Positions 1 through 64,000 of a DNA stretch of 64,000 nucleotides are shown piece by piece. Under the pieces are notes generated by a model, which had not been told where the DNA came from, searched no databases, and worked only from the letters and a program-made list of their open reading frames with translations. A program made the position numbers and the translations under genes. The number at the start of each line of letters is the position of its first letter. Positions within the stretch are counted from its first letter, which is position 1. This DNA comes from Fervidobacterium changbaicum (GTDB taxonomy: Bacteria > Thermotogota > Thermotogae > Thermotogales > Fervidobacteriaceae): positions 2,170,001 through 2,234,000 of the forward strand of contig NZ_CP026721.1 in NCBI RefSeq assembly GCF_004117075.1, in the 5' to 3' direction.

Positions 1-1825
1 CCTCGTAATCCCACTCTGCCTCATCGGCAACCCTTTCTCTCTTGCTGCAGTGAACAGCAGCCTTGGCGAGGTACTTTTCGAGCTTTTTAAGCTCCTTTTT
101 AGATATTGCGCCACCAGTTTCCAAGTACAGCTTCAGCAATCTGTGGACAATCAAGTCTGGATACCTTCTAATTGGTGAAGTGAAGTGAGTATAAGCTTCT
201 GATGCAAGGCCAAAATGTCCCACATTGCTCGGTGAATATATCGCGCGTTTCATTGAACGAACCAAGAGCCTTTGGATACTGCTTCTGAGAGGGTGGTCCT
301 TTGTCTTTTCAAGAAGTTCTTGGAGAACTCTTGGGTGTATTTGTTGCGGGAGTTTCATTTTTATCCCCAGCGCACTTAGGTAGTTCTTTAACTGGAGCAT
401 CGTATCAAAATCTGGTTCTTCGTGTATTCTGTATATAAAAGGAATGCCCGCGTTGTGGAATATTTCGGCAACGGTTTCATTTGCCTTTATCATGAACTCT
501 TCGATAATTACCTCGGACTCACCGCGTCTTCTCGGTACTATATCAACTGCGTGACCCTTCTCATCAAGGATGATTTTTACCTCATCGCCTTCGATGTCGA
601 GTATAGCACCCCTTCTTCTTCTGTTCTCCCTCAGAATGTCTTTCAATTCTTTCATCAAATATATGTGTTCGGCCAAGTCTTTGAGTTTATCACCTTCTGT
701 TCTGCCCTCAAGGAAGGCATTGACATCATCGTACACGAGCCTTCTGTAACTTCGGATCACCCCGTTTCCAACCTTGTAGTCTACAACGTCACCTTGTTTG
801 TTGATTTCCATAATCAACGACATCACAAGCCTATCTTCACCTTGCACAAGGCTACACAAACCGTTCGAAAGTTTGAATGGTAGCATAGGGATAACCCTAT
901 CTGCTAAGTAAACACTCGTTGCTCTGTTGTACGCCTCGTTATCCAGTGCAGTCCCCGGTTTTACGTAATGTGATACATCTGCAATGTGTACACCAAGAAG
1001 GTAATTACCGTTTGGGAGCTTCTTTACCTGTACCGCATCGTCAAAATCCTTTGCATCAGGTCCGTCTATTGTTACTATCACTTCATTCCTAAAATCCCAT
1101 CTACCTTCCAGGTCTTCTTCTTGAACGCTATCTGGTAAAGCAGCAGCTTCTTTAAGCACTTCTTCCGGAAATTCGACGGGGAGATTGTGCTTAATAACAA
1201 CTGTTGGGAAATCAGTAGCCGGGTCTTCGACTTTTCCAAGCACTTCAACCACGCGCGCTTGAGGAGATTTCGTTGGAGATGGATATCTGATGATTTCAGC
1301 GACAACCTTCATTCCAGGTTTCGCACCATTTATCTCCTCGACTGGGATAGAGAACTCGAACGGCAGTTTCGGATCATCGGGGATGACGAAAGCAAATTGT
1401 CCTCTTGTTTGGAAAACGCCGACGAATTGCTTAATCCCTCTCTCGAGTACTTTGACAACTCTCCCTTCCGGTAATTCGTACCATTTTCCTATAATCTGGA
1501 CTAAAACCTTATCTTTGTGCATTGCATAATTTGTTTTCTCAACAGGAACAGCGATTTCTGACCCGTCATCGGTCGTTACGAAAGCGAGATTACCGCTTCT
1601 TGTGAACTCAATTATTCCAGTGAGCAGATTCCCTTTAGTTAGCGTGTATCTCCCGTCGTCGCCTCTGAAAATGTACCCTTGATTGACTAAATCTTCGAGC
1701 ATCGCTTTGAGTTTTTGTTTGTCACTTTGCTCAGTGATTTCAAAATGCCTGCACAATTCTTTGAACGTCATGGGACTATACTCTGGAGATTTGAAAAAGT
1801 TTTTCAATTCGGATTTTTTTAACAC
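1..1825 (-). CDS. rnr: Ribonuclease R (3'-5' exoribonuclease), C-terminus cut by window edge
   Basis: Reading the minus strand from a GTG at 1825 gives 608 uninterrupted codons that run off the left edge. An AAGGAGGGGG ribosome site sits just upstream of the GTG. The protein has an N-terminal winged-helix segment, cold-shock-like OB segments, and an RNB catalytic domain with the metal-binding run GPDAKDFDDAV near residues 255-265, followed by GVHIADVSHYV and, near the edge, HFTSPIRRYPDLIVHR. These are the RNase II/R signatures. The family degrades structured RNA processively from the 3' end in the cytoplasm. About 100 residues with the S1 domain should lie outside the window. Family assignment is firm; RNase R rather than RNase II rests on the N-terminal helix domain and the length. 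Confidence 0.93.
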   Translation of the reverse strand, partial: MLKKSELKNFFKSPEYSPMTFKELCRHFEITEQSDKQKLKAMLEDLVNQGYIFRGDDGRYTLTKGNLLTGIIEFTRSGNLAFVTTDDGSEIAVPVEKTNYAMHKDKVLVQIIGKWYELPEGRVVKVLERGIKQFVGVFQTRGQFAFVIPDDPKLPFEFSIPVEEINGAKPGMKVVAEIIRYPSPTKSPQARVVEVLGKVEDPATDFPTVVIKHNLPVEFPEEVLKEAAALPDSVQEEDLEGRWDFRNEVIVTIDGPDAKDFDDAVQVKKLPNGNYLLGVHIADVSHYVKPGTALDNEAYNRATSVYLADRVIPMLPFKLSNGLCSLVQGEDRLVMSLIMEINKQGDVVDYKVGNGVIRSYRRLVYDDVNAFLEGRTEGDKLKDLAEHIYLMKELKDILRENRRRRGAILDIEGDEVKIILDEKGHAVDIVPRRRGESEVIIEEFMIKANETVAEIFHNAGIPFIYRIHEEPDFDTMLQLKNYLSALGIKMKLPQQIHPRVLQELLEKTKDHPLRSSIQRLLVRSMKRAIYSPSNVGHFGLASEAYTHFTSPIRRYPDLIVHRLLKLYLETGGAISKKELKKLEKYLAKAAVHCSKRERVADEAEWDYE

Positions 1826-1966
1826 AAAAGCCCCCTCCTTATTTATCTTTTTTCACTTCTTTATCATTAATTATACCATACAGAAGTGCCGTTGAGTGCT
1901 ACAAAACATTAATTACTATCCTGCGATTAAAAAGAATACATTTCTGATTTTTCATTTCAAAAAGTT

Positions 1967-1995
1967 TTGACTATGTTCCCTGTAGATGATAGACT
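1967..1995 (+). promoter_or_regulatory. Sigma-70-type promoter for the 2041 membrane protein gene
   Basis: TTGACT at 1967-1972 and TAGACT at 1990-1995 are separated by 17 bases. Transcription would start near 2002, which argues against the in-frame ATG at 2002 as the start and for the GTG at 2041. Confidence 0.55.
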
Positions 1996-2040
1996 TCCAT
2001 TATGAGCTTAAGAAGTAGAAAGTTAAAGGGAGGTAGTCTT

Positions 2041-3177
2041 GTGCAGAAGAAGCTTATCTTTTCATTGGAAAGCTTTATTTTCTTGGCCATTGTACTCATA
2101 TTCCTCTGGGGCTTTATCGCTGTTATGGGTAGTGCGAACTTTTTCAAAACACTCATGGCAACCGCGCACGACCTGCTGCTCAACACGGTCTTTTTCATCA
2201 TGGCCGTTGCCGTTCTGACAGGTGCTTTTGCTGGATTGTTATATGAATTTGGTATAGTGCATTGGGTTCACCTGCTACTCGACAAACTGATGCGCCCTCT
2301 GTATGGTCTTCCCGGCGTCGCAGCGATGGGAATAATATCGACTTACTTTTCGGATAACCCTGCAATAATTGCTCTTGCGAAAGATAAAGCGTTCATTTCA
2401 CATTTTGAAAAATGGCAGGAACCGTTGCTGTGCAACCTAGGAACATCATTTGGAATGGGTATGATAGTTTCAACATTTTTCATCGCACAAGGTGGTAAGA
2501 CTGGCATGAATTTACTCCCAGCGGTTGTAGTAGGAAATATAGCTACAATCATTGGTAGCATTGTGAGTGTTAGGTTATTTTCTTTCTGGACTAAGAGACG
2601 TTTGGGAAGTGTTCATAAAGATGTTGACAAGAGTGTTCCGCACCTTAGGGACGTACGCGAAGGTAACGCGTTTGAAAGGTTACTTGAAGCCATGCTTGAT
2701 GGCGGTAAGACAGGTGTTGACATAGGCCTTGGCATAATCCCAGGTGTGCTTGTCATAAGCACACTGGTCATGATGCTCACATTCGGTCCAAAGAATCCGG
2801 CAGTTGGCTATCAAGGTTTACCTTACGAGGGTATTGCACTTTTTGACAAACTTGGTAAGTTACTATACTGGCCGATTAAGGCTCTCTTTGGATTTGATAG
2901 TCCACAGCTTATCGCATTCCCCATCACTTGCCTTGGTTCAACAGGTGCAGCACTCGCACTAGTTCCAAAATTCTTAGAACACGGATTACTCAAACCGAGC
3001 GACGTAGCTGTCTTCACAGCTGTGGGAATGACTTGGAGCGGATATCTTAGCACACATGTAGGCATGATGGATGCATTAGGATACCGGTACCTCACAAGTA
3101 AAGCAATTGTATCGCACACAATTGGTGGAATAGTTGCTGGATTTTCAGCAAATATTTTGTACAGGTTTTTCATCTAA
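2041..3177 (+). CDS. Multi-pass membrane protein with nucleoside-recognition/Gate-type domains
   Basis: This 378-residue protein has about eight to nine hydrophobic segments. A short charged stretch near the middle (residues ~185-215) separates two membrane halves, each with a conserved small-residue-rich segment such as YFSDNPAIIALAKDK and FGFDSPQLIAFPITCLGST. That layout matches the nucleoside-recognition/Gate membrane family related to SpmA/SpmB and CD0519-type proteins, whose substrates are poorly defined. An in-frame ATG at 2002 exists, but AAAGGGAGGT lies 9 bases before the GTG at 2041, inside the longer reading, so GTG is chosen. It stands alone, followed 35 bases later by a hydrolase gene with its own ribosome site. 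Membrane transport is an inference; no substrate can be read from the sequence. Confidence 0.7.
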   Translation: MQKKLIFSLESFIFLAIVLIFLWGFIAVMGSANFFKTLMATAHDLLLNTVFFIMAVAVLTGAFAGLLYEFGIVHWVHLLLDKLMRPLYGLPGVAAMGIISTYFSDNPAIIALAKDKAFISHFEKWQEPLLCNLGTSFGMGMIVSTFFIAQGGKTGMNLLPAVVVGNIATIIGSIVSVRLFSFWTKRRLGSVHKDVDKSVPHLRDVREGNAFERLLEAMLDGGKTGVDIGLGIIPGVLVISTLVMMLTFGPKNPAVGYQGLPYEGIALFDKLGKLLYWPIKALFGFDSPQLIAFPITCLGSTGAALALVPKFLEHGLLKPSDVAVFTAVGMTWSGYLSTHVGMMDALGYRYLTSKAIVSHTIGGIVAGFSANILYRFFI

Positions 3178-3212
3178 AAGTCGGAACTTTTACTATACAA
3201 GGAGGGCTCCTC

Positions 3213-3830
3213 ATGAACCTTACAAAACTCAGCGTTTCATCAATCGAAATCTTAAAGACATCTGGGGAATTCGAGACCAACACTTACAAATTCAAATTAG
3301 ACGATATAATTCATGTTATTGACCCGGGTTTTGGAATTGGTGAGTTCCTCGGAGAAGAAGAAAGGGTAGATGTTATCATTACGCATGGTCACTACGATCA
3401 CATAAGTGGACTTCCCGAAATCGAATTTGAAAAGGTGTACGTTTCGCCTGAGGATAGTATCGCACTCACGGATCCAACATCAAACCTTTCAGTGTTTTTT
3501 ACAGAACCTTTCGCTTTTGAAGTAGAGTGGTATAATATAGACGAATATTTTCAAACTGTGTTGGCACCAGGGCACACACCGGGGTCAAGGATAGTAATCT
3601 TCGATGGAGTCATCTTTACAGGTGATGTGGTCTTTTCAAATTCCATCGGTAGAGTGGATCTCTATGTAGATAAATCGGAACAAGCTGCAATGAGAAAGCA
3701 AATGACAGCAACAATAAAAAGGTTGAGAGACCTTTTCAAATCTTTCCCCGAAGAGTGGTATATATGCCCAGGACACGGTGAGCTCGTTACAATTAAGAGA
3801 TTGTTTGAACTAAACCCGTTTTTCAAGTGA
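3213..3830 (+). CDS. Metallo-beta-lactamase-fold hydrolase, glyoxalase II-like
   Basis: This 205-residue cytoplasmic protein carries the zinc-binding motif THGHYDH (residues ~60-66), a second histidine in APGHTPGS, an aspartate in FTGDVVF and a final histidine in CPGHGE. Together these form the full metal ligand set of the metallo-beta-lactamase superfamily. Length and motif spacing are those of short glyoxalase II-like hydrolases, which cleave thioesters such as S-lactoylglutathione or related substrates. The ATG is preceded by AAGGAGGG at good spacing. The physiological substrate cannot be deduced. Neighbours (membrane protein upstream, NYN-like nuclease downstream) do not narrow it. Confidence 0.82.
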   Translation: MNLTKLSVSSIEILKTSGEFETNTYKFKLDDIIHVIDPGFGIGEFLGEEERVDVIITHGHYDHISGLPEIEFEKVYVSPEDSIALTDPTSNLSVFFTEPFAFEVEWYNIDEYFQTVLAPGHTPGSRIVIFDGVIFTGDVVFSNSIGRVDLYVDKSEQAAMRKQMTATIKRLRDLFKSFPEEWYICPGHGELVTIKRLFELNPFFK

Positions 3831-3846
3831 CGTTTTAGGGAGTGGT

Positions 3847-4788
3847 ATGTTGCCAAAAAACTCAAGAAGTACGGATATATACGACCAGTCTTACTTGGAA
3901 CGACTAAAGAGCCTAGAGATTAAGCGAAAGGTTATTGTAGATATTTTGAAAAACTATAAAAATATCGATAGGGCTAAAGTAGAAGTGCTAATCAACAATT
4001 TTGAACATCCCGATAGTCAAGGATTGAGAAAAATCAATCCTATTATTTTTTCATTTCTGCTTGATAGCCTTTTTAATATTCAAGAGAATATTGAGATAAA
4101 AATAGCGGAGTTTGAAAAAAATAGGATATCGCGGTATGTACTTTTCGAAATTCTATTTTGGGCAAAGCCTTCTGCATATCCTTTTCCAAACGAACGAATA
4201 GAGAACTACAAGGCATTCATTTCGAAAAAGCGTCTAAAACTAAAAGAGATAAAACTAGAGAACTTTCTTCAACTTTACGCCATCGAAAGTGTTGAAAGCG
4301 AAACTTTCTTGAAGGATGTTAAGGAGGCCATTTTCAAAGTTAATCCGGAAAATTTGGAAGAATACCTTTGGGTTAAAGATTTTGTTGAATACCTAAGCCC
4401 AATAGAAAAGAGTGAAATAAAGAAGAAGGTCCATCCTTACGTGTGGAAGGTTTTGAGCTCGAAGGAGCAGAATATCCCCGTTATAATAGATGGAAATAAC
4501 GTTCTTCTTGCACCTGAATTGAGAGGACCTGACAAGATCGATTCACTTCTGGAGCACATTTCAAGATTGGCTCCCACCTATTTCCCGTTCTATCTGGTCT
4601 TCGATGCTAACGCAAAATATAAATTTCGAACGAATTATTTCAATTACAAACGCACCTACTATCACTCACCTGCCGATGAACTGATACTGGGCCTTGCAAA
4701 AGAGGTAAAAGGTGTTGTCTGCTCAAAAGATAAATTTAAGGATTACAATACGGATATCAAAAACATATGGTATGACTTGAAGTTCTGA
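3847..4788 (+). CDS. Protein with C-terminal NYN/PIN-like (Zc3h12a-type) nuclease domain
   Basis: The 313-residue product has an alpha-helical N-terminal region (residues 1-210) of no recognised family. Its C-terminal 100 residues begin with VIIDGNNVLLAPE and contain YLVFDANAKYKF, a run ending SPADELILGLAKE, and VVCSKDKFKDY. Those acidic positions (D in IDGNN, D in FDANA, DE in PADE, D in SKD) fit the metal-binding set of NYN/PIN-fold ribonucleases. It probably cleaves RNA, but no partner or target is visible. It starts 16 bases after the upstream hydrolase and is likely co-transcribed with it. The domain call is by motif pattern only. Confidence 0.6.
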   Translation: MLPKNSRSTDIYDQSYLERLKSLEIKRKVIVDILKNYKNIDRAKVEVLINNFEHPDSQGLRKINPIIFSFLLDSLFNIQENIEIKIAEFEKNRISRYVLFEILFWAKPSAYPFPNERIENYKAFISKKRLKLKEIKLENFLQLYAIESVESETFLKDVKEAIFKVNPENLEEYLWVKDFVEYLSPIEKSEIKKKVHPYVWKVLSSKEQNIPVIIDGNNVLLAPELRGPDKIDSLLEHISRLAPTYFPFYLVFDANAKYKFRTNYFNYKRTYYHSPADELILGLAKEVKGVVCSKDKFKDYNTDIKNIWYDLKF

Positions 4789-4838
4789 TACGAAAAGTTT
4801 GAATCATACTAAATCGTATAATTGTAGGAGGTATCGCC

Positions 4839-5480
4839 TTGATAGTACTCGGTAGTTCCTCGCCAAGGAGAGTTCACTTAATGTCTTTACTCAATTTGCC
4901 TTTCGAGGTAGTCAAACCTGATGTTGACGAACATCTCCCTGAGAACAGAGTTTACGATCCTGCCTCGGTAGTTATACACCTTGCGGAACTGAAAGGAAGA
5001 AATGTTCTTGAGAAATTAGTAGTAAGAAGCCAAATGAATGAATTAGCTCTTGACCAAGTCGATGCAATTATCGCAGCCGATACGATTGTCTGGTTAGAGG
5101 GAGAGGTACTCGGCAAACCTCTAAATGAAAAAGATGCATGGAGGATGCTCAGAAAACTTTCTGGAAATTGGCACAAGGTTTTCACGGGAGTGTATGTTAA
5201 AATATCCAATGAAGAGATAAAATTCTTCGAAGAAACAGAAGTCAAGTTCAGAAATTTGAGCGACTCAGAAATTTCGTACTATATTTCTACAGGTGAACCG
5301 TTAGACAAAGCTGGTGCATATGGTATACAAGGACTCGGTGGTGTTTTTGTAGAAAAAATCGTGGGGGATTATACAAACGTTGTGGGATTACCTATGCCAA
5401 AGCTGTGGCAGGTACTATTTGATAGGGGGGTCATAGAGAAATATGCCACTCGAAAATGGTCCGAGGGAAAGATTACTTAA
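4839..5480 (+). CDS. maf: Maf-type nucleoside triphosphate pyrophosphatase
   Basis: The start is a TTG at 4839 preceded by TAGGAGGTATCGCC. The N-terminal run LGSSSPRR, the central AADTIVWLEGEVLGKP and the C-terminal KAGAYGIQGLGG, with a following VGDYTNVVGLPM, are the conserved Maf blocks. Maf proteins hydrolyse dTTP/UTP or modified nucleotides to monophosphates and are linked to septum inhibition in bacilli. At 213 residues it is slightly longer than the usual 190-200, the extra residues being at the C-terminus. Its end overlaps the next gene (radC) by 38 bases, a strong sign of translational coupling. Maf-RadC adjacency is common in bacteria. Confidence 0.9.
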   Translation: MIVLGSSSPRRVHLMSLLNLPFEVVKPDVDEHLPENRVYDPASVVIHLAELKGRNVLEKLVVRSQMNELALDQVDAIIAADTIVWLEGEVLGKPLNEKDAWRMLRKLSGNWHKVFTGVYVKISNEEIKFFEETEVKFRNLSDSEISYYISTGEPLDKAGAYGIQGLGGVFVEKIVGDYTNVVGLPMPKLWQVLFDRGVIEKYATRKWSEGKIT

Positions 5481-6102
5481 GGAAGGCCCGCAGTCTCTTG
5501 GTACTGAAGAACTAATTGCGATACTTTTGCGAACAGGAACGAAAAACAAGAACGTCTTAACAGTTGCGAAAGAAATATATGAACGGCACGGAAAGAGTTT
5601 GTACAAATTATCAAGGGCAACGATACAAGACTTAAAAAAAGTAAAAGGTCTTGGAATGGTCAAAATAGTAACACTGCTTGCGGCATTGGAGATAGCGAAG
5701 AGATTAGTAAAAGAAGAAATAAGAAATACGGAGAAATCACTAAGTTCACCTGAGCACGTTTTTCAATACTGCTTGGATATGCAGAATTTGCCACAAGAAG
5801 TTGTGAGGGTTATATTCCTTGACTCAAAACTAAAAATCATCGGCTCTTCAGATATCTCGAAAGGCACATTGACGACGTCTATAGTTCATCCGCGAGATGT
5901 CTTTAGAGAAGCCATTTTAAGAAATGCACACGGCGTAATCATTGTTCACAATCATCCATCAGGTGACCCAACGCCAAGTGAAGACGATGTAGAAATCACA
6001 AAGCGTATCATTGAAGCTGGAAAACTTCTGGGGATAACGGTCCATGACCATGTTGTAATAGGAAATACCTACTACAGTATCATGCAACGCTTAAGACAAT
6101 AA
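5443..6102 (+). CDS. radC: RadC/JAB-domain (MPN+) protein
   Basis: This 219-residue protein has the RadC layout: an N-terminal PRERLLKEGPQSLGTEELIA block, a helix-hairpin-helix-like segment (LKKVKGLGMVKIVTLLAA) and a C-terminal JAMM metal-binding motif, IIVHNHPSGDPTPSEDD (residues ~165-182). The family resembles metal-dependent deubiquitinase-like enzymes; its cellular role remains unclear despite the old repair name. The gene begins inside the end of maf and ends 35 bases before an unrelated gene. All metal ligands (HNH and the D of PSEDD) are present, so the fold is probably active. Confidence 0.92.
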   Translation: MPLENGPRERLLKEGPQSLGTEELIAILLRTGTKNKNVLTVAKEIYERHGKSLYKLSRATIQDLKKVKGLGMVKIVTLLAALEIAKRLVKEEIRNTEKSLSSPEHVFQYCLDMQNLPQEVVRVIFLDSKLKIIGSSDISKGTLTTSIVHPRDVFREAILRNAHGVIIVHNHPSGDPTPSEDDVEITKRIIEAGKLLGITVHDHVVIGNTYYSIMQRLRQ

Positions 6103-6137
6103 TATAGGTATAGCAAGATGCGATAAGAGGTGATAAT

Positions 6138-7334
6138 ATGTCTGGTGGTTTTGAAAATGAAGATGAAAAACTCAAAAATTTATTAAAGCTCAAAGAGGAA
6201 CTTGAAAAAGATTTGAAAAAGAAAGGCTTACTAAAAGAGAAGAAAAGTGAGAAACAAAAAGTTGCGAGTACCGACGAGGAAACAATTAAGAAGCTAAAAG
6301 AAAGCGTTGTCACAACAGCCCATTTATCAGAAGAGAAGAGTTTAACGCTTTACGACATAAACTGCCAGGATTATGACGCAAGCATTGACGACGTCATCAA
6401 AACACTTAGGACCTTCATGAACAAAACAACGAACATGAATTTGAAAATCATCTATGAAGGTTTGTCGCGGCTACTTGAGGGAAATATAGCAAAAGCAAAA
6501 GAGTCTTTTCAACAAGCAACTGGTGTCGAAGCAAAATACAACACATTGCTGGCAGCGATGTACAACGGCGAGGATATATCTCAAGAAGCCGTGATGTTCT
6601 TAAAGACATATCCTGAGCAGATTTACTCACTACTTCTTTTACTCGAGAGGGAGCTACTTAAGGGAACAGGTGAAGGGATCGAAAAACTATTGATACTGCT
6701 TTCAAGAAAGTCAACAATATGGAATCTAATTTACGAACTGTACCTGGGGAAAGCAAGCGAAGATAGCTTGGCCGCCGCAGTTCGTGAAAAAGGTTTTGCT
6801 TCACTAATGGTGCTTTTGGGAGTGTATATCGATAGCAGCAGGGATTATCCTATCCAAAATCATACTTGTCTGAACGTCCATAAAGCTTACTTGCGTGGCG
6901 AAACGATAACTGCTCCTGAGTGGTGTGTGTTCGGTCAGTTGGCTGTAGAGGCTAGGAAATTTCTCGCAGGATATCAAGTTGATTTGAACAAAATAAGAAG
7001 ATTCGAAAGAACACCAGAAGGTAAACTCTTTTTAGGAATGCTTTATCTAAACATGAAGAACCACACCATTGCTGAGCAGTATTTAAGTGCTTTTGAAAAG
7101 CAAGTTGGGGCGTACAAACTATACGCAAAACCGCTAAAACAGTCCAAAATAGGGATGGAACAATTCATTCATATACCTAACGATTTCCAACCAGTTGGTG
7201 AGGGAAAGAGCATTCTGCAGTTCATTGAAGAAAACACAGGATACGACATCTATGTGAATTTCAGGAACGTCGAATTTGTGCGACTAATGTTTTCTGAAGA
7301 ACACTGCAAAATAAGTTACTCGCACGTAAAATAA
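6138..7334 (+). CDS. Uncharacterised protein with N-terminal coiled coil and helical repeats
   Basis: The 398-residue product is not a family I recognise. Residues 5-60 are a highly charged Lys/Glu coiled coil. The remainder is helical, with TPR-like stretches (for example around residues 105-130, containing EGLSRLLEGNIAKAKESFQQA) and near 295-315 (GKLFLGMLYLNMKNHTIAEQYL). There is no signal peptide or membrane segment, so a cytoplasmic scaffold-type role is possible but unproven. The ATG is preceded by AAGAGGTGATAAT. The gene ends 17 bases before the insertion sequence, whose arrival may have separated it from downstream genes. Confidence 0.6.
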   Translation: MSGGFENEDEKLKNLLKLKEELEKDLKKKGLLKEKKSEKQKVASTDEETIKKLKESVVTTAHLSEEKSLTLYDINCQDYDASIDDVIKTLRTFMNKTTNMNLKIIYEGLSRLLEGNIAKAKESFQQATGVEAKYNTLLAAMYNGEDISQEAVMFLKTYPEQIYSLLLLLERELLKGTGEGIEKLLILLSRKSTIWNLIYELYLGKASEDSLAAAVREKGFASLMVLLGVYIDSSRDYPIQNHTCLNVHKAYLRGETITAPEWCVFGQLAVEARKFLAGYQVDLNKIRRFERTPEGKLFLGMLYLNMKNHTIAEQYLSAFEKQVGAYKLYAKPLKQSKIGMEQFIHIPNDFQPVGEGKSILQFIEENTGYDIYVNFRNVEFVRLMFSEEHCKISYSHVK

Positions 7335-7353
7335 CAATTTTAGAAGGAGTCAA

Positions 7354-8553
7354 CTATGCAAAATTAAATTTTTGTTTTGAGTGTGAGATAGCATAATCAA
7401 TATTGAACTTCTCTTTCTTTCTCAACATTGCGTACAACGTTCGCAATAACTTGTGTACTACTGACATTATCGCTTTTTTGTACGGTAAACCTTGCTGCCT
7501 TTTTCGTTCATAGTATGTTCGGAAATATTCGTTGTGAATCACTACACTCACTGCCATTAGCCATAGTATTCGTCTTAGGTGGGCATTGCCCCTTTTCGAT
7601 ATGTGTCCTTCTACTTTGCTTTTGCCTGATTGGGCAATGCTTGGATCGAGTCCACAATACGCAATGAGTTTTTTGTATGTACTAAATCTTGAGATATCTC
7701 CAACTTCTGCCAAGAAATGCATCGCGCTGTTTTCACCAATACCTGGTATTGACGTGAGTATCTCGATATCAAGGTTTATCGCACTACATTCGCAATATTC
7801 TTTCATCATCTTGTCGTATTCTTCAAGCTGTTGCTGTAAAAATTGTAGTTCTTTGATATTTTGCACAAGAATCTTTTCTTTCATCGGCCAATATTGAGCA
7901 ATCGAGTTATTAGCGAGTTCTTTAAGTTTTTGAGCATTAAGTTTTGTACTTCTGCCACGGTCTTTGGAAAAGAACACATCCAGATTACGAGCCTTTTGAA
8001 TAGCCTTGGCAGAAGGGAAATGAGAAAGAAGATTGAGGATAGTGTCACTGTAGATATTGGTAACTCTTTCGAGTTCAGGGAAAAGAACGTTGAGCAGTTT
8101 TTCGATATTGCCTTTAACTTTTGCGATGCGGTGGATAATGTTTTCGCGTGCTCTGACAATATCACGAAGCTCAGAGTTGACAAAAGCAGAAGAAGGAATT
8201 TGATGTTGTAGGTAAAACAAAGCAGTAGCGATAATGCGAGCATCGATTTTGTCGGTTTTGGTCTTTCGAAGAGAAGCAAAGTTTTTAACAGTTAGAGGAT
8301 TAAAAACAGCGCAAGCAAAGTCGTTGGAAGAAAGGAAAGCCAGAAGGTTGAGATGATAACAGCCAGTAGATTCCATAGCGATGATGATGGATTGTTTTGG
8401 GAAGGCAGAGAGTTTGTTTGCGAAGGAGGAAAAGCCTTGCTGGGACATATCGAAAGAAGATTCGAAGATGATGGAACTGGGATTAGAGATAGCGCAGACG
8501 TTGAACTTATCCTTGGAAACATCGATGCCGACGAAAACAGGGAAGTTATCCAT
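7354..8553 (-). CDS. IS110-family DEDD transposase, intact
   Basis: The ATG at 8553 is preceded by AAGGAGGATTTTTC, so the longer reading from 8601 is not used. The 399-residue protein begins with the RuvC-like DEDD domain: VGIDVSKDKFNV (first D), AMESTGCYH (E) and KTDKIDARIIA (two D). It ends with the Transposase_20 segment LTSIPGIGENSAMHFL followed by AYCGLDPSIAQSGK, which carries the conserved serine region. No stop or frameshift interrupts it, so it is probably functional. IS110 recombinases insert DNA at short targets directed by a bridging RNA. Its GC and codon use look much like the neighbours. Confidence 0.92.
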   Translation of the reverse strand: MDNFPVFVGIDVSKDKFNVCAISNPSSIIFESSFDMSQQGFSSFANKLSAFPKQSIIIAMESTGCYHLNLLAFLSSNDFACAVFNPLTVKNFASLRKTKTDKIDARIIATALFYLQHQIPSSAFVNSELRDIVRARENIIHRIAKVKGNIEKLLNVLFPELERVTNIYSDTILNLLSHFPSAKAIQKARNLDVFFSKDRGRSTKLNAQKLKELANNSIAQYWPMKEKILVQNIKELQFLQQQLEEYDKMMKEYCECSAINLDIEILTSIPGIGENSAMHFLAEVGDISRFSTYKKLIAYCGLDPSIAQSGKSKVEGHISKRGNAHLRRILWLMAVSVVIHNEYFRTYYERKRQQGLPYKKAIMSVVHKLLRTLYAMLRKKEKFNIDYAISHSKQKFNFA

Positions 8554-8575
8554 GAAAAATCCTCCTTTCGAATGA

Positions 8576-8713
8576 TGAGGGCAGGGAGCCTGCTGAACCA
8601 ATCCTCCATGCTGACGAGGGCTGAAAGCCCAACCAACTAATCATGGTTAAAGGCAGGCAACAGACTCCTTAAATGGCTTAAAAGCCAAGGTGACATAAGT
8701 TGTCCTGCCCTCA
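8576..8713 (-). ncRNA. Candidate IS110 bridge RNA in the left noncoding end
   Basis: On the plus strand, TGAGGGCAGG at 8576-8585 is a perfect inverted repeat of CCTGCCCTCA at 8704-8713, closing a ~118-base loop. Within it lie two further hairpins, GGGCTGAAAGCCC at 8618-8630 and GGCTTAAAAGCC at 8675-8686. Transcribed in the transposase direction this gives a closed, multi-stem RNA immediately upstream of the transposase start, the place and size expected for IS110 guide RNAs. The structure is seen in sequence; the guide function is inferred from the family. Confidence 0.55.
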
Positions 8714-8766
8714 ATTTTTTTAAGCTAAATTATTTATACCATATTTTTATGTAGGAGGTCGTTCAT

Positions 8767-9897
8767 ATGATTCCTCTCTTTGATTTGACAAGACAGTACC
8801 AGAAAATTAGAAGCGAAGTCTTAGAGGCTCTGGACCAAGTTCTATCAGACGGAAGAGTTATACTTGGCCCTGCTGTAGAAAAATTTGAAAAAGAACTCGC
8901 TGAATATTTAAATGTTAAGCACGCTATCGGAGTAGCAAACGGAAGCGATGCATTAGTTATCTCTCTCCATGCCATTGGAATAGAGAAAGGTGAAAAGGTC
9001 GTAACCACACCGTACACCTTCTTCGCCACGGCTTCTTGTATCGTCAGGAACGGTGGTGTTCCCATATTCGTAGATGTAGAACCCGACACATACAATATTA
9101 ACCTTGATCAAGTTGAAAGCGTGCTAAAGAAAGAAAAAGTGAAGGTTGTTATACCCGTTCATTTATTCGGCCGAACAGTTGATTTTGAAAAAATGGACTT
9201 TCTCAAACAGAGGTTTGGTGTTAAAATATTGGAGGATGCCGCGCAATCGATAGGAAGCGAAGGCAAAATCGGCAATATCGTCAAAAAATCAGGAACATTT
9301 GGTGATATTGGTATTTTTTCTTTCTTCCCAACGAAAAACCTTGGTGCTTATGGCGACGCAGGTGCGATAGTAACAAACGATGACGAATTAGCTGAACGTG
9401 CAAGGATGCTGCGACAGCACGGTTCAAAAAGAAAGTACTACCATGAAATGGTTGGCTACAATTCACGACTCGATTCCATGCACGCGGCGATACTCAGCAT
9501 CAAACTTAAATATTTAGACGAATGGACACAAAGAAGGATAGAAATAGCAAAGCTTTATCAAAAGCTCTTTGAAGAAAAGAAACTCCCTGTGAAATATCCA
9601 AAAGTGGAAGAAAAAGATTATAAAGTACACGTTTATCACCAGTACGTTGTTGAATTTGAAGATGAAAAAGCAAGAGATAGGGTCAAGGAACACTTGACCA
9701 AGAACGAAATCGGCACTGCATTGTATTATCCACTTCCTCTGCATTTACAGAAGTGTTTCAGCGAATACGGTTACAAGGAAGGGGATTTCCCGGTTGCAGA
9801 AAGGTTATCAAAAACGACACTTGCGCTACCAATATTCCCAGAACTAACCGATGAAGAAGTTCAATTCGTTGTAGAAAAAATAAGTGAGGTGTTATAA
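8767..9897 (+). CDS. DegT/DnrJ/EryC1/StrS-family PLP aminotransferase
   Basis: The 376-residue protein begins IPLFDLTRQYQKI and carries GVANGSDALVISL (PLP phosphate binding), ILEDAAQSIGS (aspartate contacting the PLP ring) and SFFPTKNLGAYGDAG, with the Schiff-base lysine in PTKN near residue 194. These are hallmarks of sugar aminotransferases that convert UDP- or dTDP-keto-sugars into amino sugars for envelope glycans. The ATG follows TAGGAGGTCGTTCAT. It directly abuts a small coiled-coil gene (two-base gap) and was probably part of a longer operon before the IS arrived upstream. The exact sugar substrate cannot be told. Confidence 0.88.
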   Translation: MIPLFDLTRQYQKIRSEVLEALDQVLSDGRVILGPAVEKFEKELAEYLNVKHAIGVANGSDALVISLHAIGIEKGEKVVTTPYTFFATASCIVRNGGVPIFVDVEPDTYNINLDQVESVLKKEKVKVVIPVHLFGRTVDFEKMDFLKQRFGVKILEDAAQSIGSEGKIGNIVKKSGTFGDIGIFSFFPTKNLGAYGDAGAIVTNDDELAERARMLRQHGSKRKYYHEMVGYNSRLDSMHAAILSIKLKYLDEWTQRRIEIAKLYQKLFEEKKLPVKYPKVEEKDYKVHVYHQYVVEFEDEKARDRVKEHLTKNEIGTALYYPLPLHLQKCFSEYGYKEGDFPVAERLSKTTLALPIFPELTDEEVQFVVEKISEVL

Positions 9898-9898
9898 C

Positions 9899-10126
9899 AT
9901 GGCAGAAATTATCAACGATGCGCAGAAAGAACAGTTTTTGCAAACACTCGAAAACTTCGTGAGAAGGTACTTGAGAGTGAAAGAGACAATCAAAGAGCTG
10001 AACAAAGAAAAGAAGGACCTTGAGGATGCAATTATCCAAATGGTCGAGGGCACTGATATCGACCATATAATCGTTGATGGTGTCGTTGTAGAGTTTGAGA
10101 ACAAAACAAAGATTAAATTGAAATAG
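9899..10126 (+). CDS. Small coiled-coil protein of unknown function
   Basis: This 75-residue protein starts at an ATG at 9899, one base after the aminotransferase stop, with GTGAGGTG upstream as ribosome site. The first 50 residues are strongly helical and charged (VRRYLRVKETIKELNKEKK), followed by a short beta-type tail (IIVDGVVVEFENKTKIKL). This resembles small nucleic-acid- or phage-type host-nuclease inhibitor folds, but I cannot assign a family. It is very likely co-translated with the aminotransferase gene. Cytoplasmic. Confidence 0.6.
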   Translation: MAEIINDAQKEQFLQTLENFVRRYLRVKETIKELNKEKKDLEDAIIQMVEGTDIDHIIVDGVVVEFENKTKIKLK

Positions 10127-10141
10127 GATAGTATAAAGAAA

Positions 10142-10179
10142 ACTGGGAAACAAGAGAGAGAAAAACAAAGTTTCCCAGT
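10142..10179. promoter_or_regulatory. 10-bp inverted repeat upstream of the purine permease gene
   Basis: ACTGGGAAAC (10142-10151) and GTTTCCCAGT (10170-10179) are perfect inverse complements around an 18-base purine-rich loop. There is no following U tract, so it is not a standard terminator. It lies 36 bases before the permease start and could be a leader hairpin or an operator. Confidence 0.4.
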
Positions 10180-10215
10180 AAGAATTCCCAAAATCTTAGC
10201 GTGGGGGGAAAGAGC

Positions 10216-11580
10216 ATGGAAAGTGTCGACAGGTACTTCGGTATTTCACAGGTAGGTTCCACGGTCCGAAGAGAGATCGTGGCAGGTATTACCACGTTCC
10301 TGACGATGGCTTACATCGTCTTTGTCAACCCATCCATCCTTGTCCAAGCTATCCCAGGCATATTTGACCAAACTGGAAAAGTTCTCGACCAAGCTCTTTA
10401 CAACACATACTACGGTGCATTTATGGTCGCAACGATAGCTGGCGGTGCCATTGCAACGCTCATCATGGGATTGTTTGCAAATTACCCATTCGCACTTGCA
10501 CCTGGTATGGGGCTCAATGCCTACTTTACCTACACAGTGTGTTTGAAGCTCGGCATTCCTTGGCAGTTAGCTTTAACCGCGGTTTTCATCGAAGGTCTCA
10601 TATTTGTCTTCCTAACGGTAACAGGTGCCAGAGCGTTCGTTGCAAAAGCAGTTCCACAACCAGTGAAAGCGGCAACTGGTGCAGGTATTGGACTGTTCAT
10701 CGCTTTGATAGGTATGAAAAATGCTGGGATTGTCATGGCCGATCCGGTAACGGCTGTAACGCTCGGTCATCTGAACAGACCAGACACATTACTTGCCATC
10801 GTAGGATTCTTTATAACCGTTGTTCTGTTCGCCTTGAATGTTCCAGGCTCTATTCTTCTTGGTATCATTTTCACAACGATAATTGGTGCAACTCCTCTCT
10901 TCAATGTTACTCACTATCAAGGAATAATAGGCAAAATACCCGATATATCTCCAACATTCCTCAAACTTAGATTTGATGCACAGACGCTGCTTTCGGGCAC
11001 TTTCTGGGTTGTTGTTGGAACCTTCTTCTTCGTTGACTTTTTTGACACATTGGGAACTCTAACTGGACTTGCTGAAGGTACTGGATTCACAAAGAAGAAC
11101 GGCGAGCTCGAGAGAGGAACAAGGGCGTATCTTGCAGACGCAATAGGAACCGTTGTAGGAGCTCTTTTTGGAACTTCGACAGTTACAACTTACATTGAAA
11201 GTAGCACAGGTATTGCAGTTGGAGGAAGGACTGGCTTAACCGCTGTTGTCGTTGCCTTACTCATGCTTGCCATGTTGTTCTTCTCGCCACTTGCACTGAC
11301 CGTACCAGCAGCAGCAACAGCCCCAGCTCTCATATTCGTCGGCGTCCTCATGGTTAAGAGCCTTTTGAACATCAAATGGGATGATATAACCGATGCGGTT
11401 CCTGCGTTTGTCACACTTACGATGATTCCGTTCACGTACTCAATTGCAAACGGTATTGCCCTTGGAATAATAACATATCCTATCGTCAAAACGCTCTCTG
11501 GAAAGCGCAAAGAAGTCCACTGGTTCACATGGATGCTCGCAATCCTCTTTATCGCATATCTGACGTTCTTTAGAGAATAA
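10216..11580 (+). CDS. NCS2-family (AzgA-type) purine permease
   Basis: The 454-residue protein has about 12-13 membrane segments and starts at an ATG at 10216 preceded by GGGGGGAAAGAGC. N-terminal REIVAGITTFLTMAYIVFVN, then FALAPGMGLNAYF, the central FFFVDFFDTLGTLTGLAEG and GTSTVTTYIESSTGIAVGG are the signature blocks of the AzgA branch of nucleobase-cation symporters. These import adenine, guanine or hypoxanthine with protons. It is a single-gene unit flanked by an upstream hairpin and a strong downstream terminator. No key block is missing, so it should be active; substrate preference is from the family. Confidence 0.93.
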   Translation: MESVDRYFGISQVGSTVRREIVAGITTFLTMAYIVFVNPSILVQAIPGIFDQTGKVLDQALYNTYYGAFMVATIAGGAIATLIMGLFANYPFALAPGMGLNAYFTYTVCLKLGIPWQLALTAVFIEGLIFVFLTVTGARAFVAKAVPQPVKAATGAGIGLFIALIGMKNAGIVMADPVTAVTLGHLNRPDTLLAIVGFFITVVLFALNVPGSILLGIIFTTIIGATPLFNVTHYQGIIGKIPDISPTFLKLRFDAQTLLSGTFWVVVGTFFFVDFFDTLGTLTGLAEGTGFTKKNGELERGTRAYLADAIGTVVGALFGTSTVTTYIESSTGIAVGGRTGLTAVVVALLMLAMLFFSPLALTVPAAATAPALIFVGVLMVKSLLNIKWDDITDAVPAFVTLTMIPFTYSIANGIALGIITYPIVKTLSGKRKEVHWFTWMLAILFIAYLTFFRE

Positions 11581-11595
11581 TCATAACTCTACCAG

Positions 11596-11628
11596 AAAAA
11601 TCCCCTGGCCTAAGGTCAGGGGATTTTT
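11596..11628 (+). terminator. Intrinsic terminator after the purine permease
   Basis: AAAAATCCCCTG pairs perfectly with CAGGGGATTTTT around a short loop, giving a 12-bp stem ending in a T run. Confidence 0.9.
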
Positions 11629-11691
11629 CGTATTTTGTGATATACTAACATTGGGGGCTGTGCAACATTTCTGTGGATGGGGGAAAATTCC

Positions 11692-11844
11692 ATGAAGTTA
11701 AGGAAATCTACTTCCTCAGACACGAATTTAAAGTTCAGACGCGGGAGTGTGCTTGTTGCTGTACTTGTCATTCTAATCATAACCGTTGTTATCCTCAGCA
11801 AACTTTGGTTTCTTCTAGGACTACGATTGAAGGGCTATCCATGA
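11692..11844 (+). CDS. 50-residue single-pass membrane protein, prepilin-like N-terminus
   Basis: An ATG at 11692 preceded by GGATGGGGGAAAATTCC opens a 50-residue reading frame. Residues 1-18 are hydrophilic and end in FRRG; residues 19-42 are one unbroken hydrophobic helix (SVLVAVLVILIITVVILSKL). The RRG-S junction followed by a long aliphatic helix resembles the N-terminus of type IV pilin-like proteins, though the usual glutamate at position 5 of the mature helix is absent. It could be a truncated pseudopilin or a small membrane protein. It stands alone between a terminator and a converging hydrolase gene. A possible -10 (TATACT) lies at 11641-11646. Confidence 0.5.
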   Translation: MKLRKSTSSDTNLKFRRGSVLVAVLVILIITVVILSKLWFLLGLRLKGYP

Positions 11845-11872
11845 GACACTATCAACGTTTGCCAAGACATCC

Positions 11873-12838
11873 TTAAATAGCTTTTGAGCTGAGGTTTTGA
11901 GTTCTCTTTTCGACCAAATGCTCCTTTAGGAACTTCTCGCTTGCCTTACCAATGAATCTTCTAAACAAATAAGACGACTTGTGCCCTGATGGTACAGGAA
12001 TTTTTTTAGCATTCGGTAGCAATCTGTAAAATCCGTTGGATGCTTGATGAGGTATAACCTTATCGAACACACCGGTGAACATTAGAACTGGCTGATTAAT
12101 AAACTTCGCATACGATATGGGGTCGTAGTGGAAGCACGTAGGTGTAAGCGAGAATATCTCCTCTATACTTTTCAATGCGTGGACTTTCTTCCTGCTTGCA
12201 CTCCTCAACTCAACACACTTTGCCTCATCCTTACAGCCCCACTCATTGCTGTACTTCTTGTAGCCCTCTCTAACTGGTTCAACGTACGGTGAATACCAAT
12301 TTATCCAGCGCCAGTCCCCACCTGAGAACGCTATAATTCCAGCCTCCAGACGCTTATCCAAAGCCAAACTCATCGCTGTTATCATGCCGCCAAAGCTGAA
12401 CCCCATAATCCCAGTCGGAAGGTTCGCTACTTCCTCAAACGTTTCTATCAAATCAAGAGTTCGTCGGACGTCTTTAATTGCTTGATGGAACCTGACAATG
12501 CAGTGGGCTGGAGAATGGTGGAAAAACGGCTCGCCACCGTTCCAATCAGGTTTTGCGCGTTGCATATGGTAAGGATGAATCATAAAGAATGTCTCAATAC
12601 CTCTTGAGGCAAAATATTCACCAAACCACATCAGATAAGGTACATGCCCGTTTCCTATCCCGTGCAAGAATATCAACTTTGCCCACGGACTTTCTGAATG
12701 GAACCGATATGTGTAGATACGCTTTGATTCTGGAATATCAGGCTCGTAGACTGTATCGTACGATAAAAGGTCGTATTTTTCAGTTCTTTCAACTTTCAGA
12801 TTAAATGGTACCGTCTTATCGTATTCGTATATGAACAA
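11873..12838 (-). CDS. Alpha/beta-hydrolase fold enzyme
   Basis: The 321-residue protein has the nucleophile elbow GFSFGG, the oxyanion stretch IFLHGIGNGHVPYL, an acid in TGVFDKVIPH and a histidine in PVPSGHKSSY, a complete Ser-Asp-His triad. The cap region is rich in Trp and Tyr (RWINWYSPY). It is probably a cytoplasmic esterase or acyl hydrolase of unknown substrate. A longer frame opens at 12874, but GGGGGGATTGC immediately precedes a TTG at 12838, which I take as the start. It lies 45 bases downstream of the PAP2 gene on the same strand and the two probably share the promoter at 13593-13620, suggesting a lipid-related pair. Confidence 0.75.
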   Translation of the reverse strand: MFIYEYDKTVPFNLKVERTEKYDLLSYDTVYEPDIPESKRIYTYRFHSESPWAKLIFLHGIGNGHVPYLMWFGEYFASRGIETFFMIHPYHMQRAKPDWNGGEPFFHHSPAHCIVRFHQAIKDVRRTLDLIETFEEVANLPTGIMGFSFGGMITAMSLALDKRLEAGIIAFSGGDWRWINWYSPYVEPVREGYKKYSNEWGCKDEAKCVELRSASRKKVHALKSIEEIFSLTPTCFHYDPISYAKFINQPVLMFTGVFDKVIPHQASNGFYRLLPNAKKIPVPSGHKSSYLFRRFIGKASEKFLKEHLVEKRTQNLSSKAI

Positions 12839-12883
12839 AGCAATCCCCCCATTAAGATAACAGCAGTCCATCAATTAGTCCAA

Positions 12884-13558
12884 TCATTGGCTTTTAGAAT
12901 CGTAAAAGACAACACCTGTCGTGTATCCAATAAGACTTCCGTAATAAACATCCGAAAACCAATGATTATTTGACCAAAGTCTTTGCAACGCAAACAGCGT
13001 TGGGATACTGTACCAGAACTCACCAAATTTCTTTGCAACGGGTGTAAATATCGCCCAGCTGAGTGCACTGTGTCCTGAAGGAAAAGATTGGTAAGCCTCG
13101 TCTGTGGAAAAGAACTTAAAAGTGTACGGGCTGTCAGAAACATACGGCCTTGCACGTCCTACAAGAAACTTAACGACACCAGTAATGGCCGCGCTCACAA
13201 CGAAACTTTCGAGAACTGCCAGCGCGGTATAACTGTCAAATGGAAGCACTAAGCCCGCAACAGCTACCGAAAGCACGGCGAAATGGAAAATATTCATATT
13301 GTTCAGCGCATTAAGAAAATCAGATCTTGGGAAAGCTCCGTTAATAGGCTCATCAAAAGCAAAAGAGAGGATACCTAATGAAAACAAGGGCATTTGAGAA
13401 CCAACAGAACTTGCTATTTGAAATAGCTCATGCTTTATTTCGAATTTCTCGTTAGACTCAGCGTATGCTTGAGCAAAGGATATATTGACATTAGCTGACA
13501 CGAATAGGTAAAAGAATATAATAAAGACAAAACTTCTCAAAAAAGTGCAGCTTCTCAT
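12884..13558 (-). CDS. PAP2-superfamily membrane phosphatase with signal peptide
   Basis: The 224-residue product begins with a hydrophobic signal or anchor (SFVFIIFFYLFVSANVNISF). It carries the three PAP2 motifs: KFLVGRARPY, PSGHSALSW and LQRLWSNNHWFSDVYYG. The catalytic histidines of motifs 2 and 3 are present; motif 3 reads QR rather than the usual SR before the histidine. Family members dephosphorylate phosphatidate, undecaprenyl pyrophosphate or related lipids at the membrane. It is the first gene of a two-gene operon with an alpha/beta hydrolase. An ATG with GGGGGC nine bases upstream is used as start. Confidence 0.85.
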   Translation of the reverse strand: MRSCTFLRSFVFIIFFYLFVSANVNISFAQAYAESNEKFEIKHELFQIASSVGSQMPLFSLGILSFAFDEPINGAFPRSDFLNALNNMNIFHFAVLSVAVAGLVLPFDSYTALAVLESFVVSAAITGVVKFLVGRARPYVSDSPYTFKFFSTDEAYQSFPSGHSALSWAIFTPVAKKFGEFWYSIPTLFALQRLWSNNHWFSDVYYGSLIGYTTGVVFYDSKSQ

Positions 13559-13592
13559 ATATCAACGCCCCCAATACAAGCACTCTATAAAG

Positions 13593-13620
13593 ATTATACT
13601 CTCCACAATACATTTTTCAA
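13593..13620 (-). promoter_or_regulatory. Sigma-70-type promoter for the PAP2/hydrolase pair
   Basis: On the minus strand TTGAAA (13620-13615) and TATAAT (13598-13593) are separated by 16 bases, 35 bases upstream of the PAP2 start. Confidence 0.65.
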
Positions 13621-13639
13621 TCCAACCAGCCGCGGACAG

Positions 13640-13670
13640 TTGCACCCAATTACTGAGAAAGTAGTATAAT
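13640..13670 (+). promoter_or_regulatory. Probable promoter for the S41-like gene
   Basis: TTGCAC at 13640-13645 and TATAAT at 13665-13670, with a rather long 19-base spacer, lie 30 bases upstream of the ATG at 13701. It is divergent from the PAP2 promoter. Confidence 0.5.
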
Positions 13671-13700
13671 AAAATTGAGTGTCTCAAATTGGAGGTGGGG

Positions 13701-14981
13701 ATGAGAATGAAAGGTTTTAATTTCACAGTTATTTTCATAATTGCTGTATTTGTAATAGGTGGATTTGCAATCTATGCATATGAGCACTTTAGATACTCGC
13801 CGTACGGTCTGCAAGTAGATTTAGAAGTAATCAAAGAATGGCTTAAAGACAGACATGTTGACCTTGTTGACCTAAATACCATAGAAAAAATCAACAGTTC
13901 CAAAATATTAATCAACAGACGACAGACGGCGTATGAATTTGCACTTTCAGTTTATCCAATGCTCTCACTTTTGGAAGACGACGTGACGCGTTTGGAAGTC
14001 CCTCTAAAATCTACGGATAAAGTGTTGCCTTTGAGATTCAAGTACATCAACGAAAAAGTTTTTGTATCGATGAGTAAATGTGAAATACCTGTTGGTTCGG
14101 TTATATTAGCTATAAACGGTTTCCCTATCGACGATATATTAGAAAAATACAAAGGCCTGTATCCAACACTCGATGACTTCCAGCAAAAATACTCATTTGT
14201 CGACAAACTACTGCCGTACTATCCCAAAATAATCGATGCGAGTACTTTGCAAATCAAGTACCAGCTTCCCGGTTCCATTGCCCAGCGTACGTCCTACATA
14301 AAAGCCATTTCTTTTAAAGAATTCCAAGAGTCTATGCATATCGCCCCTGTGGAGTTGTACGACTTTGAACAGTGCAAAGTTGTGAGGATCAACACGTTTA
14401 GCATTTCAAAAAGGGAAGATATGAAAGTTGTTGAAAACATATTCAAAGAACTATCAAACGAAATACAAAAAGTAATCTTCGATTTGCGCTACGCTTATGA
14501 CGGCGACAACACCATTCCTTCAGCGATTATTTCAAAGCTCATAGATAAACCAACAAATCTTTATCCCAAATTGTTAACACGCCACAAATATCGCCAGGTT
14601 GAAAAGGAACAGCTCCCTATCGAACCCGACCAAGATAGGATTCATGCGAAGGTTTATTTTCTTGTGGACAGCTCGTGCTTCTACACGCCTCACAAGACGC
14701 TGCTTGCTTTTGTAGCTTCGAACGGAACTGCCAAAATATTAACAACCGAAAGTGCAAGAGATAGCATTCTCTCAAACCTTTCATTTTACACAGATGAATT
14801 TTGGAAGGTCCTTCCCAACACGAGAAGTTACATAGTTATGCCTTTATCAAAAGTAATCGTTGAACACTCACCAAGCGATGACCAAGTCCATTTAATTGAC
14901 CAAGTCCCTGATGAGAAACAACTACTCGACGAAGCACTGTATAAAGAATGGTTAAACAATCTCATCTCAGTTATAGAATAG
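13701..14981 (+). CDS. Membrane-anchored S41-protease-like protein, possibly inactive
   Basis: This 426-residue protein has one N-terminal membrane anchor (VIFIIAVFVIGGFAIYAY) and an extracytoplasmic remainder. A PDZ-like stretch (IPVGSVILAINGFPIDDIL, residues ~130-150) is followed by segments resembling the tail-specific (S41) protease core, such as VIFDLRYAYDGDN and a VYFLVDSS strand. Where S41 enzymes have the catalytic serine after that strand, this protein reads FYTPHK, so the nucleophile appears to be missing or replaced by threonine. It may be a non-catalytic relative. The start is the ATG at 13701, five bases after GGAGG. The next gene starts 29 bases later. Confidence 0.55.
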   Translation: MRMKGFNFTVIFIIAVFVIGGFAIYAYEHFRYSPYGLQVDLEVIKEWLKDRHVDLVDLNTIEKINSSKILINRRQTAYEFALSVYPMLSLLEDDVTRLEVPLKSTDKVLPLRFKYINEKVFVSMSKCEIPVGSVILAINGFPIDDILEKYKGLYPTLDDFQQKYSFVDKLLPYYPKIIDASTLQIKYQLPGSIAQRTSYIKAISFKEFQESMHIAPVELYDFEQCKVVRINTFSISKREDMKVVENIFKELSNEIQKVIFDLRYAYDGDNTIPSAIISKLIDKPTNLYPKLLTRHKYRQVEKEQLPIEPDQDRIHAKVYFLVDSSCFYTPHKTLLAFVASNGTAKILTTESARDSILSNLSFYTDEFWKVLPNTRSYIVMPLSKVIVEHSPSDDQVHLIDQVPDEKQLLDEALYKEWLNNLISVIE

Positions 14982-15010
14982 CTTAACTGAAAAGTATAGG
15001 TGGTGGTGCT

Positions 15011-16075
15011 ATGGTTTCTTCAGAACTTATCGAGTACCTACGAAACGCAAAAGTAATTGATTTCATCGACGAAATAGAAATCCCAGCATATGTTGTGGAC
15101 ACAGAGAGACGAATTGTTTATTGGAATAAGCAGGCCACAAAACTAACAGGTTACGAGGCTTCTGAGGTGATTGGTAAACCGTGCGCTCAGCAGGTTTTAA
15201 ATCATGTCGATAGAAGCGGTATTCCTGTGTGTTCTACAGAATTGTGCCCTTTGTACCAATCTATCAAAAACGGAATCCCTGTTCAGGTACCTTTTGCAGT
15301 CTATGGACTTACAAAGTCTGGGAAAAGACGACCGTTCTCCGTGGAAGGCTTGCCAATAAAGGTTGAAAACAAGGTTATAGGTGCTATCGAACTATTCACC
15401 GATGCCGAGAAAATAGACGCAGACATGGCAGTTGCAATAAAGGTTCAAGAAAGTTTTGTTCCAAAGAGTACCGATAACATTGACTTCTTTTATCGCCCTT
15501 CAAGCGGACTTGGCGGTGATATGATTTACTACAATCCTCCATGGATTGGTATCATTGATATCAGCGGACATGGAATTGCCGCCGCACTTGTCAGTATGCT
15601 CATTCGCACTATTTTGGACCAAATAATAGCATTCGATCCACAACTTAACGGACTACCATTTTTGTTGGAGAACGAACTCAAAAAGTTTGACCTTCAAAAT
15701 ATTTACCTTACAGGTATCATTGGCCAACTGAATGAAGAAATTTTTCACTTTATCAACATGGGACATCCATCTCCCGTTAATGTAACGAAGAAAATCGTAC
15801 TGGACACAAAGAATGTTGTCCCAGTTGGACTTGGTTTATCAGAAGAATACGATTCAACGGTGATAAACACCCATGATTTGTCCAGTGGGAACCTACTTTT
15901 GTTCACAGACGGACTCACTGAAATGAAAACAAAAACAGGAATGTTAGGCAAAGAAGGCTTACTGAACTTACTTTCCTCTGATGATAATCCATCTAAAATC
16001 TACCTAAAAACAATGTCACAGCGCGCCTCAGGACTGCAAGAAGACGATATAACGATGATACTTATAAAAAGATGA
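15011..16075 (+). CDS. PAS domain plus PP2C/SpoIIE-type serine phosphatase
   Basis: The 354-residue protein has an N-terminal PAS domain (residues ~15-130: IPAYVVDTERRIVYWNKQAT and a VIGKPCAQQV helix). A SpoIIE-like PP2C domain follows, with GLGGDMIYY, GIIDISGHGIAAALVSM, LLFTDGLTEMKT and a final QEDDITMILIKR, carrying the metal-binding aspartates. Such proteins usually dephosphorylate anti-anti-sigma factors in partner-switching stress pathways; the PAS domain would sense a ligand or redox state. No membrane segment. It lies just downstream of the S41-like gene and ends before a terminator. No anti-sigma partner is visible nearby. Confidence 0.88.
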   Translation: MVSSELIEYLRNAKVIDFIDEIEIPAYVVDTERRIVYWNKQATKLTGYEASEVIGKPCAQQVLNHVDRSGIPVCSTELCPLYQSIKNGIPVQVPFAVYGLTKSGKRRPFSVEGLPIKVENKVIGAIELFTDAEKIDADMAVAIKVQESFVPKSTDNIDFFYRPSSGLGGDMIYYNPPWIGIIDISGHGIAAALVSMLIRTILDQIIAFDPQLNGLPFLLENELKKFDLQNIYLTGIIGQLNEEIFHFINMGHPSPVNVTKKIVLDTKNVVPVGLGLSEEYDSTVINTHDLSSGNLLLFTDGLTEMKTKTGMLGKEGLLNLLSSDDNPSKIYLKTMSQRASGLQEDDITMILIKR

Positions 16076-16094
16076 ACTAATTGCATCCTACTAT

Positions 16095-16124
16095 CCGGGC
16101 TCCAGAGACGCCCGGTTTTCTTTC
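16095..16124 (+). terminator. Intrinsic terminator after the PAS-phosphatase gene
   Basis: CCGGGC (16095-16100) pairs with GCCCGG (16110-16115), followed by TTTTCTTTC. Confidence 0.8.
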
Positions 16125-16134
16125 AAGTTCTATA

Positions 16135-16162
16135 TTGACATATTCGAATATTCTTATATAAT
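16135..16162 (+). promoter_or_regulatory. Promoter with an ArsR-type palindromic operator in the spacer
   Basis: TTGACA (16135-16140) and TATAAT (16157-16162) are perfect boxes 16 bases apart. Between them lies ATATTCGAATAT (16140-16151), a perfect 12-base palindrome of the kind bound by ArsR/SmtB repressors. A bound repressor here would block polymerase, giving autoregulation of the downstream regulator-permease-thioredoxin operon. Confidence 0.75.
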
Positions 16163-16196
16163 GAAATTAGAAAGTGTTAAGGAAGGTGGTGAAGAG

Positions 16197-16493
16197 ATGG
16201 ACAAACTTAGCGAGTACGCGGAAATGTTCAAAATATTAGGACACCCTGTTAGATTGCAGATACTTCTTTTACTAAGAGAACATCAAAGACTGTGCGTATG
16301 CGAGATGCTACCAAGAATCAGAATCAGTCAACCAAATCTTTCCCAACATCTGAGCATATTGAGGTTAAGTGGACTCATTGAATCTGAGAAAATAGGTGCT
16401 ACGGTGTATTATAGCTTACCGGAAAACGACTTTCTTTACAAACTGTTGGATTTACTAAAAGCCGAACAAAAGCAGGAGGTGCATTCGGATTGA
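16197..16493 (+). CDS. ArsR/SmtB-family metal(loid)-responsive repressor
   Basis: The 98-residue winged-helix protein contains ILGHPVRLQILLLLRE, then the metal-site helix LCVCEMLPR (two cysteines, the alpha-3 site of ArsR/CadC proteins) and the recognition helix SQPNLSQHLSILRLSGLI. An upstream in-frame ATG at 16161 overlaps the -10 box and cannot be used, so the ATG at 16197 after AAGGTGGTGAAGAG is chosen. It probably represses its own operon through the palindrome at 16140-16151 and is released by thiol-binding metal or metalloid. Its stop overlaps the start of the permease by four bases. Confidence 0.88.
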   Translation: MDKLSEYAEMFKILGHPVRLQILLLLREHQRLCVCEMLPRIRISQPNLSQHLSILRLSGLIESEKIGATVYYSLPENDFLYKLLDLLKAEQKQEVHSD

Positions 16494-17590
16494 GCGAAAT
16501 AAAACTCTTCGTTTTAATTGTTGCTGTATTCTTGTTATTTTACTTTGTTCCGTTTGACTCAGAGATAGTCCAGCAGAGCATCCTGAATGGTTTCAAGATG
16601 CTCAATGAGTACGCAAGGCAGCACGTTTTGTTATGCCTTGTTCCTGCTTTTTTCATTGCAGGAACTATTTCTGTGATGCTGAAAAAGGATGCCATACTGA
16701 AATTCCTTGGCCCTGATGCAAAAAGAATCATATCATATCCTTTAGCTGCAATTAGTGGTGCAATTCTTGCAGTTTGTTCTTGTACAATACTTCCAATCTT
16801 CGGTGGCATATACAAAAAAGGTGCTGGAATCGGTCCTGCCACAACCTTCCTTTTCGCAGGTCCAGCGATTAACATTGCAGCGATATTCTTAACTGCGCGC
16901 GTTCTTGGTTGGAACCTTGGAATTGCAAGAATGGTTGCAACAATAACTGCGTCAATACTAATAGGCCTTGTCATGGAAGCTATATACAAAGGAAAAGGCA
17001 GCGGAGGATTCGTGCAGACAGCAGAAGCGAATACAAGCAGTGCAAAAGCTATAGTATTCTTCGTACTTCAGCTTTTGTTCCTTGTATTCAGTGGACTTAA
17101 GATAAACCCCACAATCAAGAATGCAGGTTTAGGAATACTTGGAATATCAGTATTAAGCATGGCCTTCTTCGGCTTTGAAAGAGACGAAACAAAAGCATGG
17201 ATTGCTGAAACATGGGATTTTGCGAAAAAGATACTCCCGTACTTGTTCATAGGCGTCTTTCTTGCTGGAATAATAACGAAACTCTTACCGCAGAATGTAG
17301 TAGTATTTTTGCTTGGGAAAAATAACATACTTTCGACATTTTTCGCTTCCGTTATAGGTGCTTTTATGTACTTTGCAACGCTTACAGAAGTTCCAATTGT
17401 GCAAGCCCTTACACAGCTTGGTATGGCAAAAGGTCCTACTTTGGCACTACTTATGGCCGGCAACTCTTTGAGCTTACCGAGTATGATAGTGATTACTCGA
17501 CTTCTTGGTAAAAAGAAAGCATTCACATACTTTGGCTTAGTCATTCTCTTCTCAACACTGTTTGGAATGATTTACGGGCTATTGGCATAA
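16490..17590 (+). CDS. ArsP/DUF318-type permease
   Basis: The 366-residue integral membrane protein has about eight to ten hydrophobic segments and the family block AVCSCTILPIFGGIYKKG followed by GPATTFLFAGPAINIA, which contains the conserved Cys-Ser-Cys. A second family-like repeat (TLTEVPIVQALTQLGMAKG, then LLMAGNSLSLPSM) occurs in the C-terminal half. Members of this permease family export organoarsenicals or related thiol-reactive compounds; others are uncharacterised. The start is a TTG after AGGAGGTGCATTCGGA, overlapping the repressor stop. Position between an ArsR-type regulator and a CPKC thioredoxin supports a role in metalloid or thiol stress. Substrate is inference. Confidence 0.8.
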   Translation: MSEIKLFVLIVAVFLLFYFVPFDSEIVQQSILNGFKMLNEYARQHVLLCLVPAFFIAGTISVMLKKDAILKFLGPDAKRIISYPLAAISGAILAVCSCTILPIFGGIYKKGAGIGPATTFLFAGPAINIAAIFLTARVLGWNLGIARMVATITASILIGLVMEAIYKGKGSGGFVQTAEANTSSAKAIVFFVLQLLFLVFSGLKINPTIKNAGLGILGISVLSMAFFGFERDETKAWIAETWDFAKKILPYLFIGVFLAGIITKLLPQNVVVFLLGKNNILSTFFASVIGAFMYFATLTEVPIVQALTQLGMAKGPTLALLMAGNSLSLPSMIVITRLLGKKKAFTYFGLVILFSTLFGMIYGLLA

Positions 17591-17619
17591 ATCACTATCA
17601 AAACAGGAGGGATTCAAAA

Positions 17620-17859
17620 ATGGTGAAGAAGGTAGAAGTACTTGGTTCGGGATGTCCAAAATGCAAACAGACCGTAAAAATCATGGAAATGGCAATTGCA
17701 GAACTCGGCGTCGATGCAACAGTTGAAAAAGTAGACGACATTAACGAGATAATCTCAAGAGGAGTAGTTGCGACACCAGCAGTAGCCATCGATGGAAAAG
17801 TTGTTCTAAGTGGAAAAGTTCCGACGTTGGAAGAAGCAAAGACGTTGCTGAGCAAATAA
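17620..17859 (+). CDS. Small thioredoxin-like redox protein (TM0996/MTH895 type)
   Basis: A 79-residue thioredoxin-fold protein with active site SGCPKCKQT (residues ~10-17) and the cis-proline segment VVATPAVAIDG. It is the compact glutaredoxin-like type common next to DUF318 permeases. It probably reduces a disulfide in the permease partner or handles a thiol-bound metal. The ATG follows ACAGGAGGGATTCAAAA, 29 bases after the permease, and the gene ends before a terminator, so it is the last gene of the operon started at 16135. Confidence 0.85.
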   Translation: MVKKVEVLGSGCPKCKQTVKIMEMAIAELGVDATVEKVDDINEIISRGVVATPAVAIDGKVVLSGKVPTLEEAKTLLSK

Positions 17860-17882
17860 TTCACAATATTGGTTAATAACAA

Positions 17883-17910
17883 CCACGCCACTACCCGGTG
17901 GCGCGGTTTG
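17883..17910 (+). terminator. Terminator after the redox operon
   Basis: CCACGCCAC and GTGGCGCGG form a nine-base stem with one mismatch around TACCCG, followed by TTTGATTT. Confidence 0.7.
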
Positions 17911-17976
17911 ATTTCGGCAATTTGTGATTTGAATTCGCGTTTCTTTTATATCTCCTTATTTTGCGCAATTTTTTAA

Positions 17977-18099
17977 TATCAAGTCTTCAAGAATACACTA
18001 TTCGAAATCCTAAGTGATATCGAAAAGTACGACCTTGAATCTGAAACCGATGAGTATGGAAAGATAATCTATAAGTTCACAGTGGAAAAGTCATGGTAA
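17977..18099 (+). pseudogene. C-terminal gene remnant at the edge of the Type III island
   Basis: From 17977 a 40-codon open frame with no start codon or ribosome site ends in TAA at 18097-18099. It encodes a protein-like sequence (FEILSDIEKYDLESETDEYG, then KIIYKFTVEKSW), with codon use like the neighbours, and a terminator follows at the usual spacing. It looks like the tail of a gene whose front was removed. I do not recognise the family. Confidence 0.45.
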
Positions 18100-18100
18100 A

Positions 18101-18126
18101 AAATCCCCCGAGAGTTGGGGGGGTTT
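18101..18126. terminator. Bidirectional terminator between the remnant and the Type III operon
   Basis: AAATCCCCC and GGGGGGGTTT form a hairpin. On the minus strand the hairpin is followed by ATTTTTTA, so it can end the Res operon; on the plus strand it ends the remnant gene. Confidence 0.7.
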
Positions 18127-18152
18127 GAATTTTTGTGCAATTCTAAAGAATA

Positions 18153-21119
18153 CTACCAGTTGCTTTGAAATTCCTGATTGACACGGTTCACGAGATCATC
18201 AATGCTGTTGAGCCAGTAATCAGCATATTTCCTCGGCGTTTCTATGTTTTGGTCTGATTTATAAAGATACAGCTTGACTTTAACTTCATACCCTTCTGCT
18301 TTGAACTTCTTGGGAACACTATTTTCAACGAAGAGTTCTTCGAATCCATCTATCTTTCTTTCAGCATCAGTATGCTCTGTCCCTTTTGGATCGACAAAAA
18401 CAACAAGGTACTTACTTCCTTTTCTAAACCAGAAAATGAAATCTGGGTAGAAATAAGCCTCTTCGCCTTCCTTAGTGCGATAAGGAACGAAAACTTTATC
18501 CTTTTTCTCCACTATCTTGCTGAATAGCCACCAATCTACCTCAAACCTATCGGAAACGGACATGAGGTCATCGATAAAATTAATCTCACTTCTCTCTTTG
18601 ATAATGTCCAGTATCTTACCAGCTAAAGCTTCTCTATTCAAGGCTTCTAAAACTGGGATGTAGTAATGCTCTTGTATGAACCTTATTAGTAAATCCATAC
18701 TATCCTCCATAACTACAGGTACAAATGATTGTCTTTTTGGGCCAAAGTATACTTCTTTTATTGACTCACTTACTCTTTCTACTTTCTTCTCTGGAAGTCT
18801 AATTACGATCCTTTTGTAGTGCTGAATGTACTCTTCATCTTCTGAAGACAACGTCAGCTCGTATTTGTAACCAAACTCTCTTTCAATAGCTTTGACAACC
18901 GTACGAATTGTGTTGTACCATCCAATATGTTTGTTCGTGTTCCTTTCGATGATAAAGAATCTTATTTTGTTTGCTTCGTCAAATATTTCTCTCAGCAGTT
19001 CTATTTTTTTAGCAGCACTCTTGCTCTTCAAGAAGAACATAAAGTAAAGCATTTCGTCTGACATATTCATAACAACGTTTCTCGCATCTATGTAGTCGCT
19101 TTCAGAGATTTGTATTGGATGAAACCGTTGTATTGCGTCAAAATCGAGATCTGTAGGCACCTTTACGAATACGGGTATGAATACCCGGTTGTTAGCAATT
19201 CTACGTTCATTTTTGTACAATCTTACCTCAGTTCCAGAGCTTTCTTTAAGCGTCTTAACACCTTCAAGAATTTTCTGTATTACATCCTTTTTGGTTCCCC
19301 AAACATAAAGTGTTTCTATCGGTTTTATTATGTTAATGTACCTTCTGAACTTCTTGTCCATTTCCAATCTTTTTCTGTCGCCATTTTTTGTTGGTTGGAT
19401 TCTCAATCCCCTTCCTATTGATTGGAGCACAAATTTTTTAGCATCCTCCCCTGTTCCTATATTGACAAACACAATAACATTTGGCCTGTTTGAATCCCAA
19501 CCTTCGTAGAATGCCCTTGAACCTATTAATATGTTTATATACTCATGTTCGTCCAAGGTTGCAAAGTACTCAGTGTTTTCAAAACGCTCCTGAATCCTTA
19601 GGCCAAACTCTTGGACGAGCGTGTCAACAAGTTTCTTGGCTTCACCAACTTTGACAAGAGCAAATGGCTTGTCGCTTGTCATCAGCTTGATGGCAAATTC
19701 TTTTCCTGAAGTGGATGTAATCATTTCAATCTCTCCGGGAGCTTCTGCGTTAAAAACTTCTCGCAGTACATCACCGGGTGTTACCTCGGAGAGTTCGTTC
19801 TTGTTAAACCTCGGGTCTTCTTCATCATCAAATGGATGATTTGGGATTGAGTTGATTAACGACTCTTTCGCCTCGAGGAAAGGCTTTCCATTGAGGTAGT
19901 TTTCAAAACCTTCTATTGAGGACAAAAACCTCAACCTTTCAAATATTAGTTTAACATCTGAATCCTCAACGTTTACTGAGTTTCCGAGGAACACGGCAAG
20001 GGGCGAATGATACTCAACCATTAGTTCTTCGTTGGACCTTAATTCTCGTGACTTCTTTTTTAGGTATGCTAAAAGTATGAGTATTTTTAGAAAAATAATT
20101 TCTTTCTCTTCTATGGTGAAGTCTTTGCTGTCTTTAGAAATCTTAGCAGACAATTTAATGTTTTCATCGAATATTCTCAAAACTTTTCCATAGCCCTCTC
20201 GAATGTATGAACTAAGGTTGAATTCATACACTGTCATTAAAATATCGCGGATGTCAGTAAACGTAGCAGAGAAGTTGAAAAGAAATCCATTTCTTGACAA
20301 TATCGAAAAGTACTGCTGGCTTTTGCTGGATTCCTTATCACCTTTGTGAGCTTCGTCAAGTATGATGTACCAATTCCCGTGGTTGTCGTAGTCCTTAAAG
20401 TCAAGGGTTTTGTCCCCTTGTCTGTCTTTAATGTTATTCGAGCGATAGTAGAAAACTGGAAAAACCAGAAAGTCGTTTAATTCTTTTGCTTTACCGAAGT
20501 CCTTTAATTCAAATAGCTTAGGTGTCTTACCGGTGCTAAATTTGTATTCTGTGAAGTGTCTCTCAAATTGTTCAATCAGGTCATCCCTATAGGTCAGGAA
20601 TAGAATGTCCTTTTTTGGCATTAGTCCACGTTCCATGTATGTTGCCAAGATGTCAATTAGTTTTACTATCAATAGCGTCTTACCACTGCCAGTTGCCATC
20701 CAAAATCCCATTCTGTTGCAGAAGTTTCCAAATGATATCCTGTCCTCAACGCTGTAGAAGAAGCTGCTTAGGATACTAAAGATTTCACTATCTGAGACTT
20801 TAATACTCAACAATTCATCAACGTCTAAGTCATACCTTTCTAAACAATAATCTTTGAACTCTTCCCAAAAAGACAATTTGTCGGCATCTTTGACTGCATA
20901 GTAATAATACAGTGCACGAATTGCGAATTCTATTGCTTCCACTTGGAAATCCCAAAGCCTTTTCTCTTTAGAGAAACCTTCAATGTCTATATCTTTCCAC
21001 TCTCTTGGAAGTTCTTCATAGCTTGGTGCGTATTCGTCTATGAATTCTCTAAGTAAAGGTGTTATTTTTACCTCGTCGTTTCTATTCCTTGTTTTTCTTC
21101 TTGTCACTGAAGCTGGCAT
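18153..21119 (-). CDS. res: Type III restriction enzyme, Res (helicase-nuclease) subunit
   Basis: The 988-residue protein has SF2 helicase motifs and a C-terminal nuclease: Walker A ATGSGKT at 142-148, ILDEAHKG (DEAH 255-258), a motif III-like NFSATFTD, GSRAFYEGWDSNRPN and the arginine-finger motif QSIGRGLRIQP. The PD-(D/E)XK nuclease near the end has D893, D910 and K912 (in YPDFIFW and VFVDPKG). This is the full Res architecture, so it should translocate or diffuse along DNA and cleave with Mod. The ATG is four bases after the Mod stop. It is the last gene of a six-gene operon that also holds a second helicase and an SMC-like ATPase, which ordinary Type III systems lack. Confidence 0.93.
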   Translation of the reverse strand: MPASVTRRKTRNRNDEVKITPLLREFIDEYAPSYEELPREWKDIDIEGFSKEKRLWDFQVEAIEFAIRALYYYYAVKDADKLSFWEEFKDYCLERYDLDVDELLSIKVSDSEIFSILSSFFYSVEDRISFGNFCNRMGFWMATGSGKTLLIVKLIDILATYMERGLMPKKDILFLTYRDDLIEQFERHFTEYKFSTGKTPKLFELKDFGKAKELNDFLVFPVFYYRSNNIKDRQGDKTLDFKDYDNHGNWYIILDEAHKGDKESSKSQQYFSILSRNGFLFNFSATFTDIRDILMTVYEFNLSSYIREGYGKVLRIFDENIKLSAKISKDSKDFTIEEKEIIFLKILILLAYLKKKSRELRSNEELMVEYHSPLAVFLGNSVNVEDSDVKLIFERLRFLSSIEGFENYLNGKPFLEAKESLINSIPNHPFDDEEDPRFNKNELSEVTPGDVLREVFNAEAPGEIEMITSTSGKEFAIKLMTSDKPFALVKVGEAKKLVDTLVQEFGLRIQERFENTEYFATLDEHEYINILIGSRAFYEGWDSNRPNVIVFVNIGTGEDAKKFVLQSIGRGLRIQPTKNGDRKRLEMDKKFRRYINIIKPIETLYVWGTKKDVIQKILEGVKTLKESSGTEVRLYKNERRIANNRVFIPVFVKVPTDLDFDAIQRFHPIQISESDYIDARNVVMNMSDEMLYFMFFLKSKSAAKKIELLREIFDEANKIRFFIIERNTNKHIGWYNTIRTVVKAIEREFGYKYELTLSSEDEEYIQHYKRIVIRLPEKKVERVSESIKEVYFGPKRQSFVPVVMEDSMDLLIRFIQEHYYIPVLEALNREALAGKILDIIKERSEINFIDDLMSVSDRFEVDWWLFSKIVEKKDKVFVPYRTKEGEEAYFYPDFIFWFRKGSKYLVVFVDPKGTEHTDAERKIDGFEELFVENSVPKKFKAEGYEVKVKLYLYKSDQNIETPRKYADYWLNSIDDLVNRVNQEFQSNW

Positions 21120-21123
21120 ATAA

Positions 21124-23685
21124 TCACCACCATATCAAGTTGCTTATGTACTCTACAGGGATTTTATCGAAATCTATCCTGCCTGTTTTCTCTAAAACAA
21201 CGTAATTCTCTGAAATCTTGATTATTTTCTCGCCTAAAACATTTGATAAAGTCTCGGCAATGTCAATGCTTTTCTCCGGATACAGCTTTTCAAAAGATAT
21301 CTTAAATTCGTTGTTTTCTTTTTTAACAACATCTTCCACAAATTTAGGTGCTCTCATGAAGATATACTCGCTAAATTCATCTTTTCCAGCTGAAGGTCGC
21401 AAGTATATATCAGCGTGCTCGTATTTTGTATTTCTTAGCACGTCCTCATATTGTTCGAGTTCGTAATATTTGAAAAATCCACCTGCATTCTTTTCGTTAT
21501 ACTTATCCTTAACATCCTGTTCTTTCGAAATACCGGACTTATCGTATGCTAATACCTTCTTTATTCTTGGTAGTATAACCGTATAGAAATGCTCTCCCAT
21601 TTCTATTCCTATCCACTTTCTCTTAAGCTTGTGGGCAACCGCTATTGTTGTTCCAGAACCAAGGAAGAAGTCCATTACGAGGTCACCTTCATTGGACGTG
21701 GATTCAATAACACGCTTTAAGAGAATTTCAGAGTTTTCGGTAGGGAAACCCCAAGATGTTGAGTAACCATAAATATCCGTCCAATTCGAATCCAAAACTT
21801 CTTTGATTTCTTCCTCCACCCAATACTTAGGAACTGGGACGTCAGAACCACATTGCGGACAACCATTCCACAACCCTTTCGTTTTATCGTGGATATAACC
21901 ACAATTTCTGCATTCCAGAATCAATTTTCCTTCACTTATCATTTGATCTATTCTCTCTTGAGAAAACTTCCAGTGTTTACCTTCCGGTGGAGAAAGGTGT
22001 TTTCCAAAAAATACTTTAGGTGTGCCTTGACCAGATGAGTCTCCCATGTGTCTCCAGAAACCTTGCCTCTTTTCGGATCTTAATTTATATGGGTTCACAA
22101 ATGAAAATGCGCTACTTACAGCATATAAAAAGATCGTATCTAACCCTTCGGGTAGCTTTTTAACATTGTTTTCCATAACATTTTTCTTAAATCTTCTAAC
22201 TGTTATCTCATTTCTAAAGTTTTTTGCTTCAAAAATCTCGTTCATCACTCCCCGTACTATCCAATTACCGTTGTAATCACATCTTACAAAAATACTACCA
22301 CTATCCTTTAAAAACTCGCGAGCTAACGTTAACCTGTTCTCAAGCATGGAAGCCCATGTGGCGTCTTTGTATTTAACGTTATACAAGTAATCAGCATCTT
22401 GTTCTTTGTTAAATGGAGGATCAATATATATTGTTTGAACTTTTTCTTTGAACTTCGGCAAAATTGTTTTCAGTGCTTGGTAGTTCTCACTGCGAATGAG
22501 TATTCCGTCAAGAGCTTCGTCTAAATTATCAAAAAGGGATAGAATTTCAGGTTCTAAGTCTTTAAAGTATCTTGTATCTATAGGCAAATATTTGTACTTT
22601 TTGTTCTTTGTTTCGAAAAGATCCGTGTTCAGAACATCTCCAAACGTAAATCCTTCTTCTACGATGCCAAGTTCGACCCATTCTTTTACTTGCAGCCCTA
22701 AGTTCGGGTGATTCGCAATTTTGTTAATGATTTCATTGGGGAGTCTATCTATTGTGATAACATAGTTACTGTTGAAGACAAACTTAGGCTTGTTCCAAAT
22801 CTTTACTAACTCATTTTCGAATTGAGCTATAAATTCAATTATTTTCCCCGCTACATGCTTAAATGTTTGTATTTCCATTACTCTTTTCGGTGTCCAAATA
22901 TTCTCTGAATCAAACATGTATTGATATACAAACATATCAAGTTGTTCTTTGAGGAACTTTTCTGCATCCTTGTTTATGAAATAATCCACTTCAGATTGCT
23001 TATTAAATATGCTTATAGCCTTCTCCACATCATCCGTAGTTACTCTCTCAAGCATCTCTGCAATCTCATGTGACTGAATCTGCTTAGATTGTGCTCTTAC
23101 CTGCCTGACTATGTCCTCAACATTTGTTTGCTTATTACCCTCTTTGTAGTAACCTTCAAGTACTATTCTGCCTTTTTCATCTATTCCCTTGAATGTGAAG
23201 TTCATCTCTTTTTTCTCATTAGCCTTTTTGTGCTCCAGGTTACTGACATCGAACCAGAATACAATATCAGTACCGTTAATCCCTTTGATTTTTACTTCCA
23301 TGCTCTGATATCTTTTTTCTGTTTTAACGTAATAAAGCATTCGTGTCTTCCAAAAAAGCGCAACATCGTTTTCTGGATCATATATGCGTTCATATATCTT
23401 CTCACTCCAAGAAGTGTATGTAAAGTAGATCGACCCACTTTCAGAAAAGTATCGTTTGAAGAAAGTATATAGTTTCTCGAACAGTTCTTCTCTGAAATCT
23501 TCTATGCCTTTAGTTTCAAGTTCCTGAGTTATTAGATCAGCAAGTTTTGGTTTAACGACATTGTTGTAATATGCGCTTTTGAATTTCATGAGGTTGATGT
23601 ATCCTGATTTACCCTCAATTTGAGCACCAATGAATAGATCCTCAAGGGCTTTATAGAAATCCGATTCGAACTTACTCATTTCCAT
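21124..23685 (-). CDS. mod: Type III DNA methyltransferase, Mod subunit, with long N-terminal extension
   Basis: The 853-residue protein carries methyltransferase motif IV IDPPFNKEQD (DPPF 422-425) before motif I MDFFLGSGTT (672-680), the beta-class order of Mod N6-adenine methylases. A zinc-ribbon-like set C592/C595 and C609/C612 lies within the target-recognition region. The first ~380 residues form an alpha-helical extension not needed by ordinary Mod proteins of about 600-650 residues. Its start overlaps the 163-aa gene by 14 bases and its stop is four bases from res. It should modify one strand of an asymmetric site; specificity cannot be read. The extension may be the contact point for the extra operon proteins (inference). 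Confidence 0.92.
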   Translation of the reverse strand: MEMSKFESDFYKALEDLFIGAQIEGKSGYINLMKFKSAYYNNVVKPKLADLITQELETKGIEDFREELFEKLYTFFKRYFSESGSIYFTYTSWSEKIYERIYDPENDVALFWKTRMLYYVKTEKRYQSMEVKIKGINGTDIVFWFDVSNLEHKKANEKKEMNFTFKGIDEKGRIVLEGYYKEGNKQTNVEDIVRQVRAQSKQIQSHEIAEMLERVTTDDVEKAISIFNKQSEVDYFINKDAEKFLKEQLDMFVYQYMFDSENIWTPKRVMEIQTFKHVAGKIIEFIAQFENELVKIWNKPKFVFNSNYVITIDRLPNEIINKIANHPNLGLQVKEWVELGIVEEGFTFGDVLNTDLFETKNKKYKYLPIDTRYFKDLEPEILSLFDNLDEALDGILIRSENYQALKTILPKFKEKVQTIYIDPPFNKEQDADYLYNVKYKDATWASMLENRLTLAREFLKDSGSIFVRCDYNGNWIVRGVMNEIFEAKNFRNEITVRRFKKNVMENNVKKLPEGLDTIFLYAVSSAFSFVNPYKLRSEKRQGFWRHMGDSSGQGTPKVFFGKHLSPPEGKHWKFSQERIDQMISEGKLILECRNCGYIHDKTKGLWNGCPQCGSDVPVPKYWVEEEIKEVLDSNWTDIYGYSTSWGFPTENSEILLKRVIESTSNEGDLVMDFFLGSGTTIAVAHKLKRKWIGIEMGEHFYTVILPRIKKVLAYDKSGISKEQDVKDKYNEKNAGGFFKYYELEQYEDVLRNTKYEHADIYLRPSAGKDEFSEYIFMRAPKFVEDVVKKENNEFKISFEKLYPEKSIDIAETLSNVLGEKIIKISENYVVLEKTGRIDFDKIPVEYISNLIWW

Positions 23686-24163
23686 AGTCTATTTCCTCCT
23701 GTTCTAAGGATTCAAACCCGAGACTCTCATATGCTTCCTGAATTCGAAGCTCTAATTCCTCGAGGAATTCCTCTGAGCTTTTGCAATTTTGAAGCAGGTT
23801 ATATAGTTCATCAACACCTGTGTTCACAAATTCTTCGAAAACAGCATACATATCCTTCGATGATTTCTTCTCACTGCCCTCTGCATCGTTCTTAGAAGTC
23901 AGTTCATATATTGCGGCAATGTATTTTTGGAAGTCCTTGTACTCATCTTTTTCAAGGAATTCACCACGTGAAACGTCTACTTTATCACCATTTGAAACTC
24001 TGCGTTCGCTAAGATAAAAACCATAAAAACCTGCAAGTAGATAAAGTTTTATCTTTCGTACCTGCGATAAAATTTCTTTCGTCCTGGAGATTATCTCATC
24101 TAATTTTTTGTTTCTTTCAGAATCAAGCTTAAGTATTATTGTTTCTGCCCCCATTGTATTCAC
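23672..24163 (-). CDS. 163-residue helical protein of unknown function in the Type III/SMC operon
   Basis: I do not recognise this family. The product is acidic and helical: an N-terminal helix pair (LDSERNKKLDEIISRTKEIL), a more hydrophobic segment (KIKLYLLAGFYGFYLSERR), then a long acidic C-terminus. There is no signal peptide, and no catalytic motif is evident. The ATG used is at 24163; an alternative is at 24154. It starts six bases after the ATPase gene and overlaps mod by 14 bases, so it is translated together with both. Its position suggests an adaptor between the ATPase and the Mod-Res complex, which is inference only. Confidence 0.65.
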   Translation of the reverse strand: MNTMGAETIILKLDSERNKKLDEIISRTKEILSQVRKIKLYLLAGFYGFYLSERRVSNGDKVDVSRGEFLEKDEYKDFQKYIAAIYELTSKNDAEGSEKKSSKDMYAVFEEFVNTGVDELYNLLQNCKSSEEFLEELELRIQEAYESLGFESLEQEEIDYGNE

Positions 24164-24169
24164 AGCTCC

Positions 24170-26152
24170 TTACTTTATTTTTATAACATTTGTCACGTAA
24201 TAACTTCCTCTGTTTTGTGGTTCGAGATAATGAATAGTTGATGAATAGTTCATAAGTTCTTTCTCTAAGCTGTTGTATTCCTGGTCAGTCATTGTGATAA
24301 TGATTTGTCTTTCTTCGGAAAGTTTTGAGAGAAGATGTATGAGTTCATAATATGCTTCTCCTGAAATGTTAGTCAGGGGTCTATCTATAAAGATGGGAAG
24401 CTCAACACCTGCTACTTGATGTATTGCTAAAGCAAGAGCCAAAGTTAAAATGGAACGTTCGCCTCCGGAAAGCTCTTTAATTTGAACTTGGCCAAATTTG
24501 TCCGTGACCGTAAGATCGAAGTTTTCTGATAGTGAAATGTTTTCTATAAGTTCTTTTTTCCACATTACTCGGTTAATAAATTCTCTCATATGTTTCGTAA
24601 TCTCCGTACATATGCGTTTACGAACCCTCTCAACGCTCTTTTGGATAATATCTTCCACTTTTTGGACAAAATCGAGCTGTTTTTTGATAGAATCCAATCG
24701 TTCGTTTTCAGTAAGGTTCTTATCGAGCTCTTCCTTGTACTTGTTAAGACTGCTTACAGTCTCCTTTATGTTGTTCTCAAGGTCAAATATTTTTCGTTGT
24801 ATGTCTGACTTAAAACTTTCTAAACGTTCCCTTTCTTTATGGTAGTACTCTATTTTGTTAGATATATCTTCAGGAAGAAGTTTTCCAAGTTCTTCTATAC
24901 GCTTCTGTATATCTGCTATTTCTTTTTCGAGTGTTCCTATTCTATCATTTGTTCTCCTTACCTGGAGCATGTTGTTCCTAATGTTTTTCTTCAGGACTCT
25001 GTGATAATCTTCCGTAATAACAACATGGTCTGAATTTAAAAGTGCCTTGAGTTGTTCAAGGACATGCTCATGAAGCCGGCTGCCACAAATGGCGCAGGTT
25101 TTTTCAGATAACATCTTCTCAATTTCACTTTTTGGCAACATGATAGGTATGGATATGGTACTTGTACTTCTCATATTGTACGCTTCGTCGATAGCATTCC
25201 AGCCAAAGACATAACAACCAAGATCTAAGAGTAGTTGTGCTTTAACTCTGAGTAGTTCACTCAATTCGTCACGCTTTTTCGTTTCTTCTTTTACAAGATC
25301 TTCGAATTCAGACTTATACTTCTCATAGTTTCTGAGGGCTTCCAGCTTTTGGTATATTTCTCTAAGGTCATCGTTTATCTGAGCTTCTTGTTGTTTTGCT
25401 TGTTCAAGTCTTTCACGAAGTGATTTGAGAGTTCTCTCAGTTTCCTCTATCTGTTTTGAAAGCTGCTCTATAAGCCTATTATTTTTCTCTTTATCTCGTA
25501 GGTCTTTATAAATTAACTTCGTCCGCACGTTTCCAAGAAAATTTAGAAAAGCTTCAATATCTGCTATTTTTGAGAACTTTTCAACTGTAGGTTTAATATG
25601 CATGCCTCTGACTTCCTTAAGGTAAACATCCAGACTTTCACCATCAAAGAAAAAGTGTTCACGTAACGCTTTTGGAAAGCGCTTCTCTATTTCTAATTCT
25701 TTGTCTGCAATTGAAATAGAATCATTGACATGGACACTAAGTGTCAGCCCATCCAAGCTTGGACTTACGCGACCATCAGAAACCGAGTATTTGTAGCTTC
25801 GAATGACCCTGAATGTCTCATATGAATCTCTGAAAAGCAACTTTACTGTGGTCCTATATTCACCATCAGATACTAAACGCACTTTTGACAAAATGCTTGC
25901 TGAGGATTGTTGATATTTTCCTATTGAACTCGGAATTTCTGACGTCGTATCAGGAGGGTAAGGACGTCTGGATGAGAAGAGTTCTTCACCAAAAAGCCCC
26001 CAGTTTACGGCTTCAAGGAATGTCGTCTTGCCCGACCCCATTTTTCCAACGATAACGTGTAAATCTCCAATTTGGCTATCATTTTTTGTAAAAAGAAACC
26101 TTCCCTCAACATACTGACGATAGTTAGTAATTTCAACACTCTCAAGGCGCAT
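24170..26152 (-). CDS. DndD/Rad50-like SMC-type ATPase
   Basis: This 660-residue protein has Walker A GKMGSGKTT (36-44), the motif HFFFDGESLD (166-175) typical of DndD-type ATPases, and a coiled coil at about 217-300. A hinge carries a zinc-hook-like pair C353 and C356 (KTCAICGSRL), and a second coiled coil spans about 395-510. ABC signature LSGGERS (561-567) and Walker B LPIFIDRPL (585-593) follow. Length and motifs resemble DndD of the phosphorothioation system and Rad50, rather than condensin. The ATPase probably binds or senses DNA structure and drives the partners by ATP hydrolysis. No DndC or DndE gene is nearby, so sulfur modification is not indicated. It lies 51 bases downstream of the 71-aa gene. 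Confidence 0.82.
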   Translation of the reverse strand: MRLESVEITNYRQYVEGRFLFTKNDSQIGDLHVIVGKMGSGKTTFLEAVNWGLFGEELFSSRRPYPPDTTSEIPSSIGKYQQSSASILSKVRLVSDGEYRTTVKLLFRDSYETFRVIRSYKYSVSDGRVSPSLDGLTLSVHVNDSISIADKELEIEKRFPKALREHFFFDGESLDVYLKEVRGMHIKPTVEKFSKIADIEAFLNFLGNVRTKLIYKDLRDKEKNNRLIEQLSKQIEETERTLKSLRERLEQAKQQEAQINDDLREIYQKLEALRNYEKYKSEFEDLVKEETKKRDELSELLRVKAQLLLDLGCYVFGWNAIDEAYNMRSTSTISIPIMLPKSEIEKMLSEKTCAICGSRLHEHVLEQLKALLNSDHVVITEDYHRVLKKNIRNNMLQVRRTNDRIGTLEKEIADIQKRIEELGKLLPEDISNKIEYYHKERERLESFKSDIQRKIFDLENNIKETVSSLNKYKEELDKNLTENERLDSIKKQLDFVQKVEDIIQKSVERVRKRICTEITKHMREFINRVMWKKELIENISLSENFDLTVTDKFGQVQIKELSGGERSILTLALALAIHQVAGVELPIFIDRPLTNISGEAYYELIHLLSKLSEERQIIITMTDQEYNSLEKELMNYSSTIHYLEPQNRGSYYVTNVIKIK

Positions 26153-26203
26153 AAACTACATCCCCTTTATATATGAGAAGTTAAATCCAGCTTCAGTAAA
26201 GGG

Positions 26204-26419
26204 TTAAACTAACTCATTCTCAACAAATCTGCTTATCTTTTCCCTGACTTTTTCCAACAATTTTCGCTCATTGCTCTCTGAAAATCTTGCCTCACTAAGG
26301 TAATAACTCAGGAGTTCAAGTATGAAGTTGGCTACAATTTCACTATCATTTCCAAAGTGTTGAGATGCCTCATCTACTAATATATCATAAAGAAACTCGG
26401 AAATTTTCGAGGTACTCAT
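26204..26419 (-). CDS. 71-residue helical protein in the Type III/SMC operon
   Basis: A small acidic, all-helical protein (ISEFLYDILVDEASQHFG, VANFILELLSYYLSEARF) with no recognised motif. The start at 26419 overlaps the helicase stop by four bases, the usual sign of translational coupling. It is too short, and lacks the basic residues, to be a DndE-type DNA-binding protein. Its role is unknown; a regulatory or bridging subunit between the helicase and the ATPase is plausible from its position. Confidence 0.6.
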   Translation of the reverse strand: MSTSKISEFLYDILVDEASQHFGNDSEIVANFILELLSYYLSEARFSESNERKLLEKVREKISRFVENELV

Positions 26420-27777
26420 ACTATGTACCCCCTTTCAATATTGTTAACCACCTGAATTGCTTCATACAAATTTTCAGCGCACTGAGCCATGATTTCAACT
26501 CTTGAAAACTCAACTTCTAAGATGCGCTTATAAACACGGTTATCTTCAAAACCTGTAAGCTTTGGAAGTACAATAACATCATACACATATGCATAATCTT
26601 TTGCAGGAGAAATTCTTAATACACGTCCCAGTCTTTGGATGTATTCTCGTGGATTTGTAGAACTTGAAAGTATTATTGCTTTATCAACGCCTGGAACATC
26701 GACACCTTCGTCTAACATTTTTATCCCTACGAGCACCTCAATCAACCCTGATTCAAAAAGTTTTAAAATATGTTTCCTTTCAGCATATGAGAGCTCTTGA
26801 ACAAACTTCTGGGCTATTACACCTTCATCTTGTAAAATTTCCATTACCCTGTCAATAAGCTTTTCGTCACAAAAGACTATTGTCCTCTCCACATTTCCAT
26901 TACTTTTGATTTCGTTTAGGATATATTTTAGCGCTGAGTACTTCGAGCTTGAGGTCTTCAAGATCTTGCTTCGTTGAAATAGTAGTTTTCTGATCTCTGG
27001 GTCGTCTTCAAGGTCGGCATAAGTAATGTTGTCCAAATTTCGAACCCTTTTCACTATTTTTTCTGTCAGAATTCGGTATTTTCTCATTTCATCATCAGTT
27101 AAATAACACGGAATTGGATAATAATAGTACGGTGTTAGGTACGTTCTTTGAGTGTCAGGATTTATATTGTTCACGGCCTTGCACAAAGAAAATTCATAAA
27201 TCACATCACCAAAGAAATAGCGCAAAAATCTGTTTCCAATCTCATCATACATTCGCTTGGGTGTAGCGCTGAGCCCTAATCTATAATTGAATGCGTCTGA
27301 GAGATTTTCTCTTCTCATTTCAGAACCAATCCCGTGAACTTCATCGGCAACAATCGTGAGATTAATTTCTGAGTTTGAAGGCAATGAGCTGATCAGTTGA
27401 TTCACTTTTTCACCAACTAACGTGTTGTGAGTTGATAGGAAGATCAATCTTTTAAAGATACCTATTCGAAGTTTCCTTAACGCATTTTCAGCTTTTTCAT
27501 GCCATTTGGCAGCTTTTGAGTGGCACTCTAACACGACGTCAACGTGAAGACCGTACTTTTTAATTGAACTCTGCCACTGGTTAACTAAATGAGCATATGG
27601 TGCTGAGATAAATATTACATGTTTTTGCTGATCTTGGATTAAACGCTCCAAAGCTCCAATTGCGGTAAATGTTTTTCCTGTACCAGTTGCCATCGATATT
27701 ATTCCTCTGCAATTATTAGCAAACCAGGCATCAATAGCTTCTATTTGATGTTGGTGTAAAGTTATGTTTCCCAACAA
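26416..27777 (-). CDS. SF2 DEAD/DEAH-box helicase, first gene of the Type III/SMC operon
   Basis: The 453-residue protein has Walker A ATGTGKT (30-36), a DEVH box at 145-148 (ADEVHGIG), SATPKRM, GIKMLDEGVDVPG and the motif VI QRLGRVLRISP. There is no nuclease or extra domain. It is close in size and layout to stand-alone Res-like helicases linked to phosphorothioation restriction, but here stands with a Type III system. The start is a TTG after AGGGGGAGAA, downstream of a good promoter at 27837-27866. It likely unwinds or translocates on DNA in concert with the DndD-like ATPase. Confidence 0.85.
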   Translation of the reverse strand: MLGNITLHQHQIEAIDAWFANNCRGIISMATGTGKTFTAIGALERLIQDQQKHVIFISAPYAHLVNQWQSSIKKYGLHVDVVLECHSKAAKWHEKAENALRKLRIGIFKRLIFLSTHNTLVGEKVNQLISSLPSNSEINLTIVADEVHGIGSEMRRENLSDAFNYRLGLSATPKRMYDEIGNRFLRYFFGDVIYEFSLCKAVNNINPDTQRTYLTPYYYYPIPCYLTDDEMRKYRILTEKIVKRVRNLDNITYADLEDDPEIRKLLFQRSKILKTSSSKYSALKYILNEIKSNGNVERTIVFCDEKLIDRVMEILQDEGVIAQKFVQELSYAERKHILKLFESGLIEVLVGIKMLDEGVDVPGVDKAIILSSSTNPREYIQRLGRVLRISPAKDYAYVYDVIVLPKLTGFEDNRVYKRILEVEFSRVEIMAQCAENLYEAIQVVNNIERGYIV

Positions 27778-27836
27778 TTCTCCCCCTTAGCCACTTGCTG
27801 AACATAAATTGTTAACAAACATTTTGCTATTATTTT

Positions 27837-27866
27837 ATTATACACCTAATTTTCCCCACCTGACAA
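27837..27866 (-). promoter_or_regulatory. Promoter of the six-gene Type III/SMC operon
   Basis: On the minus strand TTGTCA (27866-27861) and TATAAT (27842-27837) are separated by 18 bases, 60 bases before the helicase start. No other strong promoter is apparent within the operon, whose genes overlap or are spaced by at most 51 bases. Confidence 0.6.
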
Positions 27867-28006
27867 AGTTTTTTAGAAGCTGCTGATGGATGAGTAATTT
27901 GAATATCAATGTACGTATGTACGTCTCGACATCACTAATTGTAGGCTTCTATTTAATAGCCTTCAAACTTTTGAGCTAAAGAGGTGTGGTTAAGAATTTC
28001 GAACGA

Positions 28007-28789
28007 TTATAACAAAATCTCCCTAATCAATTCCCCGCTGCAGTGGAGTGGGATTATTTGTTCAATGGAGAGTTGTCTGAGGATAGAAACAACCATTTGA
28101 ATCTTTTCTCTTGGTGATTTGTACAGATGGAAGCCACCGATTAGAAGTCTGACTTTCTTGCCAAACAGTTCAATAGCATCCTGAACAATGTTTATTATCC
28201 CCCTGTGTGCACAGCCGGTTATTAGGATTATACCATCACCTTCATCGATGACGAGGTTCAGCTCTTCTTCAAAAAAGTCTCTGACTTTTTCTCCATTCTT
28301 TATAACCTGAAAATTCGGATCTGGCTCCTCAAAGTTATTCTTCATCCAGGCTGGTCCAAATGCGTAGATTGAGTTTGTAATTTTGACAAGTTTTTCGTTT
28401 ATAATCACAAACTCAAATGCATCCTTTATAGATTCCCAATCTATTCCTGTGAACCTCTCGCCGCTGTATTTTGGTAGGAAGGCATCTTTCCTTAAGAAGA
28501 CTTTGAATTTCTTTCCGAATGTAGTCAGGTACTTCAGCCCTCCTGCGTGATCGTAGTGGCCATGGCTTATGACGATGTATTCTACTTTCGAAAGATCTTT
28601 GCCAAAAATGGATGCATTCTTAATGAATACATCAGTCGTTCCAGTGTCAAACAAGACCGTTGGTTCACCGGATTTTTCGATAAGTATGGAGAAACCGTGC
28701 TCGGAATGGAGCGGTGGGTTGAGTTCGTCGTTGCAGAGAATTGTTAGTGTTGATGAACTAATATTAATCGTTGTTGACGCATTTTTCAT
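28007..28789 (-). CDS. Metallo-beta-lactamase-fold hydrolase (dihydropterin-synthase-like branch)
   Basis: The ATG at 28789 after TGGAGGTTTCAGC gives 260 residues. The metal motif SHGHYDHAGG is followed by a histidine in TGCAHRGIIN and a C-terminal IGGFHLYKSP and IIPLHCSGE, which fit the archaeal/Thermotoga-type hydrolases often named after 7,8-dihydropterin-6-methyl-aminobenzene phosphate synthase. The physiological substrate is uncertain. The gene stands alone, with a terminator of the upstream same-strand gene 80 bases before it. A longer reading to 28912 has no ribosome site. Confidence 0.82.
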   Translation of the reverse strand: MKNASTTINISSSTLTILCNDELNPPLHSEHGFSILIEKSGEPTVLFDTGTTDVFIKNASIFGKDLSKVEYIVISHGHYDHAGGLKYLTTFGKKFKVFLRKDAFLPKYSGERFTGIDWESIKDAFEFVIINEKLVKITNSIYAFGPAWMKNNFEEPDPNFQVIKNGEKVRDFFEEELNLVIDEGDGIILITGCAHRGIINIVQDAIELFGKKVRLLIGGFHLYKSPREKIQMVVSILRQLSIEQIIPLHCSGELIREILL

Positions 28790-28870
28790 GCTGAAACCTC
28801 CAGAAGATTTAGAATTTTCATTTAATTGCACCATCACTATTATACTACTTCGATTGAAAGTTGGAAGAAA

Positions 28871-28891
28871 CGCCCTGGGAATCCCAGGGCG
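28871..28891 (-). terminator. Terminator after the 28925 gene
   Basis: CGCCCTGGG and CCCAGGGCG form a perfect nine-base stem with a three-base loop. On the minus strand it is followed by TTTCTT. Confidence 0.8.
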
Positions 28892-28924
28892 CTGAATTCT
28901 TTGATTATTCACCTATCAGAAATT

Positions 28925-30640
28925 TTACTCGGCATATTCACTTCTTGGTTCAACATAGAGGATTACACTTATCATTCCGTTGATAATCTCTGAATAGATG
29001 CCATTTTTTTCATAGAGTATATCCACTACGTTTTCCGGTGCAACATCGTAGTAAGAAACGTCTGTGTGGATGATAACATAAACTGTACCATCGTTCATAA
29101 CTACACTTTTCACGTCGATGTCGTCGGGTATATAATCGATATAACCGTATTCATACAAAGTTCCTAATGTAACATTTTGTGGTCTCTCGTTGTTAATGAG
29201 GTCGGCACAAGTGTTAAATATGTAAGCTATCTTATCAGCCAATTCGTATTCGAGTTCAGAGTAGTAGGTCTCATCTGTGTACTCTTCTTCGTATTCCTCT
29301 TCATATTCATCATAATATTCTTCTTCGTATCCCTCTTCTGCATCCTCTTCAGATTCTTCGTAATACTCTTCCTCTTCGTAATCCCATTCTTCTTCGTACT
29401 CTCTTCTCGAAGCTCGCTCGGCTATCTTGTTCAAGAACCAGACTAAGTTGTTAAATTCACCAGATATAAAGAGATTGCCGGTGTCCAGTACTTCTGCTTT
29501 CATGACGATTTTTGCGGATTCTTCTTCGTCTGAGTAGTTCAATTCAAACAAAAGGTAGCTATTGTCATTTATCTTTTTCAAGGAAGACTTGTCGATTTCA
29601 GATGGATAGATATTGATAACGCGGTTTTCAAGGGAAACTTGGTAGCCTTGATCTCCGAGTAGTTTTTTCATGAATGAAGCAGTAAGTTTTGCATCTTGTT
29701 CGTACTCTGGCTTGTAAATTCCAGAAAATGTAAAATATCCGTCAATAGTTAGGGAGAATGAGACAGCTCTGAAAATTTCGATGAAAGAAAACAGTTTTTG
29801 GATTTCTTCCGGAATATCGACGTCCAGGTCTGCAGTTAACAAGGGGCTGTCGCCCATGTTGCTTGTATCGAATGCGATTATAATGTTAGCGCTGTCGATG
29901 TAAGATAGGTCTCTCAAAATGCCTCTTTTTGCAAGCGCGAGCTTTTTCTCGTAGTTTGAATATGTTTTAACAATAGTCGCTTCAAATCGGTATTTTTCAT
30001 CTTTCTTAGTAATGATAAGCTCGTCAGAAATCGGAATTCCAATGTAATCACCAGTAATGTAGAGAAGCTCTCCTATAAGGGACTTTTTGTATGTTTTAAA
30101 ATAAACTACAACACCGTCCTTTGTTGACAGCGGTATGCTCGAGATTTTTCCAGTAAGCATGTCTTTTGTGAAGGTGGAGATATCTTTATTAAAGCAAAGA
30201 TAAATACTATCCTTGGAACGTATGATGTAAAGTTTTTGGCTTTTAAGTAAGATAATGGAAGGTTCATTAATCGTTAGTTTAGGAACTTCGATAGTTGAAT
30301 CAAACAGCGAGCTAAGTACGTATCCAAGGCTCTTATCACCGATGTTCCCTGGAAGAACGATTCCTAAAGGTAAGCCGAGCAAATTTTTGAGTGAAAATTC
30401 TGCACTTTCATCCAGATTTAAAAACCCCAGCGCATTTCCTAAGGATAGTTTTCCATAAACAGACACTACTGTTGGAATCCCCGCTTCTTGAAAGACAGGA
30501 AGCCAATCCTGGTTTTCAAGTACACTCAGGTCAAGATACATGACAAAGTCGGAGTTTCCAGGAACAATCACAGAAATTGCAAAAAGATAAAGCGAGGAAA
30601 AAAGAACAAGCAAAGCAACCGTAAAAAGTTTACCTTTCAT
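28925..30640 (-). CDS. Secreted or anchored protein with a Glu/Tyr-rich acidic tract, unknown function
   Basis: From the ATG at 30640 (AAAGGGGG upstream) the protein has 571 residues, beginning with a signal peptide (KLFTVALLVLFSSLYLFA). The middle is beta-rich with no recognised domain. Around residues 420-465 lies an extraordinarily acidic tract of Glu, Tyr and Asp (for example EEEYYEESEED), and the C-terminus resumes an ordinary folded pattern. Thermotogales encode many such lineage-specific periplasmic proteins. The acidic tract could bind cations or act as a linker. Single-gene unit with its own terminator. Frames starting further upstream to 30718 lack a ribosome site. Confidence 0.65.
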   Translation of the reverse strand: MKGKLFTVALLVLFSSLYLFAISVIVPGNSDFVMYLDLSVLENQDWLPVFQEAGIPTVVSVYGKLSLGNALGFLNLDESAEFSLKNLLGLPLGIVLPGNIGDKSLGYVLSSLFDSTIEVPKLTINEPSIILLKSQKLYIIRSKDSIYLCFNKDISTFTKDMLTGKISSIPLSTKDGVVVYFKTYKKSLIGELLYITGDYIGIPISDELIITKKDEKYRFEATIVKTYSNYEKKLALAKRGILRDLSYIDSANIIIAFDTSNMGDSPLLTADLDVDIPEEIQKLFSFIEIFRAVSFSLTIDGYFTFSGIYKPEYEQDAKLTASFMKKLLGDQGYQVSLENRVINIYPSEIDKSSLKKINDNSYLLFELNYSDEEESAKIVMKAEVLDTGNLFISGEFNNLVWFLNKIAERASRREYEEEWDYEEEEYYEESEEDAEEGYEEEYYDEYEEEYEEEYTDETYYSELEYELADKIAYIFNTCADLINNERPQNVTLGTLYEYGYIDYIPDDIDVKSVVMNDGTVYVIIHTDVSYYDVAPENVVDILYEKNGIYSEIINGMISVILYVEPRSEYAE

Positions 30641-30817
30641 ATCCATACCCCCTTTCCAAAGATCGAGATAGCTTAACCCACCTGCTCTTTTTGAGTTGTT
30701 ATCGTTGAGAGCGTTCATTATACTTACTTTTGTCAGCTCAGCCAGTTACGATAAATTCCTTTTCAAGAATTTCCTAAACGTATTATACCACTCTTTTTTA
30801 CGAATTTTTAAAAACAA

Positions 30818-30842
30818 AAATCCCGGGTTTCCCCGAGATTTT
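30818..30842 (-). terminator. Terminator after the AhpD-like gene
   Basis: On the minus strand AAATCTCGGG pairs with CCCGGGATTT around GAAA, followed by TTGTTTTT. Confidence 0.85.
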
Positions 30843-30865
30843 CTAGTTCTTTATGAAACCTTGTA

Positions 30866-31204
30866 TTATTTCGCTTGAAACGCATCTAATGCTTCCAATA
30901 CAAGCGTTATATACGCTATTGCCGGTCCACCACCCATGAGACCTGCCACTTCAGCAGCTTCGAGAATTTCTTCACGTGTTGCACCTGCATCAAGTGCGTT
31001 TTTTGTGTGAACCGCTATGCAGTAAGAACATCTTTCAGATACAGCAACTGCAACCGCAATAAGTGCTTTTTGCTTTGCACTCAATGCTCCTGGTTTTTCT
31101 GCTTCTTTGAAGAAGTTCATAAATGCATCGACATATCCTTTGTCAAATGCCGAAAGCTCTTTCATTGTCTTCATAAAGTCATTTACTGATTTTCTTGCGT
31201 CCAT
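30866..31204 (-). CDS. AhpD/carboxymuconolactone-decarboxylase-like protein
   Basis: A 112-residue helical protein with the CxxC-H motif CSYCIAVHTKNAL that defines AhpD-like peroxidase components, plus the conserved GATREEILEAAEVAGLMGG segment. Members act as disulfide reductase partners of peroxiredoxins or as general thiol antioxidants. The ATG at 31204 follows AAAGGGAGGAAGAATA; the frame opens earlier at 31255 but overlaps the promoter. It is monocistronic, between a terminator and a promoter, next to a flavin oxidoreductase gene. The combination suggests oxygen or peroxide protection in an anaerobe. Confidence 0.87.
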   Translation of the reverse strand: MDARKSVNDFMKTMKELSAFDKGYVDAFMNFFKEAEKPGALSAKQKALIAVAVAVSERCSYCIAVHTKNALDAGATREEILEAAEVAGLMGGGPAIAYITLVLEALDAFQAK

Positions 31205-31259
31205 TATTCTTCCTCCCTTTTGTTGGTGGTTTTTCTTTTTTCGTAAATCGTACATGATA

Positions 31260-31287
31260 ATTTTATCACATATAGTGAATTAGTCAA
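31260..31287 (-). promoter_or_regulatory. Promoter of the AhpD-like gene
   Basis: On the minus strand TTGACT (31287-31282) and TAAAAT (31265-31260) are 16 bases apart, 56 bases upstream of the ATG. Confidence 0.65.
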
Positions 31288-31443
31288 GACTTAGTTTCTT
31301 CGTTAGAGAACATGATAATGCAAAAAGTTGAACAAAGCAATCTATTTTCAGTACTCTGAGCATTATCGTTGTGTTAAAAACTTTCCTCAGAAGCATGATA
31401 TGAAAGTAATTTCTGGAGAGGTATGCTTGCTGTTTCAAATAAA

Positions 31444-31477
31444 AAAGCCTCGGGATTTAGTGCAACCCCAAGGCTTT
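31444..31477 (-). terminator. Terminator after the NADH-oxidase-like gene
   Basis: On the minus strand AAAGCCTTGGGG pairs with CCCGAGGCTTT around TTGCACTAAAT, followed by a T run. Confidence 0.85.
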
Positions 31478-31500
31478 CTAAGATATGTAATCAACCAACG

Positions 31501-32852
31501 TTATCTATTGCAAATTTTTACAAGCGCATCGAGAGCTGCTGCGTTAATTGGATAAGCTATAGGAGATGCTGTAACGAGAGGATGTGTTGCAACCTGCATG
31601 GTGCTGAGTTCGTTAGCTGTAATTCCTTTTTGTATAGCCAAGCTTAGTATATTAATCATCTCTCCCACACTGTCTCCACCAACGATTTGTCCACCGATAA
31701 GTACTCCAGAATTTCTTGAGAAGATGAGTTTAACTTCCACTTTACTTGCGCCTGGTAGAGAACCTGGGTGTCTATCCATAGTGGCAGCCTTACCAACAAT
31801 GTAGTCGAAACCGTCTTCTTTAGCAAATCTTTCAATTATACCGGCAACACCGTAGGTCTTATTGAATATCTTTGTTGAAAATGCACTGACCGTTCCTCTA
31901 TTTTCACGTATGAGTCTTATGCCGTACAGATTTGCTGCAGCGATTCTTGCTTCCATAGCTGCTGTGGATGCCAGAAGGATTGGAACGTGTCTGTTCGTGA
32001 AACAATCTCTTTTAACTGCACAGTCACCAACAGCAAAGATATCTGGAGCACTTGTCCTCATGTATTCATCAACAACTATTGCGCCTTTTCTTGTTAAATC
32101 AAGGCCGAGCTGTTGCGCAAGTTCAGTGTTTGGAACAACTCCCATAGACAGGATAACAGCTTGCGCATTTATTTTTTCTCCACTTTCAAGTTCAACAGCC
32201 TCGACTTTTCCATTACCGAGTATAGCCTTAACCTTTTCTCCAAGTTTAAGTGTTACTCCGTTGCTTTCAAGGTCTTGCTCTGCAATTGCAGCGATTTCAT
32301 CATCAAATGCCTGCCAAAGAATCTTGTTGGCGATTTCGACAAGGGTTACTTGTTTTCCTGCCTTTGAAAGTTGTTCTGCAAATTCTACACCGATAAATCC
32401 TCCACCGATGATGACTACGTCTTTAATATCCTGAAGTTTATTTAGCATGTTTGCAAGGTATTCCTCGTCTTTAATAATTGGAAAGACATTTTCAAGGTCG
32501 TGGCCAGGTAGCCATTTTGGAATAACTGGAAGTGAACCTGTTGCGAGAACAAGTTTGTCCCATTTGATTTCCTCTCCACTCTTCAAAACCGCTACCTTGC
32601 TGTATTTGTCAATACTAATGACCTCGTCTATAATCAGTTCAACACCTGCACTTTTAACCATCTCATCTGGGATTCTGTTCTTTGATGTGTCGTAGAGGGT
32701 TCCAAAAATGTAAGGAATCCCACAAGGAACCATAACTGTTTTATTTTTCCTTACCATGACGACCTTCTTGTCTGGATAGATTTTTTTGCCGTGGTTGCTG
32801 TAAGTATACCACCTGCACTACCACCGATAACTAAAATGTCTGTTTCAATCAC
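31501..32852 (-). CDS. FAD/NAD-dependent oxidoreductase (NADH oxidase/CoA-disulfide reductase type), frame broken at an A7 run
   Basis: A GTG at 32852 after GAGGAGGAG opens ILVIGGSAGGIL, the FAD dinucleotide fold, but stops after 34 codons. Reading one base back at the A7 run (plus-strand T7 at 32781-32787) continues as KKIYPDKKVVMVRKN and on through VPCGIPYIFG (active-site Cys), VVIIGGGFIGVEFAEQL (NAD fold) and TSAPDIFAVGDCA to the stop, giving about 450 residues in all. The zero-frame codons are GCA-AAA-AAA, exactly the A-AAA-AAA heptamer used for -1 frameshifting. Options are a real mutation, a sequencing error in a homopolymer, or programmed slippage. The second frame alone lacks the FAD-binding segment. 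Confidence 0.8.
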
Positions 32853-32875
32853 AAATAACTCCTCCTCTTTCTAGT

Positions 32876-33195
32876 AAGATAATGTTAACTAAAAATATTG
32901 AAACTTTCCAAAAACCGCATTACCGTTTAAATAGGTAACACCCCCAACTAACTCTTGACAAAAGCAGGTTTCCCAAGATGAATAACTCACCGTTTCCATT
33001 CTTTATACCTATCCAACTCAGCTCTAATTTGGTTTATTACTAGCGTAAATACAGCTGCATCATCCATCCAACCAAGAACAGGAATAAAATCTACTATAGC
33101 GTCAATGGGAGTAACAAAATAAATTACTGCTCCCAAAATAGCTAAGATTGTTCCTGTTGAAACTTTATATGTTCCACTTAACCAATCGCCTAATA
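32876..33195. repeat. Direct repeat copy A (left border of Type I island)
   Basis: About 310 bases here align collinearly with 42545-42862, roughly three-quarters identical by eye. The alignment covers a TTGAAACTTTCCAAAAA block, TCTTGA, CAAGATGAATAA, GTTTCCATTCTTT and the 3' part of the ykvA-like gene. Both copies have the same orientation and bracket the hsd genes. Confidence 0.8.
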
Positions 33196-33364
33196 ATCCA
33201 AACATAAGTTGAATATCATCCCATATTTTGTCTAAAGGCCCTTGTTTTTTAGCCTTTTTCGCAGCTTGATCTAAAAGATTCCTGGTTTTTTCTCTATCAT
33301 TTATATATTCTTCAGCTTTCTTTCTATATTTTTCATATTCAGATTCGTATTCAGAATTGTTCAT
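32987..33364 (-). CDS. YkvA/DUF1232-family small membrane protein
   Basis: The ATG at 33364 after GGAGGTATTATTT gives 125 residues: a charged N-terminus (residues 1-55), then the DUF1232 core TGTILAILGAVIYFVTPIDA followed by IVDFIPVLGWMDDAAVF. This short amphipathic/hydrophobic hairpin with the PID...DFIP signature is diagnostic. Function is unknown; the family is membrane-associated. Its 3' half lies within direct repeat A, and a truncated copy sits at the other end of the restriction island. It is oriented with and upstream of the NADH-oxidase-like gene. Confidence 0.82.
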   Translation of the reverse strand: MNNSEYESEYEKYRKKAEEYINDREKTRNLLDQAAKKAKKQGPLDKIWDDIQLMFGLLGDWLSGTYKVSTGTILAILGAVIYFVTPIDAIVDFIPVLGWMDDAAVFTLVINQIRAELDRYKEWKR

Positions 33365-33521
33365 AAATAATACCTCCTGCATAAATATCTTTATCTTGAA
33401 AGTTCTTTAATAGATACAAATCAAATGAATGCTTTTTATATATCTTTTTCATCATCAAACTTCTGTTTCTGCCGCTTAAATTAACCAACCTTTCTTTATA
33501 TTTTTTAAATATCTCTTGCAC
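33351..33521 (-). pseudogene. N-terminal remnant resembling a DUF4011-type helicase
   Basis: A GTG at 33521 after GGAGGGTGG opens VQEIFKKYKERLVNLSGRNR, then SLMMKKIYKKHSFDL. The pattern of a helical start, RL-hydrophobic-LS-RNR-L, matches the N-terminus of DUF4011-domain helicases (large defence-type proteins such as the Hhe class). The frame ends after 56 residues, just where the ykvA-like gene begins, so a gene of over a thousand codons seems to have been cut away. The family call rests on this short motif only. Confidence 0.4.
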
Positions 33522-33544
33522 TTTACCACCCTCCACAAATTTCA

Positions 33545-34219
33545 TTAGAGTTTCAGTAAATACCCATTCTTTTTTAACCAATCTTCATATTTTTTATAAT
33601 CAGGCATAAGCATCTTTACTTTTGTCCAAAAGGCCTTGCTATGATTTTTTTCTTCAAGATGCACAAGTTCGTGCACAACAACATAATCAATAACAGAAAG
33701 GGGGGCCATAATAAGCCGCCAAGAAAAGTTTAAATTCCCTTTAGAAGAACAAGTCCCCCATCTTCTTTGGGCATTTGTTATATTTACTTTGTTATATTTA
33801 AAACCTCTTTTTTGAGCCCACCAGTTTACCCGTTCTATAATCTTCTCGTAAGCAGCTTTTTTATACCAATCTATAAACACCTTTTTTGCTTCTGGCAAAG
33901 CACTTCTTGAAAGATAAAACCCATTTTCAAATTTAAGCGGCTGTTCTTGCCCATCTACTATATGCAATTTATAATACTTGCCAAGGTATAAAAATCCTTC
34001 TCCACTCACAAATTCTTTGGGCAAAACTTTTGGATCTCTTGCTTCTATCTCTTTTTTATTTTTATAAATCCATTTCTTATGTTTATTTATAACTTTCCAA
34101 ATAGTCTGTTCATCTAACTCAAATGGTGCTCTAACGATTAGCGTTGCATTCTCTGTTATCTGCAAAGCTATGGTCTTTCTTTTCGAGCGTATTATCTTTT
34201 CAATTTTTATGTCTTCCAT
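33545..34219 (-). CDS. YgjP/SprT-like zinc metallopeptidase domain protein (M48-type, DUF45)
   Basis: This 224-residue protein has the zinc motif VVVHELVHLEEKNHS (HExxH plus a downstream His), the preceding RRWGTCSSKGNLNFSWRLI block and an N-terminal IRSKRKTIALQI strand, the standard YgjP architecture. Such genes regularly accompany Type I restriction operons, though their role is not established. The ATG at 34219 has AGGAAG at proper spacing; a GTG at 34228 overlaps the hsdR stop. It is translationally coupled to hsdR. Confidence 0.87.
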   Translation of the reverse strand: MEDIKIEKIIRSKRKTIALQITENATLIVRAPFELDEQTIWKVINKHKKWIYKNKKEIEARDPKVLPKEFVSGEGFLYLGKYYKLHIVDGQEQPLKFENGFYLSRSALPEAKKVFIDWYKKAAYEKIIERVNWWAQKRGFKYNKVNITNAQRRWGTCSSKGNLNFSWRLIMAPLSVIDYVVVHELVHLEEKNHSKAFWTKVKMLMPDYKKYEDWLKKNGYLLKL

Positions 34220-34224
34220 TAATC

Positions 34225-37200
34225 TCACTTCCTGAAGTGATGATAAGCAAGTTCTATTAATTTTTGAGCTATTTCATTTCTTTTGCCGAATACAATATCG
34301 GTTATAGAATTAACCATATAAGGTACAGTCTCTTCACTTACAGTATCATTATTTTTAAGAGTAGAAGATGATATTTTCTTAAGCAACTGTGAAGTTATAT
34401 GAGATTTAAGCCTCTTTTGTTTGACTGCATTTTCCCAAAAATCAACATTCTGAGCCTCTCTACTTATTATTTCTATAATATCTTTAGTCGTGTTAACAAG
34501 AAAATCTATCTCGCTATCAGTTAGTTCACTGACAGGTTTTTTACCAAATATTTCACTTTTGAGCAGACCAAAGAATGGCATTTCTTTCTTAGGATCAAGT
34601 CCAAATGTTTGTTCAACTTCTCTTCCCTTTTTCATCTCTCCTCTTAATTTTTCAAGCTCATCATACAAAACGTCCCAATTTTCTTTATATTCTTCAAGTA
34701 GTCTTTTCAACCTATCAGAAAATCTTTCATAGAGTTCTGGGTCTTCTTCCCAATGTTTCTCAATATGCTCAACGATGGCATATTGAAGTTCTTGTGTCCT
34801 TGCTTTACTTGGTTCCTTGTGAAGTTTTTCGAGAAATTTGTCTTCAAAAAGCGGAGTGGGTGGTATTTTAGGATCAATACCTTGAGAATGTAGATACTCT
34901 TCAATAATCCCCCTTATCTTGTTACTTGTATCTTTTATACTTAGTTTGTCATCTCTGTATCTATTCCTTGCTGATTCTTTTATAAAACCCAGAATTTTTA
35001 AATCATGTACATATTTTAAGGCCTCTGGGTCGGGAAGAACTGCATCCATACTACGGTTAAATTGTCTTACAAGTGCTATGAATTCATCTCTAATCTCTTC
35101 ATCTACAAGAATGTCAATACACTCGTCTATATTCTGACGCCAATTTTTAATCTTATATTTTTCAAAGAACTCTTCAATCCTGCGGTGATTCAACTTCAAT
35201 TCATCAACGCTTTTTGCTTTGTTCCTAACTACCTGTGAAATCTCGTCAATATCTTCATCTGCGTAAATAGCAAGTGCCTCTTTCAAATGTTTCAAAACAC
35301 CTACATAATCTACAACAAAACCACAAGACTTATTTTTGTATACTCTATTCACCCTTGCAATAGCTTGTAACAAGTTGTGTCCTTTAATCACATTGTCAAG
35401 ATACATAACCTGCTCTACAGGTGCATCAAAACCAGTTATTAGCATATTTTGAACAACTAAGATACCAACATTGCCGTTGATACCATTTTCATCTACTTTG
35501 TCAAATGGGAGTTTAAAACTTTTGATTATCCTTTCGTGAACATTTGGGTCAGTATAAGGATGATACTCAGGTCGATCATTCTGAGCTCCTGAAATAACCA
35601 CACCAACCTCTAACTTTTTCAATGTTTCTAAATCTATTTTTGAATTATTTTCTTTTTCTAATTCATAAATCTTTTCTTTGAGAGCCTCTTCAAGCGCCTT
35701 TTTATATCTTATTGCAGCACAGCGAGATACTGCAACAACTTGAGCTTTTAATCCATTTGGGAATACATGAGTTATATAGTGCTCTATCATATCTCTTGCT
35801 TTGTCACGGATAACTTCTTCAGCTTCAAGATATGCTCTCCATGTAAATCTTCCCATTATCATTCTTTTTGTATCTTTATCAGCGTCTTTGAAAACATCTT
35901 CAAACTTTGCATTTGCTGCCTCTTCGTCTGAAAGCTCTGCGTTGTGTACTCTTCCTTCATATACAATCTCAACAGTCACACCATCTTCAACTGCCTGCTT
36001 TATACCATACTTGTCGATGTAGTCGCCAAACGTCATCTCCGTCTTTTCTATAGGTGTACCTGTAAATGCTATTTTTGTTGCATTTGGAAGAGCTTTTCTT
36101 AAATTTGCGCCCAGAAGCTTGTACTGGGTTCTGTGTGCTTCATCTATCATTATTAGTATATTAGGTGATGTATTAAGGACGGGAAATTCACTTTTTAATT
36201 CCCTCTCTTGAAATTTATGAACCATAGCCATAACAAGTTCGGGTGTGTCAGTCTTTAAAAGTTCTTTAAGCTCTTGTATGCTTCTTGCTAACTTAACTGT
36301 AAATCCAACACTTCTTGATGTTTCATTTAACTGCTTTTCAAGGTCCTTTCTATCTGTGACAAAAACAACTTTGTAGTTTCCAAACTCAGGATTGTGATAA
36401 AGCTCTCGAACCATAAACATCATTGTCAAAGATTTACCGGAACCTTGAGTATGCCAAACAATTCCCCCTTTTTCGTCTGGTGTTTTGCCCTCTTTTAGTC
36501 TTTTTATCATCTTCTTTACTGCTCTAAATTGCTGATATCTTGCAACAACCTTAATCATTTTGCTCTTTGGATCTTCTTTAAAGATGGTAAATGTATGAAG
36601 CAAATCAAGAAGGTTTTCTTTTGAAAGCATACCATGAATCAAAATTTGCTGGCTTGTTACATTTCCATCTGGATTTACGTCTGACAGTGAAAAAGGATAA
36701 GGGTCTTTCCACTCAACAAAGTGCTCATACTCTGAGGTTATTGTGCCATACTTTGCAATCTGATTGGACGTAGCTACTACAAATAGGTTGTACCAGAAAA
36801 GCTTTTCATTTCCCTCAATTGCGCCGCGTCTATTACAATAGCGCATAAGCTGAGTAATTGCTTCAGAAATTGGGTCAGCAACTGCTGGAGATTTGCATTC
36901 AACCACCACAAGAGGCAAACCATTTACAAAAAGAACTATATCGGGAACAATATGTTTTTCAGTTCCCGTTATATTCACTTTAAACTGTGATATAGCAATG
37001 AATGAATTATTGTGCGGATTTTTAAAATCAATAAACTTAACAGTTGGGCTTTTTTCTCCTGTTTTTCTATTTTCAGAAACTGAGGTGTTCTCTAAAAGCA
37101 AGTCGTGGATTTCTTTGTTTGCCTCTAAAAGAGAGTTTGACTGTGGTGTTGTAATTCTTCGAACAACTTCACTTATTTGGTCATCTTCTATCCATGGATT

Positions 37201-37431
37201 TATCCTCTTTAAAGACTTCCTTAAAACTCCCTCAAGGATTACTTCTTTAAAGCTTTCTCTGAATTTTTGACTTTCCCCATATTCAGGTTCTAATGAAGAA
37301 GTGAACGATATTATTTCTTTTGTATCCTCAGGGTTATCTTTGTTTTGCCTATAAATCTTCCATCCAAGCCTTTGAAGCTGAAAGAGAAATGGATTTTCAA
37401 CATAATGTTCTTCATCCAATTTAGTTACCAT
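34225..37431 (-). CDS. hsdR: Type I restriction enzyme R subunit
   Basis: The 1068-residue protein has an N-terminal nuclease (VPDIVLFVNG and LVVVECKSP: the PD...ExK core), helicase Walker A WHTQGSGKSLTMMF, VTDRKDLEKQL, IMIDEAHRTQY, AFTGTPIEKTE, NMLITGFDAPVEQ and QAIARVNRVY. The C-terminus is helical, contacting HsdM. All motifs are intact. It cuts DNA far from unmethylated HsdS sites after ATP-driven translocation. The ATG at 37431 lies 8 bases after TGAGGAGG; its start overlaps the end of hsdS by 11 bases. Confidence 0.95.
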   Translation of the reverse strand: MVTKLDEEHYVENPFLFQLQRLGWKIYRQNKDNPEDTKEIISFTSSLEPEYGESQKFRESFKEVILEGVLRKSLKRINPWIEDDQISEVVRRITTPQSNSLLEANKEIHDLLLENTSVSENRKTGEKSPTVKFIDFKNPHNNSFIAISQFKVNITGTEKHIVPDIVLFVNGLPLVVVECKSPAVADPISEAITQLMRYCNRRGAIEGNEKLFWYNLFVVATSNQIAKYGTITSEYEHFVEWKDPYPFSLSDVNPDGNVTSQQILIHGMLSKENLLDLLHTFTIFKEDPKSKMIKVVARYQQFRAVKKMIKRLKEGKTPDEKGGIVWHTQGSGKSLTMMFMVRELYHNPEFGNYKVVFVTDRKDLEKQLNETSRSVGFTVKLARSIQELKELLKTDTPELVMAMVHKFQERELKSEFPVLNTSPNILIMIDEAHRTQYKLLGANLRKALPNATKIAFTGTPIEKTEMTFGDYIDKYGIKQAVEDGVTVEIVYEGRVHNAELSDEEAANAKFEDVFKDADKDTKRMIMGRFTWRAYLEAEEVIRDKARDMIEHYITHVFPNGLKAQVVAVSRCAAIRYKKALEEALKEKIYELEKENNSKIDLETLKKLEVGVVISGAQNDRPEYHPYTDPNVHERIIKSFKLPFDKVDENGINGNVGILVVQNMLITGFDAPVEQVMYLDNVIKGHNLLQAIARVNRVYKNKSCGFVVDYVGVLKHLKEALAIYADEDIDEISQVVRNKAKSVDELKLNHRRIEEFFEKYKIKNWRQNIDECIDILVDEEIRDEFIALVRQFNRSMDAVLPDPEALKYVHDLKILGFIKESARNRYRDDKLSIKDTSNKIRGIIEEYLHSQGIDPKIPPTPLFEDKFLEKLHKEPSKARTQELQYAIVEHIEKHWEEDPELYERFSDRLKRLLEEYKENWDVLYDELEKLRGEMKKGREVEQTFGLDPKKEMPFFGLLKSEIFGKKPVSELTDSEIDFLVNTTKDIIEIISREAQNVDFWENAVKQKRLKSHITSQLLKKISSSTLKNNDTVSEETVPYMVNSITDIVFGKRNEIAQKLIELAYHHFRK

Positions 37432-38719
37432 CTTTATTTTCCTCCTCAATAAGATGGTTTACTCTAACTTTGCCTGTCAGCAAATCTTCCATTAAGCCTT
37501 TTTTTATTCTTTCAAGTTTTTCCTTATAGGCTTGCTCTTTTTCTATGGCTTCATCTATTTGAGATAAAATTGAAGCTATGCGTTGTTGTTCGGGGAGATG
37601 GGGGAGGGGGATTTTTTCGTTGTCTAGGAAATCTTTGTATTTAAAGTTTCTAATCCCTGTTGTTCTTCTTTCGTATATTGCAGTTCTTCCAAGATTGTAG
37701 AGATAAAGCCAATACCAGTAAAAATATTTTGGTATTACTCTGTTTTGATCTGCTACCAGCTTCCTTACAAAATTAGAAAAACATACTCTTTCTACATGGT
37801 CGTATAGATGGATGTATATTCTTCCTACTGGCTGATCATCGCTACCACCGGATAACTCAATTAAAATATCGCCTTTAATTAACTTTCTGTTTTTAAAACT
37901 ATTCTCTTTTAAGTATCTAACTTGAACATTGGAGAAATCACCCCCTTGAGCTTTAGGTAAATCTGTTCCCCTTAAAACAAATGCCTCAATATATTGATTA
38001 TTTTCCTTATTTTCTTTGCCCCAATCTCCTCCTAACGACTTTACTACCATATCTCCCAATCTTACCACTTCCCACTCTTCTGGAATCCTCCCAAGCGGTG
38101 AGTCCTTGAATTTATCAATATTCTCATCTCTCAACCTCCACCTCTCACTTTCACCCTCACCCTCATTTACCACTCCCTTAGTAAGCAAATCTTGCATCAA
38201 ACCTTGCTTTATGCGTTTATACTTTTCTATAATAGCGTCAGTTTTTTCAATTGCATTATCAATTGTCTCAAGTATTTCAGCGATTTTGCGTTGTTCGGGG
38301 AGAGGGGGAAGAGGAATTAAAAATTTAGAATATTCAGAAATCCAAAATCTTTTATGTTCACTTCCCGGTTTAAAATTAAGTAATTGCATTGAATTATAAA
38401 CATAATAAAGGTTTACAAAGTTACACTTAGACCTAAGAATTTTAACCGCAGAAGATTTTAATTTGAATGGGAATGCAATATATCTACTTTCAGTGGTAAA
38501 ATCATCAAATATTATCACAGGAATATTGTTGTATATTCCTTGATGCTCTTGAGTAAATCCTAATATGAAAGTTTTCCCTGGAGTTAAAACAGGTATTCCA
38601 TGTCTTTTATCATATTGTTCATCTTTGACTATATACTTATTAGGCTGTTCATACGCTAAAACTTCCCCCAACTTTACCCATTTCCAACCTTCAGGAAGTT
38701 TTCTCTTATCCACTTTCAC
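37421..38719 (-). CDS. hsdS: Type I restriction enzyme specificity subunit
   Basis: A protein of about 432 residues with two target-recognition domains, each followed by a conserved helix: LPEQRKIAEILETIDNAIEK in the first half and LPEQQRIASILSQIDEAIEK in the second. These repeats and the LPEGWKWVKLGEV and IPEEWEVVRLGDM openings are canonical for HsdS. The two TRDs read different half-sites, so the target is bipartite. A start at GTG 38719 is preferred because GGAGG lies at correct spacing; an ATG at 38725 is too close to that site. It follows the AlbA-type gene. Confidence 0.93.
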   Translation of the reverse strand: MKVDKRKLPEGWKWVKLGEVLAYEQPNKYIVKDEQYDKRHGIPVLTPGKTFILGFTQEHQGIYNNIPVIIFDDFTTESRYIAFPFKLKSSAVKILRSKCNFVNLYYVYNSMQLLNFKPGSEHKRFWISEYSKFLIPLPPLPEQRKIAEILETIDNAIEKTDAIIEKYKRIKQGLMQDLLTKGVVNEGEGESERWRLRDENIDKFKDSPLGRIPEEWEVVRLGDMVVKSLGGDWGKENKENNQYIEAFVLRGTDLPKAQGGDFSNVQVRYLKENSFKNRKLIKGDILIELSGGSDDQPVGRIYIHLYDHVERVCFSNFVRKLVADQNRVIPKYFYWYWLYLYNLGRTAIYERRTTGIRNFKYKDFLDNEKIPLPHLPEQQRIASILSQIDEAIEKEQAYKEKLERIKKGLMEDLLTGKVRVNHLIEEENKDGN

Positions 38720-38774
38720 AGTCATACCTCCATTTAATTCCTTTGGTTTTTGGCTCATTCGGATCATTTTTGGC

Positions 38775-40088
38775 TCATTTTTGGTTCATAAGTATATAAT
38801 GCAATGTCCTTTTACCCTCTCCACAAATCGAGAAAATACCCATATTAACAAGTTCTGTCAAATCTCTCGTTGCTGTTGCTTTTGAGATATTACATATTCC
38901 CTGATACTCCTTATTCGTGATTCTTCCTTTCTCCTTTACATACATAACTGCCTTTATCTGCCTTTCATTTAACCCAAGCTTGGCTAAATACTCTTCTGTG
39001 TATATGTCTTTATAAAATTCGACCACAAAACCGCCTTCTTCTTTAAACTCAGGTTCTGGCAGTCCTGCTTCCCTGCAAAGTTCAACCATTCTTTTTGTAC
39101 CGCTTCCCCATTTTTCAATCAATCCTGCGAGGAAAAATACATTAGCAATATGCCTGTTGCGTGGTATTGATCCATGATCTTGTTTTAGCATCTCAATTGT
39201 TATTTCTTCTGGAAGCTTACCCGGATTGAAAAACCAAATTTTATTATCATAAATCTTTATTTGAATGTCCGCAAGGCTTAAATAATCCCTATGAATTAAT
39301 GCATTTATTACTGCCTCTCTTATAGCTTCAAGAGGATAATCCCATATATCTTCTCTTTCTATCCCTTTTATTTCAAATCGAACATTCAAATGTTTTTTAA
39401 TAGCTTCCATTAATCCATCAAGCTGTTTGAAAAGATTTCCACTAACATCTATGGTATCAAGTATGATGGTTGGAGTTTTAAATCTTCCAACACGGGCACC
39501 TGCACCGTGGATATACTTTTGAGGTTTTTTACCAAAAAGCAACAATCCTGCATTTGTAAGTTTATCCTCTTTTACAAGTTCAATGTTTTTGAGAATCTTT
39601 TCGATGGAATCTTCTTCGGATATTTCGGGCAATCTCTTCTTTGCCATCCTTTTAAACCTTTCTATTGTTTCGATGTCTACTTCGTCAACGCCTGCCTCAG
39701 AAGGTAATGAATCCCACGAAATTCGTTGTTTTTTTAACATAAATCTCACAAGTTCATTTCCGCTAAGTTGCTGAATGGTCGAACCTGTCCGAATGTAAAA
39801 CTTACCGTCATATGAGATCGGCACTTCTGACTTTTCCACTTTTATTTTTATTACCTCCTGCCCTTTTACCATTTCAACATCAACATCTGCAATAACTCCA
39901 AGTTTGCTTAAAATTTTATTTGGTATGTCTTCAAGGAGTTTATCTATATTGGTTATTCCAATAGGATTGCCTTTGTCATCTACACCTATGTATATTATTC
40001 CACCTTCTGAATTAGCAAATGCACAGATTGTTTTAAGATGCTCGTCGTTCCAATGTGCTTTAAATTCTACTTGTTTAGACTCTCTCAT
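38775..40088 (-). CDS. AlbA_2/Schlafen-type ATP-binding regulator between hsdM and hsdS
   Basis: The 437-residue protein has an N-terminal AlbA_2 domain ([36 protein letters not shown]). A GHKL-type ATPase-like region follows ([43 protein letters not shown]), and then a C-terminal winged helix ([20 protein letters not shown]). This is the common RecG-like/AlbA regulator found inside mobile restriction loci. Its role there is uncertain: regulation of the operon or a nucleic-acid-sensing effector. The ATG at 40088 overlaps the hsdM stop by 14 bases. Confidence 0.85.
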
Positions 40089-42519
40089 AGTATCCAAGTT
40101 CCTCCAAAAATTTACTTAACCTACTGACCTCCTGCTCTCGTTCCTTTAAAAGATGTTCAAGAGACACATGATATTTATCCCAAAGCTTTTCAAAAATCTT
40201 TATCAGTTCTTTTTTCTCTGCATTTAAGTACTTTTCAAGTTGATTGCTAATTAATTCAAAGAACTTTTCGAGTAATAGCTCCTTGGCTTCTTCTTGGGTA
40301 ATTGACTCAATCTTTTCATCAATCTTATTTTCAAGTTCCTTTTGCTTTCTGCCTATCTCACTTTTTACATTTTTAAATTCCTTTTCTTTTTGAGCAATAT
40401 TTTCTAATAAATCTTTCCATTTTTTTGCTTCTCTTCTTGCAGCCTCGCTGTCTTTTGATTCTAAATCGTTAACCAAGTCCTTCAGAAACTCTTTGACCTT
40501 GCTTGCAGTTTTATTTCCTTGCTCTTCTTCATCCCAGTCTTCAACCTCTTCTAAAAGCTCACTTAAGTCTGCTTCAATTTCGGTAAGCCTGTTTTCAAGA
40601 TCTTCAATTTCTTCCATATGTTCTTTAAAATATTTTTCTTTAATTTTTTCTCTTTCAACCAAATTCTTGTTCCAACCCGCAGAAACTATACTTTTAAAAT
40701 CATAAACAAGTTCTTCCCACCAATTTGCAAATATGCCCGCTATTTTGAACTCATCAAATGTTCCAAATGGCAAGAGACTTTCTTTCAACTTTTTCAAAGC
40801 TTCATTTCTAAACTTCCAAAGATTGTTTTTGCCGTAAAACTGTTCAATTTCGGTCCTTACAATCTGCCACCACTCCAAAAGTTTTTCTTTGTGTTCTTCT
40901 ATTGTATGTTTAACCTCAGCACAGTTATCAATCAGTTCCTTAATTTGATTTTTGTCAGTAATGTCTTTTCTAAACTCCAAATAATCTTCACTCTTCTCTG
41001 ATAGCAAAATATCATAGCTCAACTTAAATTTCCTCAACTGGTTTTCATACAGCAATACTTCTTTCTTCGGTACACCACCAAAAAGATGGGCACGCACATC
41101 TTCGATTTCAGGGTCTGGGGAATTATCTACGTACCGTCGAATATTTAGATTAAAATCATTCTCCTCTATCTCTTTTATATCAACCAACCTGGAGTATTTA
41201 GGTATTTCTTTCTTTTCATCGAACACTGTAACTATTTTTTCTATGTCCTCTGGTCTCAAGAAATTCTGATTTCTACCTTCTCCATACTCTCTATCAGCGT
41301 TAATAAACAAGATCTTATTTTTTAAATGTTCTGGCTTGTTTTTATTAATCACAATAATACAAGCAGGTATTCCGGTGTTGTAGAAAAGCTTCGGTGGCAG
41401 TCCTATTATTGCCTCAATCAAATCATCTCTTACAATCCCTTCCCTTATAACCTTTTCCTGTCCACCTCTGAACAAAACTCCATGGGGCATAACTGTTGCC
41501 ATTACTCCGTCATCTTTCAGGCTTGCAATCATGTGCTGTAAAAACATAAGGTCTGCCTTTTTCCCATTCTCAGGAGTAAAGCCATATTTAAATCTTTCTT
41601 CAAACTGCATATTTGCGCGGCTATAATTTTCTGAGAAAGGTGGATTGGCTAATATTCTATCAAACCTTTTTATGTATCCATTTTCCAAAAACATGGGGGT
41701 TGTTAGTACGTCTTCGTTTTCAATTTTTGCATCATTGATGCCATGCAAAATCATATTCATTTTGCATATAGACCATGTCAATCCATTGAGTTCTTGCCCG
41801 TAAAGAGCTAAGTTTCTTGGGTTTTGTCCTTGTTCCTCAACGTAGTGGAACGCTTCAATCAAAAAACCACCAGAGCCCACAGTTGGGTCATAAATTGACA
41901 TGCCCTCACGGGGCTTAACTAATCTTACCATTAATTTTTTGACATGTGGCGGTGTGTAAAATTCGCCTCCTTTTTTACCAGCTGAATCGGCAAATTCCTT
42001 TAACAAATACTCATAAGCAGCACCAAGCAGATCAGGAAATTCAAAGTTTGAAGGTGTCAGTTTATACTTGTTGAAATGATTAATAAGGTCAATAAGCTGC
42101 TGATCCTTTAGTCGGGTTTTTCCCTTTACTGCGTTAAAATCTATGTGTTTCAAAACTCCATCAAGCTCTGGATTTGCTTCTTCTAAAGCGCTCAGGGCTT
42201 TATTTAGTTGATTTCCTACATCCTCTTTTAATTTCAAAATATTTTCCCATCTTGCCTTTTCAGGTACAAAAAAGGCATCGCCATAAGAGATTGGATCTTC
42301 TAAAAGCTCATGTATTTGCTCTTCAGAAAATCCCATGAGCTTATAGGTATCTTTTAACTCCTGTCTTTTTTCCTCAAAGACATCTGATGCATATTTTAGA
42401 AAAAGCATACCAAAAATATATTCTTTATATTCAGAGGCGTCCATCTTACCTCTGAGTATATCAGCTGCTTTGAAAAGATGTGTTTCAAGCTGTCTTAAGG
42501 TTATTTTGTCACCAGCCAA
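40075..42519 (-). CDS. hsdM: Type I DNA methyltransferase M subunit with long C-terminal coiled coil
   Basis: The 814-residue protein has the HsdM N-terminal helical domain, motif [19 protein letters not shown] and motif [13 protein letters not shown], so it is an N6-adenine methylase. Usual HsdM proteins have about 500-550 residues; here residues ~550-814 are an extended charged coiled coil ([20 protein letters not shown] and following). The start is a TTG at 42519 after TTGGAGGGATCGAT. It is the first gene of the hsdM-alb-hsdS-hsdR-ygjP operon, with a promoter inside the flanking repeat. Confidence 0.93.
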
Positions 42520-42544
42520 ATCGATCCCTCCAATTAATAAATTT

Positions 42545-42572
42545 ATTATAATGTTTATTAAAACTATTGAAA
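42545..42572 (-). promoter_or_regulatory. hsdM promoter within direct repeat B
   Basis: On the minus strand TTTCAA (42572-42567) and TATAAT (42550-42545) are 16 bases apart. The equivalent site in copy A reads TTTCAA and TATCTT at identical spacing, upstream of the NADH-oxidase-like gene, so the same promoter block drives both. Confidence 0.6.
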
Positions 42573-42654
42573 CTTTCCAAAAAGCACATTATCCTTTAAA
42601 TATGAGACACTCACAAACAACTCTTGAAAAAGGTAGGTTCGCAAGATGAATAAG

Positions 42655-42858
42655 TCATCGTTTCCATTCTTTGTATCTATCCAACTCAACTCTAATTTGG
42701 TTTATTATGAGCGCAAATACATCCGCATCATTTGTTATGCCAAGAGAAGGAATGCCATCTGGTAGGGCATCTATGGGATTAACAAAATAAAGTACTACTA
42801 TCACAATAGCTAAGTTTGTTTTAAATGAAACTCCATATTTTCCGCTTAACCAATTAAC
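42655..42858 (-). pseudogene. Truncated ykvA/DUF1232-like copy
   Basis: The minus strand reads the DUF1232 core YFVNPIDALPDGIPSLGI, then ALIINQIRVELDRYKEWKR and a stop at 42655, matching the C-terminus of the intact copy at 32987. An in-frame TAG at 42859-42861 and the loss of the N-terminal half show truncation. This copy keeps the more canonical PIDALPD signature, so it is an independent paralogue and not a recent duplicate. Confidence 0.75.
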
Positions 42859-42862
42859 CTAA

Positions 42863-43139
42863 TATTCTTGCATAGGTAGTTGCCATTTCTTATAGATTTA
42901 TTCTATCTGTTGATATGTTACAACTTTAGTATTCTATTACAATTATATCATATCGTTACCGCAAAAACATTTCAAATACTTTCTTTTTTCTTTACATTCA
43001 ATCAACTTTTTAGACCTTTCAACGCTTTTGCTTTGCTGTCGAACCACTTCATTTTTCACCTTATCTTTGTTCATCCTTTAAAACGCATAGGCTTGATTTC
43101 TCAAGGCTCATATCCATCGCATCAATATGTTGTTAAATC
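42863..43139. other. AT-rich spacer without recognisable genes
   Basis: No protein-like frame with a ribosome site and no convincing hairpin are seen between the truncated ykvA copy and the tRNA fragment. Confidence 0.4.
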
Positions 43140-43185
43140 TGGTGGAGCCGATGGAATTCGAATCCATGGCCTTTATCGTGCGCTG
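43140..43185 (-). other. 3' half of a tRNA-Ala gene (tRNA remnant, possible attachment site)
   Basis: The minus-strand 46 bases end in CGGCTCCACCA and contain the T arm ATGGA-TTCGAAT-TCCAT, perfectly paired. Aligned with the tRNA-Ala(CGC) 3' half at 52746-52791, 38 of 46 positions agree, starting in the anticodon arm. The 5' half is absent. Such half tRNAs are typical of the att sites left by integrases that use tRNA genes. Confidence 0.75.
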
Positions 43186-43200
43186 TATAATTAATAATGT

Positions 43201-43497
43201 ATGCGAAGACATACTCCTTCATCTAATGTGGGAGGAAACAGAGGGAAAAACTTTGGTTTTTTAATCACACTTTTGGTAGCATTTATTGTCGTATTGATTA
43301 TTAGCAGTGTTTTTTGTGAACTCAAAATCAATTTGCAGAAAGATGTTCACTTCGAAGATACCGTTGCGTATGTTGAAAAAGCCTCCCTGTCACAAAGACC
43401 ATTTACGATAACAAAAGGTGCCTTGCAAATATGCTACCAAGATTACGAGATTGCCCCTTACTTAACTGGTATGCCAATCTTCGAAATTCCATTTTGA
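43201..43497 (+). pseudogene. Internally deleted RsiV/DUF3298-like relic
   Basis: The 98-codon frame joins a membrane anchor (FGFLITLLVAFIVVLIISSV) to a short C-terminal piece (FTITKGALQICYQDYEIAPY). The second part matches the C-terminus of the intact RsiV-like protein at 44984 (FTISKDGLEIYYQDYEIAPH). About 130 residues of the middle are gone. It reads opposite to the intact gene. A collapsed paralogue rather than a functional gene is the simplest view. Confidence 0.7.
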
Positions 43498-44983
43498 AAA
43501 CTTGAAACCTGTTTGAGATATAAATTTCATTAGTGCTCATATTGTTACTTAGTATATCTATCATGATTACCATGACACAATTTAGTATGCCAATAGCAAG
43601 TAACGGCGCTTAACCACACTGTATATATCTTGACTACTTTATTATGCCTGACAAATGTACTTTTCTTATATATTATTTTCTTAGTCAGAACTGTGTAATT
43701 TCTACCATAGATATAACATAGCTATACCTAAGTTATATGGTCTTCCCTTATTCTTAGGCTCTTAAATTCACATTTCGTCAGTATTTATCTTACAGAAAAA
43801 TAAGAAAACAGAGTACGGTCTTACAGTCGTCTATTATCGTATTAAATACTATCCTTCGCACCGCACTTCTCAATTGTTTGTATGCTAATCACATAACATA
43901 CCGCGCAACAAATAGTATAAATAAAAGTTTTTGAACGCCACCCTTGTAAAATGCCCTATAACACATTCAAAAACGAGAAGATATATTAAGAATTATCGGC
44001 TGTCATGAAATGCTTTATAGGTCAAATAAAAAGGATGGTGTTTTAAATCGGCTTGAAATAATCTCAAATTAATTGTTTATATGAAGATTGACATTGGGAA
44101 CAAAAACTGCAATATAAGAAACCTTATATTGCAATTTCTAAAGACAAGGTCTCGGTGGGGGAATGAAAGGTTAGATTGGTAAAAAATATTGATAAATAAA
44201 CCTCTTTTGAAGGCTTGCTTCTAAAATCGGTTATAACGCATTCCAAAAGTTTGGAAAGTAGTTTTGTACATTTGTGTAATTCCGAGAATGTTATAGGTCA
44301 AAATAAAAGGATGTAATTGAAGGGGCGCTCGCTTTGTTCTGCGTGAAATATCCAAACATGGTCACGTATTGGGTTCCAAACTGTTTTTGGTATCAAAGTT
44401 CGTGAACTGACAAAATCTTCGGAAAGTCGGTGCAATTATGTGCAATAGTGAATACTGTGGAAGTAAGGACCATAATGTACACTTAGACATACCTATGCAA
44501 CATCTTGTTATCTAAGACAATGCCGTAAATAATAAGAATTAGTAAAACAACAATTGAATAGTTTTATCAATTTAATTAGCTAGAGCGAATAAAAACAGAA
44601 ACTAGAAGATAAGTAGGAATAGCTAATATAATTTAGATGACTTACGTAGGAATTGTTATGACTTCAACTTGCATTTCGTTCTATCTTGAGCCCAATTTTG
44701 CGTCTTTAGATTTAGAGTGCCTGGTCAAAGCACATCGTACTTTCTGCTCTTTTTGTTTCGGTTGGCAATGATATTAGGGCAACTATTCGAGTGCCTGTTT
44801 TACCAATGTGTAGCGGGTAAAGATTCTTCCTTTTGACATCTTACGTTAGACATGTGCAGCACAGACACATTGAGCAGTAGATTTGTTGCACGATCACTTT
44901 TCTCTCGGATTTATATAAAGCAAATTGGCACTTAAGTGCCGGTTTGGATGTATCTAAGTTTTGTGTAATCTTACTTTTTTCAT
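43498..44983. other. 1.5-kb gene-free decayed region with imperfect repeats
   Basis: No protein-like frame is seen on either strand. Two similar blocks occur about 275 bases apart: CCCTATAACACATTCAAAA with ATAGGTCAAATAAAAAGGATG (43953-44033), and CGGTTATAACGCATTCCAAAA with ATAGGTCAAAATAAAAGGATG (near 44227-44316). This suggests a duplicated noncoding unit. The region looks like degraded insertion or gene remnants. Confidence 0.5.
44109..44132. other. 10-bp perfect hairpin in the gene-free region
   Basis: GCAATATAAG and CTTATATTGC form a perfect stem with a four-base loop. The minus strand is followed by AGTTTTTG, so it could act as a weak terminator for minus-strand transcripts. Confidence 0.45.
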
Positions 44984-45694
44984 TCACTTCAGATTATACT
45001 TTAGACAATTTCTGATTTTAGTTATATCAATCTTGAACACCGGCAAACCACTGCTGTGTGGGGCTATCTCGTAGTCCTGATAATAGATTTCTAAGCCATC
45101 TTTGCTTATTGTAAACGTACGTTCTGATATGTTCTCATTCTTCACGTATTCAATAGATTCTTCAAAGAAATCAGTCATTCTCTCTTCAATCTGTTTTAGA
45201 ATTTCCTCTTTTATTATTGTTTCATAGTCGCAATTGGAGTTGAAAATGTCCTTTAACGTGATGATTTTGTTAGTGCTAAGATCCAAATTGTATGTCTCGA
45301 TGATTGTGTTGCCGTGAGCTCCACCTGTAAACGTATAGTAATACATAACAAGACTTACGAAATCTCTTGACTGGTACTTAACTTGTGTAGAGATGTGAAC
45401 CTCATATTTTCCATGAAGCATGTCGTCATTTGCGGCTTCCTGTGCCATCGATTTGACATCTTCGACGATTGCTTTTAGTTTGTCTTGAATCATGTTATTA
45501 AATTGATTTTCTAAATCGATATCTCGTGTGTTTTTTAGCTTCGGAATTTGAATAGTGATTTTCACGAAGTCATCTTCGGATTTTGTCTCGACTATTTCCA
45601 CAACTCCTTTCTGCATACTGAGGACATATGCAACTATTGCTACGACAAATAGAATTCCCAATAAGAAATACCTTGAGTTGGTGTTTTTTTCCAT
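44984..45694 (-). CDS. RsiV-like anchored protein (DUF4163/DUF3298)
   Basis: The 236-residue product has a single N-terminal membrane anchor (SRYFLLGILFVVAIVAYVL) and an extracytoplasmic part with the DUF4163-like strand region, YYTFTGGAHGNTIIETYNLD (the GGAHG hallmark) and a C-terminal DUF3298 segment FTISKDGLEIYYQDYEIAPH. RsiV proteins bind lysozyme and hold sigma factors, but this one has no visible cytoplasmic anti-sigma helix, so that role is not supported. The ATG follows GAAAGGATGACACTGC. Stand-alone gene; a collapsed relative lies 1.5 kb away. Confidence 0.82.
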   Translation of the reverse strand: MEKNTNSRYFLLGILFVVAIVAYVLSMQKGVVEIVETKSEDDFVKITIQIPKLKNTRDIDLENQFNNMIQDKLKAIVEDVKSMAQEAANDDMLHGKYEVHISTQVKYQSRDFVSLVMYYYTFTGGAHGNTIIETYNLDLSTNKIITLKDIFNSNCDYETIIKEEILKQIEERMTDFFEESIEYVKNENISERTFTISKDGLEIYYQDYEIAPHSSGLPVFKIDITKIRNCLKYNLK

Positions 45695-46428
45695 GCAGTG
45701 TCATCCTTTCGAAGGTTGATTTTGCCAAAGTTATATACTTATACCTCAATTATATACCAAGTGCTTTCACAATGGAACTTAGAAGCCCCTTTATAACAAG
45801 ATACTACGAGTGGATTTGTACATAAGGTAGTATTTAATTCACTTATACCAATGAGTGAAAACGCAAATAGACCATGATTGTCTTGATAAATTGACTTGCT
45901 AAAAAATAACCAAAGCAGGTCCATGTTTGTCTCAAAAGCTGTCTTAAGGGTCGGCCTAATGCTAAAAAATCCTGTACTCTTCTGTTATCGGATATAATAT
46001 GCAATTCTCTATTAGGAACAGTCTTACCCTAGTACGAGAATAAGTGTTATACTTAGAGCACAGAGCTGAAGTATATGGTGAAAAAGCTCAGTGAATTCTT
46101 AATAGTTATAGGTATAATCCTTGTTTAGATTCGGTAGTAGCTCCTGTTTTCAGAAATAGATACGCGGATGTTTCCCACGATAAGCTTTGTTAAAGCAACG
46201 AATTAGTAAGTTTCTCTTTCATTTAATAAGCGTTAGACTTACAGAACGGTTGCCGAAAATCATGTTCCATTCTTGGGATTGTGATAAATAGCACTAATAT
46301 CCTCTCTCTGTGTTACAATAATGTTCAAGAGTAATCCTCGCATCTTGAAAATTGTTATACAAGAAACCAAGAACCCCAGACCATTTATGAGAATGAAGAA
46401 AATTATACATCAATAGAAGGTGGTATTA
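45695..46428. other. 0.7-kb intergenic region, nothing clear
   Basis: No convincing coding frame, RNA or terminator is seen. It presumably holds promoters for the divergent RsiV-like and signalling genes. Confidence 0.4.
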
Positions 46429-48960
46429 GTGGTTTTTCTTTCTGCGTTGTTTGTCTTATCCAGTATAACAAGTTTATCATTAGGTGCAAACAGTTTGCTA
46501 AGCAATCCAAAAGATAGACTAAACAAGATCTTCTTCGTGTTAACTCTTGATATCAGTGCATGGGCGTTTACGTACTCACTGATGAATATTTCTCAGGATG
46601 TTGCTGTAGCAACAGCGTTTCATAGAGTTGGAACTATATTCTACAGCTTGATGTATGCCATACTTTTGCACTTTATTTTGGTTTTGGTTAAAAAGGATAA
46701 GTATTTAAGAAATATGCTCCAACTATTCCTTTTTTACATTCCTGCATTCATTTCTATATATCTTTACTTTTTCTATAAGCCTGTCACGGTAGCAGATCAT
46801 GTAAAAACTTCATTGGGTTACGTTTACATATATCCAAAATATAACAACTTAATTCTGGATTATTTTTTCCACATTTACTATATTTCCTACACTGCAACAG
46901 GGCTCTACATGTTAGTTAAATGGTCTAAAGATTCAAAATACCTGAAAGAGAAAAAGCAGGCCAAGATTTTAATTGAAACTATTCTTGCACCCTTTGCCAT
47001 AGGAAGTGTAAGTGATATAGTTATACCAATGATGCAGAAGATAGCTCTACCACCAATTTCTGTCATATTGTTCAACATACCTATAATTGGCATTTGGTAT
47101 TCAATGAAAAAGTACAAGTTGATGAATCTCAAAGTAGAGGAACTTATTACTGAAGTGCTTGAGATGATGAAGGAAGGGATGATAATACTAGATCCATATC
47201 TAAGGATCAGAGACGTGAATAAAGGTATGTTAGAGTTAACAGGATACGAAAAAGATGAGATTTGTACCTTGACTTTAGATAGTATCTTTGACACAGAAAT
47301 AGATCTTTCCTGTCGAGAGAGCAGCGAAATGAACATTATAACCAAAACTGGTAGAAGGGTACCTATCCTTTTAAATGTTGAAGAGACCAAGGATAAGTTT
47401 GGAGATAGCTACGGATATTTGCTTTTGTTAAGGGAAATAAGTCAATTAAAGGAACTGCAATCAGCGATTATTAGATACAATAAAGAACTTGAAAAGAAGG
47501 TTGAAGAGCGAACAGACGAGCTGAAACGTGAAAAGATTAATGAACAAAAGCAGAGAGAAAAATATCAGACTCTGTTTGATAATTCGCAAGACGCAATTGT
47601 TGAGTTTGATCTTGAGGGAAACATAGTCAACATAAATAAGAAGTTTGAAGAATTGTTTGGATATACGAAAATGAATGTGAAAAATAAGCCACTCGATGAG
47701 GTTGTTTTTGAAAAGGACAGATACGATTTTGCAAAGGAAATTGGTGAAACGTTAATGGGGGTAGTTATTAATAAAGAGTCAATTCGGCATACAAAGGATG
47801 GAAATCCAATCAGTGTCATTGTTAAAAGCACTCCAATTTATATAGGTGGAACTATTATAGGTGGATTTATTATATGCACTGATATAACAGAAAACAAACA
47901 ATATGAGCAAAAGCTTTCAGAAATTGCAATCAAAGACTCTCTGACTGGATTTTATAATCTGAATTACTTTGTTGATTATACAAGCAAAAATATCGATAAC
48001 AAAATGTTGCCAATGGCAATGCTGATTTTTGATATTAATGGTTTGAAACTTGTAAATGACTCTCTCGGAAGGGATGGTGGCGACAGACTGCTTAAAACTT
48101 TCGCCGAGATCTTGAAAACCTCTGTTGGAAAGGAAAATCTGTTGTTCAGAATTGGTGGTGATGAATTTCTGATCTTACTGAAAAACGCTGACAAGCCGAC
48201 TGTTGAGAATGTCATAAGGAATATTCAAAGTGCATTTGAGGTTTATAATGAGAGTTTAAAAGATGAGGATAAGATTTTAACGTTAAGCGTTTCTTACGGA
48301 TATAGTCTTTTGGAAACTGAGAATGACGACTATAGATTGAAATTAAAGGAAGCAGATGACATGATGAACAGAAATAAACTGTTGGAAGAAATGAGCAATA
48401 AGAATCAGGTTATAAACATACTAATGTCTGCGCTGTCAGAAAGAGATTACGTAACGTCAGGTCACACCGAAAGAGTTATGTCCATGTGTAAAATGATAGC
48501 TGCAAAAATGAATCTAAGTGAAGATGAAAGAGAAAAGTTGATTCTCTTAGCACAGGTACATGATATAGGAAAAATTGGCATACCTGATGATATCTTAAAC
48601 AAGAAGGGAAAGTTAACAAAGGAGGAATGGGAAATCATGAAGAGCCATTCTGAAAAAGGATACAAGATAGCAATTAACTCACCGGAGCTATCAAAAATTG
48701 CCGATCTAATCTTGCATCATCACGAAAGATGGGATGGAAATGGTTATCCAATGGGGTTGAAAGGTACCGAAATACCTATAGAATGCAGAATATTAGCCAT
48801 TGTAGATGCTTATGATGCTATGACAAGTCAAAGACCATACAACACTCCTAAGACACACGAAGAAGCAATAGAGGAGCTAAAAAGGAATGCAGGAACTCAG
48901 TTTGACCCTACTATAGTTGAAGTGTTCATCGAGTGTATGAACAAATCCAAAAAACACTGA
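46429..48960 (+). CDS. Membrane sensor with two PAS domains, GGDEF and HD-GYP
   Basis: The 843-residue protein starts at a GTG after AGAAGGTGGTATTA. Residues 1-235 form seven to eight membrane helices of the histidine-kinase N-terminal 7TM sensory type. Two PAS domains follow (IILDPYLRIRDVNKGMLELTG; AIVEFDLEGNIVNINKKFEELF), with a coiled coil between them. Then come a diguanylate cyclase domain with intact RIGGDEFLIL and a phosphodiesterase HD-GYP domain (VHDIGKIGIPDDIL and HHERWDGNGYPMG). One protein thus carries both synthesis and hydrolysis sites for cyclic di-GMP, gated by membrane and cytoplasmic sensors. All key residues are present. Confidence 0.93.
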   Translation: MVFLSALFVLSSITSLSLGANSLLSNPKDRLNKIFFVLTLDISAWAFTYSLMNISQDVAVATAFHRVGTIFYSLMYAILLHFILVLVKKDKYLRNMLQLFLFYIPAFISIYLYFFYKPVTVADHVKTSLGYVYIYPKYNNLILDYFFHIYYISYTATGLYMLVKWSKDSKYLKEKKQAKILIETILAPFAIGSVSDIVIPMMQKIALPPISVILFNIPIIGIWYSMKKYKLMNLKVEELITEVLEMMKEGMIILDPYLRIRDVNKGMLELTGYEKDEICTLTLDSIFDTEIDLSCRESSEMNIITKTGRRVPILLNVEETKDKFGDSYGYLLLLREISQLKELQSAIIRYNKELEKKVEERTDELKREKINEQKQREKYQTLFDNSQDAIVEFDLEGNIVNINKKFEELFGYTKMNVKNKPLDEVVFEKDRYDFAKEIGETLMGVVINKESIRHTKDGNPISVIVKSTPIYIGGTIIGGFIICTDITENKQYEQKLSEIAIKDSLTGFYNLNYFVDYTSKNIDNKMLPMAMLIFDINGLKLVNDSLGRDGGDRLLKTFAEILKTSVGKENLLFRIGGDEFLILLKNADKPTVENVIRNIQSAFEVYNESLKDEDKILTLSVSYGYSLLETENDDYRLKLKEADDMMNRNKLLEEMSNKNQVINILMSALSERDYVTSGHTERVMSMCKMIAAKMNLSEDEREKLILLAQVHDIGKIGIPDDILNKKGKLTKEEWEIMKSHSEKGYKIAINSPELSKIADLILHHHERWDGNGYPMGLKGTEIPIECRILAIVDAYDAMTSQRPYNTPKTHEEAIEELKRNAGTQFDPTIVEVFIECMNKSKKH

Positions 48961-49037
48961 ACATAGAATTTGATATTGTGTTTGATTGCATGTCTTGTAT
49001 TTACGTAAATATGAAATGGACTGGGTTCATATAGAAC

Positions 49038-49598
49038 ATGGATAAAGAAATGCTCTCGGAGCAGTGTGTGAGCAAGATGGCAGAAAGAACCTCTATTGAC
49101 GATGTCCAGAAAGAAAGGTTTCGAACACATTCAAAAAAGTTGGTGAATTGCATGACTGGTCGATCGAATAAGGTTCTTGTAGTAATAGGTTTGTTTCTTG
49201 TGTGGATTCCAGTGATATCTCCTGTTTTCTTTTCTATAATAGCCCTTATAGAAAGAGGCAGATTCCTGTTTGACTTTTTAATGCCTGCTGAATTGTTTTT
49301 GGTCTTTCTACCAGGTGCTATACTTCTTCTCTTGGTTGCGATAAGAACGAAAAACTACGTCAAACAAATCGGCTTTGGTTTGTTTTCAGCAATTGCACTT
49401 TTATTTGGAGGTCAGGCAATAGCTGAGATAACAGGCCTTGCCTCAGGTGAAAGAGAATTTGGTGGGTGGGTTGCTGTGTTGGTGACGGCGATGATAATTC
49501 TCTACAGCTTTGCAATTGTTGAGGTTGGCCTATCAGGTTTCTATCTCCTCAGAAAGCTTACATCAAACACTCATGAGGATACGAGTATTAACAAGTAA
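49038..49598 (+). CDS. Small multi-pass membrane protein of unknown function
   Basis: The 186-residue frame has a hydrophilic N-terminus (residues 1-43) and four hydrophobic helices (e.g. VLVVIGLFLVWIPVISPVFF, LFLVFLPGAILLLLVAI). No family recognised. The ATG at 49038 lacks a ribosome site; an internal ATG at 49152 (MTGRSNKVL) with GGTGA upstream is an alternative and would leave just the membrane part. It lies between the signalling gene and the TspO-like gene, on the same strand. Confidence 0.55.
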   Translation: MDKEMLSEQCVSKMAERTSIDDVQKERFRTHSKKLVNCMTGRSNKVLVVIGLFLVWIPVISPVFFSIIALIERGRFLFDFLMPAELFLVFLPGAILLLLVAIRTKNYVKQIGFGLFSAIALLFGGQAIAEITGLASGEREFGGWVAVLVTAMIILYSFAIVEVGLSGFYLLRKLTSNTHEDTSINK

Positions 49599-49675
49599 AA
49601 TCAAATTTTGTGAGGGCAAGGTACTCTATTTATGCCCCATCTACATCATCAAGATTTCAAGAGGAGGTAGGGAGT

Positions 49676-50464
49676 ATGAGTAGAAGAACAAAAGCTTTGA
49701 TCAGCGGTCTTCTTCTTGTTTTAACACTTGTTGTTAACGCCTTGGGTGCTTTTGGTTTTATTAACGGTCGTTCTCAAAAGGATATTTCCGATTCATATCC
49801 CACGTTGATAACACCTGCACCTTCTACGTTCAGTATATGGAGCTTGATTTATATTCTGCTGATTTCTTCAGTTATTGTTATGATAGTCCGAGCAAATGAT
49901 GAGTATTACGGAAATATTATCGACGAAATAGCTCCACTCTTCTGGTTGTCGTGTATTTTCAATATTATTTGGATAGTACTATTCTCTTTTGATTTAATTG
50001 GGCTTTCAACTTTAGCTATCTTTGGATTGCTCATAGTAGATATCTTGATAGTTCAAAGAATTGGGAAACTTCAAACTCAAAGAAGATTTCTGTTTCCAGT
50101 GACCTTTGGTTTGTATTCTGGCTGGTTGTTTATAGCAACGGTTGCAAATATCACACTTTGGCTCGTAAGTATTAATTGGAACGGCTTTGGAATCAATCCA
50201 GAAATATGGGGTGTTGTGATACTTCTTGTTGCCGTTGTACTCACATGGCTGGTTTTGACAAGGATAAAGAACGCAATCTTCCCTCTACCCATTGCATGGG
50301 CGTATTTTGGAATTTACAAAAATCTCACTTCACCGGAGGGATTCAACAATCAATACACACTACTGCCTAAGATAGCAATAATTGGTGGAATTTTACTGAT
50401 CGCAATTGCTGTATTCCAACTCTACAGGAATAAATTCTGCTCAATGCCAATAAGAAACGAGTAA
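49676..50464 (+). CDS. TspO/MBR-like tryptophan-rich membrane protein
   Basis: The ATG at 49676 after AAGAGGAGGTAGGGAGT gives 262 residues with about seven membrane helices. The segment PAPSTFSIWSLIYILLI near residue 50 is the TspO-type loop and helix, followed by CIFNIIWIVLFSFD and a Trp-rich C-terminal half. TspO/MBR proteins bind porphyrins and other ligands and work in the membrane as sensors or transporters. This protein is longer than the classic 160-residue TspO. Ligand unknown. It precedes a bidirectional terminator. Confidence 0.75.
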   Translation: MSRRTKALISGLLLVLTLVVNALGAFGFINGRSQKDISDSYPTLITPAPSTFSIWSLIYILLISSVIVMIVRANDEYYGNIIDEIAPLFWLSCIFNIIWIVLFSFDLIGLSTLAIFGLLIVDILIVQRIGKLQTQRRFLFPVTFGLYSGWLFIATVANITLWLVSINWNGFGINPEIWGVVILLVAVVLTWLVLTRIKNAIFPLPIAWAYFGIYKNLTSPEGFNNQYTLLPKIAIIGGILLIAIAVFQLYRNKFCSMPIRNE

Positions 50465-50474
50465 TGAAAAAAAG

Positions 50475-50498
50475 TGACGGCAGGTACACCTGCCGTCA
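50475..50498. terminator. Bidirectional terminator between converging genes
   Basis: TGACGGCAGG and CCTGCCGTCA form a perfect ten-base stem. The plus side is followed by TTCGTTT and the minus side by CTTTTTTTC. Confidence 0.85.
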
Positions 50499-50528
50499 TT
50501 CGTTTCAAAGATATAAAGATTGCGTGCG

Positions 50529-52520
50529 TTAAAACTGGCCATACTGTTGTGTCTCTGGGATTTCTTCTTGATTTTGTTCAAGCTGAGGTTTTGAAGGCTG
50601 TTCTACTGGCTGTTCAGTTGCCGGTTTCACAGGTTCCTTTTTTGCTTCTTGTGTTTTTTGCGGTGATTGCTCTAAAGAAGCAAGGTTACCACCGTTTTCA
50701 AGTGTTTTTAAGATCTCATAAGATCTTGTTGTCCAGTCCTGGCCCTTGTAGAGAACCTGAACAACTTTGACTTGTCCGGCTGGTTCAACTGCAAAATTCA
50801 TTTTCAGGTTATCGCTTGTATAGACAACCCTATCGTTAGCTCTATCAATTTCCCAACCAATAGGTCCGAGTATTTCCTCGTACGTTCTGAAAGTGAATAC
50901 AGTGTTTTTGACAAGTTCTACAACGTTGCTGCCTAAAGTATCAACTTTGAAGATTTTTGAGATTATGTAATCTGAGACTTCGTCAATTACGTTAATACCG
51001 TCCATAAACATATCTTCAAGAACGGGTTCCCTACCAAAGTAAAGGTCGAAAACAAATTTGAAATTCCAGTTTTTTGTTCCATATTTTCCAACACCTGTCA
51101 ATACAACCCTGTCTTTTTGTGCATCGTATGACCAAGACAAATTCCTAAGATAGCTCTTAAATGCCTCCTCGTTGTTTGCAAAACTCGAGTATTTAACTAT
51201 CTTTCCTGATTTAATCTTTTCTATTTTCTCAACCCCTTCGGGGCTTGTTGTCTGAGCTACGGGACCTGTCTGCTGAATTGTTCCAGCAGTGAATATCTTG
51301 CTGGTTAGCTCGTCAAACTTTTGCTCTACGTTGTTGAGCATAGCTTTTGAGAGGTAAATCCCACCTTTTGTGAAAAGGAATTCCATGTAAACTTTATCAT
51401 TTGAAGCTGTTTCCGCAGTAACCAAAAGTTTAACATTGTTGGTTGCATATTGAATATCCCATTTGTCGTTCTTAACATACTGTGTGAAGAACTCTCCAAA
51501 AGTCTTTGTTGAATTTGGAACTTTGGTAGAAAAGATGATCTGCTTATATCTTTCAATATCCCTATTCTTGTCAATAGATGAGTACCGACTGTACAGGTAT
51601 GATATTAAATATGGTATATCACCAGCTTCCACATCCTGTCCATTTAGCTGAGCATATTCCACAACGGTTTCTCCGTCTTCATTTATCCTAAACCCAATCG
51701 TTATGACTACTTCCTTGTTGTCTATGTTGTCCATTCCGTTGAATTCAACCATTTTTCTGTTCTCATCTTTTATCGTCCATCTTGCATTGTTTACTTTGGA
51801 AAGAACTTGCTCGATCGATTCGTATGGATACTCTTTTAGGAAGCTGTTTTTTACAACTTCGATAAGATCTCTGTCAACAGACTTTTTATAAACCTTTGCA
51901 AGAAAAATCCTTTTTTCAGTACTGTTCAATAGCTTATTATTTACAAATACCTTGTCAGGGACTATTCGAAGCTTACCATCAACCTTAGCGATGTTATAAA
52001 TAATCTGTACGGTATTTCCATTTTCGTCCTTTCCTATCAAACTAATGTATTCTCGATCGTTTTCTTGGAAATAGTCGTAACTAACATTGCGTATATAGTT
52101 CAACACGTTCTTCGGATCTGATGATTCGTAATCGGCTATGGGTTTGGTAAGAATTAGGTTGTAAAACGCCTTTGCGTATATTTCTCTATACAATTCTTCT
52201 GGATTAGGAACGTTTTCGTTATTAATACTGATACTCAATAACCCTTCTTTTGTCACTTTCGCTGTATAAACATTGTTCATCTCATCCATACCCGTTATAT
52301 TTACTATCCCAAAGCCTGACGGCTGAATAGACACATTTTTAAATGCATTTTCAAAGGCTTCTTTGATTGTTAGCACCTTGAAATCATTGAACGGCTTGTC
52401 TACAATCTGTTTCAGTGAATCGTAGTAAACCACTGAGAGCAACATAACAGTAACTATACCGATTACAATTACTGAGAAGAAAGTGTATCGCTTGCCTTTC
52501 TTCAGATTGTACCTTTTCAT
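50529..52520 (-). CDS. Anchored protein with tandem beta-type repeats, unknown function
   Basis: The 663-residue product has an N-terminal anchor (FFSVIVIGIVTVMLLSVVYY), then five diverged repeats of roughly 90-120 residues. Each has a helix, a Trp or Tyr strand and a paired beta element: for example VSYDYFQENDREYISLIGKD, ARWTIKDENRKMVEFNGM, DKWDIQYATNNVKLLVTAE, LSWSYDAQKDRVVLTG and IGWEIDRANDRVVYTSD. The C-terminal 50 residues are a Pro/Gln/Glu-rich tail. It is exported and probably structural or envelope-associated. Family not recognised. Monocistronic, ATG after GGAGGTATGGTAC. Confidence 0.68.
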   Translation of the reverse strand: MKRYNLKKGKRYTFFSVIVIGIVTVMLLSVVYYDSLKQIVDKPFNDFKVLTIKEAFENAFKNVSIQPSGFGIVNITGMDEMNNVYTAKVTKEGLLSISINNENVPNPEELYREIYAKAFYNLILTKPIADYESSDPKNVLNYIRNVSYDYFQENDREYISLIGKDENGNTVQIIYNIAKVDGKLRIVPDKVFVNNKLLNSTEKRIFLAKVYKKSVDRDLIEVVKNSFLKEYPYESIEQVLSKVNNARWTIKDENRKMVEFNGMDNIDNKEVVITIGFRINEDGETVVEYAQLNGQDVEAGDIPYLISYLYSRYSSIDKNRDIERYKQIIFSTKVPNSTKTFGEFFTQYVKNDKWDIQYATNNVKLLVTAETASNDKVYMEFLFTKGGIYLSKAMLNNVEQKFDELTSKIFTAGTIQQTGPVAQTTSPEGVEKIEKIKSGKIVKYSSFANNEEAFKSYLRNLSWSYDAQKDRVVLTGVGKYGTKNWNFKFVFDLYFGREPVLEDMFMDGINVIDEVSDYIISKIFKVDTLGSNVVELVKNTVFTFRTYEEILGPIGWEIDRANDRVVYTSDNLKMNFAVEPAGQVKVVQVLYKGQDWTTRSYEILKTLENGGNLASLEQSPQKTQEAKKEPVKPATEQPVEQPSKPQLEQNQEEIPETQQYGQF

Positions 52521-52715
52521 GTACCATACCTCCTTGAGCGTATATCAATCATTGACTCTGATATAATTATACACCGTTTTCAAAAATCTTTAACTAACGC
52601 TTTCTGAATATTTCTTTGGTTTTGTGTTCGACACCCTCTTGAAAAAACGGAAGTTATATGTTAAAATTTCGAAGGTATCAAAAACGTGTGCTGTTGTGAA
52701 CAAACGGTAATATGT

Positions 52716-52791
52716 GGGGCCGTAGCTCAGCTGGGAGAGCGCTACCTTCGCACGGTAGAGGCCGTGGGTTCAAATCCCATCGGCTCCACCA
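52716..52791 (+). tRNA. tRNA-Ala, anticodon CGC
   Basis: A complete 76-base cloverleaf with encoded CCA: acceptor GGGGCCG/CGGCTCC, D arm with AGCTCAGCTGGGAGAGC, anticodon stem CTACC/GGTAG around TTCGCAC, T arm GTGGG-TTCAAAT-CCCAT. Anticodon CGC reads GCG (alanine). A 3'-half relative lies inverted at 43140-43185. Confidence 0.95.
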
Positions 52792-52800
52792 ATTAGATCA

Positions 52801-52825
52801 AAAGCCCTGGTTAACCCAGGGCTTT
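52801..52825. terminator. Bidirectional terminator between tRNA-Ala and kamE
   Basis: AAAGCCCTGG and CCAGGGCTTT form a perfect ten-base stem around TTAAC, with T runs on both sides. Confidence 0.85.
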
Positions 52826-52847
52826 TTCCTTTTTCTTTTGCATATTT

Positions 52848-53642
52848 TTATTTTTTACTACCGAATCTTCTGACCCATTCTTGAGCAATGAATGCCGCGA
52901 CGTCTTCTGCAAATGTACCAGGACCAAACCCAGCATCGAATCCAAGCTCTTTTGCAAGCTCGTGGGTAATCCTCGGACCACCTACTATGGCTATGACTTT
53001 GTCTCTAATTCCTTCTGCTTCAAGTAGTTCTATCAGATGTGTTAAATTTTTTATGTGTACATTTTTTTGTGTTACTGTTTGTGAAACAAGCAAAGCATCA
53101 GCTTTTACTTCAATAGCTTTGGCTACGAATTCTTCATTTGGGACTTGGCTGCCCATGTTGTATACCTCAAACATTCTGTACCTTTCAAGACCGTAGTGAC
53201 CTGCGAATCCTTTCATGTTCAATATTGCATCAAGTCCAACCGTGTGCGCATCTGTACCCGTTGTTGCACCAACAACGACAAGTTTTCTGCCAATGTTTTT
53301 TTCTATGAAATCATCTATCTCTTCCATACTCATCTTGTGCACTTGGACTTTGGGAACTTTGATGGCTGTGTAATCTACAGTGTGTACACAATCACCGTAA
53401 CCTATGAAGAACGTGAAACCGGGTGTGAGTTCGTGGTGGTAGACCACCATGGGGTTATCCAATCCCATTTTTTTCATGAGTTGCTTCGCTGCTTCCACAG
53501 CTTCGTCTCCATCAGGAACCGGGAGTGTGAAACTTACCTGCACTTTGCCGTCGTTCATCGTATCTCCGTAAGGTTTTATGGCCTTTAAATTCAGTGTTTT
53601 ATCAAAGTCCTTCTTTTCAAGTGAATAGAGACCTCCACCCAT
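52848..53642 (-). CDS. kamE: Beta-lysine 5,6-aminomutase, beta (B12/PLP) subunit
   Basis: The 264-residue protein holds the cobalamin-binding signature TDAHTVGLDAIL (DxHxxG), the downstream LLVSQTVTQKNVHIKN and IVGGPRITHEL, and the small N-terminal dimerisation region typical of KamE. With KamD it moves the terminal amino group of beta-lysine (or D-lysine) from C6 to C5 by a B12-radical mechanism. It is the last gene of the lysine operon, 25 bases after kamD, and is followed by a terminator. Confidence 0.93.
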   Translation of the reverse strand: MGGGLYSLEKKDFDKTLNLKAIKPYGDTMNDGKVQVSFTLPVPDGDEAVEAAKQLMKKMGLDNPMVVYHHELTPGFTFFIGYGDCVHTVDYTAIKVPKVQVHKMSMEEIDDFIEKNIGRKLVVVGATTGTDAHTVGLDAILNMKGFAGHYGLERYRMFEVYNMGSQVPNEEFVAKAIEVKADALLVSQTVTQKNVHIKNLTHLIELLEAEGIRDKVIAIVGGPRITHELAKELGFDAGFGPGTFAEDVAAFIAQEWVRRFGSKK

Positions 53643-53667
53643 GCATTTTCACCTCACAAAACTGTTT

Positions 53668-55236
53668 TTAATCTTTCTTGGCTTTGAGCATCTTTTCTAT
53701 GAACGGGTTGTAGTAGTATTTGCCCTTTTCGAAAACACCGTCAAGTCCTTTTCCTCCGTTTATTGGACGTTTTGTGTTTGCGAAAACTCCCTTTTCGAGA
53801 GATTTAAACAAGCCATCTTCCCTCATCTTTTCAAGCAGTTCAATTGCTTGATCGAGCACCTGCTGAGCTCTTCTTTGGATTATACCACCAGGTTTGAAAA
53901 TGACTTCGTCACCGATGTTTCTCATATTATTGAATATATACTTTGCCGTGTCAATAGCTACGTACCTGTCAGAGAGGAACGGAGTGTGTATCGCCTCGGT
54001 CATCATACCAAGTAGCTGGATACCTTGTTTTGTCCATATACCGACAACATTGAACATAGCATCCTGAACAAGACCACGGAATATGTTGCCCGTCATGAAT
54101 CTTGTTGGTGGCATGTATTTGAGAGGTGCTTTCGGGAAGAGCTCTCTTGACAATTGTGCCTGAGCTAATTCGTACAAAAATCCATTTTCCAATGAAGGAT
54201 CCATTTCAAATGCGTGACCGAGCCCCATCTGTTCTTCCGGTATGCCTGCTAAAAGTGCGAGTTGTTCGTTTATTAGTTGCGAAGATATAACGGTATAGCC
54301 TTGCTCGTAAGCGTCGGCTGTTGTCAAATAGTTGTCTTCACCCGTGTTAATGATAATTCCTGCGTAACCTAAGATGATCCTTGAGAAGTACTGGTCCACC
54401 ATAGTTCTTATCATGTTTATATCTCTAAACAAAATTCCGTACAGTGCATCGTTTAACATGACATCCAGTCTTTCAAGTGCACCCAAGGCCGCAATTTCTG
54501 GCATGCACAAGCCAGAACTGTAGTTCGTTTGTCTTACGTACCTTCTCACTTCCTTAGCAACTTCATCTAAGGCTTTTCTCATGATTCTGAAGTTTTCTTG
54601 TGTTGCATACGTTCCTCCAAAACCTTCGGTAGTTGCTCCGTAAGGAACGTAGTCGAGCAGACTCTGGGCAGTTGACCTTATAACTGCAATAATGTCTGCT
54701 CCTTGCCTTACCGCAGCTTGCGCTTGCACAACGTCTTCATATATGTTTCCAGTTGCAACTATGACGTATATGTACGGTTGTGGTGGATCGCCAAGTTCCT
54801 CAAGCATTCTTTGTCTTTCCGCCTTTTTTTCATCTATTATTCCAATAGCTTTGTCAGCTAATTCATCAACAACACCCTTAATGTCATCCACACTGTGCAT
54901 TGGCAATTTGGTAAGATCAAGTTTATCACTTGCAACGGCTTCTGCAATTTCCTGAGGAGTCATACCTGTTTCGAGTACAGCATTGCCGATGTACAGTGCG
55001 GCACCATTTTCAAGAGCACCTTTTTCTTTCAAATGATCAACAACAACATTTGGTAAAGGCACACCTTCATCGTTGATTCCGTCTATACCAAAGAACCTGC
55101 AAATCGTTCTTTCAACACTCACAGTTGAGTACTTTTGAACGAAATTTGTAACATCGAGTGCTATGTCTCTTGCCAATTGTCGAGCCTTCTCAACCTTTTT
55201 TGGGTCTATTCCGAGTTTACTTTCGAAATGCTCCAT
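53668..55236 (-). CDS. kamD: Beta-lysine 5,6-aminomutase, alpha subunit
   Basis: The 522-residue protein matches the KamD TIM-barrel subunit: DIALDVTNFVQKYSTVSVER at the N-terminus, YIYVIVATGNIYEDVVQAQA and the middle GIIINTGEDNYLTTADAYEQ segment. It carries the main substrate and adenosyl-cofactor-binding barrel and works as a complex with KamE. The ATG follows GAGGAGGGAAGAATAG, and kamE starts 25 bases after it. Family assignment is by overall pattern and operon context. Confidence 0.92.
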   Translation of the reverse strand: MEHFESKLGIDPKKVEKARQLARDIALDVTNFVQKYSTVSVERTICRFFGIDGINDEGVPLPNVVVDHLKEKGALENGAALYIGNAVLETGMTPQEIAEAVASDKLDLTKLPMHSVDDIKGVVDELADKAIGIIDEKKAERQRMLEELGDPPQPYIYVIVATGNIYEDVVQAQAAVRQGADIIAVIRSTAQSLLDYVPYGATTEGFGGTYATQENFRIMRKALDEVAKEVRRYVRQTNYSSGLCMPEIAALGALERLDVMLNDALYGILFRDINMIRTMVDQYFSRIILGYAGIIINTGEDNYLTTADAYEQGYTVISSQLINEQLALLAGIPEEQMGLGHAFEMDPSLENGFLYELAQAQLSRELFPKAPLKYMPPTRFMTGNIFRGLVQDAMFNVVGIWTKQGIQLLGMMTEAIHTPFLSDRYVAIDTAKYIFNNMRNIGDEVIFKPGGIIQRRAQQVLDQAIELLEKMREDGLFKSLEKGVFANTKRPINGGKGLDGVFEKGKYYYNPFIEKMLKAKKD

Positions 55237-55282
55237 CTATTCTTCCCTCCTCGCTGTCTTTTCATTTTGTTGGCATCATTAA

Positions 55283-56725
55283 TTATTTCCTACTTTCCAA
55301 AATCTTCTTAGCTTGCAAGATTATTTCTTCATTCACGCCAAGTAATTCCATAACCTTTATCGCTTCTTTCGGAACAGAACTACCGTCATCGGGGACAAGT
55401 TCGTAATCCATCAGGTCCTGAATATCGTTGAAAGACTGAACACTTTTTAGAGCATTCTCCCTCAATCCTTTAACTCTGAAACGCATCGGACATTCTACGT
55501 CGTCGAAGTGCGTAACGATTAGCACGAACTTTTCTGTTTTTTCAAAGCATTTGACAAGCGCATTGACGATGGCTGTTCCTTCGTACGGGTTTGTGGTTCT
55601 TGCAGGTTCGTCTATTAACACGAGTGCGTTGTTATTTAAAGCGTGTTTGTAAGCTTCGTTTATCAGCGTTATCTCCGATGCAAATGAAGAAAGACCACTC
55701 AACGGTCGCTGAAAATCTTCAGTTATCAGTGCTATAACTTCTACGAATGGGAGTTCAGCATGCTGTGATGGTACGAAGAAGCCAAGCGAGGCCATGTACT
55801 GAATAAGTGCAACAGTTCTTAAAATAACACTCTTACCTGACATGTTGGCACCGACAATTACAGTTACGCCACGTTTGATTGTTATATCCACAGGCTGATA
55901 TTTTTTGCCACGCCTTTCAAGCTCATCTTTAAGCTGGGGATTGAACATTCCCATTATGCGTATCTCGTCTACTGGATATTCTTTGGGATGCAAATTGGGC
56001 TTTGTCAGACCAATTTCCTTTGACAATTTAGCTTTTGCTAATATGATATCAATGTATTTAATTCTGGTGATTGACTCATGCAAAATTTGAGCACGATCAT
56101 GGAGCTTTTCCGATATTTTCTCGAGCACTTCGTCTTCTATGGCCTTTTCTTGCTGAGTAAGCTCGATTATGTAGCTTTCGGTATTCTCTGCGTCTACATT
56201 TTGGAGTAATTCTCGCTTCTTTTTTCTGATGTCGCGAAGCCTATCATCGTAAGCATCGTAAATGTAGAATGTTGGTAATCTTAGCTTTTCGGGGTCAAGG
56301 AGGTCTATTATTTCTGTTAAATCTGGGAGTGTAAAACGTTCATGACCAGAGATTAAATTCTCGTTCTTGTTTTTGATTTCTTGCGCAACAAGGACGAAAT
56401 TTTTCAATTCAAAGAGCTCTATCTCATCGAGAGTTTCACCATTTGATATTCTTTCAATCGTTTTCGAAACATCGACAATGCATTCTAAATCGTGTTCAAG
56501 CTCTTCTACAACTTTAGGATAGTTGGTCAAGAGATGGAGGAAAAACTCAGTATCGTTAAGATGTTCTAATATATGTTCATAATTTAAAGGTTGAAGGTAT
56601 TTAAAATATCTTTTCCCCATAGGAGTTTTGGGCTCGATTTTGTTTTTGATGTATTCAAATCCCGTCAGCCTTTCAAATTCTTCCCTCTTTGGAAGAGTTG
56701 TTGTTAGTGTCATTGGATTGTCCAC
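55283..56725 (-). CDS. kamC: MutS-like ATPase of the lysine/ornithine aminomutase loci (KamC-type)
   Basis: The 480-residue protein has the MutS core and ATPase domains (GANMSGKSVILRTVALIQYM Walker A; ALVLIDEPARTTNPYEGTAI Walker B) but no N-terminal mismatch-recognition or connector domains. Similar MutS-like proteins are repeatedly encoded beside lysine or ornithine aminomutases; their function is unproven, and reactivation or assembly of the B12 enzyme has been considered. It starts five bases after the P-loop gene (GTG at 56725; an ATG at 56713 is an alternative). The gene symbol follows clostridial usage and is tentative. Confidence 0.82.
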   Translation of the reverse strand: MDNPMTLTTTLPKREEFERLTGFEYIKNKIEPKTPMGKRYFKYLQPLNYEHILEHLNDTEFFLHLLTNYPKVVEELEHDLECIVDVSKTIERISNGETLDEIELFELKNFVLVAQEIKNKNENLISGHERFTLPDLTEIIDLLDPEKLRLPTFYIYDAYDDRLRDIRKKKRELLQNVDAENTESYIIELTQQEKAIEDEVLEKISEKLHDRAQILHESITRIKYIDIILAKAKLSKEIGLTKPNLHPKEYPVDEIRIMGMFNPQLKDELERRGKKYQPVDITIKRGVTVIVGANMSGKSVILRTVALIQYMASLGFFVPSQHAELPFVEVIALITEDFQRPLSGLSSFASEITLINEAYKHALNNNALVLIDEPARTTNPYEGTAIVNALVKCFEKTEKFVLIVTHFDDVECPMRFRVKGLRENALKSVQSFNDIQDLMDYELVPDDGSSVPKEAIKVMELLGVNEEIILQAKKILESRK

Positions 56726-56730
56726 CCACT

Positions 56731-57801
56731 TTAGTTAATCGATTCTGTTTCAAGCCTAACATCAATCACGGGAACGTCAACGTGTTTCTTTAGCTCTTGG
56801 ATGATTTCAAGTGAGTTCAGTACATAACCGGTCGGTGAGAACGGGTTGACCGTTATTCCTATTATCGTTGCGCTCTTCAGTACACTTATTTTTGGTTTGT
56901 ACTTTACGTAGTTTTCGTACGAGACAAAGACCTTGGTGAAGTCCCTAACTATTATTTCTTCGATGCCCTTGCTGTTTATAAATCTCAAAATACTGTCAGT
57001 CAGTGCACCTGGAATGTATATCTTTTGTATCTTTTCGTTTATAGCATTTCCTTCGCGCAGGCCCTCTATTTGTGTCGTATCGTACTGTTTACTCAAGTGA
57101 AGTGCCGATTCAACACCCAAATCTTTCCAGCTTCCATTTTGAAAAACGTGGACAGTAGATGCTTTGCTTAAAGCATCTTTATCATTCTCATTTGCTTCAC
57201 TCAGCTGGCAGAGTGAATAGATGTACCTCGTATGCTTTATTATCTCCCTCTTATCAAGTGAATAAGCTGCACCTGTTGCAAGTACTATTCCATCCGCGAT
57301 AAACGGTGTTGCCTGACTGAAGCGAGACAGTGCTCCGTCGATGATGACCAGTTCTGACAATTTCTTTAGCATTCCTACGGTTTCTTCCATCCAAGCAGCC
57401 GTAGGAGGACCAGAAAGTACAACTTTTCCAGGTTCAAGTGCCCTTGCAATGACAATCCTGCCAGTTGGTGTTTGCTGCTGAGAAACGTGAAGGATTTCCG
57501 AAAGCACCGTTTTCTTCTTGAAAAACAGTTCAGTTGTTGTGTATATGAAACTATAATCAACATGTACGGATGGCTTAAATGTACCAAAGACCAGATCTTT
57601 CTCCTCGCCATCCGTACCGATTGATGTAAGTGCGAGCGTTTTTTGAGATTTTACGTTTTTCACGATAAAGTTCAAGGTCTCTGTTTTACCAGTGTTTTTC
57701 TCAAGTCCAATGATTGCAATAACATTTTTCTCGAGAATTTCAGAAACAAGCCTATCGAAGTCTTTTTCCAAACTTCTCAATTCTCCCGATGTCTTTTCCA
57801 T
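56731..57801 (-). CDS. kamB: P-loop protein of the aminomutase locus (KamB-type)
   Basis: The 356-residue protein has a single P-loop, IIGLEKNTGKTETLN (residues ~29-43), and a DGALSRFSQATPFIADGIV segment typical of NTPases handling metal or cofactor enzymes. Beyond this no domain is recognised. It pairs with the MutS-like ATPase, starting seven bases after the MaoC-like gene and ending five bases before kamC, the order found in clostridial lysine loci. It is most probably a chaperone or reactivase for the B12 mutase, but this is inference. Symbol tentative. Confidence 0.7.
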   Translation of the reverse strand: MEKTSGELRSLEKDFDRLVSEILEKNVIAIIGLEKNTGKTETLNFIVKNVKSQKTLALTSIGTDGEEKDLVFGTFKPSVHVDYSFIYTTTELFFKKKTVLSEILHVSQQQTPTGRIVIARALEPGKVVLSGPPTAAWMEETVGMLKKLSELVIIDGALSRFSQATPFIADGIVLATGAAYSLDKREIIKHTRYIYSLCQLSEANENDKDALSKASTVHVFQNGSWKDLGVESALHLSKQYDTTQIEGLREGNAINEKIQKIYIPGALTDSILRFINSKGIEEIIVRDFTKVFVSYENYVKYKPKISVLKSATIIGITVNPFSPTGYVLNSLEIIQELKKHVDVPVIDVRLETESIN

Positions 57802-57808
57802 ACTGCTC

Positions 57809-58210
57809 TCAAATCTTTACCAGTGCCTCACCTTCTATGGCGTTCTCCCCGTTTTGCTTTACAACATATGTTTCCAAGAGCACTCTTCGTTTTTCCTTAT
57901 CTATCTCCTTTACCACTAACCTTACGGTAACTTCCTCGCCTATATACACAGGTCTTTTGAATTTTGCATTTTGCATCAGATAAATTGTCCCTGAGCCTGG
58001 GAATTCCATGCCAAGAACCGAGGAAACAATACCAAGCGATAAGATCCCGTGTGCTATTCTTCCACCAAATATAGTATTCTTTGCGTATTCTTCATCGAGA
58101 TGAACAGGGTTCTTATCCCCAGTGGCTTCTGCAAAGAGCTTGACCATTTCGTCCGTCACAATCCTCTTTACCTCGTAAACTTGACCAACGTAAATGTCAT
58201 CAATGTTCAT
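57809..58210 (-). CDS. MaoC/R-specific enoyl-CoA hydratase-like enzyme
   Basis: The ATG at 58210 lies downstream of AAAGGAGG, giving 133 residues with a single hotdog fold. The hydratase motif FAEATGDKNPVHLDEEYAK carries the catalytic Asp and His, followed by FGGRIAHGILSLGIVS. The fold type hydrates trans-2-enoyl-CoA to R-3-hydroxyacyl-CoA. In this operon crotonyl-CoA is the obvious substrate, made by Kal. It overlaps the kamA end by 11 bases and is thus tightly coupled. This insertion is unusual for lysine loci. Confidence 0.85.
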   Translation of the reverse strand: MNIDDIYVGQVYEVKRIVTDEMVKLFAEATGDKNPVHLDEEYAKNTIFGGRIAHGILSLGIVSSVLGMEFPGSGTIYLMQNAKFKRPVYIGEEVTVRLVVKEIDKEKRRVLLETYVVKQNGENAIEGEALVKI

Positions 58211-59483
58211 CACCTTTTCCTCCTTTTTTCTCCTTCCATTCCATAATCCTCTCATGTCTTTCAAGGTGTGCGGGTTCAATGCTTATCTTCTTGTCAGTGA
58301 ACAAGCTTGCAACACCTGAGAATTTGTATTTTGCTCTGTATTCGGAATCGTCAACATCAGATGTGGTATCTTCTGGTTCGTGGTAAGCAACAATAACACC
58401 TTCGTAGTTTCTGAGTATTACAGTGTGGTCTGACATTGATATCACATAATTGGGCATAACCCTTATCTTTCCGCCACCTGCTGGTGCGTCAACAACAAAC
58501 GATGGTACGCAGAAACCAGATGTGTGCCCAATAAGGGCTTCCATTATCTCGAGACCTTTCTTAATTGAAGTTCTGAAATGAGTTAATCCCATAGAAAGAT
58601 CACATTGGTAGATATAGTATGGTCTTACCCTGATCTTCACAAGTTGATGTACAAGTTCCATCATTATGTAAGGACTATCATTAATGCCCCTAAGCAACAC
58701 CGTTTGATTACCCAATGGTATACCTGCATCTGCAAGCATTTCACATGCTCTTGAGGATTCTGGTGTTACTTCTTTTGGATGATTGAAGTGGGTGTTCAAC
58801 CATATTGGATGGTATTTCTTAAGCATGTTTGTAAGTTCTGGTGTAACAATTTGTGGCAAGACAACAGGTGCTCTTGTTCCTATTCTTATAACTTCTACAT
58901 GCTTGATTTTTCTAAGTTCTTTTAGAATATACTCGAGCATGTCAACACCAACAAGTAGGGCATCTCCACCAGATAGCAGAACATCCCTTACCTGAGGTGT
59001 TTCCCTTATGTACTCAATCATCGCATCAATCTCTTGTTTTGTCCTTGCTCTGTCATGTTGGCCTGCAAATCTTCTGCGCGTACAGTGTCGGCAGTACATT
59101 GAACACATATCTGTGATCAACATTAAGACTCTATCAGGATATCTGTGTGTAAGACCTGGTACAGGTGAATCTTCATCCTCATGGAGTGGGTCTGTCATAT
59201 CCCATGGAGATACGAAAAGTTCTTTAGCAGTTGGAACCGCCTGACGTCTGATGGGGCATTTTGGATTATCAGGATCCATGAGGCTGGCATAGTAAGGAGT
59301 AATCGCCATTCTAAGTGTTTTAAGAGCATTCCTTACGCCTTCTTCTTCCTCAGGTGTAAGATTTATAACCTGCTTTAGCGTATCAACATCCATAATTCTG
59401 TTTCTCAATTGCCATTTCCAGTCGTTCCATTCTTCTTCTGTAACGTTTTTCCAAAGTGGAATTTCCTTAAAGTGTCTCGCCAT
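58200..59483 (-). CDS. kamA: Lysine 2,3-aminomutase (radical SAM)
   Basis: The 427-residue protein has the radical SAM cluster CSMYCRHCTRRRFAG (CxxxCxxC), the VLLSGGDALLVGVDMLEYIL block, PLP-lysine region VVDAPAGGGKIRVMPNYV and a zinc-binding-type C-terminus. Lysine 2,3-aminomutase converts L-lysine to L-beta-lysine, the first step of the fermentation. Length (~416 in clostridia) and order match. ATG at 59483 with AAAGGAGGTATTTCGAGA upstream. Confidence 0.95.
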   Translation of the reverse strand: MARHFKEIPLWKNVTEEEWNDWKWQLRNRIMDVDTLKQVINLTPEEEEGVRNALKTLRMAITPYYASLMDPDNPKCPIRRQAVPTAKELFVSPWDMTDPLHEDEDSPVPGLTHRYPDRVLMLITDMCSMYCRHCTRRRFAGQHDRARTKQEIDAMIEYIRETPQVRDVLLSGGDALLVGVDMLEYILKELRKIKHVEVIRIGTRAPVVLPQIVTPELTNMLKKYHPIWLNTHFNHPKEVTPESSRACEMLADAGIPLGNQTVLLRGINDSPYIMMELVHQLVKIRVRPYYIYQCDLSMGLTHFRTSIKKGLEIMEALIGHTSGFCVPSFVVDAPAGGGKIRVMPNYVISMSDHTVILRNYEGVIVAYHEPEDTTSDVDDSEYRAKYKFSGVASLFTDKKISIEPAHLERHERIMEWKEKKGGKGDEH

Positions 59484-59504
59484 TCTCGAAATACCTCCTT
59501 TAGT

Positions 59505-60542
59505 TTAGCAGTACAACTTTTCAAATAGTTCCCTTATTTCTTTTGACTCTCGGAGAATGTTGAGTGCGACTTCCGCATGACCTTTTGTGTAGCCGTTGCC
59601 AATTATCATCGTGACATCTTTTCCCACACCTTCAGCGCCAAGAGCCGCTCTTGTAAATGATGTTGCCATGCTGAAGAAATAGACGATTCCCTCATCTTTT
59701 GTGATAAGTATCGAAGACATTTCCGTAGCGGGTACGTTAACGTTGTTGATGACCACATCGCAGTACTGACCACCGGTGATTTCCATAACTTTCTGGTATA
59801 CTTCAACAGGCTTTGTAGCATCTGCGATAATAACGTGGTGGGCAAGTCCCAACTGTTCTATTCTTTTTGCATTTTCTGGGGAATATTCTACAACGATTAC
59901 TTTTCCATCTTTTCCGACCGCTTTCATCGCTTCGTATGCACACAGTATTCCTGATTTTCCACCGCCGCCAATAATACAAACAGTCATACCTGGTTTGACG
60001 AGTTTGCGTGTTTGTGCGGGTGCTCCAGCTACATCAAGTACAGCCAAAGCAAGCTTTTCAGGTATATCGTCGGGTAGCTTAGCATAAATACCACTTTCAA
60101 ACAAGATAGCTTTACCCTCTATATCTACTTGGTCTGTGTCGATGTTCACATTGAGAATCTTGTCTATTCTCAAAGGCGTAAGCGATAAAGAAACAAGCGT
60201 TGCTATCTTGTCGCCCACTTTTAAGTCTGTTGGAAAATCTGGACCGATCTCTTCGACTATGCCTATCAACATGCCGCCAGAACCTGTGACAGGATTTTGC
60301 AACTTTCCACGTTCAGCAACGATTTTCAATATTGTGTCTTTTATACACTCAACATTCCCGTGACAAGACTCTTTAATTTGCGTGAAACTTGCGGAGTCTA
60401 CATTAAGCGTTTTAACATCAATCAGCATCTCGTTGGTATAAATCTCCATTGTATTGTCAATTTTCGTTGCAGCTTGTGGTAGTGTTCCTTTGGGTTCAAT
60501 AACCCTGTGCGTTCCAAATGGACACCCTTTAACGTTTTTCAT
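59505..60542 (-). CDS. kdd: L-erythro-3,5-diaminohexanoate dehydrogenase
   Basis: The 345-residue protein begins GCPFGTHRVIEPKGTLPQAA, typical of Kdd, and has the nucleotide-binding fold CIIGGGGKSGILCAYEAM plus VVINNVNVPATE. It oxidises 3,5-diaminohexanoate with NAD+ (the product of KamDE) to 5-amino-3-oxohexanoate. It lies between kce and kamA in the operon. Assignment is by N-terminal signature and context. Confidence 0.93.
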   Translation of the reverse strand: MKNVKGCPFGTHRVIEPKGTLPQAATKIDNTMEIYTNEMLIDVKTLNVDSASFTQIKESCHGNVECIKDTILKIVAERGKLQNPVTGSGGMLIGIVEEIGPDFPTDLKVGDKIATLVSLSLTPLRIDKILNVNIDTDQVDIEGKAILFESGIYAKLPDDIPEKLALAVLDVAGAPAQTRKLVKPGMTVCIIGGGGKSGILCAYEAMKAVGKDGKVIVVEYSPENAKRIEQLGLAHHVIIADATKPVEVYQKVMEITGGQYCDVVINNVNVPATEMSSILITKDEGIVYFFSMATSFTRAALGAEGVGKDVTMIIGNGYTKGHAEVALNILRESKEIRELFEKLYC

Positions 60543-60568
60543 ACCTATACCTCCACTAATTCAACGTT

Positions 60569-61384
60569 TTATTTCTTAATCCCCAATATTCTTCTTGCTT
60601 CATCAGGTGTTGCAATCTCTCTGCCCACTTCTTTTGCAATGCGTACGATTCGTTCAACAAGCTGCGCATTACTCTTTGCAAGCTCACCCTTTCGGTAGTA
60701 GATGTTGTCCTCGAATCCTACCCTTACGTGTCCGCCCATAACTATCGCGTGCACAGCCAGCGGTAGTTCGTATCTACCAACTCCTGCAACTGACCATGTA
60801 CAGCCTTCGGGCAGCTTGTTGACAAGAAAGACCAAATCTTCTATAGTTCCAGTCATCGCACCGGGAACACCCAAAACAAAATCGAAGTGAAGTGGTAAGT
60901 CTAATAATCCTTTCTTAACAAGTCTCAGAGCATTTTCAATCATTCCCGGCTCGAATATTTCTATTTCCGGTTTGATACCCTTTTCTTTCATGGTTCTGGC
61001 AAGCAGTTCCATAAACGACGGGGAGTTCATGAAGACGTCGTTGCCGAAATTACATGAACCGGCAGAAAGCGTCGCCATTTCCGGCATGGCATCCAAGCAC
61101 TGAATTCTTTCTTCTGGTGTATGCCATACAGCCCCACCTGTTGAGAACTGTATTATTATGTCGCACTTTTCTTGAATTTTACGTTTGATCTCGGCGTACA
61201 CTTCTTTTGATTGAGTAGGAGTTCCATCCGGCAATCTCGCATGGATGTGTGCAATAGAAGCACCCGCCTGCCAACACCTGTAGACCTCCTCAGCGATTTC
61301 GTCAGGAGTTACTGGAAGATTAGGCTGTTGTTCTTTTGTAACTTCTGCACCTGTAACTGCAACAGTGATAATTAGCTTTTCCAT
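60569..61384 (-). CDS. kce: 3-keto-5-aminohexanoate cleavage enzyme
   Basis: The 271-residue TIM barrel has the BKACE markers ASIAHIHARLPDGTPT (two zinc-binding His), LSAGSCNFGNDVFMNSP and GHVRVGFEDNIYYRKGELAK. Kce combines 3-keto-5-aminohexanoate and acetyl-CoA to give 3-aminobutyryl-CoA and acetoacetate. ATG at 61384 after GTGAGGTGAACACCT, 38 bases after kal. Core zinc and catalytic residues are present. Confidence 0.94.
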   Translation of the reverse strand: MEKLIITVAVTGAEVTKEQQPNLPVTPDEIAEEVYRCWQAGASIAHIHARLPDGTPTQSKEVYAEIKRKIQEKCDIIIQFSTGGAVWHTPEERIQCLDAMPEMATLSAGSCNFGNDVFMNSPSFMELLARTMKEKGIKPEIEIFEPGMIENALRLVKKGLLDLPLHFDFVLGVPGAMTGTIEDLVFLVNKLPEGCTWSVAGVGRYELPLAVHAIVMGGHVRVGFEDNIYYRKGELAKSNAQLVERIVRIAKEVGREIATPDEARRILGIKK

Positions 61385-61422
61385 AGGTGTTCACCTCACA
61401 TGTTGCGTGTATTTACGTAATA

Positions 61423-61842
61423 TCATTCCTCGTGTTTGTACCTTTGTTTGTCTTTTGGAACAACACATGTACCGCTTGCTTTACAAACAAGGATTGGCTC
61501 TTCTAAGACCTCAGCTGCACTGTCGTTTATATCCGGTCTTGAGCGAATAACCTTGTAAGCTTCGAATTTCATTTTCCTTGAAGTGCGTCCAACTTCAACT
61601 ATTTCCCCATGTGCTTCGATATAATCACCTGCAAAAACTGGGGCGAGGAATTCTATACTGTCATATGCTCTGAAAAGTCCTTCATCGCCATCGTATCTAA
61701 TTAAAAGTTCGGTGGCAACATCTCCGAAAAGTTGCAATATCCTGGCGCCATCAACTAAATTACCTCCGTAATGTGCGTCACCTTGGCTCATGCGTATCCT
61801 AATCATTGCTTTTGGTAACTGCATGTTTTTTGCATTTTCCAT
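61423..61842 (-). CDS. kal: 3-aminobutyryl-CoA ammonia-lyase
   Basis: The 139-residue hotdog-fold protein carries [20 protein letters not shown] and [20 protein letters not shown], the family blocks of Kal. It removes ammonia from 3-aminobutyryl-CoA to give crotonyl-CoA. The ATG at 61842 after GGAGGATGAGAAC is chosen over the TTG at 61857. It lies 40 bases downstream of the CoA-transferase beta gene. Confidence 0.9.
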
Positions 61843-61882
61843 GTTCTCATCCTCCAAGCATCAGTTAGCAAAAACCTCGAGA

Positions 61883-62533
61883 CTAAAACTTTTTAAGATT
61901 CTCTGAAACTATCAACCTTGCCTCGGTTAATTTGAAAACTTCTTCAACAGTTGTTTCTTCGGCGATTTCTTCAAGTACAAGTCCTTCATCAGTTGGTCTG
62001 ATTACAGCCAGTTCGGTTACGATAAGATCCACACGCCTAATGGATGTCAGAGGTAGTGTGCATTCCTTAAGTATCTTTGGCTCACCTTTTGCTGTGTGGG
62101 TCATTGCAACAATAACTCGCTTGGCACCGGTAACAAGATCCATAGCTCCTCCCATGCCTGGTATCATCTTTCCGGGTATCATCCAGTTCGCAAGGTGCCC
62201 TTTTTCATCGACCTGGAGCCCGCCAAGAACAGTTACATCCAAATGCCCTCCACGAATCATCGCAAAAGAAAAAGCACTATCAAACGTCATTGCGCCGGGT
62301 AGAGCGGTGACAAACCCTGCACCTGCGTTCGTCAAATCTTTGTTTTCAAAACCTTTTTCCGGTTCTGGTCCCATTCCGATTATTCCGTTCTCGCTTTGGA
62401 AAAAGACGTGAACGCCCTTGGGAATGTAGTTAGCTACAAGTGTAGGAAGTCCAATCCCAAGGTTGACCAAATCTCCTTCTTTTAATTCTTGAGCAACTCT
62501 TTTTGCTATCTTTTCTTTTGGGTCAATTGGCAT
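61883..62533 (-). CDS. atoA: Acetoacetate CoA-transferase, beta subunit
   Basis: The 216-residue protein has the catalytic-Glu segment [16 protein letters not shown], the [17 protein letters not shown] entry and [20 protein letters not shown]. These identify the B subunit of two-chain CoA transferases, here likely acetoacetate:butyryl/acetyl-CoA transferase, which activates acetoacetate from Kce. It begins one base after the alpha subunit gene. Substrate is inferred from the operon. Confidence 0.92.
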
Positions 62534-62534
62534 A

Positions 62535-63191
62535 TCACTTCACCCCCTGAGAGACCACGACATAATCTACAAGTACTCCGGGTGTTCGTATTTCATTTGG
62601 TGCCAACGTACCAACCGGAACAATCTCTTCAACCTCAACAATAACAAGTTCAGCTGCCATTGCCATTAAAGGATTGAAGTTTTCTGCCGTGAAGTTGTAA
62701 ACAAGGTTTCCATAATAGTCACATCTTTTCGCCTTTATCAGTGCAATATCTGCTTTCAAAGGTAACTCGAGCAAGTATTTCTTTCCATCGATTTCAATAA
62801 TTTGCTTCCCATTCTCAACGATAGTACCAACACCAGTGGGAGTAAGAATTCCGCCAAGGCCAGCACCACCCGCTCTAATGCGTTCAGCAAGAGTGCCTTG
62901 TGGAACGAGCTCAACTTCTAATTCACCAGCAATCATCTGTCTTTGCGTTTCTGGGTTTGTACCTATGTGGGAAACTATGACTTTTCTGCAGAGCTTGTTT
63001 TTAACAAGCTTACCAACACCGCGATCCTCGAATGCAGTGTCGTTTGCAATAATGGTCAGATTTCCGATGCCTCTTTCAACAATTTTGTCAACTATTCCTT
63101 CTGGCGTACCTACACCGAGGAAACCACCAACCATTATGGTGCTTCCTGGCTTGATAAATTCAACAGCATCGTCAAAGGATATTACTTTCAA
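62535..63191 (-). CDS. atoD: Acetoacetate CoA-transferase, alpha subunit
   Basis: The 218-residue protein starts at a TTG after AAGGGGGGAACGGAC and contains [40 protein letters not shown] and the [20 protein letters not shown] block of CoA-transferase alpha subunits. It is the first gene of the eleven-gene lysine operon (63191 down to 52848). Together with the beta subunit it moves CoA to acetoacetate. Confidence 0.92.
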
Positions 63192-63441
63192 GTCCGTTCC
63201 CCCCTTTACAGTAATGTAAGATTGAAGAATTCAAATTATTCACGTTCTTCCAATATTCAGTATATCATTGTTAACATGCGCTTTCTAACATCGAGAACTC
63301 ACAATTTTCAGTGCATACTTAAGCAAAAAAGAGATTTCTGAAGGAAAAGTTAGAAAGGAGAAATCTTAATGCTGTTAGAAAGAAGCGGTTTTGTTTTGAA
63401 CTAGGTAGCCTATTCTGTTTGTAACAATACGTAAAGTATGG
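63192..63441. other. Divergent intergenic region between the lysine operon and the YfiH-type gene
   Basis: It must hold the lysine operon promoter. On the minus strand TATACT (63264-63259) is a possible -10 with only a weak -35 near 63287. No gene, riboswitch or terminator is evident. Confidence 0.35.
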
Positions 63442-63470
63442 TTAGATAGTATTTGAAAACATGCTATAAT
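63442..63470 (+). promoter_or_regulatory. Possible promoter for the YfiH-type gene
   Basis: TATAAT at 63465-63470 with a weak TTAGAT at 63442-63447, 17 bases apart. The leader to the ATG is about 75 bases. Confidence 0.4.
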
Positions 63471-63548
63471 TAATAATAAGTTGGCCTCGACGATGTGGAT
63501 CGATTTCGCTGGTATTTAGAATCTGTGAAATTGGAAAGGGTGGAATAC

Positions 63549-64000
63549 ATGAACAATACAAAACACATAGGAAATTACATCCTTAAAGAAATCAACGGCG
63601 TTTGGGTTGCAAAATCACCATTGCTCGAGCAGTTTCCGGAAATTACACATTATGTAACCACACGTAAAATTTCACCAGAAGCTGAACCTACCGACCTCAC
63701 TGAGCTTAATTTGGCTCTCAGTTGTGAAGATTTTCCGAAATATTTTGAATTCTTTGCAAATAAGGTAAGGATCACTCCAGAAAGGTCCGTTTTTTCACAC
63801 CAGGTTCACAGCAGGAATGTCAAGGTGGTTACAAGTGAGGATATCGGAGAACCTTACTGGAACAGAAAGCTTCGGGAAGTAGATGGACTTATAACAAGCG
63901 AAAAGGGACTTTACCTTGTTACTACCTACGCTGATTGCATGCCTATAATTGCGTACGACCCAACAAGGAAAGTCGTAGGTGTTGCCCACTCAGGTTGGAG
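63549..64000 (+). CDS. YfiH/PgeF-type multicopper-oxidase-like purine nucleoside phosphorylase, cut by window edge
   Basis: From the ATG at 63549 (AAAGGGTGGAATAC upstream) 150 codons run off the right edge. SHQVHSRNV, TTYADCMPIIAYD and GVAHSGW are the conserved family blocks; their His, Cys and His form the zinc site. YfiH (PgeF, laccase-domain) proteins act as purine nucleoside phosphorylase/adenosine deaminase and edit peptidoglycan precursors. The remaining ~100 residues lie outside. No frame disruption in the part seen. Confidence 0.88.
   Translation, partial: MNNTKHIGNYILKEINGVWVAKSPLLEQFPEITHYVTTRKISPEAEPTDLTELNLALSCEDFPKYFEFFANKVRITPERSVFSHQVHSRNVKVVTSEDIGEPYWNRKLREVDGLITSEKGLYLVTTYADCMPIIAYDPTRKVVGVAHSGW

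What the first reader, a model, noticed from the sequence alone, without database searches (positions are those of the whole stretch)
18153..27777. Six-gene operon combining Type III restriction with a DndD-like ATPase, a second helicase and two orphan small proteins
Seen: one promoter (27837-27866), then helicase, 71-aa protein, SMC-type ATPase with FFFDGE motif and zinc hook, 163-aa protein, Mod and Res. Genes overlap or are at most 51 bases apart, with no other obvious promoter. Known: Type III systems need only Mod and Res; DndD-like ATPases and stand-alone helicases belong to phosphorothioation or Rad50-type systems, but no DndC, DndE or sulfur gene is present here. Inference: the added module is an extra sensor or effector coupled to Type III restriction, or a self-standing ATPase-helicase defence linked to it. 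I know of no named system with this gene set.
Basis: partly seen in the sequence, partly recalled or inferred. Interest (0 to 1): 0.82.

Follow-up and report, generated by a model that had tools for sequence, protein, structure and literature searches.

The report
Pbe defence module with Type III restriction
This bacterium carries a known four-gene virus-blocking module (Pbe) that has lost its sulfur-marking partner and, in this copy, its own DNA-cutting domain, and is instead fused into one operon with a complete methylation-based (Type III) restriction system; if the methyl mark now tells the module what is 'self', it is a new pairing of two known defences.

Summary
In detail: six same-strand genes (27777-18153), gaps -14 to +51 bases, one good promoter, one terminator. 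The interpretation needs correcting. The 'orphan' four-gene block is a Pbe module (the published CxC ABC-ATPase/DndE-type system), in exact order: PbeA helicase, PbeB (71 aa), PbeC (zinc-hook ATPase), PbeD (163 aa; predicted double ribbon-helix-helix). So most of the set is a named system. What is unusual is the partner. Published Pbe systems mostly go with phosphorothioation; here there is no DndC anywhere in the genome, and the module runs into a Type III mod-res pair. All 7 Thermotogota genomes with Pbe (of 103) have this six-gene order, as one clade in PbeA, Mod and Res trees; none of about 50 Pbe loci in ~800 Clostridia and archaeal genomes does. In this copy PbeA has lost its N-terminal HKD nuclease, leaving Res as the operon's only recognisable nuclease. 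Mod relatives (FnoB1III, TmeBIV) were reported to make m4C at CGCC, without mention of Pbe. Most likely: Mod's methyl mark replaces sulfur as the self-signal for a Pbe replication block, and Res does the cutting. Gating is inferred, not shown. New variant of a known kind.

The parts
27837..27866 (-). promoter-like site TTGTCA-18-TATAAT, about 60 bases before the first gene
   Evidence: 11 of 12 matches, best of region; sequence
26416..27777 (-). PbeA-type SF2 helicase without the N-terminal HKD (PLD) nuclease domain; 453 aa
   Evidence: PADLOC PbeA PDLC02707 469 bits but only model positions 250-668 of 672; TIGR04095 dnd_restrict_1 384 bits (below its 600-bit cut-off); alignment with HKD-bearing homologues
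26204..26419 (-). PbeB-position small protein, 71 aa, predicted two-helix hairpin
   Evidence: position and size; weak profile match to other PbeB (16%); AlphaFold
24170..26152 (-). PbeC: DndD/CxC-type ABC ATPase with CxxC zinc hook (CAIC), 660 aa
   Evidence: PADLOC PbeC PDLC02717 309 bits; motifs; nested among PbeC in tree
23672..24163 (-). PbeD (DndE-type), 163 aa, predicted two beta-alpha-alpha (ribbon-helix-helix) units
   Evidence: hhalign with 20 canonical PbeD: 97.5%, E 8e-12; AlphaFold pLDDT 80; Foldseek
21124..23685 (-). Type III Mod, beta-class amino-methyltransferase (DPPF before FxGxG), 853 aa; ORF overlaps pbeD by 14 bases
   Evidence: PADLOC MTase_III PDLC03638 1092 bits over full length; EcoP15I Mod and 6k0w relatives in the PDB
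18153..21119 (-). Type III Res: SF2 helicase plus C-terminal PD...DxK nuclease motif, 988 aa
   Evidence: PF04851; REase_III; invariant P892 D893 ... D910 P911 K912 in 7 homologues
18105..18122 (-). terminator-like hairpin followed by T run, just past res

Best explanation
A composite antiviral operon: a Pbe module (PbeA-B-C-D) whose modification partner is no longer phosphorothioation but an adjoining Type III restriction-modification pair. Shown by sequence: identity of the genes, their fixed order in one clade, absence of DndC, loss of the HKD nuclease from PbeA in this copy, intact helicase, ATPase, methylase and Res nuclease motifs. Inferred: Mod (probably with Res) methylates one strand of a short asymmetric site in host DNA (m4C or m6A). 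That mark protects the host from Mod-Res cleavage and also serves as the self-signal that keeps the Pbe complex off. On unmarked invading DNA the PbeC-PbeD clamp (ABC ATPase plus ribbon-helix-helix DNA binder) loads and PbeA translocates, blocking replication without cutting, as described for archaeal PbeABCD; Res supplies the double-strand breaks. Because PbeD does not change when Mod's target domain is swapped, Pbe probably senses the state of the DNA through Mod-Res or replication rather than reading the same sequence itself.
For: Module identity. Same six genes in same order in all 7 Pbe-bearing Thermotogota genomes, PbeD-Mod ORFs overlapping in 6 of 7. Pbe and this Mod co-occur in Thermotogota (7 Pbe, 10 Mod, 7 both of 103; Fisher 6e-9, ignoring relatedness) but not in 399 Clostridia (1 genome with both, not adjacent; p = 1). 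The 8 Type III-linked PbeA form one clade (100/100); Pbe-linked Mod and Res also form clades (100/100). No DndC in any of the 7 genomes. HKD-minus PbeA occurs in 4 of 8 Type III-linked loci and 2 of 54 others (Fisher p 0.0017, relatedness ignored). Pbe without PT genes and near methylases was anticipated (PMC6459918, PMC10853773). Mod family makes m4C at CGCC in F. nodosum and T. melanesiensis (PMC8259958). Decay is one-sided: PbeC is broken in L019 and L020 while Mod and Res stay intact, as expected if Pbe depends on Mod and not the reverse.
Against: No functional data on the combination. HKD-plus PbeA with Mod-Res exists (L017-L020), so Res as replacement nuclease is not obligatory; the HKD loss is only one or two events in this clade. 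Mod and Res alone suffice for methylation in the reported FnoB1III work, so Pbe is not needed for the mark. Sharing of one operon does not prove shared self-recognition. Two other HKD proteins exist elsewhere in the genome. The Thermotogota pattern may be a single event inherited or transferred as a block.
Confidence: 0.55

Rival explanations
1. Two independent defences that merely share an operon: Pbe distinguishes self on its own or is triggered by infection, Mod-Res restricts separately, and co-transcription only ensures joint expression and transfer.
For: Mod-Res of this family stands alone in 3 other Thermotogota genomes and on a Rhodothermus plasmid, and the Mod family occurs without adjacent Pbe in 18 of 399 Clostridia; Pbe stands with other partners or none elsewhere; Mod's target domain is exchanged without change in PbeD.
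Against: Order and tight packing of all six genes kept across three genera while PbeC diverged to about 30% identity; Pbe in this clade never seen without Mod-Res apart from one degenerate locus (L025).
Confidence: 0.25
2. Pbe proteins are accessory subunits of the Type III enzyme (extra motor or clamp that helps Mod-Res find inverted sites or slide), not a separate effector.
For: HKD-less PbeA has no recognisable nuclease motif of its own; operon overlap PbeD-Mod; an SNF2 ATPase is a known accessory neighbour of other Type III m4C systems (PMC8259958).
Against: That SNF2 protein is not PbeA (only generic helicase motifs; Pfam). Mod-Res is intact where PbeC is broken (L019, L020), so Pbe is not essential to it. 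FnoB1III Mod plus Res methylate in E. coli without Pbe.
Confidence: 0.12
3. Pbe is a back-up that kills or arrests the cell when Type III restriction is inhibited by the invader.
For: Rakesh 2024 proposes suicide action as one model for such systems (PMC10853773).
Against: No toxin or nuclease left in this PbeA; no data on triggers.
Confidence: 0.08
4. The HKD-less Pbe part is a decaying remnant with no function; only Mod-Res matters.
For: PbeC broken in 2 of 7 loci, and a deletion joins PbeC to Res in L025.
Against: In the window, L021 and L022 all four Pbe ORFs are full length with intact ATPase, hook and helicase motifs despite deep divergence.
Confidence: 0.07

Closest known systems
PbeABCD of Haloterrigena jeotgali A29 (DndCDEA-PbeABCD; PMC6459918)
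   Same: Four genes in the same order and of similar size (PbeB 66 vs 71 aa, PbeD 152 vs 163 aa), SF2 helicase, ABC ATPase; profile and tree membership
   Different: No DndCDEA, no phosphorothioation; PbeA lacks the PLD/HKD domain; fused to Type III mod-res
CxC ABC-ATPase/DndE systems with cytosine methylases (Rakesh 2024, PMC10853773)
   Same: Zinc-hook DndD-clade ATPase with DndE-like partner; methylase instead of sulfur modification
   Different: Their methylases are C5 or circularly permuted N4 enzymes; a Type III Mod-Res pair is not mentioned in the main text; hook here is CxxC
Type III m4C restriction systems FnoB1III and TmeBIV (PMC8259958)
   Different: The paper describes them as plain mod-res pairs and does not mention the four genes upstream; the window's target domain is only 50% identical to L017's
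Type III systems with a 5' SNF2 ATPase (Eco86II, BspHIV; PMC8259958)
   Same: Extra helicase-like gene directly 5' of mod
   Different: In the plasmid example read here the protein is a 987-aa SNF2 helicase unrelated to PbeA beyond generic helicase motifs; no PbeB/C/D

Membership tests
PbeABCD | four co-directional genes A-B-C-D | tested here: met
PbeABCD | PbeC: DndD-clade ABC ATPase with zinc hook | tested here: met
   CAIC hook, LSGGER; nested among PbeC
PbeABCD | PbeD: DndE-like, two ribbon-helix-helix units | tested here: met
   97.5% to canonical PbeD; beta-alpha-alpha twice in the model; DndE itself only weak (29%; Foldseek 4lrv prob 0.30)
PbeABCD | PbeB small protein | tested here: inconclusive
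   position and size fit; profile match weak (16%, E 0.0016)
PbeABCD | PbeA with HKD/PLD domain fused to SF2 helicase | tested here: not met
   helicase only; HKD present in L017-L020
PbeABCD | works with phosphorothioation genes | tested here: not met
   no DndC in own genome
PbeABCD | blocks viral replication without cleavage | not testable with these tools
   needs infection assay
Type III restriction-modification | beta-class Mod with DPPY/F and FxGxG motifs | tested here: met
Type III restriction-modification | Res with SF2 helicase and PD-(D/E)xK nuclease | tested here: met
   ResIII domain; invariant PD...DPK
Type III restriction-modification | one-strand methylation, cleavage between two inverted sites | not testable with these tools
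   needs methylome and cleavage assay; relatives reported in PMC8259958
Dnd (DndABCDE) | DndC sulfurtransferase | tested here: not met

The most novel reading that the evidence does not exclude
A methylation-gated Pbe system: the Type III mark (m4C or m6A) has replaced phosphorothioate as the self-signal for the PbeC-PbeD clamp, allowing PbeA to drop its own nuclease because Res cuts, so one methylase licenses both a cutting and a non-cutting defence.
Probability: 0.4. Interest if true: 0.72.

Novelty: new variant of a known kind. Interest (0 to 1): 0.5.

Why it matters
Xiong 2019 left open whether PbeABCD without sulfur genes can pair with methylation. This locus makes that question directly testable in one cloneable ~10 kb operon, with natural variants that have lost the HKD nuclease, broken PbeC, or swapped Mod's target domain. 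It also shows that a Type III family already characterised biochemically (FnoB1III, TmeBIV) is, in its native genomes, only the end of a larger operon.

Tried and rejected
DISARM, BREX, Lamassu, Wadjet: no PADLOC model of these outscored Pbe for the ATPase or helicase. Dnd phosphorothioation: no DndC in the genome. The extra ATPase of Eco86II-type Type III systems being PbeA: rejected on a plasmid-borne example. HKD loss strictly tied to Type III: rejected, since four Type III-linked PbeA keep HKD and two haloarchaeal HKD-less PbeA have other neighbours. The Rhodothermus 145-aa protein before mod being PbeD: no PADLOC hit, not pursued. The genome-contig scan did not return Thermotogota loci already known to exist, so it cannot be used for prevalence. 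Searches failed on input or missing record. PbeB could not be tied to other PbeB beyond position.
Full report
WHAT IS THERE. Six ORFs on the minus strand, 27777 to 18153, with gaps of -4, +51, +6, -14 and +4 bases, a near-consensus promoter at 27866-27837 and a terminator-like hairpin at 18122-18105. The first gene starts with TTG behind AAGGGGGA. The 230 bases upstream, up to an unrelated metallo-beta-lactamase-like gene, have no room for a further nuclease domain.

THE MODULE IS PBE. The 660-aa ATPase matches PADLOC PbeC (PDLC02717, 309 bits), ahead of LmuB and DndD (about 105 bits); the helicase matches PbeA (PDLC02707, 469 bits), but only over model positions 250-668. TIGR04095, the phosphorothioation-system restriction enzyme domain, covers the helicase nearly end to end, although below its curated cut-off (384 against 600 bits). 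PbeABCD was described in haloarchaea as a four-gene cassette with small proteins of 66 and 152 aa (PMC6459918); Rakesh et al. identify PbeA as HKD nuclease plus SF2 helicase, PbeB as a small protein, PbeC as the CxC ABC ATPase and PbeD as the DndE cognate with two ribbon-helix-helix units (PMC10853773). The 163-aa protein matches a profile of 20 canonical PbeD at 97.5% probability (E 8e-12) and is predicted as two strand-helix-helix units plus C-terminal helices (pLDDT 80). The best structural neighbours that make sense are small chains of the F-plasmid relaxosome (prob 0.69) and E. coli DndE (4lrv, prob 0.30), none significant by E-value. The 71-aa protein is PbeB by position and size only; it is predicted as a helical hairpin. 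In a 67-sequence tree the window's PbeC lies inside PbeC, with those that carry a CxxC hook, and apart from the hookless DndD clade.

THE PARTNER IS TYPE III. Mod matches PADLOC MTase_III PDLC03638 over its full length at 1092 bits, with motif IV DPPF before motif I FLGSG. Res has a ResIII helicase domain and an invariant C-terminal PD...DPK. Murray et al. (PMC8259958) report FnoB1III of Fervidobacterium nodosum as a Type III system making m4C in CGCC, needing both Mod and Res for methylation, and predict TmeBIV of Thermosipho melanesiensis (CGCC) from methylome data. Contigs G069 (1,948,941 bp) and G080 (1,915,238 bp) have the lengths I remember for those two genomes, and their Mod target domains are 79% identical, as expected for one specificity. 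That paper files FnoB1III among plain mod-res systems; it does not mention the Pbe genes that lie directly upstream in L017.

CONSERVATION. In 103 Thermotogota genomes PbeC occurs in 7, and all 7 have the same six genes in the same order and strand (in L020 PbeC is truncated and PbeB was not resolved). Mod of this family occurs in 10; the other three lack Pbe. In 399 Clostridia genomes (about 23 true PbeA) and 394 Halobacteriota genomes (about 30) no Pbe locus examined has this Mod-Res; partners there are DndCDE, SspC-type genes, cytosine methylases, or none recognised. In Clostridia, 18 genomes have this Mod family and one of them also has PbeA, 240 kb away. The 8 Type III-linked PbeA (7 plus a degenerate locus in the MAG bacterium GBS-1, L025) form one clade with full support, and the Pbe-linked Mod and Res each form a clade apart from Pbe-less relatives. 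So the pairing probably arose once and has been kept as a block, partly moved by transfer: within the window's genus, G069 carries the version close to the other genus while the window and G070 carry the HKD-less version.

LOSS OF THE NUCLEASE DOMAIN. L017-L020 PbeA are 696-698 aa with an intact HxK...GSxN motif (PLDc_2 in Pfam). The window, L021, L022 and L025 start at the helicase (451-462 aa). HKD-minus PbeA is found in 4 of 8 Type III-linked loci against 2 of 54 others (p 0.0017, without correction for relatedness; the four come from one or two losses). One of the two others, on a Halorhabdus plasmid, is followed by an McrB protein and a protein with an McrC-like PD...ExK motif. This suggests, but does not prove, that HKD becomes dispensable when another restriction nuclease sits in the operon.

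DECAY AND TARGET-DOMAIN SWAPS. PbeC is split by a frameshift in L019 and has lost its C-terminal ATPase half in L020, a single-contig genome, while Mod and Res are intact in both. If L020 is T. melanesiensis BI429, a CGCC methylome is reported there although PbeC is broken, so Pbe is not needed for the mark. L018 and L019 are 92-96% identical in PbeA, PbeB and PbeD and 90% in Res, but only about 30% in Mod's target domain. The window's target domain is closer to L021 (72%) than to its overall nearest relative L022 (51%), whereas PbeD follows L022 (61% against 32%). Mod specificity therefore changes without PbeD, which argues against PbeD reading the Mod site and for sensing through Mod-Res, DNA state or replication.

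SETTING. The operon lies between an ArsR-permease-thioredoxin-like cluster (16161-17891) and a metallo-beta-lactamase/acidic-protein pair (28007-30718). The same site in a sister species (G068) holds a Type IIG enzyme, an HKD-Snf2 helicase, UvrD-like helicase pieces and Mrr instead. A Type I restriction system lies a few kb further (34225-42519). This is a defence hot spot.

MECHANISM. Shown: composition, conservation, motif integrity, absence of DndC. From established knowledge: archaeal PbeABCD halts virus replication without cleaving DNA and spares PT-marked DNA; Type III enzymes cut between two unmodified inverted sites. Inferred: the Type III mark serves as the self-signal for Pbe, Pbe blocks replication and Res cuts. 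The main rival is two independent defences sharing an operon.

NOVELTY. Xiong et al. already suggested that PbeABCD might pair with methylation and saw methylase genes near 155 of 320 solitary PbeAC; Rakesh et al. list C5 and N4 methylases. A complete Type III mod-res pair in the same overlapping operon, with loss of HKD, was not found in the papers read here (supplementary tables could not be read). Hence a new variant of a known kind. Limits: small number of independent events, prevalence sampled in four phyla only, genome identities of G069 and G080 from remembered lengths.

Noticed in passing
window 34225-42519 (-): Complete Type I restriction system (HsdM 40075-42519, HsdS 37421-38767, HsdR 34225-37449) with a Schlafen/AlbA_2 gene (38775-40097) between hsdM and hsdS, followed by a YgjP-like peptidase gene.
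   Followed up: partly
L117 (G068 C1:783500-803400): Sister species without Pbe holds at the same chromosomal site a Type IIG enzyme (1192 aa), an HKD-Snf2 helicase (1135 aa), UvrD-like pieces and an Mrr gene: a defence hot spot.
   Followed up: partly
L053, L056, L057, L059, L061, L062, L064, L065, L066, L072: In Clostridia, PbeABCD sits next to an SspC-like gene (about 1200 aa; in L057 also a cysteine desulfurase), i.e. with single-strand phosphorothioation (Ssp) genes, in 10 of about 22 loci.
   Followed up: partly
L079:6047-16214: Haloarchaeal plasmid (same length as NC_021913, Halorhabdus tiamatea) with HKD-less PbeA, PbeC, PbeD followed by an McrB protein (925 aa) and an McrC-like protein (442 aa, PD...ExK); a transposase-like gene sits between PbeA and PbeC.
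   Followed up: partly
L080:3106-7574: HKD-less PbeA (471 aa) preceded by a 998-aa helicase with a weak ResIII match and a C-terminal helix-hairpin-helix; function unknown.
   Followed up: no
L018/L019 Mod; window/L021/L022 Mod: Target-recognition domain of Mod exchanged between close relatives while the rest of the operon stays alike.
   Followed up: yes
L025:11632-14332: In MAG bacterium GBS-1 a deletion joins PbeC to the C-terminal third of Res, removing PbeD and Mod; PbeA is very close to L022 (recent transfer or mis-binned contig).
   Followed up: partly
L051 (Athalassotoga plasmid pATS2): Stand-alone Mod-Res of the same family whose res is interrupted by an IS256 element.
   Followed up: no
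window 28925-30718 (-): 597-aa protein with a highly acidic Glu/Tyr-rich stretch and no Pfam family above cut-off, conserved in the genus next to the defence site.
   Followed up: no
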